From Gracilariopsis chorda (taxonomy: Eukaryota > Rhodophyta > Florideophyceae > Gracilariales > Gracilariaceae): a stretch of DNA of 64,000 nt. The stretch spans positions 1 to 64,000 of the forward strand of contig NBIV01000192.1 of NCBI GenBank assembly GCA_003194525.1, in the 5' to 3' direction. Below the pieces are notes generated by a model that did no database searches, was not told where the DNA came from, and saw only the letters and a list, made by a program, of their open reading frames with translations. Below, in pieces: positions 1 to 64,000 of the stretch (positions are counted from its first letter, which is position 1; each line of letters opens with the position of its first letter). The translations under genes were made by a program, and so were the position numbers.

Positions 1-61
1 AAGCAGATGGTTATGAGGGAACAGAAGAGAAGAAGAAGACTGTTGGGCTAGAGAGCTGGAG

Positions 62-574
62 TTGGGAGTAATGGCTGCGAATGGAGGAGGAGATGCAGGT
101 GGTGGACCGGAGCACAGATTCAGAAAGGATATGAAGGCCCGGGTTAAGGCTTTAAGTGCCTCGTTGAAGGAGAGTTTGTATACTTGTATGACAGATGTAG
201 TGTTTGAGTATGTGGCCTGTCTTGGAGCGTTTCTGATGGTGGGATTCCACTGGACGTGGTTACTATTGTTCAAAATCGGATGAAAATGGCAGGGGTCTTG
301 ATGGGGATCATGTGGAAGGGATCGTGGAGTGCTTGGTGAGGGAAATAGGAGCAGTTTATCGAAAGAACTGCTCTAGAAGACAGAGTGACTGTCCTTGAAA
401 TGCAGCTTAGAGAGGCCGTTGATATTCAGGTGCACTTGAAAAACAGAGTGAACGGAGCACAACACGGGGCCGGTGGAGCAGGCGGTGCTCATAGAAGCTG
501 CCTAGGGACGAGGAAAAGAATGGAAGACAAAAGTGAAGATGTGGAGCGAGGTACTCTTGAAGAGAAACGTTGAC
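62..574 (+). pseudogene. Coiled-coil cargo protein, frameshifted (homologue of 27,333-28,090)
   Basis: No known family recognised. A Gly-rich start is followed by a helical stretch (RFRKDMKARVKALSASLKES), then in a second frame from about 306 a segment resembling HVEGIVECLVREIGAVY and in a third frame LEDRVTVLEMQLREAVDIQ with heptad spacing. The same modules in the same order occur in the intact-looking pair of frames at 27,333-28,090, which shows that this is one decayed or frameshifted gene. It lies at the left edge of element A, transcribed towards the convergent minus-strand cargo gene. A role as an accessory or oligomerising protein of the transposon is possible but is inference. Confidence 0.5.
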
Positions 575-724
575 AGGTTAAGACATATGTTTCTGATGAA
601 GAAAGAAAAGGACGACTCCTAGCTCTTATGTGCATCATGATATAAATGAGACAATGCTTTATTTACGGCGGTACTAGAATGTATCTGTCATCGCTAATAT
701 CTTCTTCCATATCCTCATCTCCCT

Positions 725-2064
725 TCACCCTCCTCTTGAGTATAATGGCGTCGTCCGCATTATATTTCCATCTTCATTAGGGTCATATTCGCCATCATTT
801 TCATTTTGGGGGTCCTCGTCGTCTTCTAGAGGTTCTTGTGACACTCTGTCATCAGCGGAGCCCTCTTCGTTATCCCCAACTCCTGGCAACAGAATGGTTC
901 CTTTCGTTCCGCTTTTGTCCTTCCGTATTAAGTCCTCGTCCTCCACAAACCTGGGTCTAAAACTCGATTGAAGTTGAACGCATCCGGTAGCTTGTAGTCC
1001 TCTGGTACCATGTATATATGGTAACGGAACAGAAAATTCTGTGCCATGATCGCATCTCTACTCCCTGCCCCGCATGGGACACATCTCCTCTTCCAATGAA
1101 TATAGATAACGGTGGAATTAAGAACTTCCTGGTCGCGTATCCTCCAGAAACCGCTTCCAACTCCGCATTTGTTGTCGCAAAATGCTTGTGAGACCTCACA
1201 CCCACAATGGAAACGAATACTTGCCAGAGGCTATCATAAAACCCCGGATTCTTTTCGTTCAGTTTCTCCGGGATCGTCAGCGTCTGAAATCCGTATGTAG
1301 CTTCTGTCTGGGACAGCCGCGTCCAGTACACAACACTCTACCCCCAGTCTTTGGCGCAAACATCTTATGCACCGCCACTCGGTTATCTTCCAATCCTAGG
1401 CATACACAGATCTGACCCATACGTGCATCCAACAACGCCCGCCTCTTCACCACCCAGTGATTCTCCGTCGTTCTTTTCCATTTCATCCGCGATTCCTCTC
1501 CGTGTAGTCATATACCTCGTAGACCCAGACAGTCTGTCTGCTTCATCAGCTGCCTCCCCAGCATTGAAAATGGGGTTCCAGAACTCTTGATTCTCTGCTT
1601 CTCGAAGATCTTGTTGGCGATTGAAATACTCCTCGAAGAATCCAAGCAGCTTCTCACTCACATCACCATCCATCAAGTCACTCATGGCATGGAGCCTGCT
1701 CCTCATTCCTTCATCCGTTCCGAAACCTTCCAGCACACAAAATCCTCGCTCTTTCAACTCGCTTGTCTTCTTCGCAAAGTACACCATGGCGTAGTAGTCC
1801 TCCTCCGCCCGCTCCCAGAGACTGTTCGCTTCCGCATCGCTGAGAACCGGCGCTGCTTCTTCAGACGCTTTCGTTTCCCTATTCCATTCGCTCAAAAGCT
1901 CCTGGAACGCACCATGCCAAGAAAACTGCGTTGATGAAACACCCCTCATGGTCGTTCGGCCCAAGCAAATGCAACGGTGCTCCTTGGAAGATGTATCCTG
2001 TCCATCCACGCGTACATGCCCTTAACACCATCTGCAGTTGCGGTGGCCACCTGCTGGGCAACAT
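725..2064 (-). pseudogene. 2OG-Fe(II) dioxygenase domain, frameshifted
   Basis: Seen on the minus strand, in order: a helical N-terminal segment (about 2,064-1,750) ending in ERGFCVLEGF, typical of the start of 2-oxoglutarate dioxygenase folds; then KMFAPKTGG and QKLHTDF, an HxD iron-binding motif near 1,285-1,300; then IFIGRGDVSHAGQG near 1,080-1,100, giving the distal histidine; then an Arg-containing strand (WHRIFCSVTIYTW). An acidic tail follows (946-725). Family knowledge: HxD...H with a downstream Arg defines Fe(II)/2OG oxygenases, including AlkB and TET/JBP nucleic-acid oxygenases. The frame changes at about 1,474-1,480 and 1,287-1,289, both at homopolymers. Substrate unknown; a nucleic-acid or histone substrate is inferred from the neighbouring DNA methyltransferase and SET gene. 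It may be the C-terminal part of one long product starting at 4,689. Confidence 0.6.
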
Positions 2065-3948
2065 GTCACATACTTGAGCCAGCTCAAGCCCCCCACATTG
2101 GTATCCTCCTCGGCCTTGACCAATCCTTCTGGAAGAATCTGAGGCACTTCATCATCAAACTTCTTCTTGTTTGGATCGTTCCTGTCTTCATCGTCTCCCC
2201 CCTCGTCGTCACTGAAAGCAGTAGCTTATTCTTTCTTTAGAAGTGGCGTAGTTCACGTCCTCGCTCTGCTTTCAGAATGTTGATGACAAAGTCAGGAACA
2301 TCATCGGTTCTCTGCGTTTTCGCATCGGCCTCCACCGATTCAAACAACAGCTCCTCAGCGTCCTCTTCGTCTTCCGAGTCTTCATTGCCGGTTTCTTTGC
2401 TTTCCGGACCTTTCTCTTCCTCTTCCCCAGCGTAGATCCCGCAGAAACCATCCCCGTTGCACCTCCGTCTTTCAAGTGGCCCAGAGCCTTCTTCTTACTC
2501 GCCCTCGCGGCAAGCTCGAATTACTACCTGAACTGCGCTTTGCCCCTGTGTCGTCGAACAGTACAGTGCGGGAGGGACAGGACTTGGATTTGGCTTTGAA
2601 AGTCCATACGGAACGTCGTTCCCAATCTCTTCCTTCAGATTCGTCAACCTCTTCGATATGTTTCCTTCCCACATGGCAAGAGTGGCCGCCCTCTCCAGGC
2701 GTGCGGTGTTTCTGGCAACATAATCTCGAACAGGAACAACCAGGACCCTATCACAACCTCAGTTTTTGAACACGGTATGAAGCCCTATGTTCTTCGTGTT
2801 CGCCACTTCTTCAAATAGGTTGTAAGCTTGCTCACAACATCTGAAGGAATGCAACCTCATGTCCTGAAACCTGCCCATAGCAGTGCCTTTTGATGCTCTT
2901 CGCACGTCATAGTGTTCCTGTAAGGCTTCCAACGCAAAGTTCATCCTGTCCCTCTTCAGATTGAAGAACCTGTCACTGGAAAAGTGCGTAATCCCCAGCT
3001 CCGGGTACTTGAAGCACATTTCCTTCATTCTCGACATGAAGTCTTCGTCGGTGAACATTCTCAAACCCATGTCCGCAAACCGCAACATGTTTTTGTGGGT
3101 TTGAAGTCTCTATCACCTTGCGCTTCAAACAGTGCACCACGTAGCATTGTGCGCGTGACTTTCTTGAAGTCCACCTTCGTCTCCTTCTCAATCGTTTTCA
3201 ATAAACGAATGAATGGAGTAGAGCTTGTCTCGAAATGAAATCACTCTAGCCGCAGCAACCGTATCATTCAGCGCGTTTCTAATCGAAATCACTTGAGAAC
3301 ATGGTCATTGGCAGCCCATCACGTCTTTCTCCAAAACGATACACTGAGCCGGTGGCAGACATCCGGAAGTTTTTCATTCGTTTTCCTCTGGTCGAGGTAA
3401 ACATTCAAGCGTGTAACCCGTCAACCAAAGTACAGTCCACCACAATTTGGTTCCCTTCAAACCAGTCATCTCCCGGCTTCTTCGTACCGATAATAGTGAC
3501 ACTCAGATTCCCAACGGACCCCAAGATTCCGTAGAGCTCTATTTTGCTGCTCTACTTCTTTCTTGTGGGTGAGGTCCAGTTCTCGCACACCGTCCTCCGG
3601 AGGCTTAATGAGGTCAATGTCGACAACATACGTATCGTATGTGTAGTCGTTCATATCAAACGAAGTATCCAGCATACTGTTGTCGACATCATAAGGAGGT
3701 AGCTCATCTCCCTTATCGAACAATTCAACTTTGGCCTCTGAAGCCAATGCTTTCGAACCCACGAACTGCAACTCATCATCATCACTTCCTTCTTCCTCCC
3801 CACCAGGTTGCTCTGGGAATACAACTTCCATCGGTGCGCTGCTTCCTGACTCCATAATTGCTTCTGCAACTTGGGTCTGATACGCCCAATTGACTCAGAC
3901 CACCACTGCCTGCATCAATTGCGTTGCCAGCAGTTCCCTCAGCCATTG
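2065..3948 (-). pseudogene. Central part of the minus-strand cargo gene, acidic, many frameshifts
   Basis: No known domain recognised. Minus-strand fragments in changing frames read as one protein: an acidic stretch around 3,855-3,466 (SDDDELQFVG, then SMLDTSFDMNDYTYDTYVVD), a helical segment around 3,088-2,759 (YPELGITHFSSDRFFNLKRD), a segment around 2,700 (NLKEEIGNDVPYGLS), a Glu/Asp-rich run near 2,400, and SDDEGGDDEDRNDPNKKKFD near 2,200 leading towards the 2OG region. Codons stay protein-like across the breaks, so this is either a decayed gene or one with several consensus errors. It joins the N-terminal domain at 4,689-3,949 to the dioxygenase domain downstream; whether it was one polypeptide or two or three genes cannot be decided. 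Confidence 0.4.
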
Positions 3949-4689
3949 TTAATGCTTTCGGGGGGGCAGAAACGGCAGTCTCCGGTGTCTGTAACTGCGA
4001 CGCACCTCCCCACTGCTGGCTCCAGGGTTTACTGGAGGCTTCGCCGGAGTGACAATGGGATTCGCGCTGTTTCCTTTCTTCGGATCGCTCAGTCTGACCA
4101 CCTTCGCCTTTCCAGTGGAGGTGGTCGTCTTCACATTGGAGTGGAACGCACCCTTGGGTATTTCATCATCGTCGTCGTCACTCAAGCTCACCAATTGCGT
4201 CAAATTCTTCGCTTTCGCCTTTCTTGCGGTGTTCTGCTTCAACTTCTTGGTGGACGGATTCTTCGTCGCAGCGGGAGTCTGGGCGGAAGACGGTTTCGCA
4301 GCGGGAGTGGAGGGAGTGGAGGCTCCGCCACCAGAAGGTTGCATCATGTTCACGTCCCAGCAGTAGAAAGCGTTGCTCTCCATATCTCCCAGAGGGTTCG
4401 GCACGCTGTCACTCGTCTTGAACTGATACGGGTACTGCATATCTTTGCCATCCTCAATGAGCACCTTCTATATGACGACAAGGTCCTCTGTCGGCTTCCC
4501 CTTCAGTTCGTGCCCATGCAACGTCCTCACCAAGTGCCCACCAGCACCGGAATCACCTCTGACAAAGGCAGTCCCCACGCTCTTCTTCTCCCCATTCGGT
4601 AGACGGACGACCAGGGTCACCTTCTCGCTTGGGTTCGGCACCCAGGATGGGTCACTGGGCTGCTTTGTGCCGCTGCGCGTTGTTGGCAT
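3949..4689 (-). pseudogene. PTTR-type cargo protein, nonsense-mutated (homologue of 24,668-25,690)
   Basis: Family unknown. The start is placed at 4,689 because MPTTRS there lines up with MPTTRGK at 24,668; the open frame extends to 4,836 upstream. Shared blocks are a beta-type segment (KVTLVVRLPNGEKKSVG), a Gly-rich turn, HGHELKGKPTEDLVVI, and then YPYQFKTSDSV and AFYCWDVNMMQ. A TAG at about 4,468-4,470 replaces the Trp found at this point in the intact paralogue; the frame then continues through a Pro/Ala/Thr/Lys-rich linker and an acidic cluster (SDDDDDEIPKG). It faces away from the palindrome block at 5,117-5,294 and is divergent from the methyltransferase side. Being present in both elements A and B, it is probably a core cargo gene. 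Confidence 0.55.
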
Positions 4690-5092
4690 TGCGCTATCGG
4701 ACGATGTTGCCCTCGCTTTCCGCACAGAGGCACTGGGTCTGGTAGACCTTCTAGTGTGCCGCCTTTTGTCCGCCTTTGCATTCTTGCGCACCATGATGGG
4801 AAACCTTTCGATAAGCGACCTTTCGATAAGTGACACGGAATCGCGTAATCTGGTGCAGACGGTCGCGAAAATCAGTGCGTGCTGACATCTGAATTCAACC
4901 TTGAGGGAAGGCAGAGGTTCTCTTTGCGCCCTTTCAGTCGGACCAGGTGCTAAGGTGGCACGAAGAAGTGGATTCGGTGAGTTCGCTCACAGTTCTTTGC
5001 GGAGGAAGCATTCCGGTCGCCCTTTCCACCTCTTCTCTAACCCCCTCCTTCCACGCGTCAACGCTTCATTGCTGGCACTAACCCCCAGGCCT

Positions 5093-5316
5093 GCGCAGCT
5101 GCTCCGGGTGGTCGGTCTTGACATTGTCGGTCGACAATGTCAAGAACGACCCCCCGTAATTTAATCAAAAATCAACATTCTGGTGTCCGTGCTTGACATT
5201 GTCGGTCGACAATGTCAAGAACGACCCCCCCTTATTTAATCAAAAATCAACATTCTGGTGTCCGTGCTTGACATTGTCGACCGACAATGTCAAGACCATC
5301 CACCTGGCGCAGCTGC
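5093..5316. repeat. Imperfect inverted-repeat arms enclosing the palindrome block
   Basis: The left arm 5,093-5,116 (GCGCAGCTGC then TCCGGGTGGTCGGT) is mirrored by the right arm 5,295-5,316 (ACCATCCACCTGGC then GCAGCTGC). Together with the inverted core of the third palindrome they make the whole ~220-bp block an inverted repeat. It could be a small foldback insertion or a functional cis-site of the element. Confidence 0.65.
5117..5294. repeat. Three 28-bp palindromes at exact 75-bp spacing
   Basis: Each site (5,117-5,144; 5,192-5,219; 5,267-5,294) reads CTTGACATTGTCG, a 2-bp core, then CGACAATGTCAAG. The arms are perfect inverted repeats. The core is GT in the first two sites and AC in the third, so the third site is the first two in reverse. 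The first two are followed by a near-identical spacer (runs of C, TTAATCAAAAATCAAC, TTCTGGTGTCCGTG), giving a 75-bp tandem unit. Symmetric arms round an asymmetric dinucleotide resemble a dimer-binding operator or a serine-recombinase-type crossover site; no recombinase gene was recognised in the window. Confidence 0.9.
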
Positions 5317-5733
5317 GCCGTTAGACCGACAACCTGAACTGTGAGAACTGTGACGAATTCTCGAAGTTTCACCTTCTCCGTCTGTTATGCAGTGCCCAAC
5401 TCCCTCATTCCAAACAAAACCCTCCGAAGTTTCCCTCCCTGCTCCATTACACACATCGAAATCAAATCTATTTGAAGTTCGAGGGACGTGAATCATCAGA
5501 ACGGGCGCCTTCGTTCCTCGGTTGCCACGAAGCATCTCCTTCGCAACCATTCAAACTCGAACGCAATCTTTCGTGCATCTGTGCATCTCCCGCCGAAATT
5601 CCACCCATGTCGTTCCCCTCTACTAAACAGGGGAGTATCTCAGGTGCACCCGTGATAGGGCATAGGGCTCCTGCGCACCCGCCCTCAGACATGAGCATTT
5701 TCGGAAAGCTTCACCACCATCTGGAATGTGTTT

Positions 5734-6651
5734 ATGTCCGTCCGTGATGCGTACGCCGAATCGAGAGGTTCCGGGGTCCCTAAACGCGATGTCAGATTAG
5801 AGAAGATTGTAGAGTTTATGGTACAGAATCGTCGAGCGAATTCAGAAGTGGTCGGATTGTTGGAAAGATTCCTTGGTTCCTCCCACACCTCCTACAGCGA
5901 TGAAGAGGTCACTGCTTATCTTTGCACCTCTGTACAGGGTCCGACGGAGTACTTCCGACAGGTTTATCGATATGTGGCATTGTTCGATAAACAAGACGGG
6001 TCGAAAGACAGGCGTGTACGGAATTTTACGAGTGGACCATTGACGGGAGGCGCGGAGGTGGAACAGGGATGGTACAAAGGGTGTTCAACAATGACATCTT
6101 CAAGAGGTACTTTTGCGGAGCCGCTACGGGGAAGGGAAGGGGAAGGTTTAGGACCGTTCCTGCTACTCGATTCCAACAGCTGCTGTACCTGTCGGTGGTA
6201 AAGCACATCGAGATTGAACGGACGGGTCGGGAACGGAAGCGACGCCTCGGACACGGAAAGAAGGTGAAGGCAGTGAAGTACGTGGAAAGTTTCACCATGT
6301 CTAATCGCATGCACGGTCAGCGTATGGCGTACGGCGTACAGCACGTATGCAGGGCTTGGGAAGTGTTCGCTGTCGTTCTGGGTTTCAGAGACTGCGAGCA
6401 GATGATGCTTCCTTATCTCCTCATCAACAGAGACACTTTTAAGCTCTGTGATATTCACTCCCGAACGATTGGTTACTGCCCCAAAACCGCCGCGTACAAG
6501 CTGGGACAAGAAATGAAAGCCGACAGTATCCGTGGACAATGTTGTTCCCTGGGCTATTGCTTTTTCGGATGACGTAGACCGCAATATGCGTATTCTGGCC
6601 AGAGAATTCGTCTCGGATCTTCGGCCTATTGTACTGGACAAGGAGATGTAA
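5734..6651 (+). pseudogene. Unknown cargo protein upstream of the DNA methyltransferase (two frame changes)
   Basis: Not recognised. ATG at 5,734 (TTTATGTCC). The frame runs to about 6,070, shifts by -1 at the GG pair near 6,071-6,072, then shifts by +1 at the AAA run 6,516-6,518, and ends at TAA 6,649-6,651, giving about 305 residues. The first third is helical (VEFMVQNRRANSEVVGLLER); the middle is basic (RTGRERKRRLGHGKKVKAV), suggesting nucleic-acid contact; the end includes NVVPWAIAFSDDVDRNMRIL. Both breaks lie at homopolymers, so the gene may be intact in reality. It ends 21 bp before the methyltransferase ATG, in the same direction; it could be a target-recognition or accessory partner, which is inference only. 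Confidence 0.45.
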
Positions 6652-6672
6652 TGAGCTGAGTGAAACCGAGCA

Positions 6673-8101
6673 ATGGCCAGTGCTATCTACGTTTACGCGA
6701 GGTGGCACGAACCCACCGTTCGATTTGACTCCTTGTCCGAAGATATTGTCAAATCAGTGAAGGAAGCTTGTGCAAAGCATAATTTTCAACCCAGCAAAGC
6801 TTGGTCGCGCCCTACGGATGTACATTCCAAACCATCCGCCGCTCCTGGAACCAAGAGCCACACGAAGAGCGTGCAGGCCGTTGGAAAGCAGCTCCGTGAG
6901 AGATCCAATGGCTCCGGACAGACGGATGGGAGCGGTAGTAGCAGTGATGACGTAATTGCCACGCCTACTGCTCCCGCTGCTGCGGAGATGCAGGCAACGG
7001 TGGACTTTTCGGTGAACATCCTCCCTCCTCATGGGACGCTTGGGCTTGTGACTGCGAAGCCTATGAAGATTCTGGAGTCTGTCATGGACAAGAACTTTGC
7101 GTTCTACTGCGTGGAATCCGAAGAGCTGGTGGAAGTTCATGAAAGTGTTCCGGGTGGCACCATATCTCCGAGGCGGAGAGTTCAACTCTCTATATCTGAC
7201 GCGCCGTATCAAAATTCGGGATACCGAATACGATCGCATCAGTCACCAGAAGATGGTTTCGTTTGCCGATCACAACTCGGATGGCCTGCGTCCTGGCGGA
7301 CACTTGTTCGTCTTCTGTTCAGGTTTTCAGTTCCCGATATGGTACAAGATTTTGACTGACTGCCAATACGTTAATGCAGACGGGAGGATGAAGAAGTCTT
7401 TCACCGTGGATAAGACGTCCCTTTTGTGTTTGCGCCATCGCTCAAACCCGATGGTGTTCCCTGGTCGCAACAACATTAGCTTGTTCCCCGCAGGGGAGCA
7501 GGTAGTGCATGCGGTTCGGAATGGCATTCCCTATGCGGAGCAGAAGACAATGGTGAACTACCGTAAGTTCAACCATGTTGCCAGCCAATACCCTGGACAT
7601 GTCGGAGTAATCGATCAGGTTCCCCATCATGCCCCAGGAGAGAGACTGTACTGGAAGGTGCGGGATGGGCGACGATTTGTAAATCGTCAGATTCGCCCGG
7701 AGCAGAAGTCGAGACAGTTGATGAAAGAGCTCATAGCACGTTTTTCTCAACCTGGAGACCTTGTGATGGATTTCTTCTCAGGAACGTTTACCACAGCACT
7801 CGCGTGCATGGAACTTGTTCCGCACAGAAAGTTCATCGGTGGTGAGAAGTATCGTAATTGTTTCATACAAGCGAAGCATAATGGTATAGTGCATATGGGA
7901 AAGTTAATTGCCGACAATTCCCTCAAAGTCGGTCACTTGGAATGTGATGAACGCATCGGTACGAATGCTGTTGTACAGGCGGCACTTCATGTGACCAAGG
8001 TGTTCAGGAAGAGATCCAGAGGAATGCAATGGACAGCACTGAAGGATTTCCCGCAGTATCAAAGGTTTCCTTTCCATATAATGGCTTTTCTATCAACTTA
8101 A
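6673..8101 (+). CDS. DNA amino-methyltransferase, beta class (N6-adenine or N4-cytosine), one frame change
   Basis: Transfers methyl from S-adenosylmethionine to an exocyclic amino group in DNA. ATG at 6,673. A low-complexity Ser/Lys-rich N-terminus is followed by the catalytic motif IV as VQLSISDAPYQ (near 7,181-7,213), a helix-strand unit LRPGGHLFVFCSG (7,286-7,324), then near the C-terminus EQKSRQLMKELIARFSQPGD and the cofactor motif I DFFSGTFTTALACMEL with IGGEKYRNCF. The order IV before I marks the beta group (PF01555-like, as in HinfI or CcrM). DAPY replaces the usual DPPY. The frame changes at the A run 7,211-7,214; otherwise all motifs are present. The SET gene follows 9 bp downstream on the same strand. 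Base specificity cannot be told from sequence alone. Confidence 0.8.
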
Positions 8102-8110
8102 TAGGGTGAT

Positions 8111-8773
8111 ATGGATCTTATCGGCAAGTATCGTGCTAAGGCTTTACATCTGTGGCCGCAAAGCACTCAAGTAAAGCTGAACGAGTTAGAGCCGGAGTTG
8201 TTGCGTGGTGTAGATACATCAAGTTACTGGTGCGTGGTGGCGAAGTCTTCAGTGAAGCACCCATCTAGCGGGCTCGGAGTCTTTGGTGCACGGAATTTCG
8301 CAGAAGGAGAGGCTCTTTGTCACTTCTATGGGACTATTTTGTATCATGACATCAGTCAAGGTCCCCAAAAACATGTTACGTATGGGGAGGGGCTCATGGG
8401 AGCTACTGTTTCGCGTTTCAAGAAGTTCTCCATGGAAGTGGTAGGTAGCGGCATTGGTTTTGAAACTCTGCCTACCTATGATGGAGGAACGAAGACAGCG
8501 AGGATATGGATTGTTCCTGCACCTTTTTGTATGGCAGGCTATATTAATGATCCCCGCTACCTGGACGGAGACGAGGAGAAAGACTTAGCAGAAGATGAAC
8601 CCAACATACGAAGAAAGGCGAATGTTCAGATACGTCCGGTGAGCTCTACGTTATCGCAGCAAAAGATTATGGAATACACTCTGCTATCTGCGAGAGCAAT
8701 ACGCGATATAAAGGAAGGAGAAGAGTTGTTTCTTCGCTACGGGAATGATTACGTTTTTAGAAGCACGGCTTGA
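8111..8773 (+). CDS. SET-domain protein methyltransferase
   Basis: A 220-residue protein, almost entirely SET domain; it would methylate lysines, in histones for most family members, using S-adenosylmethionine. Visible motifs are GLGVFGARNFAEGEALCHFY (SET-N, residues ~56-75), GYINDPRYL ... EPNIRRKANVQIR (the Asn-containing cofactor motif, residues ~138-177) and ARAIRDIKEGEELFLRYGND (C-terminal motif with catalytic-type Tyr, residues ~197-216). No pre-SET or post-SET cysteine clusters, so it resembles minimal SET proteins such as those of large DNA viruses. The frame is intact. It starts 9 bp after the methyltransferase stop, so the two are tightly linked. Histone substrate is inference. Confidence 0.85.
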   Translation: MDLIGKYRAKALHLWPQSTQVKLNELEPELLRGVDTSSYWCVVAKSSVKHPSSGLGVFGARNFAEGEALCHFYGTILYHDISQGPQKHVTYGEGLMGATVSRFKKFSMEVVGSGIGFETLPTYDGGTKTARIWIVPAPFCMAGYINDPRYLDGDEEKDLAEDEPNIRRKANVQIRPVSSTLSQQKIMEYTLLSARAIRDIKEGEELFLRYGNDYVFRSTA

Positions 8774-9257
8774 AGTCTTCTTACCTGTGTTACTTGTGAA
8801 GCACTATTTTGAGTAAACTTCTATTCTGTTATTCTCGACATCCTAGTTCCTGTCTTATTCGTTTTCAAAGCTTTCAATTGTGAAATGGGATAGAGGTGCT
8901 AAATGGCATTTAGTTCAAGTGAATTAATAGAAAGAAAGAGGAACAGTATAAAATATGTATACATGTCGTTAGGGATTTGAGGGAGTGTGTGGAAACGAAT
9001 CGTGAAAGAAATGGATGAGGGTTTCCAAATACTCCATTTTTGCATAGGTTTTTGGGTAGCTCGTCTTTCATGGCGGGATATTCAAAAATCTATTTTTCTC
9101 GGGCTTCGGATGACACAGTTTATACATCTTCTGGCTCTTTCGCCTCATCCCGCAAAGTCACTTTCGAAGTCAATCCTTTCCTTTGTCTCCAACCTGGTCT
9201 AACTTCTACTTTCCGCATCCCGATACCGTGGTTTGGTTCAATACCGCCAATTTACGG
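8774..9257 (+). other. Intergenic region upstream of the 9,258 gene
   Basis: AT-rich. Apart from a TATA-box candidate at 8,947-8,955 and an upstream in-frame ATG at 9,183, nothing recognisable. The open frame reaches back to 9,183, but the local sequence 9,183-9,257 has no feature that favours it as coding. Confidence 0.4.
8947..8955 (+). promoter_or_regulatory. Candidate TATA box
   Basis: TATAAAATA in an AT-rich stretch between the SET gene and the next plus-strand gene, about 300 bp before the ATG at 9,258. This suggests that the 9,258 gene has its own promoter. The call rests on sequence and position alone. Confidence 0.35.
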
Positions 9258-11753
9258 ATGGGAAAACAGCAGCAGCGCGTACGGTACAGTAAGGAGGGCG
9301 ATACGTCGAAGTCTCGCAAAGGAAATGGTGGGAGGCCAAGTGTGGACTCGGAAAGACCCATCGCGGGAAGTTCAAGTGCTGCAGATGCGCGGAAAAGCAA
9401 GAACCGGGGTGTATATGTGAGGAGAGGTCCGCCGCGTTCTGGGTTGCAAACGACGGAGAGGCGACGTGAAACTACCATAGTACAAACGGGGAAGGAAGGT
9501 GAAAAGCAGGAAGGAGCTACCTCAACTATGACCGACCGTACGGTGAGTGAAGTCGTAAGGAGGAAGAAGGAAAGACAGCCGAGAGGTCCAGTTACTGGTA
9601 ATGGTGCCGTTCACACCGTTGTTTTGGTAGAAAGTGAGGAAGAGGAAGAAGGAGAAACCGAAAGAGAACCGAAGAGGCGAAGGTCTAGTGGCAGTTACGG
9701 GGGTGTTGTCGAGGAGAGACGTAAAGGGAAGGCAGCCGAACAGTGTTTAGAGAGGAATGAGGAGCAGGGCAGCACTCTTGCCTCAAAGGAACACGTGAGT
9801 GAGACACCGCAAAACGAAGTACACCAAGGTACGGGGGGAATTGGGGAACGAAAGAAGGGTCCCGTTCGTTTTCAAGCTGCAGTACGACGTGGGAGCGGGG
9901 AGGGACGTGAAGGGAAGGAGAATACGAAGCAATCAGCCGTTGTTTGCGGAAATGGAGGCCGAACCCGCAGAGTCCCGGCACGCAGAACAACGCAAGGGTC
10001 CTCTTCCCGGCTCAATCGGGATAATTCTAATAAGAGTGTCGAATATGGATACACTGACAAAGCTATACGAAGGGAGTCGATACAGTGCACGAGGGTAGGT
10101 GGTGGTGGGAAGGGAGATCGGATCAGGGAGAAGAAAAGATATGAGGAGGAGAAGGATGAAGATGGAATTGAGCCGTTGAAGGAAGTCGGACATAAGAGAA
10201 CGGAGCATGGAGAGGCAAAGTTTATGGGACGGAATCAGCTGTTGACAAAGCTTGGAGAGCTGAAGGGGGAACTAAGAAAAGCAAGAGATGACAACACTAG
10301 CCTCCAACTAAGCTTGAACCTGGCAAACAGGGAGATGAAGAGGCTAGAAGATGAACTTACGAAGAAAGAGATGCTGCTGACGTCATTACGAGAGAGTATT
10401 ACTGGTCGGACAAGAAAACGGAATGGTGAAGACATCAAGAGTGGTCGGAAACGGTACGAAATCGAAGTTGATATACGTTTCATTGGAGTAGCCTCGAGAG
10501 TTTATGAGAAGATATTGGTATATGCGAAGCAAGAGACCAGTTAGTTGTGCCTCGGAAGGAGAGTTTCCGGGCGAAACTGTTCGAACAGGGCTGAAGAGGT
10601 GGGACCGGGGAGGAAGCACAGTGTTCTGATTATAGACGAGAAGGAGATGGTGCCTTTGGATCCTATGGAGCTGGCGCTAGGAAGAAAGTCGTGGGGGCCA
10701 AAGTCCTCCACTCCGTCTTTTCAAGGAGGAAGTGATGAGATGTTGTTGCATGTGGTGCGGATGGAGCTGGAGAAACCGATTTGGAGAAGGTTGGAATCCA
10801 TGGGGATTAAGGTTGACTGCGAAGAAGAGTTGAGGAGGGATCTGTGTTTGAGGAGGCGCATGAAACAGGCTCTTAGTGATACTGTCGGGTTGCGGAAAAG
10901 GAATGCGAGGGATAGGTTATTCTTTGGTCTGGAAAACACTCTACTTGCTAGGAAACCGTGGAAGGAGGATGATGAAGAGGTGGCTGTGGCGTATGAAGAG
11001 CAGATGAAGGAGGCGGAAGAGAAGTTGTTGCCGAAAGATGAGAGGGGAGCTCCGATCTTATGTGCGTTGAGGTTGTCTGGTTTAGACAGAATATGTTTCT
11101 CTGGTTATGACGTGACTTCGACAAAGTATGGAGACGAACCAGATGACTTGTACTTCAAGAACGGATTGAGTGTGGAGGTCTTGAGGGAATTTATGGGGTA
11201 CGACGCGGAGCGACCGTGCAGGGAACTGGAGAAGAGCTATGTAGATGGAAGTATGATGCATTTGGCGCGATTGGATGCGTGGATTGCTTCTGTGGTAGAG
11301 GCATTGAAAGAATATGTGGGGAGAGGAGGGAAGCGGCAAATGCTGTTTTCGAAATTGTATGCAAAGTATCTCCCGCTTGCTGTGGAGGATATCCTACTGA
11401 CTGCGAGAAGGAAGATCGAACGGAAGTACGGGAAGGAGCTTGTGAACTATGGTGTGAAAGCTGAAGATCAGACTGAAGTGGTAGGGAATGAGGAACGTGA
11501 GGGGACCGTTGCGTGTTGGATGCCGTCGAACCAAATGATGTATCTGTGTGTCCAGTACGAGGTGTTTTTGGATGAAATGACTATGTACCTTGGTAATGTA
11601 TATGATTGCTACGTAGGCCGTTGCATGCCTGAAGCACGGGAGTTTAAGGAGTTGGTAGCCGTTGAGGAAGAAATGTTGGACCCCAGAGAGGAAGGGGAGG
11701 GGAAGGAAGACGCAGATGACGGTGGGCGTGGAGAAGAGATGGCGGAGGAATGA
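9258..11753 (+). CDS. Unknown cargo protein with coiled coil, interrupted by one in-frame TAG
   Basis: Family not recognised. ATG at 9,258 (MGKQQQRV); an in-frame ATG at 9,183 is possible. Residues ~1-300 are rich in Arg, Lys, Glu and Gly and probably disordered (EEEEEGETEREPKRRRSSG). A leucine-heptad coiled coil follows at 10,225-10,395 (LGELKGELRKARDD, LEDELTKKEMLLTSLRES). TAG at 10,542-10,544 interrupts, and the same frame continues without another stop to 11,753. The second half looks globular (LSGLDRICFSGYDVTS, WMPSNQMMYLCVQYEVFLDE) and ends in an acidic tail. It is convergent with the transposase, 53 bp away. The TAG may be a mutation, an error or read-through; a DNA-binding or scaffold role is conceivable but unsupported. 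Confidence 0.5.
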
Positions 11754-11806
11754 GAAGTGTAAGAAGTTCATTGCTAGAGTTAGCGGGTCTGTGTTTCTAA
11801 ATTTGA

Positions 11807-14800
11807 TTACCTTGCGGTGGAATAAGCTCTTGCTCGTGGGTCGCGGAAGAATCTGTTCATATAGAACCGATGTTGTTGCCATGGAAGGGGTGGAAAGAAA
11901 GGTCGTGCTGGGTAGTTCTGGCGAACAAGATGCACGGAACTTTTGATGGCGGAGAAAGGAACAAGACCGAACCAACGTGCGGCATTGGGGCTAGGATTCG
12001 AGGTTCCGTGAAGAGCGGGGAGAATAGTATGGTCATGTTCATCGTCTGTCGCCCAACGGAGGGTGATGCAGCTAAGAGTTTCATCCACGTGATCAAGAGG
12101 ATCTGTGAGTTCGAAGAAGCGGACGAAAGCATATTCGCGTTCACCTGGCTCATGGTCTTTTACGCGGAAGCGGAGAAGGGCAAGAAGCTTACATACCCAA
12201 GCCGTGGGGACCTTGCAGTTGGGTGGTGGAGTGCTTGAGACGAGAATATGAGAGAATTTTGGAAGTTTTGAAGGACCCAAGCTGGTGGTGGCAAAGATGC
12301 GCTGGAGAACAGGGGCCGATGGTTCTCTGAACCGGACGCATTTGAACGTTCTGTCGACGTCTTGCAAGGAAGGGGTGAAACCGCTGCGGATGAAGGCGGA
12401 GTTGACGACGGAGAATTTGAGAGAAGAGAGGGAGGGTGAAGAAGGGGAAAGTCCAAGCGCTTCGAGGCATATATTGTGAAACGGTGAGATTGCGTCTCGT
12501 GAGATTGTGGTGATGAACGATATGGTGGAAGAGGTGAAGATGTTTGAGAGAGAGGCATTGGAGCAGTTTGGGTTCGCTCGAAGGTACTTTTCTGCGGTGA
12601 TTATATCCCGAAAGAGAATGGTGGTATAGTCGCGAACCATGGAATGTCTTCGAGCTGGGAGTATGTGGGAGTTTGAGGAGGAGGAAAGGCGGTGGGGGAT
12701 GGCAGTTGAGTTTCGAATGCCTTCTGTGAGTTGAATTGCGTCGATTGTTTCTCTGTGAGCGGTTGAAGATCTTCAGGATGTGCGCCGATAATGGTTTTTG
12801 AAGAGTAGGTGTGCGTGTTCGTAGATGCCAGCGTCAGTGAAATGGAGACCTCCGTATAGTTTGATGTCGGCGACGATGTGATCGAGAAGGTGGAATTTGA
12901 GCGTTCCGAAGTGAGAAGCCTGGAAAGGGCCGAGGATGGAGACGAAGAGATGCTTGAAGTGCTTGATGAGTTCTTGGAGGGAACGAAGTTGTGGGTGTGT
13001 CCATTCTGAGGTGGTGTTGTAGTGGAGTGCGGTAGTGAAGAGGTAGGCGTATGTCCTGAAGATGGATGTGATGGGTGCTGTGTCAACTTCGTTGCAGCAA
13101 CGATCGAAGAAGGCGCCTACGAAGGGAAACAACATGTCGACTGCGCCGTAATCTTTTGCCTGGAGCGTGCCTTTGATGCCGTCCGGGGTGAAGAAGCCGT
13201 TGAGGGATTTGCCCTTCTCTGCGGTGGAAGAGTCAATGTGAAGTCCCGGTGCGGAGAAGTTGACTTCGATATCTGCAAGGATGTTGTTTGCATGGGTGAG
13301 AAGGGTGCTTCCAATGGATTTGAATGATCTCGAGGAGGAGCCAACAGTGATGAAGAGATTGTCGGACTTCAGGCGTTCGATGGTTGCGAGTTTGACGAGT
13401 TTGGTGGTACCGAGGTGGACATTGTGAAGGGGTTCGAAGGAGAATATGGAGTATGGGGTGAGAAGTGGGGAAATGTTGAGGAGGGGGTAAGATTCGAAGA
13501 AGGAGTGGTAGGGGGAGAGGGAGTTTGTGTGCAGGAGAGATGCTGCTTGATCTCTGAGAGTCCTTGCGACGCGCGGTCTGCGTTGTATTTCGGCGTTATT
13601 TGCATCCTTGAGAAGGGCGTCGTGTGAGGATCTTGTTTGGAGGGTGTGGGAAGCGGTTCGAGGGGTTAGGGAGCTGAAGTGGAGGCTGAGGTCGGAGCGG
13701 GGGACGAGACATCTATGGCAGGGCTTCAACGGTTTTGTGCCGTGGAGGACAGCGAGGATGTCTTTCGCTTCGGGGATGTCTTCAGCATAGTTTGCGATGA
13801 CTGGGAGGCACTGCCGGATGACTTGGTCTTCATCCCGGAAAGGAAATCCTTTGAGGGCAACAGCTGCGAGGGGCTCGAGGATGGTTTTCAGAGCTTCTTC
13901 AATGAGTTCCATTCGGGTGGTACGGGTGATGGCGGAGGAAAGCGAGCGGTCTTCGAGGGAATCCTCGTCGGATGGGGAGGAAGGGGCTTTGAAGGACGTG
14001 GGGAAGTAGCCGAGTAGGGTGTAGTTACGGGATATGCAATGGCGGCGGAAGGAGTCTGAAAAGATGAGGAGGGTGATGTGGAGAGGGTAGGAGGTGATAG
14101 AGGAGTTCTTGAGCGAGTTGGAAGACTTGTCTGAGTAAAGCTGTACGAAGCCGATGAACGATTCAATGCCAGTGATGTTGGAGTTGTGCCAAATAACATC
14201 TGGGTCTTGAGAATGTAGGATGTGGTGCTTGACGTCCTTGTAGACGCATGTACCGACTTTTGAAGCCATGGGGTGAGCGTGTGCGAGGGTGCCGTCTGAC
14301 GCGCACTGTCTTACTGGTTGGAAGAAGGTGTTTGCCCGAGAAGCGTAGCGGAGTTGTTTGAGGAGGACATCAACGGTGTTTTTCAGGTAGAGAGTTGTGG
14401 TGATGTTTGAGGGCTTGTGACGAATAGTTCTGGATTCGAAGCCGATAGAGCCGACGGTGTCCTCGAAGAGCTTTGCATGGAGTTCAAGGCAGTGGGAGAC
14501 AGACGTTATTTGTTGGATGAGTGCCTGGGAGTAATCCGGGTCTTTGAGGATGTTGATGAGTTCGTCTGCTTTGCGTTTGCCGAGCTTGGTGGCGATGGAA
14601 GCGATGTAGGAGACAATAGGGTGGAGGTTGGCAGGTGCGGGGGTGCTGGAAGCAGGTGTGTTGCGAGGGGAGGAGAGAGAGGAGTGGAGAAGTTGGACAG
14701 CGTCTGCGGAGCGAAGGACTTGAGCGAGCTGGCTGGAATGGTATTCATTGTCTTCTGCGAGCGGAACGTTGTCAGAGGGGCGGTTTGAGATGCGAACGGA

Positions 14801-14983
14801 GCGGGACTCTGCGGTCCGAATGCGTGGTCGTTTGGTGCGGGGTGGGAGCTGGGTGCCGTTCTTGGGAATGGTGGCGAGGAAGGGGTTGGGGATGTGGCGG
14901 AAGCGACAACGGCGCTGGTGTTGGACAAAGGAGGCGTGGAGTTTTGTCTAGAAGGAGCACCTGTGGAAGCCACAAGGCTGCAT
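11807..14983 (-). pseudogene. Plavaka-type transposase, full length with two in-frame stops
   Basis: Homologue of the transposase at 21,246-24,230 along its whole length. The start is set at 14,983 because MQPCGFHRCSF lines up with the zinc finger at the start of that copy; VQHQRRC completes the finger. Shared core blocks are LYSDKSSNSLKNSS, YPLHITLLIFSDSFRRHC, LLGYFPTSFK, then AEDIPEAKDILAVLHGTKP, CHRCLVPRSDL, FEPLHNVHLGTTKL and TLKFHLLDHIVADI. Family knowledge: a YPV-like strand, an RRK-like basic site, GYLPT and a Cys pair mark Plavaka transposases known from fungi. TAG at 14,948-14,950 and TGA at about 12,773-12,775 interrupt one otherwise open frame of some 1,059 codons. The C-terminus extends ~85 residues beyond the element B copy. 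Confidence 0.8.
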
Positions 14984-15169
14984 GGTGCAGAGGAGAAGGA
15001 TGTAAGTCTGTGGGAGATGAGAAAGACGTGGGAGGCGGTCCAGGAGAATATACGACTGCTCAGGAGCAGCAATCAGGTCGCATTGTGATGCGCCAAAGAG
15101 GTGCGTGGCAGACACGGCAGGCATGGCAGGTGTGTGGACGGGAAAGTGGTTTGGAATGAAAACATTCAA

Positions 15170-16400
15170 AGTTGTTAAATGTTTTAAGCGACGGCGAGGA
15201 CTTGATTATTTCGCATGAAGAGGTTGGGGACATGTGTAGACGAGGGTGTAGATCAGTGTGATCTTCGGAGCGTGTGATTTCCTGGACGCTGGATGTGGCG
15301 GAACGTCCCGCTCGTGCTTGCAGGTTCGTGAAGTGCAATTGAGTACGTCTCGTTTTTTCGTGTGTTGACATGTGCTGACTCTTGCTACGCTTTCTATGTT
15401 GATGCGGGAGAGGGAGCAACGGCAGTGGTTTGAGATGAAGCTAGGGGCTTGGAAGACTGCGAGGAACAGGTGAGTTTGCTATGCTGTTCACTTTTCAATC
15501 TGGACGAGGACCTGACATGTTTTGTTTCTTGATACGGAGCTATATGAATGAAAGGGGGTGGATCGGGTGAGCAGAAGTGGTTGCTACAAGGTGAGTTAGA
15601 CTGCCAATGTTATCTGGTAAAGACTACGCACGGAGATCTGACAAGAGTTTGTTGCTGTCGTGACGCGTTGTGGATGCGGTGATAGGTGAGAGCGAATGAA
15701 TGGCGAGCATAGAGGTGAGTGCAGTTGTTTTTTAGTTTTGCTTCGTTCTTGGATGGAGATCTGACAAGTTTCTGTTTGTCAGCGTGAAGGGAGAGACATG
15801 AGGGAATGGGTGCGAAGAACTGGTTGCTACAAGGTGAGTTTCATTGAGAATGTTTTCTGGGACTGGCTACCTACAGAGATCTGACATGTTCTTGTTTATT
15901 GATGCGAAGCGAGGGAGATGGGAAATGGGTTCGAAGAAGTGGTGGTTGCAAGGTGAGTTTAAGTGCTAATGTTATCTGGTATTGGCTATGTACGGAGAAC
16001 TGACAAATTTTTGGTTTCTGCTGCGAAGCGTTGTGGATACCGTACTAGGTGATAAGGAGTGGGTGTTTTTCTTAGAGGGGAGTGCGGTGGCGAAGTTATT
16101 TTGGATTCTTTATTTGATGGAGATCTGACATTTGTTTGTTTATTGATGCGAATGTGCGAGAGAGAAGTTGCAGATTGGATGAGGTTTGATGGTTTCTAAC
16201 GAGTTTTTGATTGTGTTTGCTTATTTGTATCTTCTGCAGGTGCGAATGGGGAGGTCAAAGGGAGACGGTGCAGCGAGGGGGGATGAGCAGAGGTTTGGAT
16301 GAGGTACCTGTGTTCAACACAAGTTGTGTTATTGGAGGCGTCGTGATGAAAGGAGGGAGCGCATTCTAACTTGTTTCTTTGTGGTTTCGTTTTGTGACGG
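15170..16400. other. Non-coding 5' flank of transposase A with tandem repeats
   Basis: No supported gene. The transposase copy in element B sits only ~0.57 kb from its terminal repeat, against ~1.95 kb here; the extra length is the tandem array at 15,450-16,200 plus the foldback element at 16,401-16,550. Confidence 0.5.
15450..16200 (+). repeat. Degenerate ~120-bp tandem repeat, intron-like units, six copies
   Basis: Two cores recur in step. GGTGAGT, the 5' splice-site consensus, occurs near 15,470, 15,590, 15,711, 15,833 and 15,952. GGAGATCTGACA or a close variant, containing the branch-point-like CTGAC, occurs near 15,510, 15,637, 15,760, 15,880, 15,996 and 16,122. Each CTGAC is followed by a T-rich run ending in AG. 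Units are 116-126 bp, and between them lie ~50-bp exon-like pieces such as GAACTGGTTGCTACAAG. They read as repeated short introns on the plus strand, antisense to the transposase. A plain satellite that happens to contain splice-like words is the alternative. Confidence 0.55.
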
Positions 16401-16550
16401 GTACAGGCCTCGCCTCACCGTCTATCGTTGAATAGAGGCCGTTTTTGTTACCGTTTTCGATTTGTTCTAGGCGCACTACGCCTGGAGCAAAATGTAACGA
16501 CAATGAAAGCGGTTTCTATTCCACGATAGACGGTGAGGGGAGGCCTGTAC
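16401..16550. repeat. 150-bp foldback (MITE-like) element
   Basis: The ends GTACAGGCCTCGCCTCACCG and, on the opposite strand, GTACAGGCCTCCCCTCACCG are inverted repeats, and the pairing continues inwards through TCTATCGT..GAATAGA to a small loop round 16,475. No clear target duplication was seen in the flanks. Confidence 0.75.
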
Positions 16551-16689
16551 TGGCGTAGTATAGATTCAAGATTACATCCATCAGAAGAGGTAAAAGTGAA
16601 TGAGTACCGCATCCGAAACGTCCATGTCTGCTAGATTTCATCGCCGATGGTGAATGATCTGGCACTAGATGACAAACATTCCCCCCTTC

Positions 16690-16933
16690 AATTTTCGTAG
16701 TATTTATGCTCTAGTATGAATGAGAACTGAACGATAGACTGCTAGTTTCTTACTGCTAGTATGAATGTTGCTAGTTTTATCACATTCACCTCTGCATTCA
16801 TTTGAGCTAGTATTTTGTGCTAGATATACTAGCACAAAAATTCTGAGATTTTTTTGAATGCCCACCATAGACTTTCTAGCACCCCCCAACTAGAAAAACC
16901 AGCACTCAAACTAGCATTCCGAAAACACAGACG
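16690..16933. repeat. Right terminal inverted repeat and subterminal GCTAG repeats of element A
   Basis: The 28-bp terminal repeat at 16,906-16,933 matches 20,679-20,706 inverted with one visible difference. The 215 bp inside it contain about ten CTAG words, mostly GCTAGT or its reverse. Subterminal clusters of short motifs are typical transposase-binding regions in CACTA-like elements. Confidence 0.75.
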
Positions 16934-16943
16934 GTGCATCTAC

Positions 16944-17460
16944 TTATAGCTCAGTACTTATTAGCACCCCCTTCCTATCCATAATAGCAAGGAGCCTTCT
17001 CGGTATAGACCTGTACATCTGTTGAAGGAAATTTCCGGCTATGTCGTCCCATACAGCAATGATAGCGTCCTTCAGCGTTACATTAGTGTACTGCTTTCTA
17101 CCTGCATAAACACGCCTAGCCATAAATCTCCATAAATTTTCAAAAAGGTTCAAATCCGGGGACTTTGCATGTCACGGTAGAACGCGTATATTTTTGGAAC
17201 GCATCCAGTTCTTCGTGTATATAGAAGTATGTGTGGACGCCTTATCCTGTTGAAAGTGCCAAGTCCGTTCCTCGTCGAAGACAACACCTATTCATGGTAG
17301 TAAATCAAACTCTAGTCCCTCACAGTACTTTGTAGAATTCTGATTTCAAGGAATAGAAATCAAAAGACAGACTCCATAGAAATATATTGCTCCCCGTATC
17401 ATAACCGAAGCTCCTCCATTTTGACGCTTAGAAAATCTTTGAGGTTCCCTCCGAAGATCA
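16944..17460 (-). pseudogene. Tc1/mariner-type transposase relic
   Basis: The minus strand reads WHFQQDKASTH (second catalytic Asp block, near 17,240), then after one stop KSPDLNLFENLWRFM (the DLNxxENLW block, near 17,130) and a C-terminus RSIPRRLLAIMDRKG. These are hallmarks of Tc1/mariner (IS630 superfamily) DDE/DDD transposases that cut and paste at TA sites. Only the C-terminal half is recognisable, with stops upstream, so it is inactive. The right end of element A lies ~10 bp from its 3' end, which suggests that element A landed in or beside this older transposon. Confidence 0.75.
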
Positions 17461-17519
17461 TGCCAATAGCATGCATATCTATCCGGAGCTTCTAAAATAA
17501 ACTTCTTTTAATCGCTTAG

Positions 17520-18065
17520 TGTGGTATAACCGAACACGGTCAATGACAAAATGGGTAGTTCGTGTGGACCTCGGCTGTACAGAGCCCCGGGTGGGCTCGA
17601 CCGGGAAGGGGAAAAGAGGGCTACTGGTAGGGTCTGTGGCCACACCAACCACTAGAGGTGCAAGATGGTCTGCTAGTTGTACGTACAGGCGTGGTAGTCG
17701 CTAGGTATCGTGACTGGCGGACTAGTAATAACTGATAAGATCTTGGACAACCGAAAAGGTTGACTGCAAAAACCAGTTGGTATTGCAATTATCCAAGAGA
17801 AGCGTACCGTCTACCTTGAAGGGAGAGGAGGCTGACGCTCACCTTAAGGTTTGGCGAGCTCGACTCCCCGTGGACATGGCACGCTAGGTGTGCCACGTCT
17901 GAGGTACACCCTAGTAGTGCATCTCAGTACTGTAGTTCACAGTTAGAACTATTTCTTAAAATTAAATTTAAATATTAGGACATACCGACCTGGTCCAATC
18001 AACCACGTGGCAGACCGAACTGGTATTTTGCACACCACTTTGGCACAAAAACCCACTATACGACA
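17520..18065 (-). repeat. 3' LTR of element I
   Basis: Starts TGTGGTATAACCGAACACGG and ends ACCCACTATACGACA; the same sequence recurs at 32,080-32,236 plus 44,742-45,129. It is followed by GACCCCCCTCTTAC, the complement of a polypurine tract. Confidence 0.85.
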
Positions 18066-18309
18066 GACCCCCCTCTTACATTTAGCCACGACCCCGTGGG
18101 TGCCAGTTCAGTCCCTAATGTGTTGTTCTGTAACGATTTGCACCCATTAGTCAGTACCCAGGCGGTGCTTGAGCACCGGTCTTAGTGCTTTCCACGTCAG
18201 CATCGACCGAAGTAACCAACTTGGTTTTGTATTCCTCCCCCTGCATCCTGCATCTTTTTCTGTTCAGTCAATTTCCTCTCCGTCGTATCACCGTGTGGGT
18301 CTCTTTCGC
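18066..18309. other. Short non-coding gap between LTR and integrase of element I
   Basis: Contains the polypurine-tract complement at its left edge; no antisense gene like those of elements II and III is visible. Confidence 0.4.
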
Positions 18310-20676
18310 TCACCACGCCCTTTCTTGCCTCCTTCTTCGTGCCGCGTGGGACCAACTAGTTTGGTGTTCCTCCACGTAATTTTGGGGTCTTTCCAAGAGG
18401 GTCTTATTGTACCGTTCCACTTTATCATTGGTCTTGGGGTGGTAAGCGGTAGTGAAGTCGTGTTTCAAACGAAACATGGTACAGCCGACTTGGAAGAACT
18501 TCGATGCAAGGTTCCAACGGTTATCAGTAAGCAAGTAGAGTGTAGCACTATAGGGGTATACTCAGGTGTTCAGGAACGCCTTGGCCAACATGGTCGACTT
18601 TGTATCCCTCAGAGGTATCGCGTGGCTCAACTTCGAAAAACTATCGGTGATTACAAATACGTATTTATAACCCTTGTCGGTATTCGACAGCGGCCCTAAC
18701 AGGTCGATGGCAATAACTTCCAACGGGCGCGCTGCGGGGAAACTCTTCAGGTACATCCTGTGCTTTTGTAAACCACTTCTGGTCCTCAAGCATGATGCGC
18801 ACTTACCTACGAAGGTATATATATCTTGGGCCATATGGGGCCAAAAACATTTCTGTTCAGAGTATAGTATAACCGAGTGGCTCCTGGATGACCTGCACGG
18901 CGAGAGTAATGCAAGAGATGCAAAATACTGGATCGTAGGGATTCTGGAACGACCTTTTGGATGGACCCATCCAGGGGTGATCGTCTCACCAAATAACCAT
19001 TATGGTCGATTTAGAATTGTGATCCAGATGTTCCGATGTGGTCTGACAAGCTTTTGCAGTACTTTTCCTTGGCTTGACCTTCTAGGAATTCCTCTCCAGT
19101 CATTGGATCGTCCATTTGGTCATCCTGGTCAGCGACCAAATTGGTAACGCTCCCCCTGAGGGTTCCATTTCCGTATCTACAAATATACCTGTGAAGGTTT
19201 CATCACCCATTGGTCTGCTACTACAGATGCTGAAACAGAGTATTTCGTCCTCAACCTCTTCAGTCTCTAAACCATTGGTGTTAAGGCCCGATAGAGCGCC
19301 AGCCACGTTGTGATTTGTACCTGGACGGTACTGGACATCGTATTCAAATTCCATTAGGAGGAGTCTCCATCATGCTAGCCGTCCAGAGGCGTCCGACAGC
19401 CCGAGTATCCACTTAAGAGCATTTTCATCTGTACTTAGGGTATACTTAACACCATATAGGTGCGGGCAAGCCATGAGCATGCTCCACACTACTGCGAGGC
19501 ACTCCTTCTCGGTCACGGTGTACTTTGGATCTGTCTACGACAGTGCTTTATACCAATAATCAATTGGTAACTTATCCCCGTTCTCTTGCTTCTGCATGAG
19601 GTAGCAACCAATTTGGGCGTCCAAAGCATCGGTATTGAGGGTATAGGGTAGACCACTTTTGGGTAACGCCAAAATTAGTGGATGGAGAAGGACAGCTTCC
19701 AGCTGTTGGAAGCCTTCCAATTCTTCGACCTTTAGGTAATCGAAACGATCTGGTTGACCTTTCATGAATCTTCGGTTCAGGGGTGTCGCTATTTTGAGAA
19801 AACCCTTGATAAAACTACGGTACACATTTCTAAGACCTATAAAAGAACGGATATTCTTCTTGGAGATAGGAATACGTGCCTCCTGTACCGCATGGATATT
19901 GCACTTGGTGAAATCCAACATTCCAGGGCGTATAGTATGTCCCAAATATTCCACATTTTGGTCAAAAAAGGTGCATTTACTCAGTTTTTGGGAAACGCCC
20001 GCCTTCATCAGGAGTCTCAGCACTGTACCAACATGGTCAAATTGTTCTTCTACCGGTCGAGAGTAGATGCTTTTGTCATCCAAGTATACCAAAGGGGTGG
20101 TCCATTTAACCTTAGATAGGATAATGTCCAGCGCTCGCTGGAACGAGGCTGGCGTACTCTTCAGACCAAATGGTATTCAGAGGAACCTGGATAGGCCAGC
20201 TTGACAGGTAAAAGCGGTATCGTCTCTGTCTTCTTCGGGTATTTCCTTTTGTCAATATCCAATGTGTTAAACATTTTCGCATCCCCTATGGTATCAATGC
20301 ACTCGTCTATTCGTGGTATTGGGTGTGAATCCAGCACCGTAACTGCATTTAATTTTTGATAGTCTACACAGAACCACATACGGAGATCACCTCTTTTATG
20401 GACAAGGACTACTGGGCTCGCCCACTCCGCATTTGCAGGTTCGATCACCCCCTCAAGGAGCATGCAATCTACCTTCTGTGGCTCCACCCCACGGGCCTTG
20501 GGATTAGCTTGGCAGGATTGTTGGTGAATAGGCCTCGCATTGAGTACGAGATCGATCCGGTGCTTGGTGGCCTTGATAAATCCGAGTGGCCCGACCACAT
20601 GGAGCTATACCGATCTACCAGATCGAGAACCTTACCTCTAAGGGTCTCATCTTCGATACCAATATGGACTTCTTCC
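18310..20676 (-). pseudogene. Element I pol, 3' part: reverse transcriptase, RNase H, integrase (degenerate)
   Basis: Minus-strand fragments in sequence order: RT (20,598-20,161, EWASPVVLVHKRGDLRMWF and YPIPR-like SHPIPRIDE; 20,092-19,535 with MVYLDDKSIYS, the YxDD box, and QNVEYLGHTIRPG); RNase H remnant (19,354-19,100, EYDVQYRPGTNHNVAGALSG); integrase zinc-binding part (18,992-18,807, ILHLLHYSRRAGHPGATRLY), catalytic core (18,834-18,562, EVIAIDLLGPLSNTDKGYK) and C-terminal piece (18,534-18,310, YHPKTNDKVERYNKTL). Many stops and frame changes make it inactive. The frame continues across the element B insertion to 28,534. Confidence 0.85.
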
Positions 20677-20678
20677 TT

Positions 20679-20706
20679 CGTCGGTGTTTTCGGAATGCTA
20701 GTTTGA
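20679..20706 (+). repeat. Left terminal inverted repeat of element B
   Basis: 28 bp beginning CGTCGGTGTTTTCGG and ending ATGCTAGTTTGA; pairs with 28,509-28,531 and matches the right terminus of element A (16,906-16,933) in inverse. Confidence 0.85.
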
Positions 20707-21245
20707 CAATCAAAAGGGAAAGAATTGAAATGGACGGATATCGACTCTTAAAACCCACTTTTGAATGAATCAATTTCCATCAAAATATTTTCACACATTC
20801 AACACTGCTAGTTTTTTGAAAGTATAAACTAGTAAAGCACTTCACATTTCCAAGTTATTTCGGACCAAAAACCGAGTCCGGACTCCGCGAAGTGGAGTCC
20901 AGACTCCACTACTACATACCTTCACATGTGAACGTGAGATTGAAAATCTGACCGGACCACCGGAACTGCCCCTTCAAATAGAAGGATAGGATGCTCAGAT
21001 AAATACATATATAGGAAATACATTAGAGTTTACAAAACATGATAGCCCTCGCTATCCTTCACTCGTTGTCAGTGTCTGCGGCCTTGCATAGCATGCACCA
21101 GTCCACGAGCCAGCGCAAAACGCTCGGCATCACCTGCTCCACTTCATCCCCGTGCGCCATAATAATTACGCTCCCGCATTTCGCTCTCCAACAACCCCTT
21201 TGCTCCCCTTTCTCCTTCCAATCCTTCAACTCTCCTTCCCGCACC
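20707..21245 (+). promoter_or_regulatory. Upstream region of transposase B, candidate TATA box at 21,006-21,013
   Basis: Non-coding 0.54 kb with several CTAGT words (subterminal repeats), a small hairpin GGACTCC ... GGAGTCC at about 20,880-20,900, and ATATATAG at 21,006-21,013. The TATA-like word is only ~25-30 bp before the first in-frame ATG (21,039), so translation from the ATG at 21,246 fits better. Confidence 0.4.
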
Positions 21246-24230
21246 ATGTTCCCCTGTTGCTACCCTCGCTGCTCCTTCCACGGCCGCACCACATACTCTC
21301 TTCAGAGTCACCAACGCAGGTGCCCCCATCGCCTCACCGCCAACAAGCGTTCCTCCTCCACAGCCACCGCTCCAGTTCAGTTCCCTCCCAGGACCAAGAA
21401 GCGAAAATCCGTTCCCAACCTCTCCATCAATTCTCCTCCCCTTCCCTCTCACCGTCCTTCCGACAACGTCCCCCTCGCCGATGATGATCCATATGAACTT
21501 CAACAGGCTTCCCTCTCTCTTCAAACCCAAGACGCTTACCATATCGCAAGTCACGCCATCGGCTCCGTCTCCTCCTCAAACCCCCTTCTCCCGCCCCCTT
21601 CTCGTTCCCCTTCCCCTCTCGCCGACAACCCTCATCTCGAACAACTCGTCTTCTACATCTCCTCCATCGCATCCTCCGTCAGCACCCGCAAAGCAGACGA
21701 GCTCATCTCCATCCTCAACCATCCAGACTTCTCCAAGTCCTCCTTCCAGACCTCCATCTCCTCCGCCAGGCAGTGCCTCGCACTGCAAGAGGACCTCTTC
21801 AAGCAACGCATCAGCTCCAACGGCTTCATCCCTTCCACCATCACAGACAAGCGCAACACCTTCTCCGCAACCCTCTTCCAGAAACGTGCCATCGACGTCC
21901 TCAAGCAACAACTCGCACTCGCACACCTCAACAACACCTTCTTCCAGCCGGTATCTCAATCTTCCTCATCTTCTTCGTCTTCTGGTCACCCGGCTTTCGC
22001 ACATCCCATGGCTGCAGCCCTCGGAAAGAAAGTCGTCCCAGCCATCAAACGGGAAATTATGCGGTCCCCCGTCGATGAAATCGTCTGGCACACCCCCCAG
22101 GAAACCGGTATCGAATCATTCATCGGCCTCGTCCAGCTCTACTCGGACAAGTCCGCAACCTCCCTGAAAAGCTCCTCCGTCAATTCCTACCCCCTCCACG
22201 TCACGTTTCTCAACTTCTCCGATGCCCTCCGCCGAAAGTGTATATCCGAAAATCTCACACTCCTCGGATACCTTCCAACCTCCTTCTCCCCGTTTACCGC
22301 CTTCGACGACGGCGGCGACTACGTCCCGAAATCATCCTCCAACATCCCACGCGAGACCAAAATGAACCTCATTCAGCGCGCCATCTCTACCATCCTCAAC
22401 CCACTCCTCACCTCTGCGCTCCCAGGATTCTCCTTCCGTGACGCTCACGGTGTCCTCCGCCACTGCCACCCCATCCTCGCCAGCTATTGCGCAGACATCC
22501 CCGAAGCAAAGGACATCCTCGCCATCTCCCACGGAACACGGCCGCAGCACCCTTGCCCGAGATGCACCGTCCCTCGGGAACAACTCTTCCTCAATACAGA
22601 TCCCATCCCCTTCCGCACACAACTCCAAACTCGAACCAATCGCAGACAGCACACCTGCCTTCTCCGCGAATCCGAGGAAGCGCAACTCGCCCGGAAACCA
22701 AAAGTGGCACGCACCAAAAAAGAAGAGGCAGCAACAGCACTTCATTCTCTCTCCCTCGCAAAGTACACTTCTCTCTTCGAATCATACCCCATCTTCAACA
22801 TCACTCCGCTTCTCTCTTCTTACAACATCTTCGCCTTCGAGCCACTGCATAACTTCCACCTCGGCGTCTCTAAACTCATCAAAGCCACCGCAATCGAACG
22901 TCTCCGATCCGATTCCCTCTTCTCCATTGTCGGTCCCAGCAAATCCAAGAGATCCTTCCAATCCATCCGCACCTCCATCCTCAAACACTCCAACTCCATT
23001 CTTGCGGCCATCGAAAAAGATTCCCCTGCAACTGGACTCCACATAGACTTTTACACCTCCGACAACGCTCAAGCTCTTAACGGCTTCTTCACCACAGAAG
23101 GACTCCGTGGAATGCTCGAAGCAAAAGATTACCGCGCACTCGACATGGTATTCCCCTTCATCGGAGCATTCTTCGACAGATGCTGCAACGAAATCGACTC
23201 CTCCCCAATCACTTCCGTCTTCACCAAGTACACAGATCTCGTTCTCTACGCCATGCGATACAACTCCACTTCCGAATGGACCGAAGACTCTCTCAAATCA
23301 CTCGAACGACAGATCAGATCCTTCAAACTCACAGCCACCACCGTCTTCGGACCCTACCACTCTTCGCACCTCGGTACCCTCAAGTTCCATCTCCTCGATC
23401 ACATCGTCGACTACATACGTAGATACAGAGGTCTGCACTTCAACGACGCAGGCATATTCGAACATGCCCACGTCCTCTTCAAATCTCACTACTCCAAGAC
23501 ATCCAAACGAAGAGCCACTGCCCACAACGAAACCATCCGCGCTATAGACCGCTCCACCGCCATCAAGGATTGGAATCCACTCTCAGCAGAACCCTCTATT
23601 GCTTCTCATCCTCCATCAAAAACTCCAACCGAACCCCGAAAACCATGCTTTGTACGCGACGGAAAACAAATCTCATTCTACGACATCTTCACTGCTGCAA
23701 AGTACCTCGGATCCAATCCAAACGCTTCTCCAAAACTTCTTCAAGAACTCTTCTCCGCAGACACTCTCTCCATCATCTCACAACTCGGTCACACGGCTCT
23801 CCATTCGTTTATCTCTCTCTCAATCGAATACCTCAACCTCGACCTCTCCACGAAACAACTACGTCAAACTCGTCTCACCATCCTCAACTCAGGATACGTC
23901 GTCGGCGGCTACACTCCCACCCTCGACAATTACAACCCCGAACAAAACGAACTCATGCTTCAAGAACCTCCTGTCTCTCTCCTTCAGCGCATCTTCGCCG
24001 TTCAATCCTTCGGACCCTCGAAGTCTGCAAAATTCTCCCACATCCTCGTGGCGGGCACAAACTCCTCCTCTTCATCCAAACCCATCGTATGGGTCTCCAA
24101 GCTCATCGCCCTCGTTCGCTTCACAGTACCTTCTGCTTCCTCAACTTTCCCCACCTCGACCACAGAGGAATTTTCATTTGTACAATTTCTCGAAGTCGTA
24201 CCGCAGATGTCCGTTCATTCCAGACACTAA
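21246..24230 (+). CDS. Plavaka-type transposase (C-terminally truncated)
   Basis: Cut-and-paste DNA transposase of the Plavaka group (CACTA-related, RNase H-like catalytic fold). ATG at 21,246 starts MFPCCYPRCSFHG directly before a C2HC finger (C-x3-C ... SHQRRC); the frame is open from 21,039. Core blocks: LYSDKSATSLKSSS with the likely first catalytic Asp (~residue 298), YPLHVTFLNFSDALRRKC, LLGYLPTSFSPF, then ILASYCADIPEAKDILAISH, CPRCTVPREQL, FEPLHNFHLGVSKL, TLKFHLLDHIVDYI and FEHAHVLFKSHY. 994 residues, uninterrupted, C-rich third positions. Compared with copy A (11,807-14,983) it lacks the last ~85 residues and ends 46 bp before an 86-bp palindrome. It may be active or defective at the C-terminus. 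Confidence 0.85.
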   Translation: MFPCCYPRCSFHGRTTYSLQSHQRRCPHRLTANKRSSSTATAPVQFPPRTKKRKSVPNLSINSPPLPSHRPSDNVPLADDDPYELQQASLSLQTQDAYHIASHAIGSVSSSNPLLPPPSRSPSPLADNPHLEQLVFYISSIASSVSTRKADELISILNHPDFSKSSFQTSISSARQCLALQEDLFKQRISSNGFIPSTITDKRNTFSATLFQKRAIDVLKQQLALAHLNNTFFQPVSQSSSSSSSSGHPAFAHPMAAALGKKVVPAIKREIMRSPVDEIVWHTPQETGIESFIGLVQLYSDKSATSLKSSSVNSYPLHVTFLNFSDALRRKCISENLTLLGYLPTSFSPFTAFDDGGDYVPKSSSNIPRETKMNLIQRAISTILNPLLTSALPGFSFRDAHGVLRHCHPILASYCADIPEAKDILAISHGTRPQHPCPRCTVPREQLFLNTDPIPFRTQLQTRTNRRQHTCLLRESEEAQLARKPKVARTKKEEAATALHSLSLAKYTSLFESYPIFNITPLLSSYNIFAFEPLHNFHLGVSKLIKATAIERLRSDSLFSIVGPSKSKRSFQSIRTSILKHSNSILAAIEKDSPATGLHIDFYTSDNAQALNGFFTTEGLRGMLEAKDYRALDMVFPFIGAFFDRCCNEIDSSPITSVFTKYTDLVLYAMRYNSTSEWTEDSLKSLERQIRSFKLTATTVFGPYHSSHLGTLKFHLLDHIVDYIRRYRGLHFNDAGIFEHAHVLFKSHYSKTSKRRATAHNETIRAIDRSTAIKDWNPLSAEPSIASHPPSKTPTEPRKPCFVRDGKQISFYDIFTAAKYLGSNPNASPKLLQELFSADTLSIISQLGHTALHSFISLSIEYLNLDLSTKQLRQTRLTILNSGYVVGGYTPTLDNYNPEQNELMLQEPPVSLLQRIFAVQSFGPSKSAKFSHILVAGTNSSSSSKPIVWVSKLIALVRFTVPSASSTFPTSTTEEFSFVQFLEVVPQMSVHSRH

Positions 24231-24276
24231 TTTTAAACTAATTTTTTTTGATTTTCGGAACTGCTGGCCGCCACGT

Positions 24277-24362
24277 GGTGGAGGTCCGTGGACCGGAGTG
24301 TCGTGGCGCTTCATCAGGCGCCTGATGAAGCGCCACGACACTCCGGTCCACGGACCTCCACC
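24277..24362. repeat. Perfect 86-bp palindrome
   Basis: Two 43-bp arms with no spacer, centred between 24,319 and 24,320 (AGGC|GCCT). The outer arm starts GGTGGAGGTCCGTGGACCGG. It lies just after the shortened end of transposase B, inside element B. Such a structure can form a hairpin and marks either a foldback insertion or a head-to-head joint left by rearrangement. Confidence 0.95.
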
Positions 24363-24667
24363 CCCAAAAACAAACTTCGAATACCAATGCAAAATCATTA
24401 CAGGTGCATTGCAGCGCCGCCTAAATGAACTTAATGGTTGTCAGGAAACGTCTTCAATACCATGTATTTCAAAAGTATAGATGCTCACGTCGCCTGAACC
24501 GAGCAGACGTGATCACGAGAGCATCTTACGCGACTGGGTGCCACGAAAACTTGATCACGCGAACGCTTCAAGATTGCAGCGTGGTTCTCGGCCGGAATAA
24601 GAGTTCTACGAAGACGAAGAAGCATTGTCCCAGGAAATTCGCTTCGCTGCGAAGGACTGACATAGAA
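24363..24667 (+). other. Gap between palindrome and PTTR gene
   Basis: About 305 bp. The frame of the following gene is open from 24,425, but homology to copy A supports the start at 24,668; this stretch is probably promoter and leader. Nothing else recognised. Confidence 0.4.
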
Positions 24668-25690
24668 ATGCCGACTACGCGAGGAAAAGCGAAAAGCATG
24701 GGCAGCTCCAGAGCTTCCAACCTTTCCACGCCTCCGCCCGCTCAACGCGATGCAAACAGAGAGCTCCATGGTGGGGCGTCTGTCAATTTGTTTGTGCGAA
24801 TCGGTAATAGCGATGAAAAGGTGAAGGTTGGCAAAGCACAATTGCGGGGTATGGACGTAGCGGGTGGATCTGGGCCTGGAACAGGACTCTGCCGATCTCT
24901 GCATCGCCATCCGTTGTCGTCTTACCAGAAAGAGGGACAGGATTTGGTAGTGATATGGAAGGCTAATATATCGTCACATGGAGATGAAAGGTATCCGTAC
25001 GTATTTGGAGGTCCTGAGGAACCGCCCGCTACTCTGAAGGAGATGGTGTCTGCAGGGCTGTATGCGTGGGACACTGCAATGATGAGCAGTAGGGAGGAAG
25101 TGGGAGAGGGGGGTGAGTCGGTTCCACCGCAGTCAGCAATAAATGTGAAGGCTGCGCAGCCAAGCACTAGTGCTAGTACTGCAACGACTCCTATGAAGCC
25201 AAAGAAGCCCCTGGCCACTCCGAAGACCCTTTCGAAGCAAAAGAACCCCCCCGCGACCAAACAGAAGAAGCCGCTGGCGACTCCGAGGGTACCTGGTACA
25301 CGTAGGAGGCTCGTTTCAACTGCCTCTGGTACGCCGTCAAGCATTTTGACGAGTAGAGCACCAGTTAAAAGGATTGAGAGTGGTGAAGCGGCCTCAGTTC
25401 CTGCCGATATAGAACCCTTTCCAAGAGGAAGCTCAGGAACGAGAGGCCGTGGCCGTGGAAAGGGAGATGTGACACCGCGACCTGCTAGCAGAGGAGTTAG
25501 AAAACCGCAGGAAACTGAACGTGAAGAGGTGTCTGCTCCCCTCATTATTCCTGAGGCACAAGAGGAAGCGAAAGAGGTGGTAAGCGTGGAAGACTCTGAT
25601 GATGACGTCATAGAGGTGCCGCGACAGTCCAAGAAGGACCTCACCCCAGAGGAGAGGGTTTTGTATGATGAGGGGGATGTAGTTGGTTAA
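24668..25690 (+). CDS. PTTR-type cargo protein of unknown family
   Basis: 340 residues, start MPTTRGK chosen because copy A (4,689, minus) begins the same way. Residues ~35-145 form a probable folded domain (VNLFVRIGNSDEKVKV, YQKEGQDLVVIWKA, RYPYVFGGPEEP, AGLYAWDTAMM). Then comes a long Lys/Pro/Thr-rich linker with repeats of the type KKPLATPK, an RGRGRGKG run typical of nucleic-acid contact, and an acidic C-terminus VEDSDDDVIEV that looks like a SUMO-interaction motif. It is carried by both elements A and B, so it is likely a core accessory gene of the family, perhaps a chromatin or DNA-binding protein; that role is inference. In element A the equivalent gene may continue into the acidic and 2OG regions. 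Confidence 0.65.
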   Translation: MPTTRGKAKSMGSSRASNLSTPPPAQRDANRELHGGASVNLFVRIGNSDEKVKVGKAQLRGMDVAGGSGPGTGLCRSLHRHPLSSYQKEGQDLVVIWKANISSHGDERYPYVFGGPEEPPATLKEMVSAGLYAWDTAMMSSREEVGEGGESVPPQSAINVKAAQPSTSASTATTPMKPKKPLATPKTLSKQKNPPATKQKKPLATPRVPGTRRRLVSTASGTPSSILTSRAPVKRIESGEAASVPADIEPFPRGSSGTRGRGRGKGDVTPRPASRGVRKPQETEREEVSAPLIIPEAQEEAKEVVSVEDSDDDVIEVPRQSKKDLTPEERVLYDEGDVVG

Positions 25691-25893
25691 TGCGGTGTGG
25701 GGTGCAAGCAGTGCTTGATTTATGAAAAGGAGTGTAGACACTGAATGCATTATCGTGTACTGGTTCAAAACACTGCTTCGCGTGTTTGGAATTGGGAGGG
25801 TTTAGCAAGTCGGAGGATGGTACGTTGTGCATATAAGCGAGGAAGAGGTTGGTTCAAGTGGGGAGGAGGTACAATCGTGATCGACATTCAAAC

Positions 25894-27090
25894 ATGGCAT
25901 TCGAGAACATCCACAAGCACCACGACTACTATTTGCAGTCTTCCGAGAGTGACCGGAGGACTCGTGCGTATCTGAATATCTTTCCGAATGAGACGGTGAT
26001 TCGGTTTGACGAAGTACTTGAAATTCGGTATAGTACGGATACGGAGAAGGGTGTTGTGCGAGGGGCGTCAAGGTTGCTCACCGCGGGTGTTTTGGAGGAT
26101 GTGACGGAGATATACGAGGTTCTAGACGAAGTACCGACACATAATTATATCTTAACGAATTCAAATTTTTTGCACGTCCTGTACGGGAGTACTCATTTGA
26201 TACAATATCTGGAGAATGCGCCAAACCTTTCTAGAAGCCCTCGTCATATGTTCAGTTTCAGGGCTTGGTGCGCATATGCGTTTCTGTTTTCATTAGCCAT
26301 TGGTGCTCTTTATGGGGTATTGAAACCGCTTTTGATGCATTATGTGGTAGGGGATGTTCGAATGTCTCCGAAGATGTTGATTGTGGTAATTCTGGAGACT
26401 GTTTTGCATTTGTTTATCTTCGATATGGTGTTTGCATTGCATAGAAGGCATTTTGGTTCATTGGCATACGTACCTTTGCGGGACAGCCAGCGAATGGCAC
26501 GGATTTCTGTGATTCGAAACAGACTACTTGGATTCACGATGGCAGGTCTTTTGCCGTTGAATGTTTGTATTTTTGTTGGCTATCACTTCTTGGAAGCGCC
26601 AATTTCGATTGGAATGGAACTTAGCACTGGTGCTCTTGCATTTTTCACTGGTGGTTTCATGTTTGGGGGTATGTCGTATGTGGTTGAACGGCTAACGATG
26701 TTTTTTGTGACTAGGGACAGCATTAACAATGAGAGAGAGCTCCCATATGTGCAGAGAGGTAGTGTTGGGCTGATTTTGGATGTGTGCAGGACCGTATACG
26801 GTGGTTTGAATAAGGTGCTTGGGTTTAGAGATGGTGTGGCTACTATGAGGCTCTATATCGGAAGGGTGTTCCCTGTTGTGTTTACCTACTTGATTTTCAC
26901 GTTCCTGAGCGATACTTCTTTGCACAAGGTAAGGGGACTCGCGCCTGTATTGGAGAATACTATCTTTTTCGTGCTGCTTCTTTTGGGTATGGCTGTGGAT
27001 ATGGACTTGGAGTACCATTTTCGAAGGTATGTTGCGAATCTAGGAGAGCACTGTAGGCCTGTTGGTTCTCGTTTTGAACCATTTCTTTAG
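25894..27090 (+). CDS. Multi-pass membrane protein of unknown family
   Basis: 398 residues from ATG 25,894 (AACATGG context); the frame opens at 25,849. Residues ~1-115 are soluble. About six hydrophobic segments follow: FLFSLAIGALYGVLKPLL, MLIVVILETVLHLFIFDMVF, FTMAGLLPLNVCIFVGYHFL, GALAFFTGGFMFGGMSYVVE, FPVVFTYLIFTFLS and TIFFVLLLLGMAVDMDL. A short basic loop (FALHRRHFGS) follows the second segment. No signal peptide and no known family recognised. The gene lies between two genes that have homologues in element A, but no equivalent is seen there. A membrane protein is unusual cargo for a CACTA-like transposon; capture of a host gene is one explanation. Confidence 0.7.
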   Translation: MAFENIHKHHDYYLQSSESDRRTRAYLNIFPNETVIRFDEVLEIRYSTDTEKGVVRGASRLLTAGVLEDVTEIYEVLDEVPTHNYILTNSNFLHVLYGSTHLIQYLENAPNLSRSPRHMFSFRAWCAYAFLFSLAIGALYGVLKPLLMHYVVGDVRMSPKMLIVVILETVLHLFIFDMVFALHRRHFGSLAYVPLRDSQRMARISVIRNRLLGFTMAGLLPLNVCIFVGYHFLEAPISIGMELSTGALAFFTGGFMFGGMSYVVERLTMFFVTRDSINNERELPYVQRGSVGLILDVCRTVYGGLNKVLGFRDGVATMRLYIGRVFPVVFTYLIFTFLSDTSLHKVRGLAPVLENTIFFVLLLLGMAVDMDLEYHFRRYVANLGEHCRPVGSRFEPFL

Positions 27091-27332
27091 ACACGGTCGT
27101 AGTTCTACCTGTACATACCTAAGTTAGTGTGATAGAGTTGTAAACTGAAGGAAGTGTTAAACTAATGTCGTTCTAAATTTTTCGTTTCAGATTATTGGTG
27201 GGACACGACTCGGTGGGAAATGGCGCGAAAACGGGCGAGTGAAAAAATGCGGTTGGATAAGTACCTGGGGAGTGCTCGCTTGGTGGTTGGGTTAGGAACG
27301 GAAGCGCCGTTGTGGTGGGGCGTGTAGTAGCC

Positions 27333-28090
27333 ATGTCTAGCGAAGACGTGAATGATGAGGAGCTACTGGCGTTGTTGGATAAAGCGGAGAAGAGGGAGGT
27401 CCCCGAGACGCCTCCAAGGACGAAGAAGGAGGAGGAAGGGAAGGGTGATGGTGAAGAGGGCAAGGGAAGGAACGTTGTTGGGTTCGGGGAGCTTGGGGTT
27501 GGGACGATGATGGGAGGGGATGGGGGGGAGGGAAGTGAGGGCGAGGGAAGTCGAGGAGGACGGGGAGGAGGAGGAGGTGGGGCGGGGCGAATGAGTCGGT
27601 TTTACCGCGATGTGAAGAAACTGGTGAGGAGCGTGGGCGGAGGGCTTAAGGAGCCTTTGGATGAGTGTATCGAGGAGGTTGTGGTGGAGATGGGGGGATG
27701 GTGCTGAGTTCTTCAGAGGAAGGGGTGCCTATGGGTGCTGTGGCTGAGCTGCGTAGGAGGGCAAGGGAGGCTGGGGTGTGGGCGGAAATGCATGTCGATG
27801 GGGTTGTGGCGTGTGTGGGTGAGGAGCTGAGGAGACTGTGGAAGGAGAACGAGGAGATGCGTAGACGGGTTTTGGTGTTGGAGAAGCAACTTTTACTGGT
27901 TGGTAGGGCTGTGCATCTAATCGAGGAAATGCAGAAGAAGGTGTGTGATGCGGAAGGGAGATCTGTTGTCGGGGAAGGCATTCCTGTTACTCCCGGTCGA
28001 GGGGCTGTAAGGAAGAGGTTGGAGGAGAAGGACGACGAAGGAATAGAAGGTGAGAGTCGGTTGAAGAGGAGGCGTGGAATGAGAGGATAA
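27333..28090 (+). CDS. Coiled-coil cargo protein in two overlapping frames
   Basis: ATG at 27,333 (MSSEDVNDEELLALLDKAEK). The first frame runs to 27,707, with an acidic/Gly-rich middle and SRFYRDVKKLVRSVGGGLKE. The second frame, open from 27,665 to 28,090, supplies MHVDGVVACVGEELRRLWKE and a leucine-heptad coiled coil (RRRVLVLEKQLLLVGRAVHL), ending in a basic KRRRGMRG. The copy at 62-574 has the same two halves, but its frame offset differs, which argues against programmed frameshifting and for an indel, a consensus error or a small unrecognised intron. Family unknown; the end may act as a nuclear localisation signal. Last gene of element B. Confidence 0.55.
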
Positions 28091-28508
28091 GGAGAAGAAG
28101 GATGGTAAGGATGGTAAGGGAGGTTTTATGTTTGGTGTTCAAGAGTGTGGGTGCCACCCAGTGAGGCTGAGAGAACAGTTGGGCTCCAAACTTTGACAAT
28201 TTGAAGTTTGAAATCCACGAGATGGAAATATGTAAGTTAATTTGGGTTGCATGGGGGTGGGGCCGCTGGCCGCTACGCGGCCAGCGCCATTTCGAGCCCT
28301 CTAACTAGCGTTTAGTGAGCAAAGAACTTGCTCTAAACTTGAAACTAGCGAAGTGCGGTACTAGGGACGGATGACAATAGAAAATATGAAAGAGTGATTT
28401 CCGAAAAATTTTTTTTTTGCTTGCCAACCACCACGAACTAGCAGAATCTAGCGTTTTCGTAGTTTTTTTGAGTGATTGCCTAACAAACTTGCGATCTGGC
28501 ACCCTTAT
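28091..28508 (+). other. Right subterminal region of element B
   Basis: Non-coding. Contains the GC-rich hairpin at 28,264-28,286, an A/T homopolymer stretch, and CTAG words (AACTAGCG, GAACTAGC, TCTAGCG) like those near the right end of element A. Confidence 0.5.
28264..28286. repeat. GC-rich 10-bp-arm hairpin with 3-base loop
   Basis: CGCTGGCCGC, TAC, GCGGCCAGCG. Sits after the coiled-coil gene, so a role in transcript ending or as part of a terminal transposon structure is possible. Confidence 0.6.
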
Positions 28509-28531
28509 ATAGCATTCCGAGAACACCGACG
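28509..28531 (-). repeat. Right terminal inverted repeat of element B
   Basis: ATAGCATTCCGAGAACACCG then ACG, the inverse of the left terminus with one substitution inside the outer 20 bp; flanked by the TT duplication. Confidence 0.85.
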
Positions 28532-28533
28532 TT

Positions 28534-29831
28534 CCAATGTACTCGTTTCTCGTCATTCTAATGGTCTTCTACTTCTGTCTTCTTCTTTTTCTTTCTTCCT
28601 TCATGGTCCAAGACTTTGTCCTCTATCCTTCCATGGTCTTCATCTTCTTCCTTCTCTTATACTTCTCCTTCTGGTTCATATTTGTCTCAAAATCCTCCAT
28701 CTGGTCTGCAGAGTTGACTATGATGGTCTGCGGGGTTAGGATTTGCGACTTTGGTATCGCCTCCCCCCTCCTTAAGGTGACTAACTTCGGTTGACCTCAC
28801 AAGGGCAAAGATATCTTCCGGCGCTGGGTAAGCATGACCAATTACGGTATTATTCAGTAGCTTGGCGGGTTTATCCCCAATGTAGCTGACGTACACAGAG
28901 AATGGTTGGTTAGCTATATTATCACATACACTACTAGCCATTAAGGTTAGGTGTTTCATCACCAGTTTGGAATGGTTCTGGGCCAAGATGAGTTTGGGTT
29001 CCTGACAGATAACCGGAACAATCATTTGGGTCATCGGGGGTATTGTTACCCGTCTAATAGTCCGTACATTGCTTGAGACCGTACCTCTAGTTTTTGAATG
29101 GTCATCTTCACCAAACCCCCTTGGGGTTCTTTGTGGTCACCAATAATGGCAATCCACGGTTCTTCATTGAACAGGACCGTGCGAGACCGTGAGAAGATCG
29201 CCCGGACGTGGCGATCGATAAACTTAAGGCCAAGAATGCAATTCGTGACCAATTGGTTGACAACGATAAACTGAACGCGGACCTTCAAGGTGGTGAAAAT
29301 TACCATCAGTTAGATGGTTCCACGAACCGATAGCCGACAGTTGTTCGCATCTACCAAGTTTTTTTGAGGATACAGGGCTGTAACCTCTTCAAGCTTGCGC
29401 TTGGAAGAATGTTGGCACTCACCAGATTTGGTCCTGCCCCAGTGTCCAGGACGGTTCCCGTTGGTACCATATGGTTTGCAGTTATCCCGAGTGTGATGTT
29501 TACGTTATATTTAATGTGCTTTACAAAGCATATAGGAACCGATTGTTCTAAAATACTTTCTTCAACAGTCACCATTGGGTAATAATCCATACCTAGACCG
29601 CTTGGTTCTGGAAAACCTTCCAGGTGTAAACGGTTGGCAGTGGCCTCCACTCCAACAGTTCGCCTTTTTCCGCCTGATCGGTGATATCACGGGTTTTCTC
29701 GACATCTGTGACCAGATGACCCTTCTGAGGTGCCGGTGCATGGAAGTGATGGTGGCCTTAAGGACCACATTGCTAGCTTTTCTCCACGTGTTTGGTACCG
29801 ATTGTTTACTCATTGGTCCAAAACTTCTCAA
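28534..29831 (-). pseudogene. Element I protease and pre-RT region (degenerate)
   Basis: Minus strand. GTVLDTGAGPNLVSANI (aspartic protease active-site triad DTG) lies in 29,650-29,351, followed by CILGLKFIDRH (the second protease block, ILG) in 29,306-29,046, then lower-complexity acidic/lysine-rich sequence down to 28,534, where element B interrupts pol. Several stops and frame changes. Retroviral-type protease that would cleave Gag-Pol. Confidence 0.75.
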
Positions 29832-29919
29832 TAAGCTTTGCCTGGCGTAGCTTCAACAGAGCGTCCCGAGCTTTGAGCAGTACGTTGGGGCACGTGGTGG
29901 CGAAATGGTGTGAGGAGAG

Positions 29920-31920
29920 TCAGAACCAACAAAGGTACTTAAAAGTCTTCGGGTCATGAAATACCACTGGGTTGGCCTCTAGTACTCCCGAATACACCTG
30001 CGAGGTTTCACTCCGGAACGAAGGAGTCCCGTTTAATATGTACGCACCACGTTGATTATACGGTACGGTCAATACGTTATTGGCCGTGGGGTCTGAGACC
30101 ACCGTGTGTGCGGAACATTCTGGGGATGGGTTCCCCTCCATTACGGTGCTCGACCATTGGGTCGAGGGCGACATTGCGAGACTCACAAGTGGAGCATTCA
30201 CTATATGGATGACTTGAACGCCTGGGGTTTCCACGATGGTTCCCCTTTCCGAACTGGTGGTTTCCTTGACATGGTGTACGGACCGTTTCGGTTTCCCTTT
30301 TATGGTCTTTACGGGTGGGGTGGGGGTAGTTCTTCCTCCCTCCCGTATGGCGTCACCAATTCCCTGGGTATACCTCGCAATGGCATTATAGTCGACCGTA
30401 TGGTGGTTAGCCAGGTATTTGCCTACCTGAGAACTAATGGACTTGTGCACGTTATCAGGAAACATGGAATTTAACCAAGCGGTGTTGAAGACACTCTCAC
30501 AGCCGGAGGCCGTTTCCCAAAGTGTTCTAACAAATTCCAATTCGGCTCGGCCGGGATTTTCCTCTGCCTCAACTCTTCCCCGTAGGCTTCCTGTATTACC
30601 TTATGCGTCGCATAGCTTTCCAAAAGGAAGTTCACCCCCTGAGGATACTTGGTCAACATCTGCTATTAGTCCTCATCCACCTCTATGGTTGTTTCTCTGC
30701 AGACGGCTGTGCAGCACGTCTGCAGCTTGACCCTTGAGGTAGACGTGGAACAAACAAGTGGCAGCTAGCAGCTCCTTCTGAAAACCCATTCTGGTCACAT
30801 GCGATCTTGAAACTTTGCAAGAAGTCAGTGACCGCGATGGGATCATCGCCACAAAAGCGCGTTTCACCCATTTGATAACTGAGCTTCTTTTGATTCTTAG
30901 TTATCTGCAGATCAACCACGTTGGGGTAATCAGGATGCCTGTTCCCTAACCTATAGGTCCAATAGTCAATCACTTTGTTGAACAGGTCCTTAAGTGCCTA
31001 GATAACCTCAAGGTCTCAGTCAGAGTCTTCCCCCGACTCTGAGGATTCGTACCGCATGGTTCTCCACTAACGGTGCAGCTTCCCTTTTATCCGACGGGGT
31101 TTGTTCCTTCTGGTGTCTTTAACTTTTTGGTCATCCTCACTCGAGTCTGAATCGGTGTCCATGCTTGAAAAAAGGGGTCCGACCGGTGTCCCCTTTTCTT
31201 CTTACCTTAGATGGTTTCTTCTTACCCCTAGCCCTTCGCCACCGCTCATCCTCCGAGCTCCACGAACCACCATCATCACCACCTGGGTCACATGCCCCAG
31301 CGCTCTGCCTGGCTCTACCAATTGGTTCCGGGAGGTGAACAATTTAGGGGCCTTCGTTCGCGCGAGGCTCTGCCTCAGACCGGACTCGGTCGGTATTTGA
31401 ATCACCAGTTTGGTCATTGGGGAGGTTGGGTTTTTGGACAGAAAAGACGTCCAGATACCCATACGGTTTTCCCAAACTTGTTCGGGCTGGTGTGAGTATC
31501 TCTGGTTAACCCCTTGCGGAGGTCTTCCAAAGGCTCTTGCACCATATGTTCGACGTACCTCCAGGCTTCCTGCTCGAGAAATTGAAACACCAAAGCTGTT
31601 AACTGGATGTGTAGTTCACAAACTGCACGCTCAATCACCATTTCGGTAATGCTCTCCAAGTCGAATTTGGAGATAACCACAGATGATCGGTCACCTTTAG
31701 GGTTCACCAATTGGTCAGATTGGGAGCCAAGCTCCGGCCCCACCAGTCCCAATCCCACCATATCGGTAGCCTGAGGAGCGGCGACTCGTGCCCTCTGATC
31801 CTTCCCGGCGCCAAAGACCAGGTTGGTGTTTCTCCTGAGCAACCTCTCAGGGTCATCCATTGACAGTACCAATAGGTCATTGTCCAGGGCCTCACTGGCG
31901 CTGTGGCCCGAAGAGCCCAT
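29920..31920 (-). pseudogene. Element I gag (degenerate)
   Basis: Minus-strand fragments. The N-terminal piece at 31,920-31,414 (helical, FDLESITEMVIERAVCELH) is followed by 30,973-30,683 with FCGDDPIAVTDFLQSFKIAC and HLFVPRLPQGSS, the capsid-like GDDP...FL block shared with elements II and III (GEDPVLVLDFLSRFVAEAD), and the C-terminal piece 30,540-29,920. Position between 5' LTR and protease, and the match to the other gags, identify it. Broken in several places. Confidence 0.7.
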
Positions 31921-32079
31921 GGACCGGGCACTTCACTGCAATTACAAGAAACCAGTGCGTCACAGAAATTGTTTCCTGGTTGATTCCAAAAACCAAACTG
32001 TGTTCCAATTTCTGTTTCTTCTCGTAATTCTTCCTTCAAAACCAAATGATACACCACAATTCTAGGTCGGGAGACAAAA

Positions 32080-32236
32080 TGTGATATAACCGAACACGGT
32101 CAATGAACACATGGGTAGTTCGTATGGGCCTCGGCTGTAGGGAGCCCCGGTTGGGCTTGACCTAGAAAGAGAAACAAGGGCTACCGGTAAGGTCTGTGGC
32201 CGCAACAACAACTAGAGGTGCAATAGTGTCGGCTAG
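32080..32236 (-). repeat. 5' LTR of element I, inner part (interrupted by element II)
   Basis: Matches the first ~150 bp of the LTR at 17,520. A primer-binding site is seen at 32,060-32,076 with a 3-nt gap to the LTR. The rest of this LTR is at 44,742-45,129. Confidence 0.8.
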
Positions 32237-33031
32237 TTTAGTGCAATGCCCGGAAGCTGGAGTGCAATGAAAGACTTTCGGGATATTTCCTCGTTGGAGG
32301 TGAGCCCAGCTGTGTAGAGCCTTCCCAGGAGTGGCACGACTATGAAGCGTTGTAAGGTCTAGGCCACCGGTCGTGACTTGGGCAGGGAGGTTGAGGTAAG
32401 AATCGGGTATCCGCAGGAGCGTTGTATGGGGGTGGTCGTCCTATAGAGAGGTGACGCTTCCACGTTAGTGGCCCGCTCAAGCACGAGCCGTGGGCAGCGG
32501 GAAAGCCACCCTATAAAGAGAAAAGTAAGAGGGAGCTTAGTCACGGGTGTCATGACGAAGACTAACGGCATTGCCGGTAAATAAACCTTATACAAAGCTA
32601 ACAACAAGACCGTTGGAATAACAATCCGAATGATGGCGTCGTTTACATAGGCAAGGGGGTTAGACTTCCCGAATGCGACGGCGCTTCCCTCTAAAGAGGA
32701 GTGGGGACCACGCGAAGGGGGTCAGGTCTAGAGCTAAGTCTCCAGGTTGGAGTACCCTGTTCGGGGATGTTTACAGGTGCGACGGCAACTCGCCGGCACA
32801 CTAAGTACTTACTATCCCAGTAATGGGTGTATAAATAGTAAATAGAAATAATTAAAATACTCCACTTTGGTGGTTCATGCCTACTACTGTGGCCAATCAC
32901 CAATTGACTCTACCGTGTCCTACGTGTCCAGTCCACTATTAGTGGTCATAGTTCATGCAATGACTACATTACCGAAACATGCAGGAAATCAACCAAGTAC
33001 CTGGATCCCTCCTTGAGAGCATTGCACTTCA
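32237..33031 (-). repeat. 3' LTR of element II
   Basis: Top strand starts TTTAGTGCAATGCCCGGA and ends GAGCATTGCACTTCA, followed by TATCCCCCTCCTTAGACGGG, the complement of a polypurine tract. Equivalent to 42,612-43,187 plus ~44,510-44,741. Confidence 0.85.
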
Positions 33032-33240
33032 TATCCCCCTCCTTAGACGGGAAAGCAACCGCGGACGTGGGTGAGTCCCAGACAAGAATGGTTAAGAAAT
33101 GTCCAAACCTCTCCGGGTCAATAGGCCAAACCTTTGCCTCAGAGAGGCAACCTCCTGCAAAAGCAGCAAACCAGTTGTCCTCAAGTGCACGCTCCTTCTC
33201 TTCCTGCTCAAATCAATCAGATCACACCCTTTCGAAGGGG

Positions 33241-34930
33241 AATATGAACAACAACAAAAACCAGCCTTCAAGACCGACTCCAGTCGGGAACTTCACAACC
33301 GGTTCCGGTCGTTACCCTTGCCACAAGGGAGGCGAACTCCGGCACAGCCGGCCAACATTGGCGCAGCATCCCAGCATGAGTTCAAACTTCTACCTGTAAT
33401 GGCTCCTTCTGGACTGATCCCGGCGGCGACTTGGCCTTCCTATAACGCCTTTGTAGGGTCAGATTCGATGACTCGGAGTTACGCCTCTCAGCTCCGGCTT
33501 GCGGCCTGGTCCCATCCCATTGCTGCTCTCAACGAGGATTTGGTTATGGCCTACGCGGGTGGTTCTGGTACCTTTCCAGGGGATCTACCCGGCCTCGTCA
33601 CCTCTCCGTGGAACTGGCCGAGTCTAATCGCTATCCCAGTGCACCAAATGCGAAGAGACATGGGAGAATTCACGACTGCGGCTCATGAAGCACTGGTGCG
33701 GATTTCATATCAACGGCAGAGCCAGGAGCCGTTCTAATTCCCGATGCCTACTGGCGTTGGCTTCGACGCCAACCTATTCCGCACACGAGTTGAAATCAGT
33801 TGGGGCAAACGCCTGGCCAGCCTAGAAACAGTCTCGTAGAGCATCCTTCCCGCTGCGCAGCAAGAAGCCTTGTTTTTGGAACAACCGATACTTTGGGCTG
33901 AATTCTGGTTCCTTTCCCGGCAGTCCTGTTCCACTTTTCTCCAACCCTTATCCCTTTACGAACAGCGCTGGCGATTCCGATTCGGATACTTCGTCCCGTA
34001 TCAATACTTCGAGATTGAGCGGATTGCTCCGCCTCACTGACAAGGTCGGTACGCCGCACTCCCCGAGTGGTGGAGGTTCCATAAGGCCTGCCTGGGTTTC
34101 TACGTTGAGCTTTCACCGGTACTCATGTACCTCGGTTGGTTTTTGAGTCAGGGTTCCCTGTCGAGAGTTTGGTCGATAATTGTAGCCGAGTGAGCTGCCT
34201 GCACTGCGGCGTATATCCTCGCCGAGGTTTATGACAAGTATCCACTGTAGTTCACTCAACCGCATGCGCAGGACGCCACTCGCAGTCTGGACCTCAGCGT
34301 TTCCCTTGGAGGGACTGTCAACAATGAAGACGTACTCCAATTACTTGGTTTGATTGACAGTGTTGACTGGAGCGAGGTGCCACTGTAACAGAGCGTTCGA
34401 CGTGACGGCGGGGGTTGCGGTACCGGTCGTTTGAGTCTTGGTAAAAACACTGCCCTTGCGGGAAGGTTCATCTACTTCGATCCCTTGGAGTTCCGGGGGG
34501 TTTTCTCCGAGGAGGCGAGGGAACTCCACGAAACACTGCGGCACGTGCCAAACAACCACCCGATTGGGTACGTCAATTCCGACGACTATTACCGCTCGTA
34601 TAGCGGGGATGAACTTATGATCGATGACAAACCCGAAGAGCCAGGGGACATAAAACTAGATGTTGCCGACATGGTCGTAAACGAAACCCCCGAGGGGCTG
34701 CCTCCGGTTCCCAGTCCTTTTACGGCGAGTGCCGGGCTTTCACTCTCCAGGGGGGTACACTCAATGAAAGCGCTTTCATTGCCCGCTTCCTCCGCGGAGC
34801 GGGGTTAAGCGCTGCCGAGGGTTCAGGTGACGTCACCGCGATGGCGGATGCCTTGGCCTACCGCCTTGCGGGTGATTTCCACTGGATGATGGGGAGGAGT
34901 CCACCTTCTAGTCCAGTATCATCTTCTCTC
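33241..34930 (+). pseudogene. Antisense accessory gene of element II (degenerate)
   Basis: Plus strand, opposite to pol, between the 3' LTR and the chromodomain end. It starts MNNNKNQPSRPTPVGNFTTG and in changing frames continues with WPSYNAFVGSDSMTRSYASQ, then ALNEDLVMAYAGGSGTFPGD, and at 34,431-34,808 ALAGRFIYFDPLEFRG and HPIGYVNSDDYYRSYSGDE. It aligns along its length with the intact 595-residue gene at 55,164-56,951 of element III. Function unknown. Stops and shifts break it in at least four places. Confidence 0.75.
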
Positions 34931-35149
34931 TCCCTGACTTAGCCAGTAATGTAGCTTAGCATCAAACAGGAGCGTGAGGCTCCTGAGTAAACTTTCCCGT
35001 TTCGAACGGCGTTATCTTTTTCATTTCCGGTCCTTGACGGAGTCCATACAAAAGGGGGTGTACTCCTTCTTCCCTACCTTCCCCGACTTCGTGGCGTTTT
35101 TATCCCACTTGGGCATTGCACAGCGTAGCTGGATTTTTGGTACCCGCGC

Positions 35150-37951
35150 TGCAGTGATATTGGAACTCCTTCGAACGAGGGGGGTGTTCGATTGGTTCCA
35201 TGGTGTCCCAGCTTGGGCCATATCCATACCAACGGATGTGGTATCTTAGAATACCTTCCTGATTCCAGGTGTGCCCGACGATTTGGTCAATGACAAACTC
35301 ATTTTTATATACTTGCTAGCCTTGCCGTGTTATGATGACATCGCTTGTCAGGGGTCGCCTTTTGGACGGGATACTTCCCCTTAAGGGTGCGTCAGGATGC
35401 AACGTGCCGGCTTCGCTCGGAGGATGCGGCACATAGTGCGGAATAGTATCGCTGAAGGGGGTTTCTTCGTGGAACGGTTGCTGCGTACCGCGGTAATTGG
35501 GTCGTACTGCTGGTTTGAGGGGGACTTCCGTCCCATGTTGACGGTATTCCGGTCGAACCGCGAGCTTGGAGGCATCTTGCCCCTTTCGCGGAGGTGTGGA
35601 GATCATTCTCTGTTGTGAATCTCCGTGCCACGTGGTGATTGGTGTGGGGCGCACAATCTCCGTGCGTTCACGTGATTCTCACGGCATGTTGTTCTGGACC
35701 ACTTCCTTGCATACCACCTCCTTAGGCTTGGGGCTTACAGTGTCCAGCTGAACCGTGCACTGCTGTGTTGGCACCCGGTGTCCGGCAGTTACTTCCGGTT
35801 CTCCGTTGTGTTACCTCAAACTTCCTGATGAGGCGTGGACAGCTGGCGCCGTGGCCACCCTGTTCGGGGAGTTTGCTTCTAATAGAGGTGTGATGTCTTC
35901 CCCAGGAGGTGCATCATCCGAGACGACCGGTTTAACCCTGGCGACGACCCCGGATTTTTCCGAGACGCTCGGTATATTACTGCAATTGCACGGAGCCGTT
36001 GGCACTTCTATGAAGTTCGGACAACATTCCCGTTATGAATGGTTCTCAAGTCCGGGGCTATAGAGACAGGGGCTTGAGTTGCAAGATGTGCATTCCTGCC
36101 TTCCTCCATCAAAAGGGTCTTTTCACTTTCCGCGTTGCTGGTTTTCAAAGGCGTGCGTTGCCTGCTACCAGCGGTGTGGATGGTGCTGAGGAATAGGTTT
36201 TGGCGGGAAATTCCGTCGACGACGGTTCTGCGACTACACCCTGGTGAGGGGTCTGCGAAACGATATCGCTATCCTGATTCAAGGAATTGTCCTGGTTCAG
36301 GGGTGCGGACTGCGATGTCGGTCCACTCTCCCGTATCATACGGTGTAGCTGCGTCATGGTGGAACCCTGTGTGCGGGATTGCGAGGCTTCATCGACCTTC
36401 CGTGTTTCACGGCTCAAACCCTGTTGCGACGGTAATAAATTTCCAGCGTGGCGATAGGTCCCCTCCCCTTCCTTAGACGGAGCAAGGGGAGTAATAGTAG
36501 GATATCCCGCATGGCAGGTGTAAATGTGCGCCGAAGAGGCGGTAATGTTAGGAGTAGAGAAAGTTCCGTTTGGACCTGAACGATCCGGCTGAGCCAGGGG
36601 TTCCGACAAATTCGGTAAATCTGAGAGGCCCCGAGTAGGTTGTGTTACAGTAGTGGGTCTATTTAGCCCCGGGGTTTCCCGCGTTGCTGAGTCAGTAATG
36701 ACGGGTTTCCCTGTTTCCAGGACGACCTCAGACGAGGGAGGAGGGGCAGGTACAACACGATACTGGGAAATCCGCTCATGTGCCTTGCCCATTTCCACCA
36801 CGACAGTTGGGGAGTTAACGGATACCACTTTAAATGGTCCATCCAGCACAGGCGAAAGCTTGTGACGCTTCTCCCTTTCTGGGTTATAATATTCCTTACA
36901 TATAAAGACGTAGGTATTAGCCCGTATGCGGGGAGCATTATCTCGTAAACGACCGTCGAAATCCCGCTTGTACGCGGCTTGCGCGCGTTCCATAGACTTC
37001 CGAGCTGCGTGGACCAGTTCAGTAGGCCATTGCTTCCATTCCTGGCGGTAGCGACCCACAGATGGGTAATTGTCCAAGGTGGCTACAGATGGGAAATTGT
37101 CCAACGTGGCTTGGGATTCTAACGCCACAGGTGAAGGTGAACGAGATAGAACCAATTCGAACGGTGACACTCCGGTAGTCCGGTGAACTTGTGTATTGTA
37201 GGCAAATGTTAAATCATCTGCATACAAGTCCGAATTTTTTGTGGTGATCAGCAACTTAAGAACGGAGAGAGGCAAACAAAGTCCAGTTGAACCGTTCAAT
37301 TTGCCCAGTACACTGGGGATGGTAGGTAGTCTTGAACATGTTCTTCACGTCCAGGATGCCAAAAACATCCTGGAAGAACTTGGACGCGAGCTGCCGTCCG
37401 TTATTGGAGAGCACCTCCACAGGAGAACCGTAGACAAAAATCCATTCGTTATCAGAGCCTGGGCCACCGTGAAAGTGGTATCCTCCGAAGAGGGACAGTC
37501 CGAACAAGCTTTGAAAAGCGATCGGTGATCACAAGTAAGAACTTGTTGCCTCTCTTCGTATTGAGGAGAGGTCCGAGAATATCGATTGCGTCCGAGAATA
37601 TCGATTGCGGTAAACTAGAGAGGCGCCCTAGCAAAGAATTACTTCATTTTCTTAGCGTTCCTGCGGAGCTTCACCCGGTTCTTCGAGCATTCGGTACAAA
37701 ACCGCACAGTTGCGTAGCAATCAACTGCCATGGCGGGCCAGTTAAAATTCCTTCGCAAGGTGAGGTAGAGCTTCCTCCCACCTACGTGGCCACCGAGCTT
37801 TGTATAGTGCGAGAGATGTAAAACCCGTGACTGCAGGGAATGAAGGTACCACAATATGTAGGCGAGCTTCGACCAACCGAACGAGGTAGCTTTTATCGTT
37901 CACCTCGAACGGGAGGTCTTCGTCACCGTTTAAACGGGCACGAATCCTCAT
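35150..37951 (-). pseudogene. Element II integrase C-terminal region and chromodomain (degenerate)
   Basis: Minus strand: zinc-binding part HLSHYTKLGGHVGGRKLYLT (37,854-37,639), catalytic core DILGPLLNTKRGNKFLLVIT (37,634-37,452), further core and C-terminal frames (37,507-36,145; TTYHPQCTGQIERFNWTL, THKLSPVLDG-type GPY module), a long Pro/Ser/Thr-rich tail and, near 35,150-35,310, a chromodomain NEFVIDQIVGHTWNQEGILR then IRWYGYGPSWDTMEPIEH. The chromodomain would direct integration to marked chromatin. Frames change repeatedly. Confidence 0.8.
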
Positions 37952-37993
37952 ACAGAAGGGGTAACCGAATTGTTTTCGGATCCATTCCTCCGG

Positions 37994-39884
37994 TTAAACC
38001 GGTACAAAACTTCCCGTTAAGGGGTTCTCAGGGGTCTCGCAGGATGCCAGTAAGTTGTCAAAGTCCGCGTATTCATCCCAGTCTTCTGGCCATTCCTCGA
38101 ACTTCCACTCCGGGTCATCCGGTTCTTCATCCATGAAGCATGGAATGTCGTCATCCTCCGTTGGGAGTGCTTCCTCATTTGTGGGTAAACGCGACAAAGC
38201 GTCGGCCTGGGTGTTGAGCGCCCCCTTTTTGTATATGCATTGGAAGTCATATTCCGCAAGGCGGAGTCTCCAGCGCATAAGGCGGCCCGAGGGACCGGAT
38301 ATATTCATTAACGACCTCAACGAGGAATGATCCGTGTATACGGTAAACTGAACTCCTATAAGATAGGGGCGTAGGGTGGAAAGCGCCCACACGACGGTGA
38401 GACACTGTTTCTACGACACAGATTAATTCCGCTCGTGGACATTGAGCGAGCGTGACCAATAACCAATTGGCCTTCCATCCCCCCCTCTGGAATGGTTTAG
38501 AAAAGAGCACAACCAACTTGATAGTCGCTTCAGTCCGTGTCCACAGAGTACGGGAGTCCGAGTTTGGGTAAAGATAAGATAGTGCTGAAATGACAGCCTC
38601 CTTTAAGGAGTTAAAAGCTTCCGATTGCTTGGGCGTGAATTGTACTAATTGTGGGGGATTTCCTTTGCGTAACAACTCGTTCAACGGTGCCGCGATATCC
38701 GAAAATTTCGGGATAAACCGTCAGTATAATTTGACCAGCCCTTAAAAGAAGCGGAGTTCCGTTTGAATGCAGGGTTCCTTAGCCCCAACGAGGGACTTGA
38801 CTCGAGCCTTCTCGATCATTAACCGTCCCGGGCGGATGATATATCCCAGATACTTGACAGTGTCTGTGAAGAACTCGCACTTCCTCAACTTGAGGGTAAT
38901 TTCCGCATTGCGGAGCACGGTCAGAACGTCCCTGACCTGGGTGAGATGGTCGTCCAAATTATTGGAGAAGATGATAATATTATCCAGGTAGACCAGGCTG
39001 CTCCGCCACTTGAGGCGGTTCAATAGATTATCTATTGCACGTTGGAAGATAGCAGGAGCGTTGGTCAAACTAAACGGCATCCGCTTGAAGCGATACGGTC
39101 CTGCGTGGCAGGTGAACGTGGTCTTATCGCGATCCTCCTGTCTAACAGGGTCCTGCCAATAACCATGATTGGCGTCCGAAGCCTTGAACACGGTAGCGTC
39201 TCCAACGAAGTCGATGCACTCTTGCATACGAGGGATGGGATAGGTGTCCCTAACAGTCACGGCATTGAGCCCGCGATAGTGGTCACAGAACCTCTAGGTT
39301 CCGTCGGCCTTCATAACCAGTACAACTGGGGATGCCCAGGGTGATTTAGTGGGCTCTACCACACCTGCGCGGAGCATTTTGTCCACTTGGGACTGCTCCT
39401 CTTCCCGAGCATTTGGTACTGCCCTGTAAGGGGTTTGTGCCATCGGACGTGCACCCGGTAGAAAATCTATCCAGTGTTCCGTAGGATGAATCTCGCCGAG
39501 CGAGCCATCCCACATCGTGGTAAATTCCCGTAGCATTGCACAGAATTTTTTGCGGTGTGACTCCGGCACATGGCCGAGGTCTATATCTTCGAGTGCCTTT
39601 ATAGGGTCCACTCGGTCAGAACGCGCTGTACAATTGTTCTGTGATACAGGTGTGGCCGTCGGTTCCAAGTTATTCGGGGTGTTCGACATTAAAACAGGGG
39701 TTTCCTCTCCCTCCATTGACGATAGCTCGTCAGTGGTGGGGGTGGCTTCCTCAGAAGAGGTGGCAATTCCGAGAACATCGGCGGTCTTCATCTTCGTCGG
39801 GAGCATCTCAAGGGGGTGTGGAGTGACGCTCTCAATTACTTGGTTCTGTACCAGATACTGGGGGCGCTGGCCAAGATTGGCCAC
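37994..39884 (-). pseudogene. Element II reverse transcriptase and RNase H (degenerate)
   Basis: Minus strand: 39,884-39,294 (pre-RT, KSPWASPVVLVMKADGT), 39,260-38,742 (YPIPRMQECIDFVGDATVFK, SSLVYLDNIIIFSNN, where the YxDD box reads YLDN, and VKYLGYIIRPGRL), 38,684-38,247 (connection) and 38,392-37,994 (RNase H, FTVYTDHSSLRSLMNISG, KKGALNTQADALSRLP). The D-to-N change in the polymerase box alone would abolish activity. Confidence 0.85.
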
Positions 39885-39992
39885 GAGTATCCGGAAAGGA
39901 GCATCTGGGGTAACGAGAACAATTCCGTTCGCCGGCGCGAGCTGGCATTTCTCGTATAACGAGGACAGAGGTTGAATAACCCGAAGACCGTG

Positions 39993-40643
39993 TTAATGGC
40001 AATTGACTTGCACCCAGACTTGGGACTCAGGCGTTATAGAAACCAAGGCTGCGACTTGAAGTTTGATGGACTCGCAAGACGCGGGCGGTGGTTCCTGCGC
40101 AGCGGGTGGTGGGATTTGCGTCCACGAGGCACGCTTCAGCGGGCGACGGACGATCTGCACTGACGATTCGTAGTCGAGGTCCACACGCCGAAAGTGGGGC
40201 CTGATTGGGTCGACAAATCTGTCACTGTAATCACATCCCAGTATGACTGGAGCAGCCAATGACCGACAAACAATAAAGTTGAGGTTCACCAAGGAGGTAC
40301 CCAACTGCTTGACTAAATTGAAGATACCCACCGTTTTTAATGGATTGTTGTTCCCATCTGCGACGTCGGGAACAGTTTCGGAACGGTTACAAGACCGCAC
40401 CTGCGGAGGTACCAATGATTTCACAACGAAGTTGGGGTCTGCATCTGTGCCCAGGACTGTTAGCAATCTCACCATAAGATTCGTGTCAAGGCCAAAGTCA
40501 GCATAAAACTTGTAGTTGCGCTTGGCCATGACCAAGACTCTATCTGGGATCCAGGGGTTTATACTCCGTATCCATGGGCGACCCAGAACAGAGAGGTGTG
40601 CAGAGTAAGCGTCTGTGGTGTCCTTACTTGAAATGATTTTCAC
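39993..40643 (-). pseudogene. Element II aspartic protease region
   Basis: A single minus-strand frame that aligns with the protease frame of element III. LTVLGTDADPNFVVKSL replaces LTVLDTGAGPNFVVESL, so the DTG active site is lost; VILGCDYSDRFVDPIRP preserves the second block. It is inactive as read. Confidence 0.8.
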
Positions 40644-40672
40644 CGGAGAGCGAGGCGGCGACGCCTAGGGCT

Positions 40673-42230
40673 TCAACAGCCCCATCTTTGAGGACGCCTC
40701 TCCCAGAGAGGAGACTTTTTCAGATATTTTTCCTGCGAGTTTCCCGCCGTAGCCGGTAGTCTAGGATCCTCGACCACGAGAGCTTCGTTACGGAGGCCGG
40801 GGTTTTTATCCGCATAAGCATTGATTGCGTCGGACGTTTGCGCGACCTCCCGACTCGGGTTAACTGAAGCTAGCCACGCAAGCAGGATATGTCGCAGGGA
40901 ATGTGAGAAGTCCGTTTTAGCACGGAGGTAGGAAGCATTTGGATCGGAAATTTTCTCCTCTGGAGTGAGAACCTCGTAGTTTGCCACTACCGTGGTCATA
41001 TCCTCCAGTGAACAAAGCCACTGAGGGGATGTATGGCCATGGGTGTAGCAAAAGTGGTAAATTAGATCTAAGCTGTCGGCGCGCCGGTTAGTATCCCAAG
41101 TATCTGAGAAGCGTACCGCAGGGCGGGTGTCGTTCCATAAAGACAGTTGATAGCGGAATTGACCGTTCATAAACGGGACTCGTGGTGGCTGAACGCGATT
41201 GTTCCCCACGTACAATACGGGGTTATCTTGCGCCGTTTCGAACGTTTTCTCCGTCATTGACGGTAAGTCCGTGGTTGGTATAGACACACCATCTGCCTGT
41301 GCTAAATGCACAGTGTCATAACCCTGTTGGAGGGTTCTATTCACTAAAAGCGAGAGCAAGGAGGAGGCACTCTCCAGCACCAACGCTTTGGTGGGCTTAG
41401 ACCGAAGATTAGGAGTTATTGCACGAAGTGCTTCCCCGTCCGCTCCAGCGTGTTGAACAAGCTCGAGGTAGGTGATTCTCCGCTTGTCCTCGCGGTAACG
41501 AGTGACAAGACTCCGGATTGCTGGGTCAAGGCCATCGATGAACATGATACAACGTTCCCCCGCGGGGTATACATTCCCAAAACAGTGGAAGGCCTTGTTA
41601 AGGCGCAGCGATTAGTCGGTTTCAGTCTCCCCTGAACGCTGAAGAGTATCTTGGAAAGCAATGAATGCCCCCTGAAAGGCCGGATTGGTGGCATTCGAGC
41701 GCAATAAATATTGCACAGCCTCCGGCCAGCAGGTTACTCCTCCCTCTGAGGCATGAAATCATCTTCAGACAGAGGTGTACTGGTCCTCTGCCACTCCCCG
41801 TAAAAAAAATGTAATGCCAAATAGGTTTGTCCCTCATTAATTCCGAGGATATTTGCTTCCGCTACAGAGCGGGGAAGAAAGTTCAACACCATAATTGGGT
41901 CTTCTCCAGTAAAATAGTGGTTACGCAGTGAGATTTGCATATATTTCATGCACTCTTTCACCTTCCCTGTGCCACGGGGTATACGTCCTAAAAAGGAATC
42001 TTCGAGCCGGTAGTACCAGTATGACAATAGTTTCCGATTCAGCGGGTTCCTTGGTTTTAATTCCCTGAGGACAGGGTGTCTTCTCCCCTTACTGCAGGTC
42101 CCAATCCCAACTTGGGTGGCAGATGACCGCTTAGAGCGGGAAGAACGGCCTCGTTTCTCGTCTTCCGAATCGGATTCCGAGGAACTAGAACCATCTGACC
42201 CGTTTCGGGATTAATTCAATGATGTCGTAG
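40673..42230 (-). pseudogene. Element II gag (degenerate)
   Basis: Minus strand: a Ser-rich basic stretch at ~42,230-42,060, then YWYYRLEDSFLGRIPRGTGK and GEDPIMVLNFLPRSVAEANI (42,027-41,734), then 41,545-40,673 with MFIDGLDPAIRSLVTRYRED and a damaged zinc knuckle (FCYTHGHTSPQWLC). Colinear with gag of element III. An N-terminal piece lies at 42,591-42,211. Confidence 0.8.
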
Positions 42231-42611
42231 AATCAGAATCCAAGTGATCTCGTTTGTGTTTCCGCTTATAGCAGTGCTTTTTTCTTCCAGCATGCTGGTT
42301 GTGGTGTGGGGCAGCTGGTGCCGGATCATCCAGGGACAGTTTATACATGAGAAGCCCTAGACGAGGCACCCCCAGCATGGCTGGATTTAGCCCGAGTCGC
42401 GATCCGAGCAACAAACCGAACTTCGAGGTTATTTCTACCATTGTGGGAGCAGCTGCACGCAGTTGCAGGCTCAGCAGAGGAAGGCTTCCTTGACATGAGG
42501 ACCAACCGTTACGACGGGAAAACAACGGAAATTCCGGAGAACAAACAAAAGAAACAAACCCTCGATAGAGGGAACCAAACACAAAAACCATTCTAAGTCA
42601 GGAGACCACTT

Positions 42612-43187
42612 TGTAGTGCAATGCCCGGAAGCGGGAGTATACCGAAAGAGGTTCGGGATCGTTCATCATTGGAGGTGAGCCCAGCTGGGTAGAGCCCTCC
42701 CAGGAGTGGCACGAATAAGTCGGGTTGTAAGGCCAAGGCCACGCGTCGCGACTTGCGCAGGGAGGTTGAGGCAAGAATTGGGTACCTGCAGGAGCGATGT
42801 ATGGGGGTGGTGTTACTCTAGAGAGTTGAGGCTTCCACCTTAGTGGCACGCGCGAACAAGAGCCATGCGCAGCGGGAACGCCACCCTGTAAATGGAAAAA
42901 TAAGAGGGAGCTGAGTCACGGGTGTCGTGACGAAGACTAACGGCAGTGCCGGTAAATAAACCTTATACAAAGCGAACACCAAGACCGTTGGAATAACAAT
43001 CCGAATAATGGGGGGTCCTTTACATAGGAAAGGGGGTTAGACGTCTCGTATGCGACGCCGCTTCCCTCCAAAGAGGAGTGGAGACCACGCGAAGGCGGTG
43101 AGGTCTAGAGCCAAATCTCCAGGTTGGAGTACCTTGTTCGGGGAGGTTTACCGGTGCGACGGCAACTCGCCGGCGCACTAAGTACTA
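42612..43187 (-). repeat. 5' LTR of element II, first part
   Basis: Top strand starts TGTAGTGCAATGCCCGGAAG; it aligns with 32,237-32,810 and stops at AGTACTA (43,181-43,187), where an unrelated sequence begins. LTR sequence resumes at about 44,510 and ends at 44,741. Confidence 0.8.
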
Positions 43188-44509
43188 TCTGTCATACGTG
43201 TGAGACACGTCGAATACAGTAATGGCATAAGTTAAAAATGTAGTTGCTGTGAACGTGGACGTATGCCCCTGCCATCATGGCAAGGGCATGCCTCCGAAAT
43301 TTACATGCTCTGCCATCATGGCAAGGGAATGCTCACGCATAAATATTCCTGACACAAGCTTGTCCGTACGCTGTCCGCGCCGCCATGCAACCACGCGCAC
43401 TACCATCTGCCGCCCACGCCGTCGCGTAGCCTGGCGCCTTTAGCGCGTCGCAGTAACCGCACCCGCCGCCGCCAATGCCGCCGACCTCCCAGCTTTGATG
43501 CTGCGCTGCTCTTCGGCTCCGTCTCCATTCTTGTGGAGCACCTGCAAACGTCGCGTCGCCCGCGGTGTCGTCCGCTCAAAGACACAAAAAGAAAAACCCT
43601 ACGAGGTATAATACCTTTGGCCAAGCTGGTCCGTCATGCAGATGGATGTGTCCCCTGGCAGGTTGTTATGAGTTTTACCTAAACCTAATATGCATAACTA
43701 GAGATTATGCACTTAGCCTAATTGTCTATAAAAGCCCGATTTCGGCAACCTCCAAGCCAACTCGGGCCAGACCACTTCTCCTCCCTTTGGCAACCCCCAT
43801 CTTCTCTTAGAGCAGTCTGCTCCTCATTGTCATCAACGACACTCTTCACTACCCACCCCTTCACTTGTTGCGGCTCGGTCTCCCGCATTTTCCCCTGTGC
43901 TTGTACTACACTGCCTTTGTTTGGGCTTGTGTTGTGTAGCACGGGGCACTTTGGCCGCGCAGTAGACCTAAGGTTTTGGCAATGCGTGTTGGCCATCGCG
44001 CTCTACTAGAACTGATCATCAGCACTACGATAGATCTAAGGTTTTGATCGCGTAGGTTATCCGCTGGTGTAGTCTTTTTGCTACATTGTCCCGGACTTTG
44101 TCTCTCGTTGTGTTGTACGGTCATTGCCGGGTTTCCTTTCTACCTTTCACTTTGGTTCTTTGTCACAGTTTGCACCTATTCAATAAATTGGCATTGCACG
44201 CCAGTGCTGGTACTCTCGAGCTACGAACCCATTTTTTGTCCTCTTTTACCTAAGAAGGGGGCATATTAAGAACTGTCGTCGTCCGGTGCAGTTTCCTCGT
44301 TCAAAATGACACTCAAAATTGCTATTCCATATTTTATTGTTTAGCATGGCAAGTAAGCCTCCAGCAACTTGCCACGTGTAAGATTTCTGTTACAACCGAG
44401 AAGCATATAAGTAGGTTTGCTTCACTGCCCTCGGTTGCACAATGAAAAAAAAGAAGACACACAAAGATACAACAATAAAAATATATTCTCGGCGCCGCCC
44501 TTTTGCACC
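43188..44509. mobile_element. ~1.3-kb insertion in the 5' LTR of element II, LTR-like
   Basis: Unrelated to the flanking LTR. It includes two near-palindromic TGCCATCATGGCA copies (43,270-43,325), a GC-rich stretch, TATAAAAG (about 43,728), AATAAA (about 44,182) and AAGAAGGGGGCA (about 44,255), a polypurine-like tract. ACTA occurs on both sides (43,184-43,187; 44,510-44,513) as a possible duplication. No coding region supported. Perhaps a solo LTR or non-autonomous element; identity uncertain. Confidence 0.4.
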
Positions 44510-44741
44510 ACTAACACTTTCCGCCCCAGAACTGGGTGTAAAAATAATAAATAGAAATAACTAAATTACTCCACTGTGGTGGTTCATGCCCACTACTATG
44601 GCCAACCACCAATTGACTCTTCCGTTTCCCACGTGTCCAGTTCACTATTACTGATCTTAGTTCCTGCAATGACTACATTACCGAATCATTCGGGCAATCA
44701 ACAAAGTACCTGGAATCTCTCCTTGAGGGCATTGCACTTCA

Positions 44742-45129
44742 GCTAGTTCTACGTACCAGCGTGGTAGTCGCTAGGTATCGTGACTGGCGGACTAGTAATA
44801 CCTGATAAGAACTTGGATAACCGACAAAGTTGACTGTAAACACCAGTTGGTATCACCATTTCCCAAGAGGTGCGTACCGTGTACTTTGAAGAGGGAGGAG
44901 GCTGACTCTTACCTTAAAGTTGGGCGAACTCTACTCCCCGCGGACATGGCACGATACGTTTGCCACGTCTGAAATACACCCTAGTGGTGCACCTCAGTAC
45001 TGTAGTTACTAGTTAGAACTATTTCCAAAAAGTAAAGTTAAATATTAAGAAATACTTCTCTGGTCCAAGCACCGACGGGGCATACGGTATTTTGCAGTCC
45101 AATGTGGTACAAAAACCCACGATACGACA
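44742..45129 (-). repeat. 5' LTR of element I, outer part
   Basis: Resumes the LTR of element I after element II, matching ~17,660-18,065 and ending CCCACGATACGACA. Confidence 0.8.
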
Positions 45130-45471
45130 ATGAAAACTAGTTCGCACGAGACATAGTCACCAAGAGAACTATTACAACGTGCGTATTTTATACTTGCATT
45201 TTTATGCTTCTCAGTTAATAATGGACCAGTTTCTATTTTCCAATATTGAATATGTTCTTATTGAGATAGTAATTGGTGAAAAGTTTTCCCTTTGAAGGTT
45301 GAATTGAGAGAAGATTTTAATTGAGAAGAAGATTGAATTTCTTTGGAGGCTTTCCTTAATACAGTGGGCCCCACTCAATAGTACCGCCCCGTGTGAGGCC
45401 TTAAAAGTAGGCAATATTGGGAGCGGCATTAATACATGCGGATGTCAATCACGTTTACAAACACTCAGTAA

Positions 45472-46311
45472 TTAGAGCCTGCCTCCGTTCTGTCGACTCT
45501 CTGGTATGTTTCGCTTTAAGAAACGCCCTCTTTGCCCGTCGAAGATGCCATAAAGCAGTTCCAACCTGACATTCTGTCGCCAAAGTTTCCAGCTCCTCAA
45601 ACATATCTCCCAGACGCACAGCGTTAGGAACATTCTTTTTCTCAGGTACGGTAGTTTCTGCATCCTCTTCGTCGCTTCAACTCTCTTTAACGGGAGCTTC
45701 TGAAGGCAGTGGTGCCTCTAACACCTGCATAGAGTCATTCACACAAGCCTCTACTACATCATTCTCAGACTCCACAGTAATCTACCTCTCAAAATCCTGT
45801 CTCGTAGCCTTTTGTAGTTACGCTTCTTCCATTCCAGTGCCGGTGCCAATCGTCATTTTGTCCACCATACCAATCAAATCACTTAAAACGTTCTTGTCAA
45901 TTGCGTTACAGTTAACTCTCAACTTCCCATGCTTGTTGACAATGTCCGCCTGTATCCCAAGAGGAAGAATATTCGCTTTTACCCAGCAACGAGCGACTGT
46001 TCTTTCCGAAACCAGATCCCAAGAGCGCAAAATTAGCTCCGAAACGTCTAACATATGAGGGTCGTGGCCTTCTGTCAGGCCCTTTATGCCAGCCTTCACT
46101 TTGTTGGCAATTGCCAGGCGCTTTGTTTCTTCTCTAGTTTCCATATTAAGGATCAAATCATGCAGCAAAGTGTGGCGATAAAGTGCCTTCCATGCAGCTA
46201 TAATGTCAATGTCCATTAGCTGATGAAGTGAGGTGCAGCTCGGAGGTAGAGTCCAAATTCTGACCTGAGAATCTGCTTGAATGATGTCCTTGCCATGGGA
46301 CCCACAGTTAT
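45472..46311 (-). pseudogene. Tigger/pogo-type transposase, C-terminal part
   Basis: Minus strand, continuing directly from 57,820 across element III. VRIWTLPPSCTSLHQLMDID is the FLPPNTTS...QPMD block with the third acidic residue, followed by AWKALYRHTLLHDLIL and a C-terminal region ending near 45,475 with an acidic stretch and a coiled segment (ELETLATECQVGTALWHLRR). Stops occur near 45,810 and 45,680. Inactive. Confidence 0.8.
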
Positions 46312-47117
46312 TGAAGTGCAACGCCCTCAGGGAGGGATTCTGGGTACTTGAACGCTTTCCCGATATTATCGGTTGTGTAGTGTGTATATGAACTACGCCC
46401 CACAATGGTGGGTATGCACACGTGGGACACGGTTTTAGGTCAATTGGCGGTTGGCCACAGTAGTGGATGTTGCCACGGAATGTGGAGTATTTTAGTTAAT
46501 TTTATTTATTATTTTCACACCCATTTCTGGGAAGCTAGTACTTAGTGCGACGACGCACTGCCGTCGCACCAGTAAAACTTCCCCAACAAGGGACCCCAAC
46601 CTGGGGAATTGGCTCTGAGCTTTACCGCCTCCGCGTGTTCTCAACTCCTCCTTGGAGGGAAGCACCGTAGTGTACGGAAGTTCACCCCCCTTGCACATCT
46701 AAAGGAGACCCATCATTGGGAGTACTAATTGTTCCAATCATATTGGTGTTTCGCCCTGTATAGGGTTATTGTTACCGGCATTGCCGTATCTACTCGTCGC
46801 TCTCGCGACCCACTTCGTCCTTCCTTCTTCCCCTTTTTAGGGTAGCACCTCCCGCTATCCGCGGCCCTCGTGTGCGCATCCGCTGACACACCCCCACTTA
46901 CGTGGAAACATACCTCTACTGAGGATCACACCCCGCTCACGCAGATACCGATTCTTCGCCTTCACCTCCTTGCGCGAGTCGCGACAGGTGTCCCTGGTCT
47001 TACAAACCGGCTTCGCCGTGACACCTCTGGGAGGGCTCTACCCCACTGGGTTCACCTCGTGAGAGGAAGATCCCGAACGTCTTTCGGTGTTTTTCCCCTT
47101 TGGGGCATTGCACCACA
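46312..47117 (+). repeat. 5' LTR of element III
   Basis: 806 bp, TGAAGTGCAACGCCC to GGGCATTGCACCACA; nearly identical to 57,009-57,814. Confidence 0.97.
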
Positions 47118-47120
47118 AAG

Positions 47121-47138
47121 TGGTCTCCCGACCTAGAA
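47121..47138 (+). promoter_or_regulatory. Primer-binding site of element III
   Basis: TGGTCTCCCGACCTAGAA, three bases after the LTR end, begins with the TGG that pairs with a tRNA 3' CCA. Near-identical sites occur in elements II (42,591-42,608) and I (32,060-32,076). The tRNA could not be named. Confidence 0.6.
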
Positions 47139-47222
47139 TCGGTTTTTGTTTTCCCTCTTACGAGGTTTGTTTTTATTTACCGGAAGTTCCGTGATCGTTT
47201 CCCGTCGTAACGGTATTTTCTC

Positions 47223-49397
47223 ATGTCGAGAAATCCCTCCGACGCGGAGCCAGTGGTTACGCGTAGTCGCTCCCGCGACAACGCGGACACTTCCGAAGTT
47301 CGGTTCGTACCCCGTATCCCTATACGGACAAGTTCCAGCCGTGCTGGCGCCGCTTCATCGCGGAATGATACCCCCGACCGGGAACCTTGGAACCTCCTTT
47401 TGCCCTCGTTATCACCCCCGCAGGGGAATGCAGCATCGACTCCGGCTGTTGCCGCAGTGCCCCAGGCACCCCGGCCTGCTCCCGCTGTCGCGGCTTCAAG
47501 CCCCCGTGGAACGGGCGAGAACACCACCCCGGGGACTTCCCTGGAATCCCAGGTCCGCGCTCTGTGGGCCGCCCATGACACCCTTGTAGGGGAACTAAAA
47601 TCCCTCCAAGAGGTGGTCTTGGCAACCCCCGTAAAGGAGGTCGCAGAGGAACTCCGTATTTTACGGTCTGACGTCAACTCCGTGTTGGAGAGTTTGGGAC
47701 AACCCGCCGCCTTCATCGAAGGAGTTGAAGCCTGATTTGATCGGATTGGTGCCCGCCTGGAGACGCTGGAGCAGTTCGTCCTCATGGACAAACCATCCCC
47801 GGGTGATCCGGAAAACGAGGCATCGCACAACGACCTGCTTGCTGGGAAGAAGAAACGCCGTCACCGACGGAACCACCACCGAAAATATTCGGACTCCGAT
47901 TCTTCGACATCGTCAGACTCATCCCGAAACCATTCGGTTAGCTCGAGCTCCTCGGACTCCGATTCGGAGGACGAGAAGCGAGGCTACTCCTCCCGCTCGA
48001 AGCGGTCATCGGCCACTGAAGGTGTGGTCCGAACCCGCCAGAAGGGGAGAAGACACCCCGGTCTCCGGGAATTGAAACCGACAAACCCGGATTACCGGAA
48101 GCTTTTATCATACCGGTACTACCGGCTTGAAGATTCGTCACTTGGACGTACGCCCCGTGGTACGGGAAAGGTGCGAGAATGCATTAAGCGAATGCAGCTC
48201 TCGCTCCGCAACCAGTATTTTACTGGAGAGGACCCAGTCCTAGTACTGGATTTCCTATCCCGCTTTGTAGCGGAGGCCGATATCCTCGGTATGAATGAGG
48301 GACAAGCATATTTGGCTTTACCTTATTTCTTACGGGGAGTGGCGGAGGACCAATACACCTCTGTCAGAGGATCTTCTCGCGCCTCCGAAGGAGGAGTTAC
48401 TTGCTGGCCGGAGGCTGTGCAGTATCTTCTGCGCTCCTACGCCACCAACACCGCTATTCAGCAGGCTATCCTGGCTTTGCAAGATACACGCCAGCGTGCT
48501 GGAGAGACCGAGACCGATTACTCGGTGCGCCTTAACAAGGCTTTCCACAGATGTGGTAACGTATACCCCGCTGGGGAGCGCAGTACCATGTTCATTGATG
48601 GTCTTGACCCGGCAATCCGGAGTTTAGTTACCCGTTATCGGGAGGACAAGCGAAGGATCACCTACCTCGAGCTGGTCCAACACGCTCGAGTGGAAGGGGA
48701 TGCACTTCGTGCAAGAACTCCGAACAATCGGTCTAAATCCGCCAAGGCGTTGTTGCTGGAAAGCGAAGCTTCATCTCTCCCGCTCACCGCAGATGGGAAC
48801 CCTGGACAGGGATTTGATACCGTGCATTTAGCGCAGGGGGATGGTGTGTCGATACCCACCAGTGAGTTACCGTCAACGACGGAGATGACCCATGATACGG
48901 GAACAGAAGATCCCGTACTATACGGTGGTAACAGTCGGGTTCAACCCCAACGACTCCCGTTTTCAAACGGTCAATCCCGTTATCAACGGCCTGGATGGAC
49001 TGACACCCGCCCTGCGGTTCGCTTCTCCGATACTCGGAATAATAATCCGCGTGTCGCGGTGCTGGCTCTCATTTGCCACCTGTGCTATGCCCATGGCCAT
49101 ACCTCTCCTCAGTGTATTTGTACACTGAAGGATATGGCCAAGGTGGTGGCAAATTATGAGGCCCTCACTCCAGAGGAGAAACGTTCGGTCCCGACGGCTT
49201 CCTACCTTCGTGCTAAAACGGACTTTTCCCACGCCCTACCACAGACCCCGCGTGCGCGGCAAGCTTCATACACCCCGATTCGGGAGATCACGCAACCATC
49301 CGTTGCAACCCCCGCTTATGCGGATAGAAACCCCCGTCAACGGGATGAAGCACTCGTTGTCGAGGAAACCAACCCACCGCCGAAGGCGCAAAACTAA
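47223..49397 (+). CDS. gag: Element III Gag, with one in-frame TGA
   Basis: Structural capsid/nucleocapsid polyprotein. ATG at 47,223. N-terminal 170 residues Ala/Pro-rich with a helical end; TGA at 47,733-47,735, after which the same frame runs to 49,397. Downstream: Ser/Asp-rich linker; capsid-like region YRYYRLEDSSLGRTPRGTGK, GEDPVLVLDFLSRFVAEADI and MFIDGLDPAIRSLVTRYRED; CCHC zinc knuckle CHLCYAHGHTSPQC near 49,071, for RNA binding. Element II's gag seems to extend a little past the matching point of the TAA at 49,395, so the stop may also be mutated. Protease follows in the -1 frame. The TGA may be a recent mutation or read-through. Confidence 0.85.
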
Positions 49398-49414
49398 CTG
49401 AGGGAGTCTCCCCT

Positions 49415-50197
49415 TTGGGAGAGGCGTCCTCAAGAACGAGGCTGTTGGCGCCCGAGGCGTCCTCGCCTCGCTCCCCGGTGAAAGTCCTCTCGAGGAAAGA
49501 CACCGCTGACGCGGACTCTGCGCACCTCGGTGTGTTGTGTCGCCAGTGGATACGGAGTAAAAATCCTCGGATTCCCGGTAGAGTCTTGGTCTTGGCCAAG
49601 CGCAATTATAAGGTCTATGCCGACCTTGGCCTTGACCCCCAGTTTATGGTGAGGTTTCTCACCGTCCTGGATACAGGTGCAGGCCCCAACTTTGTTGTGG
49701 AATCATTGTTACCCCCTTTTGTGCGGTCGCGTATCCGCTCTGACGCGGTCCCCGACATTTCGGATGCGAACAACAATCCGTTACAAACGGTGGGCACAGT
49801 GGACCTCGTCGTGAGACTTGGTACCTCTGTGGTGAAGTTGGACTTCATCGTTTGCCGTTCATTGGCAGCACCAGTCATACTGGGATGTGATTACTGCGAC
49901 AGATTTGTCGACGCAATCAGGCCCCGCCTCAGGCCTGTAGAACTTGAAGACGGATTGTCGGTTCCGATTGTTCGCCGCCCGCTAAAGCGGTCCTCTCGGA
50001 AACAAGTTCCGCTCCCTGCTGCGCAGGAACCACCGCCCGCGTCCCGCGAGTCCACCAAGCTCCGCGTCGCTGCCTCGGTTTCTATACAGGCTGAGTCCCA
50101 AGTCTGGGTTCAGGTAAATTCCCGTCAACACGGTCTTCGGGTTATACAACCCTCGCCTCGTTGTACGAGAAATCCCAGCTGGCGCTGGCTAATATAA
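49415..50197 (+). CDS. Element III aspartic protease
   Basis: Frame -1 relative to gag. VRFLTVLDTGAGPNFVVESL holds the DTG active site (near 49,660) and VILGCDYCDRFVDAIRP the second block; a Pro/Ala-rich tail leads to RT. A retropepsin-type dimeric protease that would process Gag-Pol. The ORF is given from TTG at 49,415 because the protein would be made by fusion to gag rather than from its own start. The frame passes to RT at the CCC run 50,150-50,152. Confidence 0.85.
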   Translation: MGEASSRTRLLAPEASSPRSPVKVLSRKDTADADSAHLGVLCRQWIRSKNPRIPGRVLVLAKRNYKVYADLGLDPQFMVRFLTVLDTGAGPNFVVESLLPPFVRSRIRSDAVPDISDANNNPLQTVGTVDLVVRLGTSVVKLDFIVCRSLAAPVILGCDYCDRFVDAIRPRLRPVELEDGLSVPIVRRPLKRSSRKQVPLPAAQEPPPASRESTKLRVAASVSIQAESQVWVQVNSRQHGLRVIQPSPRCTRNPSWRWLI

Positions 50198-52355
50198 TTG
50201 TCTCCATTTCCCCGGATGTCCCTTTCCGGATATTGGTTGCCAACCTTGGCAAACACCCCCAGTATCTGGTCAAACACCAAGTAATTGGGAGTGTAAGCCC
50301 CCATCCTATGGGAATGCTGCCAACGAAGATGACAGCCGCCGATGTACTCGGAGTTACCACCTCTTCTGAGGAGTTCGCCCCAGCGTCCGAAGAAGTCAAG
50401 TATAAGGAGGGGGAGGAAGCTGCTACTTCAGCGTCGAACATACCGACTAACTCGGAATTGCGAACCACACCTGTTCCACAGGACAATGCTCCCTCGATCA
50501 ATGACCGGATTGATCCGGAAAACGCACTTGAAGCGCTGGACTTCAGCCACGTGCCAGAGTCGCACCGCGACAAACTCCGTACTATGTTACGGGAACTCAC
50601 CACAATGTGGGATGGCTCGCTTGGCGAGATTGATGCAACGGAACACCGGATCGATTTAATCCCCGGTGCGCGACCGGTTGCACAACCCCCTTACAGGGCA
50701 GGTCCGAAAGCTCGGGAAGAGGAGCAGTCCCAGGTGGACAAGATGCTCCGCGCAGGTGTGATTGAGCCCGCTCAATCACCCTGGGCATCCCCAGTTGTAC
50801 TGGCTTTAAAGGCCGACGGAACCTGGAGGTTCTGTGTCGACTACCGCCGGCTCAATGCCGTGACTGTTAGGGACACGTACCCCATCCCTCGTATGGACGA
50901 GTGCATTGACTCCCTTGGAGACGCCACCGTGTTCACGGCCCTTGATGCCAATTGGGGATATTGGCAAGTACCTGTCAGACAGGAGGATCGCGACAAAACT
51001 GCATTCACCTGCCATGCAGGAACGTACCGCTTCAAGCGGATGCCATTTGGGTTAACCAACGCCCCCGCCACCTTTCAGCGTGCAGTAGATATTCTACTCA
51101 ACCGCTTTAAGTGGCGGAGTTGTCTGGTCTACCTTGATGATATCATCATCTTCTCCAACTCGTTGGACGACCATCTCACTCACGTCCGAGACGTGCTGAC
51201 CGTACTCCGCGATGCGGGAATTACCCTCAAGTTGAGGAAATGCGAGTTTTTCACAGATAATGTGAAGTATCTGGGTCACATTATCCGTCCTGGACGGTTA
51301 GCGATCGAGAAAGCTCGAGTCAAATCCCTCGTTGAGGCGAAAGAACCCCGTACTCAAACGGAACTGCGCTCCTTTCTGGGGCTGATCAACGTCTATCGAC
51401 GGTTTATCCTGAACTTTTCGGATACTGCAGCGCCCCTGAACGCGTTGTTGCGAAAGGGGAACCCCCCAAAACTGGGAATATTTACGCCCGAGCAATCGGA
51501 AGCCTTCAACTCCTTAAAGGAGGCTGTCACATCAGCACCAATCCTACATCTCCCAAAACTTGGGTTGCCATACTCCGTAGATACGGACTCGAGTGACTAC
51601 CAAGTCGGGTGTGCTCTTTTTCAAACCACCCCGAGGGGGAACGACATCCAATTGGTTATTGGTCACGTTCGCTCAATGTTCATGAGCGGAACTACTCCGT
51701 ATCGGAGAAAGAGTGCCTCGCCGTCGTATGGGCGATGTCCACTCTGCGCCCCTACCTTATGGGAATTCACTTCACCGTGTACACGGATCATTCCTCATTA
51801 AGGTGGTTGATGAATATCTCCGACCCGTCGGGACGCCGCATGCGCTGGAGACTCCGCCTCGCCGAATATGACTTTCAAGTCATTTATAAAAAGGGTGCGC
51901 AGAACACCCAGGCCGACGCTTTATCGCGGTTACCCACAAGTGGGGAAGCACTCCCAACGGAGGATGATGAAGTCCCATGCTTCATGGCTATAGAACCGGA
52001 TGATCCGGAACATGCCGTCGAGGCTAGGCCAGAAACCTGGGACGAGGATGCTGATTTTGACGAACTACTCGCATCGCGAGGTAAATCTGAGAACCCGTTA
52101 CCGGGAAACTTTGTACCGGTATCACCGGAAGAAATGATCCGAGAACAATTCGGCGACCCATTCTGTACGAGAATTCGTGCCCGTATCAACGGTGGTGAAG
52201 ATCTCCCTTTCGGGGTAAACGACAAAGGCTACCTCGTAAGAAAGGTCGAAGCCCGCCCACAGATTGTGGTACCACATTCCCTGCAATCGCGGGTGTTACA
52301 TCTATCACACTACGCCCCCTTGGAGGTCACCCAGGTGGGAGGAAACTCTACCTAA
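50161..52355 (+). CDS. pol: Element III reverse transcriptase and RNase H, frame change inside
   Basis: RT: SPWASPVVLALKADGTWRF, VDYRRLNAVTVRDTYPIPR, YRFKRMPFGLTNAPATFQRA and CLVYLDDIIIFSNS with the YLDD catalytic box (near 51,125), then YLGHIIRPGRLAIEKARVKS. RNase H: VDTDSSDYQVGCALF, then in the next frame IGYWSRSLNVHERNYSVSEK, FTVYTDHSSLRWLM and KKGAQNTQADALSRLP. The frame changes near 51,625-51,640 within ACCACCCC. All catalytic residues are present. Copies the RNA genome into DNA. Confidence 0.9.
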
Positions 52356-54972
52356 CCCTGCGAAGGGATTTCTATTGGCCCGCAATGGCAGTGGACTGCT
52401 ACGCAACTGTGCGGTTTTGTAGCGAATGCGCGAAGAATCGCGTCAAAATCCGCAAAAATGCGAAGAAGATGAAACTATTCCCCGCAAGGGCGCCGCTCGA
52501 GTTTATTGCGATCGATATTCTCGGACCATTACTCACCACGAAACGTGGAAACAAGTTTCTACTTGTCATTACCGACCGCTTTTCTAAGCTGGTACGGACT
52601 GTCCCTCTTCGGAGGATAAACGCCCTCACGGTGGCCCAGGCTCTGGTGACGCACTGGATTTTTGTCTACGGTCCCCTGTAGAGGTGCTCTCTGACAACTG
52701 GAAGCAGTTCGTGAGCAAGTTCTTCCAGGATGTTTGTCGCATCCTGGATGTCAAGAACTTGTTCACGACTACCTACCGCCCCCAGTGTAATGGGCAAGTT
52801 GAACGGTTTAACCGGACGTTACTCGCGGTGTTACGTTCCTACGTCACTGACCACCCAACGAATTGGGATCTCTACGCTGATGCGGTAACCTACGCGTACA
52901 ATACGCAGGTACACCGGACTACCGGAGTTTCGCCATTCGAGTTAGTTCTATCTAGAACACCCCCGCCTGTGGCGCTGGAACCCCAAGCTACCTTGGACAA
53001 TTTCCCATCTGTGGGTATCTACCGGCAGCAATGGAAGCAATGGCTTTCCAAGCTGGTCCCCGCTGCGCGGAAGTCTATGGCACGGGCCCAAGCCGCTTAC
53101 AAGCGGGATTTTGACGCTCGCGTGCGAGGAAAACCGTCCCCGATTCGGGCAAATAACTACGTCTTCATCAGGAAGGAATACTACAACCCGGAACGGGAGA
53201 AGCGTCACAAACTCTCGCCTGTGGCGGATGGAACCTTCAAGGTGATCTCTGTTAACACCGACACTGTCGTGGTAGAGATGGGGGACACGCACGAACGGAT
53301 TTCCCGTGATCGTGTTGTCCTTACCCCTCCTCCTCCGTCAGAGGTAGTCCTGGATCCAGGCAACCCCGTTTCCACGGACTCCGCTACACCGGAACAATCC
53401 GGGAGTACTAGACCTACGGTACTACCACACCCCAGCCGGGGACTCTCAGACCTACCGACTCTGTCGGACTCACCGGCTCAGCCGGGTAATTCGGGCCCCT
53501 CAGCGCCCGCCCCTACCACGTCTGCCCCACTGGCGCGTATCTATACCCGCCAGGCGGGGAATGTTATCCCTTATCCCGCCGCTCCGTCTAAGGAGGGGGA
53601 GGAGAACACTCGTTTTCGAGGAACGATATCACCGTCGCAACGGGAAACACACCGTAACATACGGACCACTGACCGTGGAGCACGGAGTATGTCACGCGAC
53701 ACTAATCCCCCGTTCCCGGGCAGTGCTGTGCAACAGGAACCAGACGCGCAGGCCCCGCAAAAGCGGCAAATACACCGTTTGTCACGGGAAAACGAGAAGC
53801 CTCACTCCAATACTGCAGCAGCGGAAAGGCAATCGCCCGATGCCTCAAAGCCGCCGTTGGCGGAAGTCCCCGCGGAAGCGGTTCAATCAGGTCGATCAGA
53901 CCCGCGCCCTGCGGAGAAGGGGCGCCCAGATACGCCGGCCTCACAGGGGAATAACCACACCCCTCTTGGGGAAAAAGGTGGCCAAGCTGCAGTCGAAGCT
54001 TTAAGCCCTGGCTTGCAAGCACCGGAAACGCCTCCCGTCGTTGACGGAATCAAAGCCCCCGCTACGGGGAATAATTTGCGCCAACCCCCGCATCGCTGCG
54101 GCGAAGAACCGAGAAACTCGGGAATAACGCGCGCCATCGCACGCTCGAAACCGGTCGTACCGGACGCTGCTCCTCCTCACGGAGATGGTGCACTGCGCTC
54201 AGCGGCAATTCCCCTGAAAAGGGTGTCATCGGCACCTGCCCAGAACCCCCCAAAGGGGAATTTTGACCAAAATACCGGTGTACCGGAGTTAGCCCCAGGC
54301 AACCCGTCAGTAGCCGGGGACACCACGGCGTCGCCGGAACGTATGGTGCAGAGCGCTCGTGCGCCTGGCAGGGAGGCGGTTTACCACCCAATCACCGTGT
54401 CGCACGGGACCCCCCAGGGGATTGTGGAAATGCCAATCCCGCAGGAGCGGTCATCTTCCCGCAAACTCGCGGTTCGTGAGCTCCACCGTGAAGGCGGAGC
54501 CCAAGTCCCCCGCCGACTGGCGGTTCGCCCGGCCTACCGTGAAGACGGGAACAACGACACCCCAATGGGGAATGACTTGCCGGGGAAAATCGTGACACCA
54601 CACACCCTCTTGAGGGATATTTTCCCGCATGAGCAGCGGCCACTAGGAAAGCGCACGGCAACGTCGGAGTTATCGCCGAACACCCTGCTAAGGGACATTA
54701 TACCGCACAGCGGGCAGCTCCCGCAGGGAAGTACAACCACCACCCGGCACAGCCGGCAGGACTACGAACGAGAGTTCGTAGTAGACCGACTTGTCGGACA
54801 CACCTGGGACCAGGATGGTATTCTACAATACCGCGTCCGCTGGTACGGGTATGACCCCAGTGGGGATACGTGGGAGCCAATTGAACACCTCCCGCGGTCG
54901 CAGGTCCTGCGATACTACCGTAAAACGGGAACCGCAGCCCCAGCCACGCTGGTTAATGCCCAAGTTGGGTAA
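52320..54972 (+). CDS. Element III integrase with C-terminal chromodomain, two frame changes
   Basis: Zinc-binding HHCC: HLSHYAPL (end of the previous frame), then after the C run at 52,315-52,319 GGHPGGRKLYLTLRRDFYWP and CYATVRFCSECAKNR. Core: EFIAIDILGPLLTT (Asp), then after the C run 52,673-52,676 VLSDNWKQFVSKFF (Asp) and QVERFNRTLLAVLR (Glu). The GPY-like module KRHKLSPVADGTFKVIS is followed by a ~400-residue Pro/Arg-rich linker and a chromodomain at about 54,765-54,930 (REFVVDRLVGHTWDQDGILQ, VRWYGYDPSGDTWEPIEHLP). The chromodomain assigns it to the chromoviruses and would target integration to modified histones. Confidence 0.9.
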
Positions 54973-55163
54973 CGTTGCCGCGCGAGCGGAGAGCGAAAGG
55001 AAAGGATAACAAGGCAAAGTCCGTCGAAGACGGGGAACTCAACCGAGAAGCACCGTTCTAAACGGGAAAGTTTATTCAGGGGAGCAGCTAGCTCCCCACA
55101 ATACTACACTACACTAACTGGCATAGCCAGGGAAAGAAGAACCAGGAAACTGGACCAGAGGTT

Positions 55164-56951
55164 TCACTCACCCCCATCGTCCGGGGCGTAACCCCCAGCA
55201 AGGCGGTAGGCCAACGCGTCCGCCATGGTGGTGACATCCCCCGATACCTCGGCAGCGCTAAGACCGGCACCCCGGAGGAAACGTGCGATGATTTCGTTTT
55301 CATTCGCCGTCACCCCGCTGGGGATAGAAGGTCCGGTACTTGCCACCGAATGGTCAGCAGCCGGCTCGGCCGGAGATGCCCCCTCTGGGAAAGCTTCCGC
55401 GCGAGCGCCGGTTTCCTCTACGTCCATCTCCCCGGGTTCTTCCGGTTCGTTATCGACCATTGGGTCATCCCCGCCGTATGCGCGGTAGTAGTCGTCGGAA
55501 TCAACGTACCCCACCGGGTGGTCTTCCGGCACATGCCGGGGCGTATCGCGAAGCTCGCGCGCCTCCTCGGAGGAAATTTCCCGGAACTCCCAGGGGTCGA
55601 AGTAGATAAAATCCCCCGCAAGGGCGGTTTTTCTACCGAGCCCCGGACCACCGGTGTTACCGCTACCGCCATCCAGACGACCGCTTTGCTCCAGCGGGAC
55701 TTCACTCCAGCTAACGCTATCGATGTACCCAAGTAATTGGAAGACCTCTTCATTGTTGGCCTGGCCCCCAAGGGGGATGCGAAGATCCAGGTTTCGGATC
55801 GCTGCCCGCACACGCGGTTGAAGGAACCAGAGACGATACTGTTCGTACGCCTCGTTGAGGATATAAGCCGCACTGCGGGCCGCCCACTCCGTAACCACTA
55901 CGGACCACAACCCCGACCGGGGATCCTGCATGAGCAGCGAACCGAGGTACGTAAGTACCGGCGGGAGTTCTATGTAGCACCCCCGGCAGGCTTCATGGAA
56001 GCGCCACCACTCGGGGAGTGCTACATACCGACCTAGTCGGTGAGGCGGCGCAATCCGCTCTATCTCCACGTTCTGATACGGGATAAAATACCCGAATCGG
56101 GATCGCCAACGCCGCTCGTAGCGGATGAAGTTTTGGAGAAAGTTGGACCGGTATTGCCGGGGAAGGTACCTGAACTCCGCCCGAATAATCGGTCGCTCCC
56201 AGCAAAGGGCCTCTTGCCGCGCTGCGGGGAAATTCCTCCAAGCGAGGGTCTCGAGGCGGAACAGGTTCTCGCCGTACCCAATCTCCCCGCGAGTGCGGAA
56301 GTAGCTAACGTCGAAGCCAAACTCCGGTGGGTCCGGTACATCGAATGGAGCCCGGCTCTGCCGTTGATACGCCATGCCCGTCGGCGCGGTCTGTGCCGCA
56401 GTGACGGTCTCGCCCGAGTTTCTTCGGAGGTGGTGACGTGGAATCGCAATCCGGTGACGCCAATCCCACGATGTGGTGACTGCTCTGGGCAGATCCCCCG
56501 GAAGGGTGTCTGAGCTATCCGCATAAGCGGTGACCAATCCCTCATTGAGGACGGCGACCGGGTGAAACCACGGGGCAAGGCGCAGGCGCGACGCGTGATT
56601 CCGATTCATCGGGTTGAGCCCCACCAGGGTGTTGTAAGTTGGCCAGTTGGACACCGGAGTGGTTCCGGAGGACACCACCGAAGGTGGTTGTGCGAAGGGA
56701 TGGTCGGCTGCCGCAGCCATATTCCCCGGTTGTACCGGATTTCGATCGCCCTGAGGCAGGGGAACTGACCGGAAACCGGTGGTGTATCGCCCGGGAAGTC
56801 TCGGCGGTTGGCTGTGGTTGTTGATATTGTTGTCGTCGTTCATTTTTCCCTTTTGGAGGGTGGCTGTTGTTGTCGTTTGTGTGCTTGATGACTCTGGTGC
56901 AGAGGGATTTACCGGATAACCGGAGACAAAGCACGCGCTTTTATCACCCAT
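55164..56951 (-). CDS. Antisense accessory gene of element III, 595 residues
   Basis: Intact frame opposite to pol, between the chromodomain end and the polypurine tract. ATG at 56,951; a second ATG at 56,843 (MNDDNNINN) matches the conserved start in element II (33,241). Pro/Asn-rich N-terminus (~120 residues), then a basic, Trp/Tyr/Arg-rich central region (RLETLAWRNFPAARQEALCW, RRWRSRFGYFIPYQNVEIER, LPEWWRFHEACRGCYIELPP), a segment ALAGDFIYFDPWEFREISSE and an acidic C-terminus. No signal peptide, membrane segment or known domain seen. Family knowledge: antisense genes are reported in some plant gypsy elements; function is unclear there too. The promoter would lie in or near the 3' LTR on the minus strand. 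Confidence 0.8.
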   Translation of the reverse strand: MGDKSACFVSGYPVNPSAPESSSTQTTTTATLQKGKMNDDNNINNHSQPPRLPGRYTTGFRSVPLPQGDRNPVQPGNMAAAADHPFAQPPSVVSSGTTPVSNWPTYNTLVGLNPMNRNHASRLRLAPWFHPVAVLNEGLVTAYADSSDTLPGDLPRAVTTSWDWRHRIAIPRHHLRRNSGETVTAAQTAPTGMAYQRQSRAPFDVPDPPEFGFDVSYFRTRGEIGYGENLFRLETLAWRNFPAARQEALCWERPIIRAEFRYLPRQYRSNFLQNFIRYERRWRSRFGYFIPYQNVEIERIAPPHRLGRYVALPEWWRFHEACRGCYIELPPVLTYLGSLLMQDPRSGLWSVVVTEWAARSAAYILNEAYEQYRLWFLQPRVRAAIRNLDLRIPLGGQANNEEVFQLLGYIDSVSWSEVPLEQSGRLDGGSGNTGGPGLGRKTALAGDFIYFDPWEFREISSEEARELRDTPRHVPEDHPVGYVDSDDYYRAYGGDDPMVDNEPEEPGEMDVEETGARAEAFPEGASPAEPAADHSVASTGPSIPSGVTANENEIIARFLRGAGLSAAEVSGDVTTMADALAYRLAGGYAPDDGGE

Positions 56952-56993
56952 TTTCGTCTGGGAATCCTCCGCGTCCGCAGTCGTTTTCCCGTC

Positions 56994-57008
56994 TTAAGGG
57001 GGGGGATA
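56994..57008 (+). promoter_or_regulatory. Polypurine tract of element III
   Basis: TAAGGGGGGGGATA directly before the 3' LTR at 57,009; second-strand primer site. Element II has the equivalent on the minus strand at 33,032-33,051. Confidence 0.85.
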
Positions 57009-57814
57009 TGAAGTGCAACGCCCTCAGGGAGGGATTCTGGGTACTTGAACGCTTTCCCGATATTATCGGTTGTGTGGTGTGTATATGAACTACGCCCCAC
57101 AATGGTGGGTATGGACACGTGGGACACGGTTTTGGGTCAATTGGCGGTTGGCCACAGTAGTGGATGTTGCCACGGAATGTGGAGTATTTTAGTTAATTTT
57201 ATTTATTATTTTCACACCCATTTCTGGGAAGCTAGTACTTAGTGCGACGACGCACTGCCGTCGCACCAGTAAAACTTCCCCAACAAGGGACCCCAACCTG
57301 GGGAATTGGCTCTGAGCTTTACCGCCTCCGCGTGTTCTCAACTCCTCCTTGGAGGGAAGCACCGTAGTGTACGGAAGTTCACCCCCCTTGCACATCTAAA
57401 GGAGACCCATCATTGGGAGTACTAATTGTTCCAATCATATTGGTGTTTCGCCCTGTATAGGGTTATTGTTACCGGCATTGCCGTATCTACTCGTCGCTCT
57501 CGCGACCCACTTCGTCCTTCCTTCTTCCCCTTTTTAGGGTAGCACCTCCCGCTATCCGCGGCCCTCGTGTGCGCATCCGCTCACACACCCCCACTTACGT
57601 GGAAACATACCTCTACTGAGGATCACACCCCGCTCACGCAGATACCGATTCTTCGCCTTCACCTCCTTGCGCGAGTCGCGACAGGTGTCCCTGGTCTTAC
57701 AAACCGGCTTCGCCGTGACACCTCTGGGAGGGCTCTACCCAACTGGGTTCACCTCGTGAGAGGAAGATCCCGAACGTCTTTCGGTGTTTTTCCCCTTTGG
57801 GGCATTGCACCACA
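57009..57814 (+). repeat. 3' LTR of element III
   Basis: 806 bp, same ends as the 5' LTR, followed by the GTTAT duplication at 57,815-57,819. Confidence 0.97.
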
Positions 57815-57819
57815 GTTAT

Positions 57820-58831
57820 CTATCAGTAGAGCTACATCGCGCGACGTTGTCTTGCGAATAAAAGGCAAGAAAACCGTGAATTACCAGCGGCGAAACGTTG
57901 CTCCATCAGCCCACACATTTCGCTGATGAAATTAAGGCACTGCAGGTGGACGAATAGAGAAATAGCGCGGCTGTTTAGCTCTCTCTATGATAGCCATCGG
58001 TAATTTTTGCGTTCCCGTTGCATTAGTACACAAAAAGGCCGTAACGCAATCTTTGGCCTTCATTGCTTTGATTCCGGGCAATTTATTGCGATCTTCAAAG
58101 GTTCCAACGTATGTGCTCCGTGGAAGAAGCTTGTAGAAAAGACCAGTTTCATCAACGTTATACATGTTATCTTCGTCAAATTTAATGAGCTTCTGTCTGA
58201 GGGTGCTGATATCTTCTGCAGCTTGGTGCGCTTGAACGTGCCCTGCTTCTACATGCAATGCCACTGACTGCAATGCATGCCTTTTGACAAAATTCTCCAC
58301 CCATCCGCGTGAGGCAGCAAACTTCTGGAGAACGTGTGCGTCTTTCTCGGTGGTGGAAAGTTTCAGCATAGCGTCTTGAATCATGCACGCCTATGTCTGT
58401 AGAACATTTTGAGTGACGGGCATTTTCGCGGAACGCGCGTAGTTCAGGAATACCAGAAGTTCTTGTTCGAGGTTTGGTACTAGAACAGGCTGCACTGCTT
58501 TGAGAGAGAGGGAGTTGTCGTTGGTGTCTGCTGCCTGCAGCAAAGCCGTGCCTTGTGCTTTGGTATTGCGTACAGTACGACTTGCGATGTTGAACTGCCG
58601 CATGATTGCGGTAGTGCTGTGACCATCTTTGAAGATTTGAAGGATTTGCAACTTCTGTGCGATGTTGAGACGTGTGCGCGTTTGCTTTTGGAGCGTGGGA
58701 ACGGGATCCATGGAGAACGATAACCGGCATGGTGCGTCTGGCAACGCAAACGACTCCCTATACTTACACGCTCTGGGACGGACAGAAGCTGGCAGGGTTA
58801 CACGCAGGTGACACGCAGATACGTTTGACAC
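57820..58831 (-). pseudogene. Tigger/pogo-type transposase, N-terminal part
   Basis: Minus strand: CENP-B-type helix-turn-helix (LNIAQKLQILQIFKDGHSTT, MRQFNIASRTVRN, ~58,700-58,580), a second Tc5-type helix-turn-helix (FAASRGWVENFVKRHALQSV, ~58,310), then the DDE domain with MYNVDETGLFYKLLP (first Asp, ~58,150) and VALLIDN at the element III junction (second Asp). One frame from 58,831 to 57,820 with three stops: TAG near 58,393, and TAAs near 57,932 and 57,880. Continues at 46,311. Confidence 0.85.
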
Positions 58832-58918
58832 GTGTCAAAAGTCAGGTTGTGGCCTTTCCACAGGCATTATTGGGATGGTGGTAGTAACAAAAGTGGCACC
58901 ATTGCGAGTCCCCTCCTG

Positions 58919-61900
58919 TAGTGCTCTGTTTTACTGCACTAACATCGTGGAATTTTTTTGACGTTTTCATGCGTTTTAGATGTCATTTTGCCTCTCTGTG
59001 CTGATTGTACTGCTCTTAAAGAGAGATGCATATTGTCAGCAATTTTCGAAGAGACATTCCTTCATGCCTTAGGGCATGTATGTGGCCTAGTTCGAGATCA
59101 GAAAGACAAGAGCATTTAACGATGTTTGGTGTGGTAAAATGCTAGTTGAAAGTCGTCAAGATTTGGCAAAGAACTGTTTATGTGATGGTGGTAAGTATAT
59201 AGGGCACTATTAAGCTGGTTTGAATATGGTGCCGTGGTTTTGAAAGTGTATTTATTTTTTTATCTTGTATTATCACTGTTTCGTAGGGTGTACAGAAGTT
59301 TTTTTATGTTTGTAGAGTGCCATTCTGCCTGGTGCAAAGTGGTGAGTTAGAGCATTCGTTTAAGATTAAATAACCTCTACATTGACCAAAGCTCATGGCC
59401 TCAAACGGAGAGAAAGACGCAGTCTTTAAGAGTGCTGCGTGTATTTAATGTTTTTTCGCGGATTGTAATAGGAAGCGAAGAGTGCTGGCTGTAGATGACT
59501 CTTTAATGGTTTGCAACTCCACTGTGGCGCAAAGTCTTGACTGTGATTCGCGTTGTACCGGACGACCGAGACTGGGGAATGGGAGAGAAGAATATATGTA
59601 GTAGGTCTGTCGGGCAGTGACAGTTGTTACAGCATGGCACACTACGTGTAGTCTACTCAACGCTTGCTGTTAAAGCAAGAGCCAATGAAACGGCGACAGA
59701 CGTTCGCAACACGTTTTTAACAGAAAGATTTAGGTCTCAAGCCAACACACGCATTGTGGGCCACATGTACCGTTGGTACCAAGGGTAAGGCGTTTGTTGC
59801 CCTTTCCGCTGTTTGTAATATGTGTCCCTGTATAACATTATCGATGCACGGATCGCGTTCCGCCAGATGAAGGAAATGTGGTGATGCGCATCTGCTCTGT
59901 CGTTACATAGCCCCATCTACATTCTGGTGTATCATCTAGCACATGGAGTTTACAGAAACGCCAAACCACTCCCCCACAAAACAAGGATCCTTGCATCTGA
60001 ACACTCAATAATCCGCGCACCAACACAACATCTTCAGTCCTAAACTCTCGTACAATTTAGGACGACGCTCACCATGCACCACTTGAACAGCTTCTTCGCG
60101 GTTTTGGCTCTTGTTTCTTGTGCCATGCTGCCGCTCTGCATTTATCTCTAGGATTAGCAACCAACCGTGAGAATGGGGATAAGTTGCCCTTGGGAACCGA
60201 ACGAGAGCCCCGTACCTTGTTCGCATGCACTCACGGATATTCTTTTTACCTGGGCGGAGAGGTCTACGGGTGTGACTCAAAATGAGTGATGCGGCTATCG
60301 CTGTAGCTGCCGCCGTCGCCGTTGCAATAGCTTCGCCGTTCTTGAGCACTCAACGTCGCACGAAGAAAAAGGGTCGTGGCGGTCAAATCGACAGCCAGGC
60401 TTACTGGTCGTGTCCGTGGATGTTCTGTCAGTGGACATCGTGTTGTCACTTCAAGCTATTTCGGTACTTTTTCAAACTGTAATCGACTCACTCTTTAGGT
60501 CCCGTGTCTTCAAGGGGGGAATTTGTCGAGTCTCATCTCATCGCGTATTGGTTCCGACAATGAGCACAATGATGCCAAACAGCCATCACAATTCTTTTTT
60601 TGTTGCTTTACGGTTCCAATCGATTTGGGCCAGATAGGTGCGGATATATAGAGTTGCAAAGTTTGAGACAATTTCATGGGCTGACGAGTTTAGACTGCAC
60701 CTGCGCTGCGGTCTATTTTCGGTAAAGGTTAATTCAGCAAGCAGGGTGGCGATATTGAAGGAAAAAGTTGGTGGCGCGCCTATGCTGTTAGATACCAATT
60801 GTGGTGGAGACAGGGTGCAACTGAATGAAAAATAAGTAGAACACGAAAGTTTGCAAGGAGCACTCATAGAACGGCTCATTGAGGCGGATACATGCCAAGT
60901 GCGCAGGACTTGTGAGGGTTACAGAGATGTAATATGAGTATGATTCAGACAGCTTTGAGCCCCATTTTTCAAAGTTGCATTTACAGCGGATAATTTGTAG
61001 CGCGTAATGAGAACGGGTTGAGTGGGGCTCGCAGAAGGTGAGCTGCAAGAGCGCTTCCACTGTAGGTGTAAGTGTGCAATGCATAGTAAATGTCAAAAAT
61101 TTCTAGAGAAGGCGGACGACTATTGGAACGGGGGTGAAACAATGACTGTTTGCGGTGAAATGGGATGCAGAGAGTGTTTTTCAGGAAGTGGGGTTGCGTT
61201 GGAGGGCAAAAGCGGTGTGCTTGTAGCGGAAGGGGATTGTATTCAGATTGTGAATGGTGTCGAAGAGTTTGTGTTGTATGGAAAAGGAAGCGGCGATGGC
61301 TAGAGTGAGTGGAGATATGAATGAAACGGTATGGACGTGATGGGATGTTGCAAGAAATACAAGGGGCTCCCTCAAGTTGGAATCGGTATACTGGTCGAAG
61401 GTACAACAGCAGCTGGAATGTTCAGTGTGCGGTTGAAGAGGGAAGAAGGAGAGGCGGTTATATGTTACGGTGTACGTGGAAGGTGTAGGAAGCAATAGCT
61501 AAAAGTGGTGTGCAAAGCGTCATCTCATTCGAGCACTACACAGTGTTGTTTCGGTTTGTACAGTGTAGCAAAGCGCTCGCTGACAACGGCGGTGGTTGGG
61601 GAGGTGTAACAAGACGAGCCACAGGCGCCGTTGGTGGATGGGGGAGACAAAGCTGGACAGTGGACACTGTTAGATGCGGAGTATGGTTCTAGGTAGTGTA
61701 CTGTTTAAGCAAGAACAAGCGCGTGTGGAGTTGACACTGCCAACGTGCGTGCTAACGGTTGGTAGGACGAAATATATATGGCGCAGACGGAGTCGAAAAT
61801 TGTTTATTTCGGGGGGCGCGCACAGAAGGTGCGGGAATGGGCGCGCAGAACAAAATACCAAGTACAAAATAAGAAAAGTGATCGGCGCGTCCAACGCGCG

Positions 61901-62318
61901 CCATGTGTCCACACGTGCGGCGGCGCGCTGTGTAATGCGCTTCCGCCGCTGATCGCCCGCCTGCCGTTGCAACCGATATCTCATGCATTCGTTCCTACGG
62001 CGCTACTCATCAAAACGGACGGGCGCCAAGGCGCACAGCGCCCTGTGCTACGCAACTCATTTACAACGATGCGGAGAGCCACAAAGCAAGCAGCGCATAG
62101 CCGCAGCGGCACGAAAAGCGCAGTACAAACACAGAAAACACAAAAGTTATATATGCAGTGAAGAGGCACAGTTATGTACAAGAGAAAAAAAAAAAAAAGG
62201 GCTGCAGCATGAGGCAAATCAGTTCGCAAGTCATCACATCACTCGAGAGCAGCACTTGACAGCAGCAACGGTGGTGCGTGCTGGCTGGCGCGCTTCATCA
62301 TAGCACGCGTTCACCGCG
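58919..62318. other. 3.4 kb without a supportable gene
   Basis: Only short open frames, none with a recognisable domain. The longest minus-strand candidate (60,005-60,349) and a plus-strand Ala-rich frame (60,282-60,482) overlap each other and look like chance. Composition becomes GC-richer from about 61,800. It may hold host regulatory sequence, 3' sequence of the LPMO gene or undetected small-exon genes. Confidence 0.4.
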
Positions 62319-63611
62319 TCATCGCTTCACAAATGTGACGTGCACGGTAAGCCATTCTCGATTAGCCTTTGCCGAAATTCTCACTCGCTTGTTGAGGGGC
62401 ACATCATACCAGTACATGCCAGCTTTCTTGCCCTGCAAGAAGTAGGGCGCCCTGTAGTCCACGTTCATTTTGCTACCATCCACAAAGAATTGGACTGCGG
62501 GCGTGCGAACGGCGTCCACCAACACCGCTTCCACCAGCACGCCGTCGTAGATGCTGATGTCAATCACAGCGTCGTTAACGAGCTCGCGTAGCGGCTTGTT
62601 ATCTGCCCACAGCAGCAGCTGAGCCAGCGATTTCCTGGCCCATGGAGTTGGCCTGGGCGTGGGGTTTGGGGCCACCCTCCGCGCACTCCTCGCGCGCGGC
62701 ACGCGGTCAATCGCAATATCAGCGCATTGCATGTACTCCTCCGGAAAGCGGTTTCGACCGCACGGCGGTTGAATTCTGGTAACGCCTCCTTTAGCGCCGC
62801 CCTGGCCGGAGCACGAGCCCCACGCCGGGCGATTCGGACCGTCAAAGTAATCGAGCACGCCCGGAGGATTGCACGTATTGGCGGCGACCCAGTACCACTG
62901 CAACACGCAATGCTCGCAGTAGAAGTGCGGCGGCAGTCGAAAGGTTGCGTACTGCGGGCGGTAATCGTTCCAGCGCTGTTTCGAATTGCACGGCAGGTAC
63001 CAGCGACCCGGGTAGCGACGATCGATAGGGCCGCAGTGCGGACTTTTAGCCGACTCGCATACGGGGTTGTAGGCGCGGCGCAGCTGGGTGCAGCCGCCCT
63101 TCCGGAAGCAGGACTTGGAGATGTCGCCGTTGCACTTGGCGGTGTCGCAGATGTGCACCTCGACAAAGCCGTTGTGGTGCGTGACGATGGACATGCCGAT
63201 GCCCAGAAGTGCGCCCTGCGTGTATCGCTGCACGATGCGGCCGCCGTAGTAGAAGCGGCCGCCCTTGAGGTGCTGCTGGGCGCCGTGCAAGGGATCGCCG
63301 CACACGCCCGATCGCCAGCGAAAATCGGCGCGGTAGGGGTCGTAGGGGGTCCAGCCGCGTTTACCGGCGGCGGCGCGCTGGCTGTGCAGCGCGGCGCCCA
63401 GCGAATGCGACTTGCTTCCCGCGGGGAAGTGAAGCCAGTAGTCCTTGGGGGCGCGTTCGTCGCGCGAGTAGGGCATGTAGGGAAGCGTTGCCAGCGCGCC
63501 GCGCTGGTTGGGGGTGTTGAGACAGCCGTGGGCGGCGACGGGGGGGAGCAGCAGGGGGGGGAGCAGAAGGAGGGAGAGGAGGAGGAGGGGGGGGGGGATG
63601 GGGGAGGACAT
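62319..63611 (-). CDS. Secreted LPMO-like copper enzyme (AA10/AA15 type) with C-terminal beta module
   Basis: 430 residues, no intron. Signal peptide of ~27 residues (Pro/Leu-rich core ending PPVAA), so the mature protein would start HGCLNTPNQRG, with His1 of the copper brace. The second His is in SIVTHHNGFVEVHICD (~residue 162). Cys-rich catalytic domain: YATFRLPPHFYCEHCVLQWY, VAANTCNPPGV, FPEEYMQCADIAID (to ~residue 305). Lytic polysaccharide monooxygenases of this fold oxidatively cleave chitin or cellulose; the natural substrate here is unknown. A ~100-residue C-terminal module (VQFFVDGSKMNVDYRAPYFL, WLTVHVTFV) looks like an immunoglobulin-like or carbohydrate-contact beta sandwich. Start context AACATGT. 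GC-rich, unlike the transposons to the left, and probably a host gene. Confidence 0.85.
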   Translation of the reverse strand: MSSPIPPPLLLLSLLLLPPLLLPPVAAHGCLNTPNQRGALATLPYMPYSRDERAPKDYWLHFPAGSKSHSLGAALHSQRAAAGKRGWTPYDPYRADFRWRSGVCGDPLHGAQQHLKGGRFYYGGRIVQRYTQGALLGIGMSIVTHHNGFVEVHICDTAKCNGDISKSCFRKGGCTQLRRAYNPVCESAKSPHCGPIDRRYPGRWYLPCNSKQRWNDYRPQYATFRLPPHFYCEHCVLQWYWVAANTCNPPGVLDYFDGPNRPAWGSCSGQGGAKGGVTRIQPPCGRNRFPEEYMQCADIAIDRVPRARSARRVAPNPTPRPTPWARKSLAQLLLWADNKPLRELVNDAVIDISIYDGVLVEAVLVDAVRTPAVQFFVDGSKMNVDYRAPYFLQGKKAGMYWYDVPLNKRVRISAKANREWLTVHVTFVKR

Positions 63612-63870
63612 GTTGGAGGGTGGTGGGGAAGGGGGAAAGGGGTGGGCATGGCGGAGGAGACGAAAGGCGGCGTATTAATAAGAGGAGGACGAAGAGGGAA
63701 GGGGCGGGCGACGACCACGTTGAGCGCGGAGGTGCGGCGAACGTGGACGTGCGCGCGCCGTGAGCACGCGCGTGGCGGCAGGCGGCTTACAGAAGGCCGG
63801 CACTGCAAGCGAGCGCGCGCTTACAGCTGCGCGCTGCAACGTGGCGCCGTCGCTCGCAGAGCGAGTCGCT
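63612..63870 (-). promoter_or_regulatory. Upstream region of the LPMO gene
   Basis: GC-rich with pyrimidine runs on the minus strand just before the ATG; CTTATTAATACG at about 63,672-63,683 (minus strand) is the only TATA-like word, some 60-70 bp before the ATG. No clear gene. Confidence 0.35.
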
Positions 63871-63940
63871 GTCTCGCGCTGTCTCGCGCCGTCTCGCGCC
63901 GTCTCGCGCCGTCTCGCGCCGTCTCGCGCCGTCTCGCACC
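63871..63940. repeat. 10-bp tandem repeat, seven copies
   Basis: GTCTCGCGCC repeated seven times, first copy ending GCT and last ending ACC. Simple minisatellite. Confidence 0.95.
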
Positions 63941-64000
63941 TAAAGAAGCGCATGCGCCATCACGCCGCGCGCGCCAGCCACCACCGCCACCACCGCCGCC

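Follow-up and report, generated by a model that had tools for sequence, protein, structure and literature searches.

Giant Plavaka-type transposons of the red alga Gracilariopsis chorda carry a DNA methyltransferase-SET fusion and an oxygenase-like protein

Giant DNA transposons of the Plavaka/CACTA type, about 16-18 kb in length, form a family in the genome of the red alga Gracilariopsis chorda, and their anatomy is demonstrated at the level of sequence. Their cargo comprises a DNA amino-methyltransferase (MTase)-SET fusion, a large, divergently transcribed ORF2 product with an oxygenase-like end, a charged/coiled protein and a conserved membrane protein that passes the membrane several times (five or more hydrophobic segments). 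The likeliest reading, to which we give roughly even odds, is that this cargo serves as a self-marking, anti-silencing module. In the window, i.e. the whole 64,000-nucleotide stretch analysed here, an earlier note had described a gene cluster at 725-8773. That cluster is confirmed, and the case for it is stronger than first claimed, but its span was drawn too short. It is the left part of a larger, decayed element (element A, 1-16933), which begins at the first base of the contig or before it and whose right terminal inverted repeat (TIR) occupies 16911-16933 on the minus strand, with one mismatch.

We analysed the ends of the elements across the genome. Six full-length copies were tried and both ends were found in five; the right terminus of the copy on C35 was not found up to position 206800. 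These five other copies, 15.8-17.6 kb long, have both terminal repeats, with 1-4 mismatches to the TIR pattern in the second ends, and matching 2-bp target site duplications (TSDs; CA, CT, CA, AC and TA, identical at both ends). All five enclose Plavaka, MTase and oxygenase-like matches. One example of a full-length element is C46:175528-193119. Both TIRs and identical 2-bp TSDs were also found in 5/5 short copies with both ends in hand, and together with element B of the window a 2-bp TSD is present in 11/11 such copies. TIR-like sites number 240 in the genome, compared with 1 for a reversed control pattern. The right end of element A agrees with a 97% identical copy on C12, which stops at the matching point (C12:182411); an A-type left terminus was not found in C12:169300-170500. 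The terminal repeats, the target duplications and the many copies bear out the earlier proposal that a Plavaka-type transposon carries these genes as cargo; in other genomic copies, too, they are accompanied by the transposase and by terminal repeats. By these sequence features, the element is mobile as one unit. The termini read CGTCGGTG..CACCGACG.

The window region 2518-12796 is collinear in four other loci, each aligning in one piece (L019, L020, L021 and L026). A left boundary between 8,773 and 11,807, raised earlier as a possible objection, is absent: L020, L021 and L026 cross this interval completely, and the L019 alignment reaches 11,768, which is the end of its contig. A further copy, L028, is without 8343-11580, then resumes and joins the right end. 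Within 16 kb of 150 listed MTase places, the 2OG-like domain lay upstream on the other strand in 63/63 pairs, SET downstream on the same strand in 60/65 pairs and Plavaka downstream on the other strand in 72/78 pairs. Among the matches listed, and with many contigs being short, all three partners were found at only 12 of the 150 places, and none of them in the expected position at 26. Since this arrangement recurs, a chance neighbourhood of unrelated genes is excluded. Amino-methylases are typical of bacteria, which might suggest contamination or an assembly artefact. However, the geometry is fixed at many loci with TIRs and matching TSDs, the G. chorda protein P0005 matches C1 at 100% (234/234 residues), and relatives are named as Pyropia yezoensis, so that we see next to no chance for contamination, artefact or coincidence.

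Profile matches located the MTase (PF01555), SET (PF00856) and Plavaka (PF18759) in the window, as the earlier note had read them from the letters. ORF3 (5695-8770, plus strand) consists of an N-terminal region, a beta-class DNA amino-MTase (PF01555, E=2.3e-13 on 7067-8098(+)) and a SET domain (PF00856, E=2e-5 on 8105-8770(+); domain at 8270-8743(+)). In the window it is frameshifted, and its MTase and SET are separated by two in-frame stops, which are common to C435 and absent from C12. The window SET covers positions 1-105 of the 105 in PF00856 and scores 25.4 bits, above the cut-off, while that of an open 1065-aa copy reaches 22.0 bits, slightly below the cut-off of 22.4. With YIND and EELFLRYGNDY in the region of the catalytic Tyr, the SET domain is complete. 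In copies with an open frame, a single protein contains MTase and SET: both lie in the one 1065-aa ORF of L016, and both domains are precomputed in three relatives (P0011, P0012 and P0015). The proposed writer, possible eraser and histone-type writer are two proteins and not three.

Beta-class amino-MTases are defined by motif IV, (D/N/S)PP(Y/F/W), preceding an FxGxG-like motif I. We scanned 17 loci and found motif IV in 15 copies. It reads DPPY in 9/15, ahead of DLFAGTF or DMFAGTF, and these copies show the beta-class order. The DAPY noted earlier is indeed present, but as a variant of the window's own subfamily (DAPY or DVPY, 6/15 copies), in which the beta-class motif is not complete. The MTase of this subfamily, with DAPY instead of DPPY, may be catalytically weak.

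Divergent from ORF3 lies ORF2 (728-4986, minus strand), broken by frameshifts and stops in the window. It comprises an N-terminal region, a region with a VDGxHR motif in relatives and a C-terminal 2OG-Fe(II) oxygenase-like domain (931-2021, minus strand). The motifs HTDF, IGRGDVSHAG and FRYHIY of this domain are spread over three minus-strand reading frames from 931 to 1507. An open relative in C550 is 1417 aa long with the domain at its C-terminus (H1223xD1225, H1298 and R1314), which corresponds to the HxD...H iron triad and downstream Arg of the 2OG-Fe(II) oxygenase superfamily. The D of HxD, the distal H and the R are invariant in 7/7 aligned relatives, and the first H is kept in 6/7, being lost in L034. 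Pfam searches with the domain matched no 2OG or TET/JBP family, neither with an E limit of 5 nor with one of 10, where only three unrelated families appeared, in one member each; NCBIfam gave no 2OG family and PDB no matching sequence. The oxygenase of the earlier note thus stands by its conserved iron-triad motifs, as a 2OG-like end of an ORF2 product some 1400 aa long, whereas the profile search proposed for it found no 2OG family. The VDGxHR motif is invariant in 4/4 sequences. We considered this region as a ParB/Srx-like domain beside a parS-like palindrome array, but dropped the idea, since Pfam showed no ParB family even with an E limit of 10 and hhalign against one ParB-methylase protein reached a probability of only 0.1.

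The palindromic intergenic region proposed earlier was located between ORF2 and ORF3 as three palindromes of about 48 nt each with 75-bp spacing (5107-5304); strict palindromes occur in 8/17 stretches scanned. Beyond ORF3 follow ORF4 (9114-11753, plus strand), a charged/coiled protein in two adjoining open frames with an 821-aa relative in C550, and ORF5 (11807-14947, minus strand), the Plavaka transposase, interrupted by one or more in-frame stops. PF18759 matched on 12773-14947(-) with E=6.8e-20, on a second window copy with E=2e-21 and 114 times in the genome; PCPRC and HLLDH motifs were seen by eye in a translation. None of the copies was found to have all its genes open.

In a self-marking module, the fusion protein would modify the chromatin of the very element that encodes it, both with a DNA mark and by methylating lysine. 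The DNA mark would more likely be N6-methyladenine, since the motif of B-type copies is DPPY. The oxygenase could remove or convert an opposing mark, and the palindromes at the central promoter would be the likeliest docking site. As a result, the divergent central promoter might stay open and the element escape silencing. In accessible parts of the literature, TET/JBP enzymes of fungal transposons are thought to counter silencing (PMC12730594), and 6mA is associated with permissive chromatin in other eukaryotes (PMC12695648).

To assess selection, we compared ORFs chosen for being open. Between two B-type clades, dN/dS was 0.18, 0.20 and 0.24 for MTase-SET, 0.11 for both the 2OG-like domain and the VDGxHR region, and 0.18, 0.26 and 0.30 for Plavaka. 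Cargo values of 0.11-0.24 indicate that the cargo was kept functional, and purifying selection on it is evident in these alignments. Most comparisons across the deeper split were saturated at synonymous sites; the unsaturated pairs gave 0.27 for MTase-SET, 0.13, 0.25 and 0.28 for 2OG, 0.39 for VDGxHR, and 0.36, 0.48 and 0.56 for Plavaka, the last three all against the decayed window copy. Within clades, values were 0.50-0.88 for cargo and 1.33 for one Plavaka pair.

Dam methylation regulates some bacterial transposons, and the DNA methylase might likewise regulate transposition: marked ends or a marked palindromic centre would tell old from newly replicated copies or gate transposase binding, with SET and oxygenase acting on transposase or host proteins and not on chromatin. 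Selection between the B-type clades, at least as strong on cargo as on transposase, would agree with such a regulator, as would the fusion of a DNA methylase with a protein methylase and the position of the palindromes in the centre, flanked by divergent genes. Yet we hold this reading to be doubtful: near-identical 8-kb copies have lost the oxygenase region together with both the N-terminal part of the fusion protein and the last part of SET, and such short derivatives have been amplified recently. Hence intact cargo is not needed in cis for mobility, which also weighs against the self-marking module, although the enzymes could act in trans. Element B (20679-28531; 7.85 kb, both TIRs, TSD TT) is an internally deleted member of a related subfamily, with no MTase, SET or 2OG match inside these limits and a perfect 86-nt palindrome at 24277-24362.

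A literature search found no paper on this enzyme set. Fungal TET/JBP-bearing Plavaka and other DNA transposons, as described in the accessible part of Kojima 2025 (PMC12730594), share with the red-algal family a Plavaka-type transposase, 2-bp TSDs and 2OG-type oxygenase cargo. In contrast to these, the red-algal oxygenase matches no TET/JBP model, a fused amino-methylase-SET is added, and the host is a genome in which no C5-cytosine methylase was found. The termini CGTCGG..CCGACG also differ from the TGT..ACA (PlavakaA) and CATCA..TGATG (PlavakaB) given there, which points to a Plavaka-like lineage outside the two described groups. Enlarged EnSpm/CACTA elements of Chondrus crispus (Kojima, Bao and Jurka 2013, Repbase Reports, cited in PMC6431247) are likewise red-algal, CACTA-like and 16-20 kb long with 4-5 ORFs; by this cited description, they may well belong to the same lineage. 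A SET domain is also transposon-borne in HarbingerS and MuDR elements of Phytophthora, which have other transposase families, the portion of PMC12730594 that cites them mentioning no DNA methylase fusion. DNA methyltransferases in dinoflagellate and charophyte retrotransposons (PMC5890265, in its accessible part) are of the C5 class, whereas G. chorda has a beta-class amino-methylase in a DNA transposon. One-enzyme epigenetic transposons are already known; a methylase-SET fusion plus an oxygenase would be a natural mobile writer-eraser system, here with selection on cargo comparable to that on the transposase.

Giant Plavaka-flanked repeats lie beside endogenised viruses in Amoebidium, many of their genes being tyrosine recombinases with matches that include red algae; unlike in G. 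chorda, a methylase-SET protein is not mentioned in the accessible part of that report (PMC11244446). This setting and the conserved membrane protein, if it is a remnant of a particle or of movement between cells, could speak for a virus-like element that became endogenous and took over a Plavaka transposase. However, the proteins scanned showed no recognisable family of capsid, polymerase or packaging proteins, and two scans of viral contigs, each with a single protein, found no relative. A virus or phage origin was dropped, and we consider a virus-like element very improbable.

An exon-by-exon search of the genome, which could miss a much diverged, intron-split or unassembled gene, gave 0 candidates for a C5-cytosine methylase with PF00145 and TIGR00675, each of which matched in 10/14 control genomes. 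Since none was found, a TET-like 5mC eraser fits poorly, and the TET/JBP precedent invoked earlier is weak here. For other N6 writers of the host, MT-A70 had 0 matches in the genome but likewise 0 in the control genomes. Unusual, non-CG DNA methylation has been reported for G. chorda (told in the accessible part of PMC8566409). A bolder version of the self-marking idea, namely a complete chromatin-programming kit in which one polypeptide writes DNA and lysine marks beside a dedicated oxygenase and is the main or only source of host DNA methyltransferase, seems unlikely to us; if true, transposons themselves would write part of this non-CG methylation. With many recent copies and apparently no C5-cytosine methylase, the host is suited to ask if transposons write eukaryotic DNA marks.

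Alternatively, the enzymes might work like a restriction-modification module, in which modification shields the DNA of the element or harms competing elements or viruses. The MTase resembles phage DNA methylases (phrog_67, E=2.2e-23). Of 136 strand-collapsed tetramers, GATC shows the strongest depletion when elements and relatives are pooled, with 207 occurrences against 334 expected. But the scanned proteins included no recognisable nuclease partner, and the GATC signal is not element-specific, since the gypsy element of the window is similarly poor (ratio 0.66) and the relative L025 is not depleted (1.22). We therefore judge such a defence role quite improbable. GATC was also dropped as a guess at the methylase target site; the flanks are mildly depleted as well (81 observed of 101 expected). 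The observed/expected ratio of CpG amounts to 0.86-0.88 for the elements, compared with 0.98 for positions 30001-64000 of the window. Among six short copies, 30 of the 73 singleton substitutions were C-to-T or G-to-A changes, of which 10 lay at CpG.

To establish which of the proposed domains are encoded in element A (window 1-16933), a decayed giant Plavaka-type transposon, we used Pfam profile searches. The beta-class DNA amino-methyltransferase (MTase) and the SET domain described in the earlier note were both confirmed on the plus strand within 7067-8770, in adjacent frames (PF01555, E=2.3e-13; PF00856, E=2e-5), as was the Plavaka-type transposase on the minus strand at 12773-14947 (PF18759, E=6.8e-20). 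The 2OG-Fe(II) oxygenase (2OG) held up in part: the gene on the minus strand, to the left of the palindromes, carries 2OG hallmarks but matches no Pfam 2OG family. Reading of frames and stops revealed that ORF2 (a large protein with a VDGxHR region and a C-terminal 2OG-like domain), ORF3 (MTase-SET) and ORF5 (the transposase) are broken in this copy. Two in-frame stops part MTase from SET; they are common to the copy on contig C435 and absent from that on C12.

The cluster-bearing unit is a transposon. Its boundary was first obtained from six loci (L011 and five others) that are 99.6-99.8% identical over about 8 kb and end in 23-bp inverted repeats starting CGTCGGTG. A flanking dinucleotide was duplicated in all five of these copies with both ends (L010 TA, L011 CT, L012 CG, L014 TA, L018 GT), L015 being excluded from this count as it is cut by its contig end. 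Repeats of this kind also close element A on its right (16911-16933) and bound the related element B on both sides (20679-28531, target-site duplication TT). Allowing up to two mismatches, the genome contains 240 sites resembling this terminal inverted repeat (TIR), versus 1 for the reversed control pattern. Among six long copies checked, the expected second TIR was not found on C35; in the other five it was present with 1-4 mismatches, and all five had matching 2-bp duplications. These copies lie at C46:175528-193119 (CA), C230:30444-46638 (CT), C150:37369-53733 (CA), C242:18467-35983 (AC) and C1:171278-187084 (TA). Judged by the coordinates of profile or sequence matches, each encloses Plavaka, MTase and 2OG, with a SET match also listed in C46 and C242, which bears out the view of these genes as cargo of a Plavaka-type transposon. 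"Complete" here refers to both ends and the gene set and not to open frames, as stops occur in places.

The 8-kb copies (L011:552-8536 and relatives) are short derivatives with shared internal deletions, and their near-identity points to recent amplification; their mobilisation was probably due to a Plavaka frame of their own, or took place in trans. Element A has a 55-nt inverted repeat (84% complementary, 40-nt spacer) at 16401-16550, a short way in from its right end.

Window 2518-12796 was found again in four other loci at 96.0-99.8% identity, with most of the span covered in each. Three of the four fully cross the interval 8,773-11,807, and L019 stops at 11,768 together with its contig. 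The C12 copy lacks window 783-4951 and 8343-11580, yet its match to the window extends as far as 16933 and breaks off there. Because collinear loci run through the interval and C12 matches on to 16933, no left boundary was found between 8,773 and 11,807, where one had been named beforehand as speaking against the association.

The gene order was then analysed within 16 kb of each MTase place, using the listed places for MTase (150), Plavaka (114), SET (85), oxygenase (110, collapsed from 151 matches) and TIRs (100 of 240 sites). Among these listed matches, 2OG lay upstream on the opposite strand in 63 of 63 pairs with MTase, SET downstream on the same strand in 60 of 65 (median 871 bp) and Plavaka downstream on the opposite strand in 72 of 78 (median 5.8 kb). 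All three partners occurred at 12 or more of the 150 MTase places and none at 26, counts that are lower bounds since many contigs are short and only listed matches entered.

A near-complete copy on C550, in which a left TIR was not found, displays this order: the membrane protein gene ORF1 (417 aa in relatives), ORF2 (1417 aa), two palindromes of 86 nt each, ORF3 with a frameshift within MTase, the charged, coiled ORF4 (821 aa, 59 genome matches), ORF5 (1138 aa) and the right TIR (18048-18070). On C332, ORF3 runs open through 1065 aa; within it PF01555 covers 518-756 and PF00856 covers 882-1044, the SET score of 22.0 bits being slightly below the Pfam cut-off of 22.4. Frames of 1065 aa also exist in C745, C53 and C241, and the 1417-aa frame in C204; a copy in which all genes are open was not identified.

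Element B, a copy of the related subfamily that has suffered internal deletion, contains a long Plavaka frame, a membrane protein and a palindrome, without MTase, SET or 2OG matches. Its membrane protein gene (25837-27087) encodes at least five hydrophobic segments and is a DNA-transposon gene with 106 matches genome-wide; the protein had no Pfam match at E<0.05 and no NCBIfam match at <0.1.

A strict scan detected palindromes in 8 of 17 stretches, while a looser one detected inverted repeats of differing sequence at the intergenic centre of all four regions examined. They measure 42-48 nt in the window type and 86-94 nt in the C550/C332 type, with imperfect arms of 64-66 nt in L022 (C35) and L027 (C134).

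For the two B-type clades compared with each other, dN/dS, which is biased to low values because ORFs were picked for being open, was 0.18, 0.20 and 0.24 for MTase-SET, 0.11 for both the 2OG domain and the VDGxHR region, and 0.18, 0.26 and 0.30 for Plavaka. Comparisons across the deeper split were mostly saturated at synonymous sites; unsaturated pairs gave 0.27 (MTase-SET), 0.13, 0.25 and 0.28 (2OG), 0.39 (VDGxHR) and, for Plavaka compared with the decayed window copy, 0.36, 0.48 and 0.56. Within clades, values were higher (0.50-0.88; a single Plavaka pair 1.33). The plain reading of these ratios is that active lineages need the cargo proteins as well as the transposase, and that inserted copies decay.

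Beta-class enzymes with DPPY usually methylate N6-adenine. Motif IV reads DPPY in 9 of the 15 copies in which it was found, and DAPY or DVPY in the remainder, the window subfamily. Among named enzymes, adenine methylases come closest (CcrM in NCBIfam, DpnA/CcrM in the PDB), at scores far below NCBIfam cut-offs. A profile search of the whole genome found no C5-cytosine methylase, so that removal of 5mC is an unlikely task for the oxygenase. We favour self-marking by the element, with all steps from encoded enzyme to written mark inferred: ORF3 would write a DNA mark and a lysine mark that keep the divergent promoter open, and ORF2 would remove or convert an opposing mark. According to a review, methylation has been reported for about 8% of the genome of Gracilariopsis chorda, mostly non-CG and evenly spread (PMC8566409); the assay is assumed here to be bisulfite sequencing. 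Such methylation is puzzling in the absence of a C5 enzyme, and either amino-methylases or artefacts of the method might account for it.

Of all tetramers, GATC shows the strongest depletion when the elements and their relatives (window 1-16933, L032, L033, L031 and L022) are pooled (207 observed versus 334 expected); it is less depleted in flanking DNA (81 versus 101 expected), yet low in a gypsy element too.

We recognised no description of a transposon with an amino-methylase-SET fusion in the open-licence literature searched. The closest systems met there are the TET-carrying Plavaka transposons of fungi (PMC12730594), the giant Plavaka repeats of Amoebidium (PMC11244446) and retrotransposons with C5-methylase (PMC5890265). 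The enlarged Chondrus EnSpm families cited in PMC6431247 are potentially as close and weigh on novelty; Repbase contained 1181 Chondrus families in 2015 (PMC4455052). When the methylase domain was searched against proteins, it matched some named as G. chorda, among them P0005 (BWQ96_00201), identical to contig C1 of the window's genome over 234/234 residues (100%); the host is thus the red alga G. chorda (taxid 448386). The module extends beyond a single species, since methylase relatives are also present among proteins bearing the name Pyropia yezoensis (P0013, P0017) and in metagenomes, where three have both MTase and SET domains precomputed.

Elsewhere in the window, 47736-54972 holds frames of a Gypsy-type LTR retrotransposon with an apparent C-terminal chromodomain, recognised by eye, and 62319-63674 on the minus strand is an open frame resembling LPMO_10 (E=1.5e-4; its 22.9 bits are slightly under the Pfam cut-off of 23).
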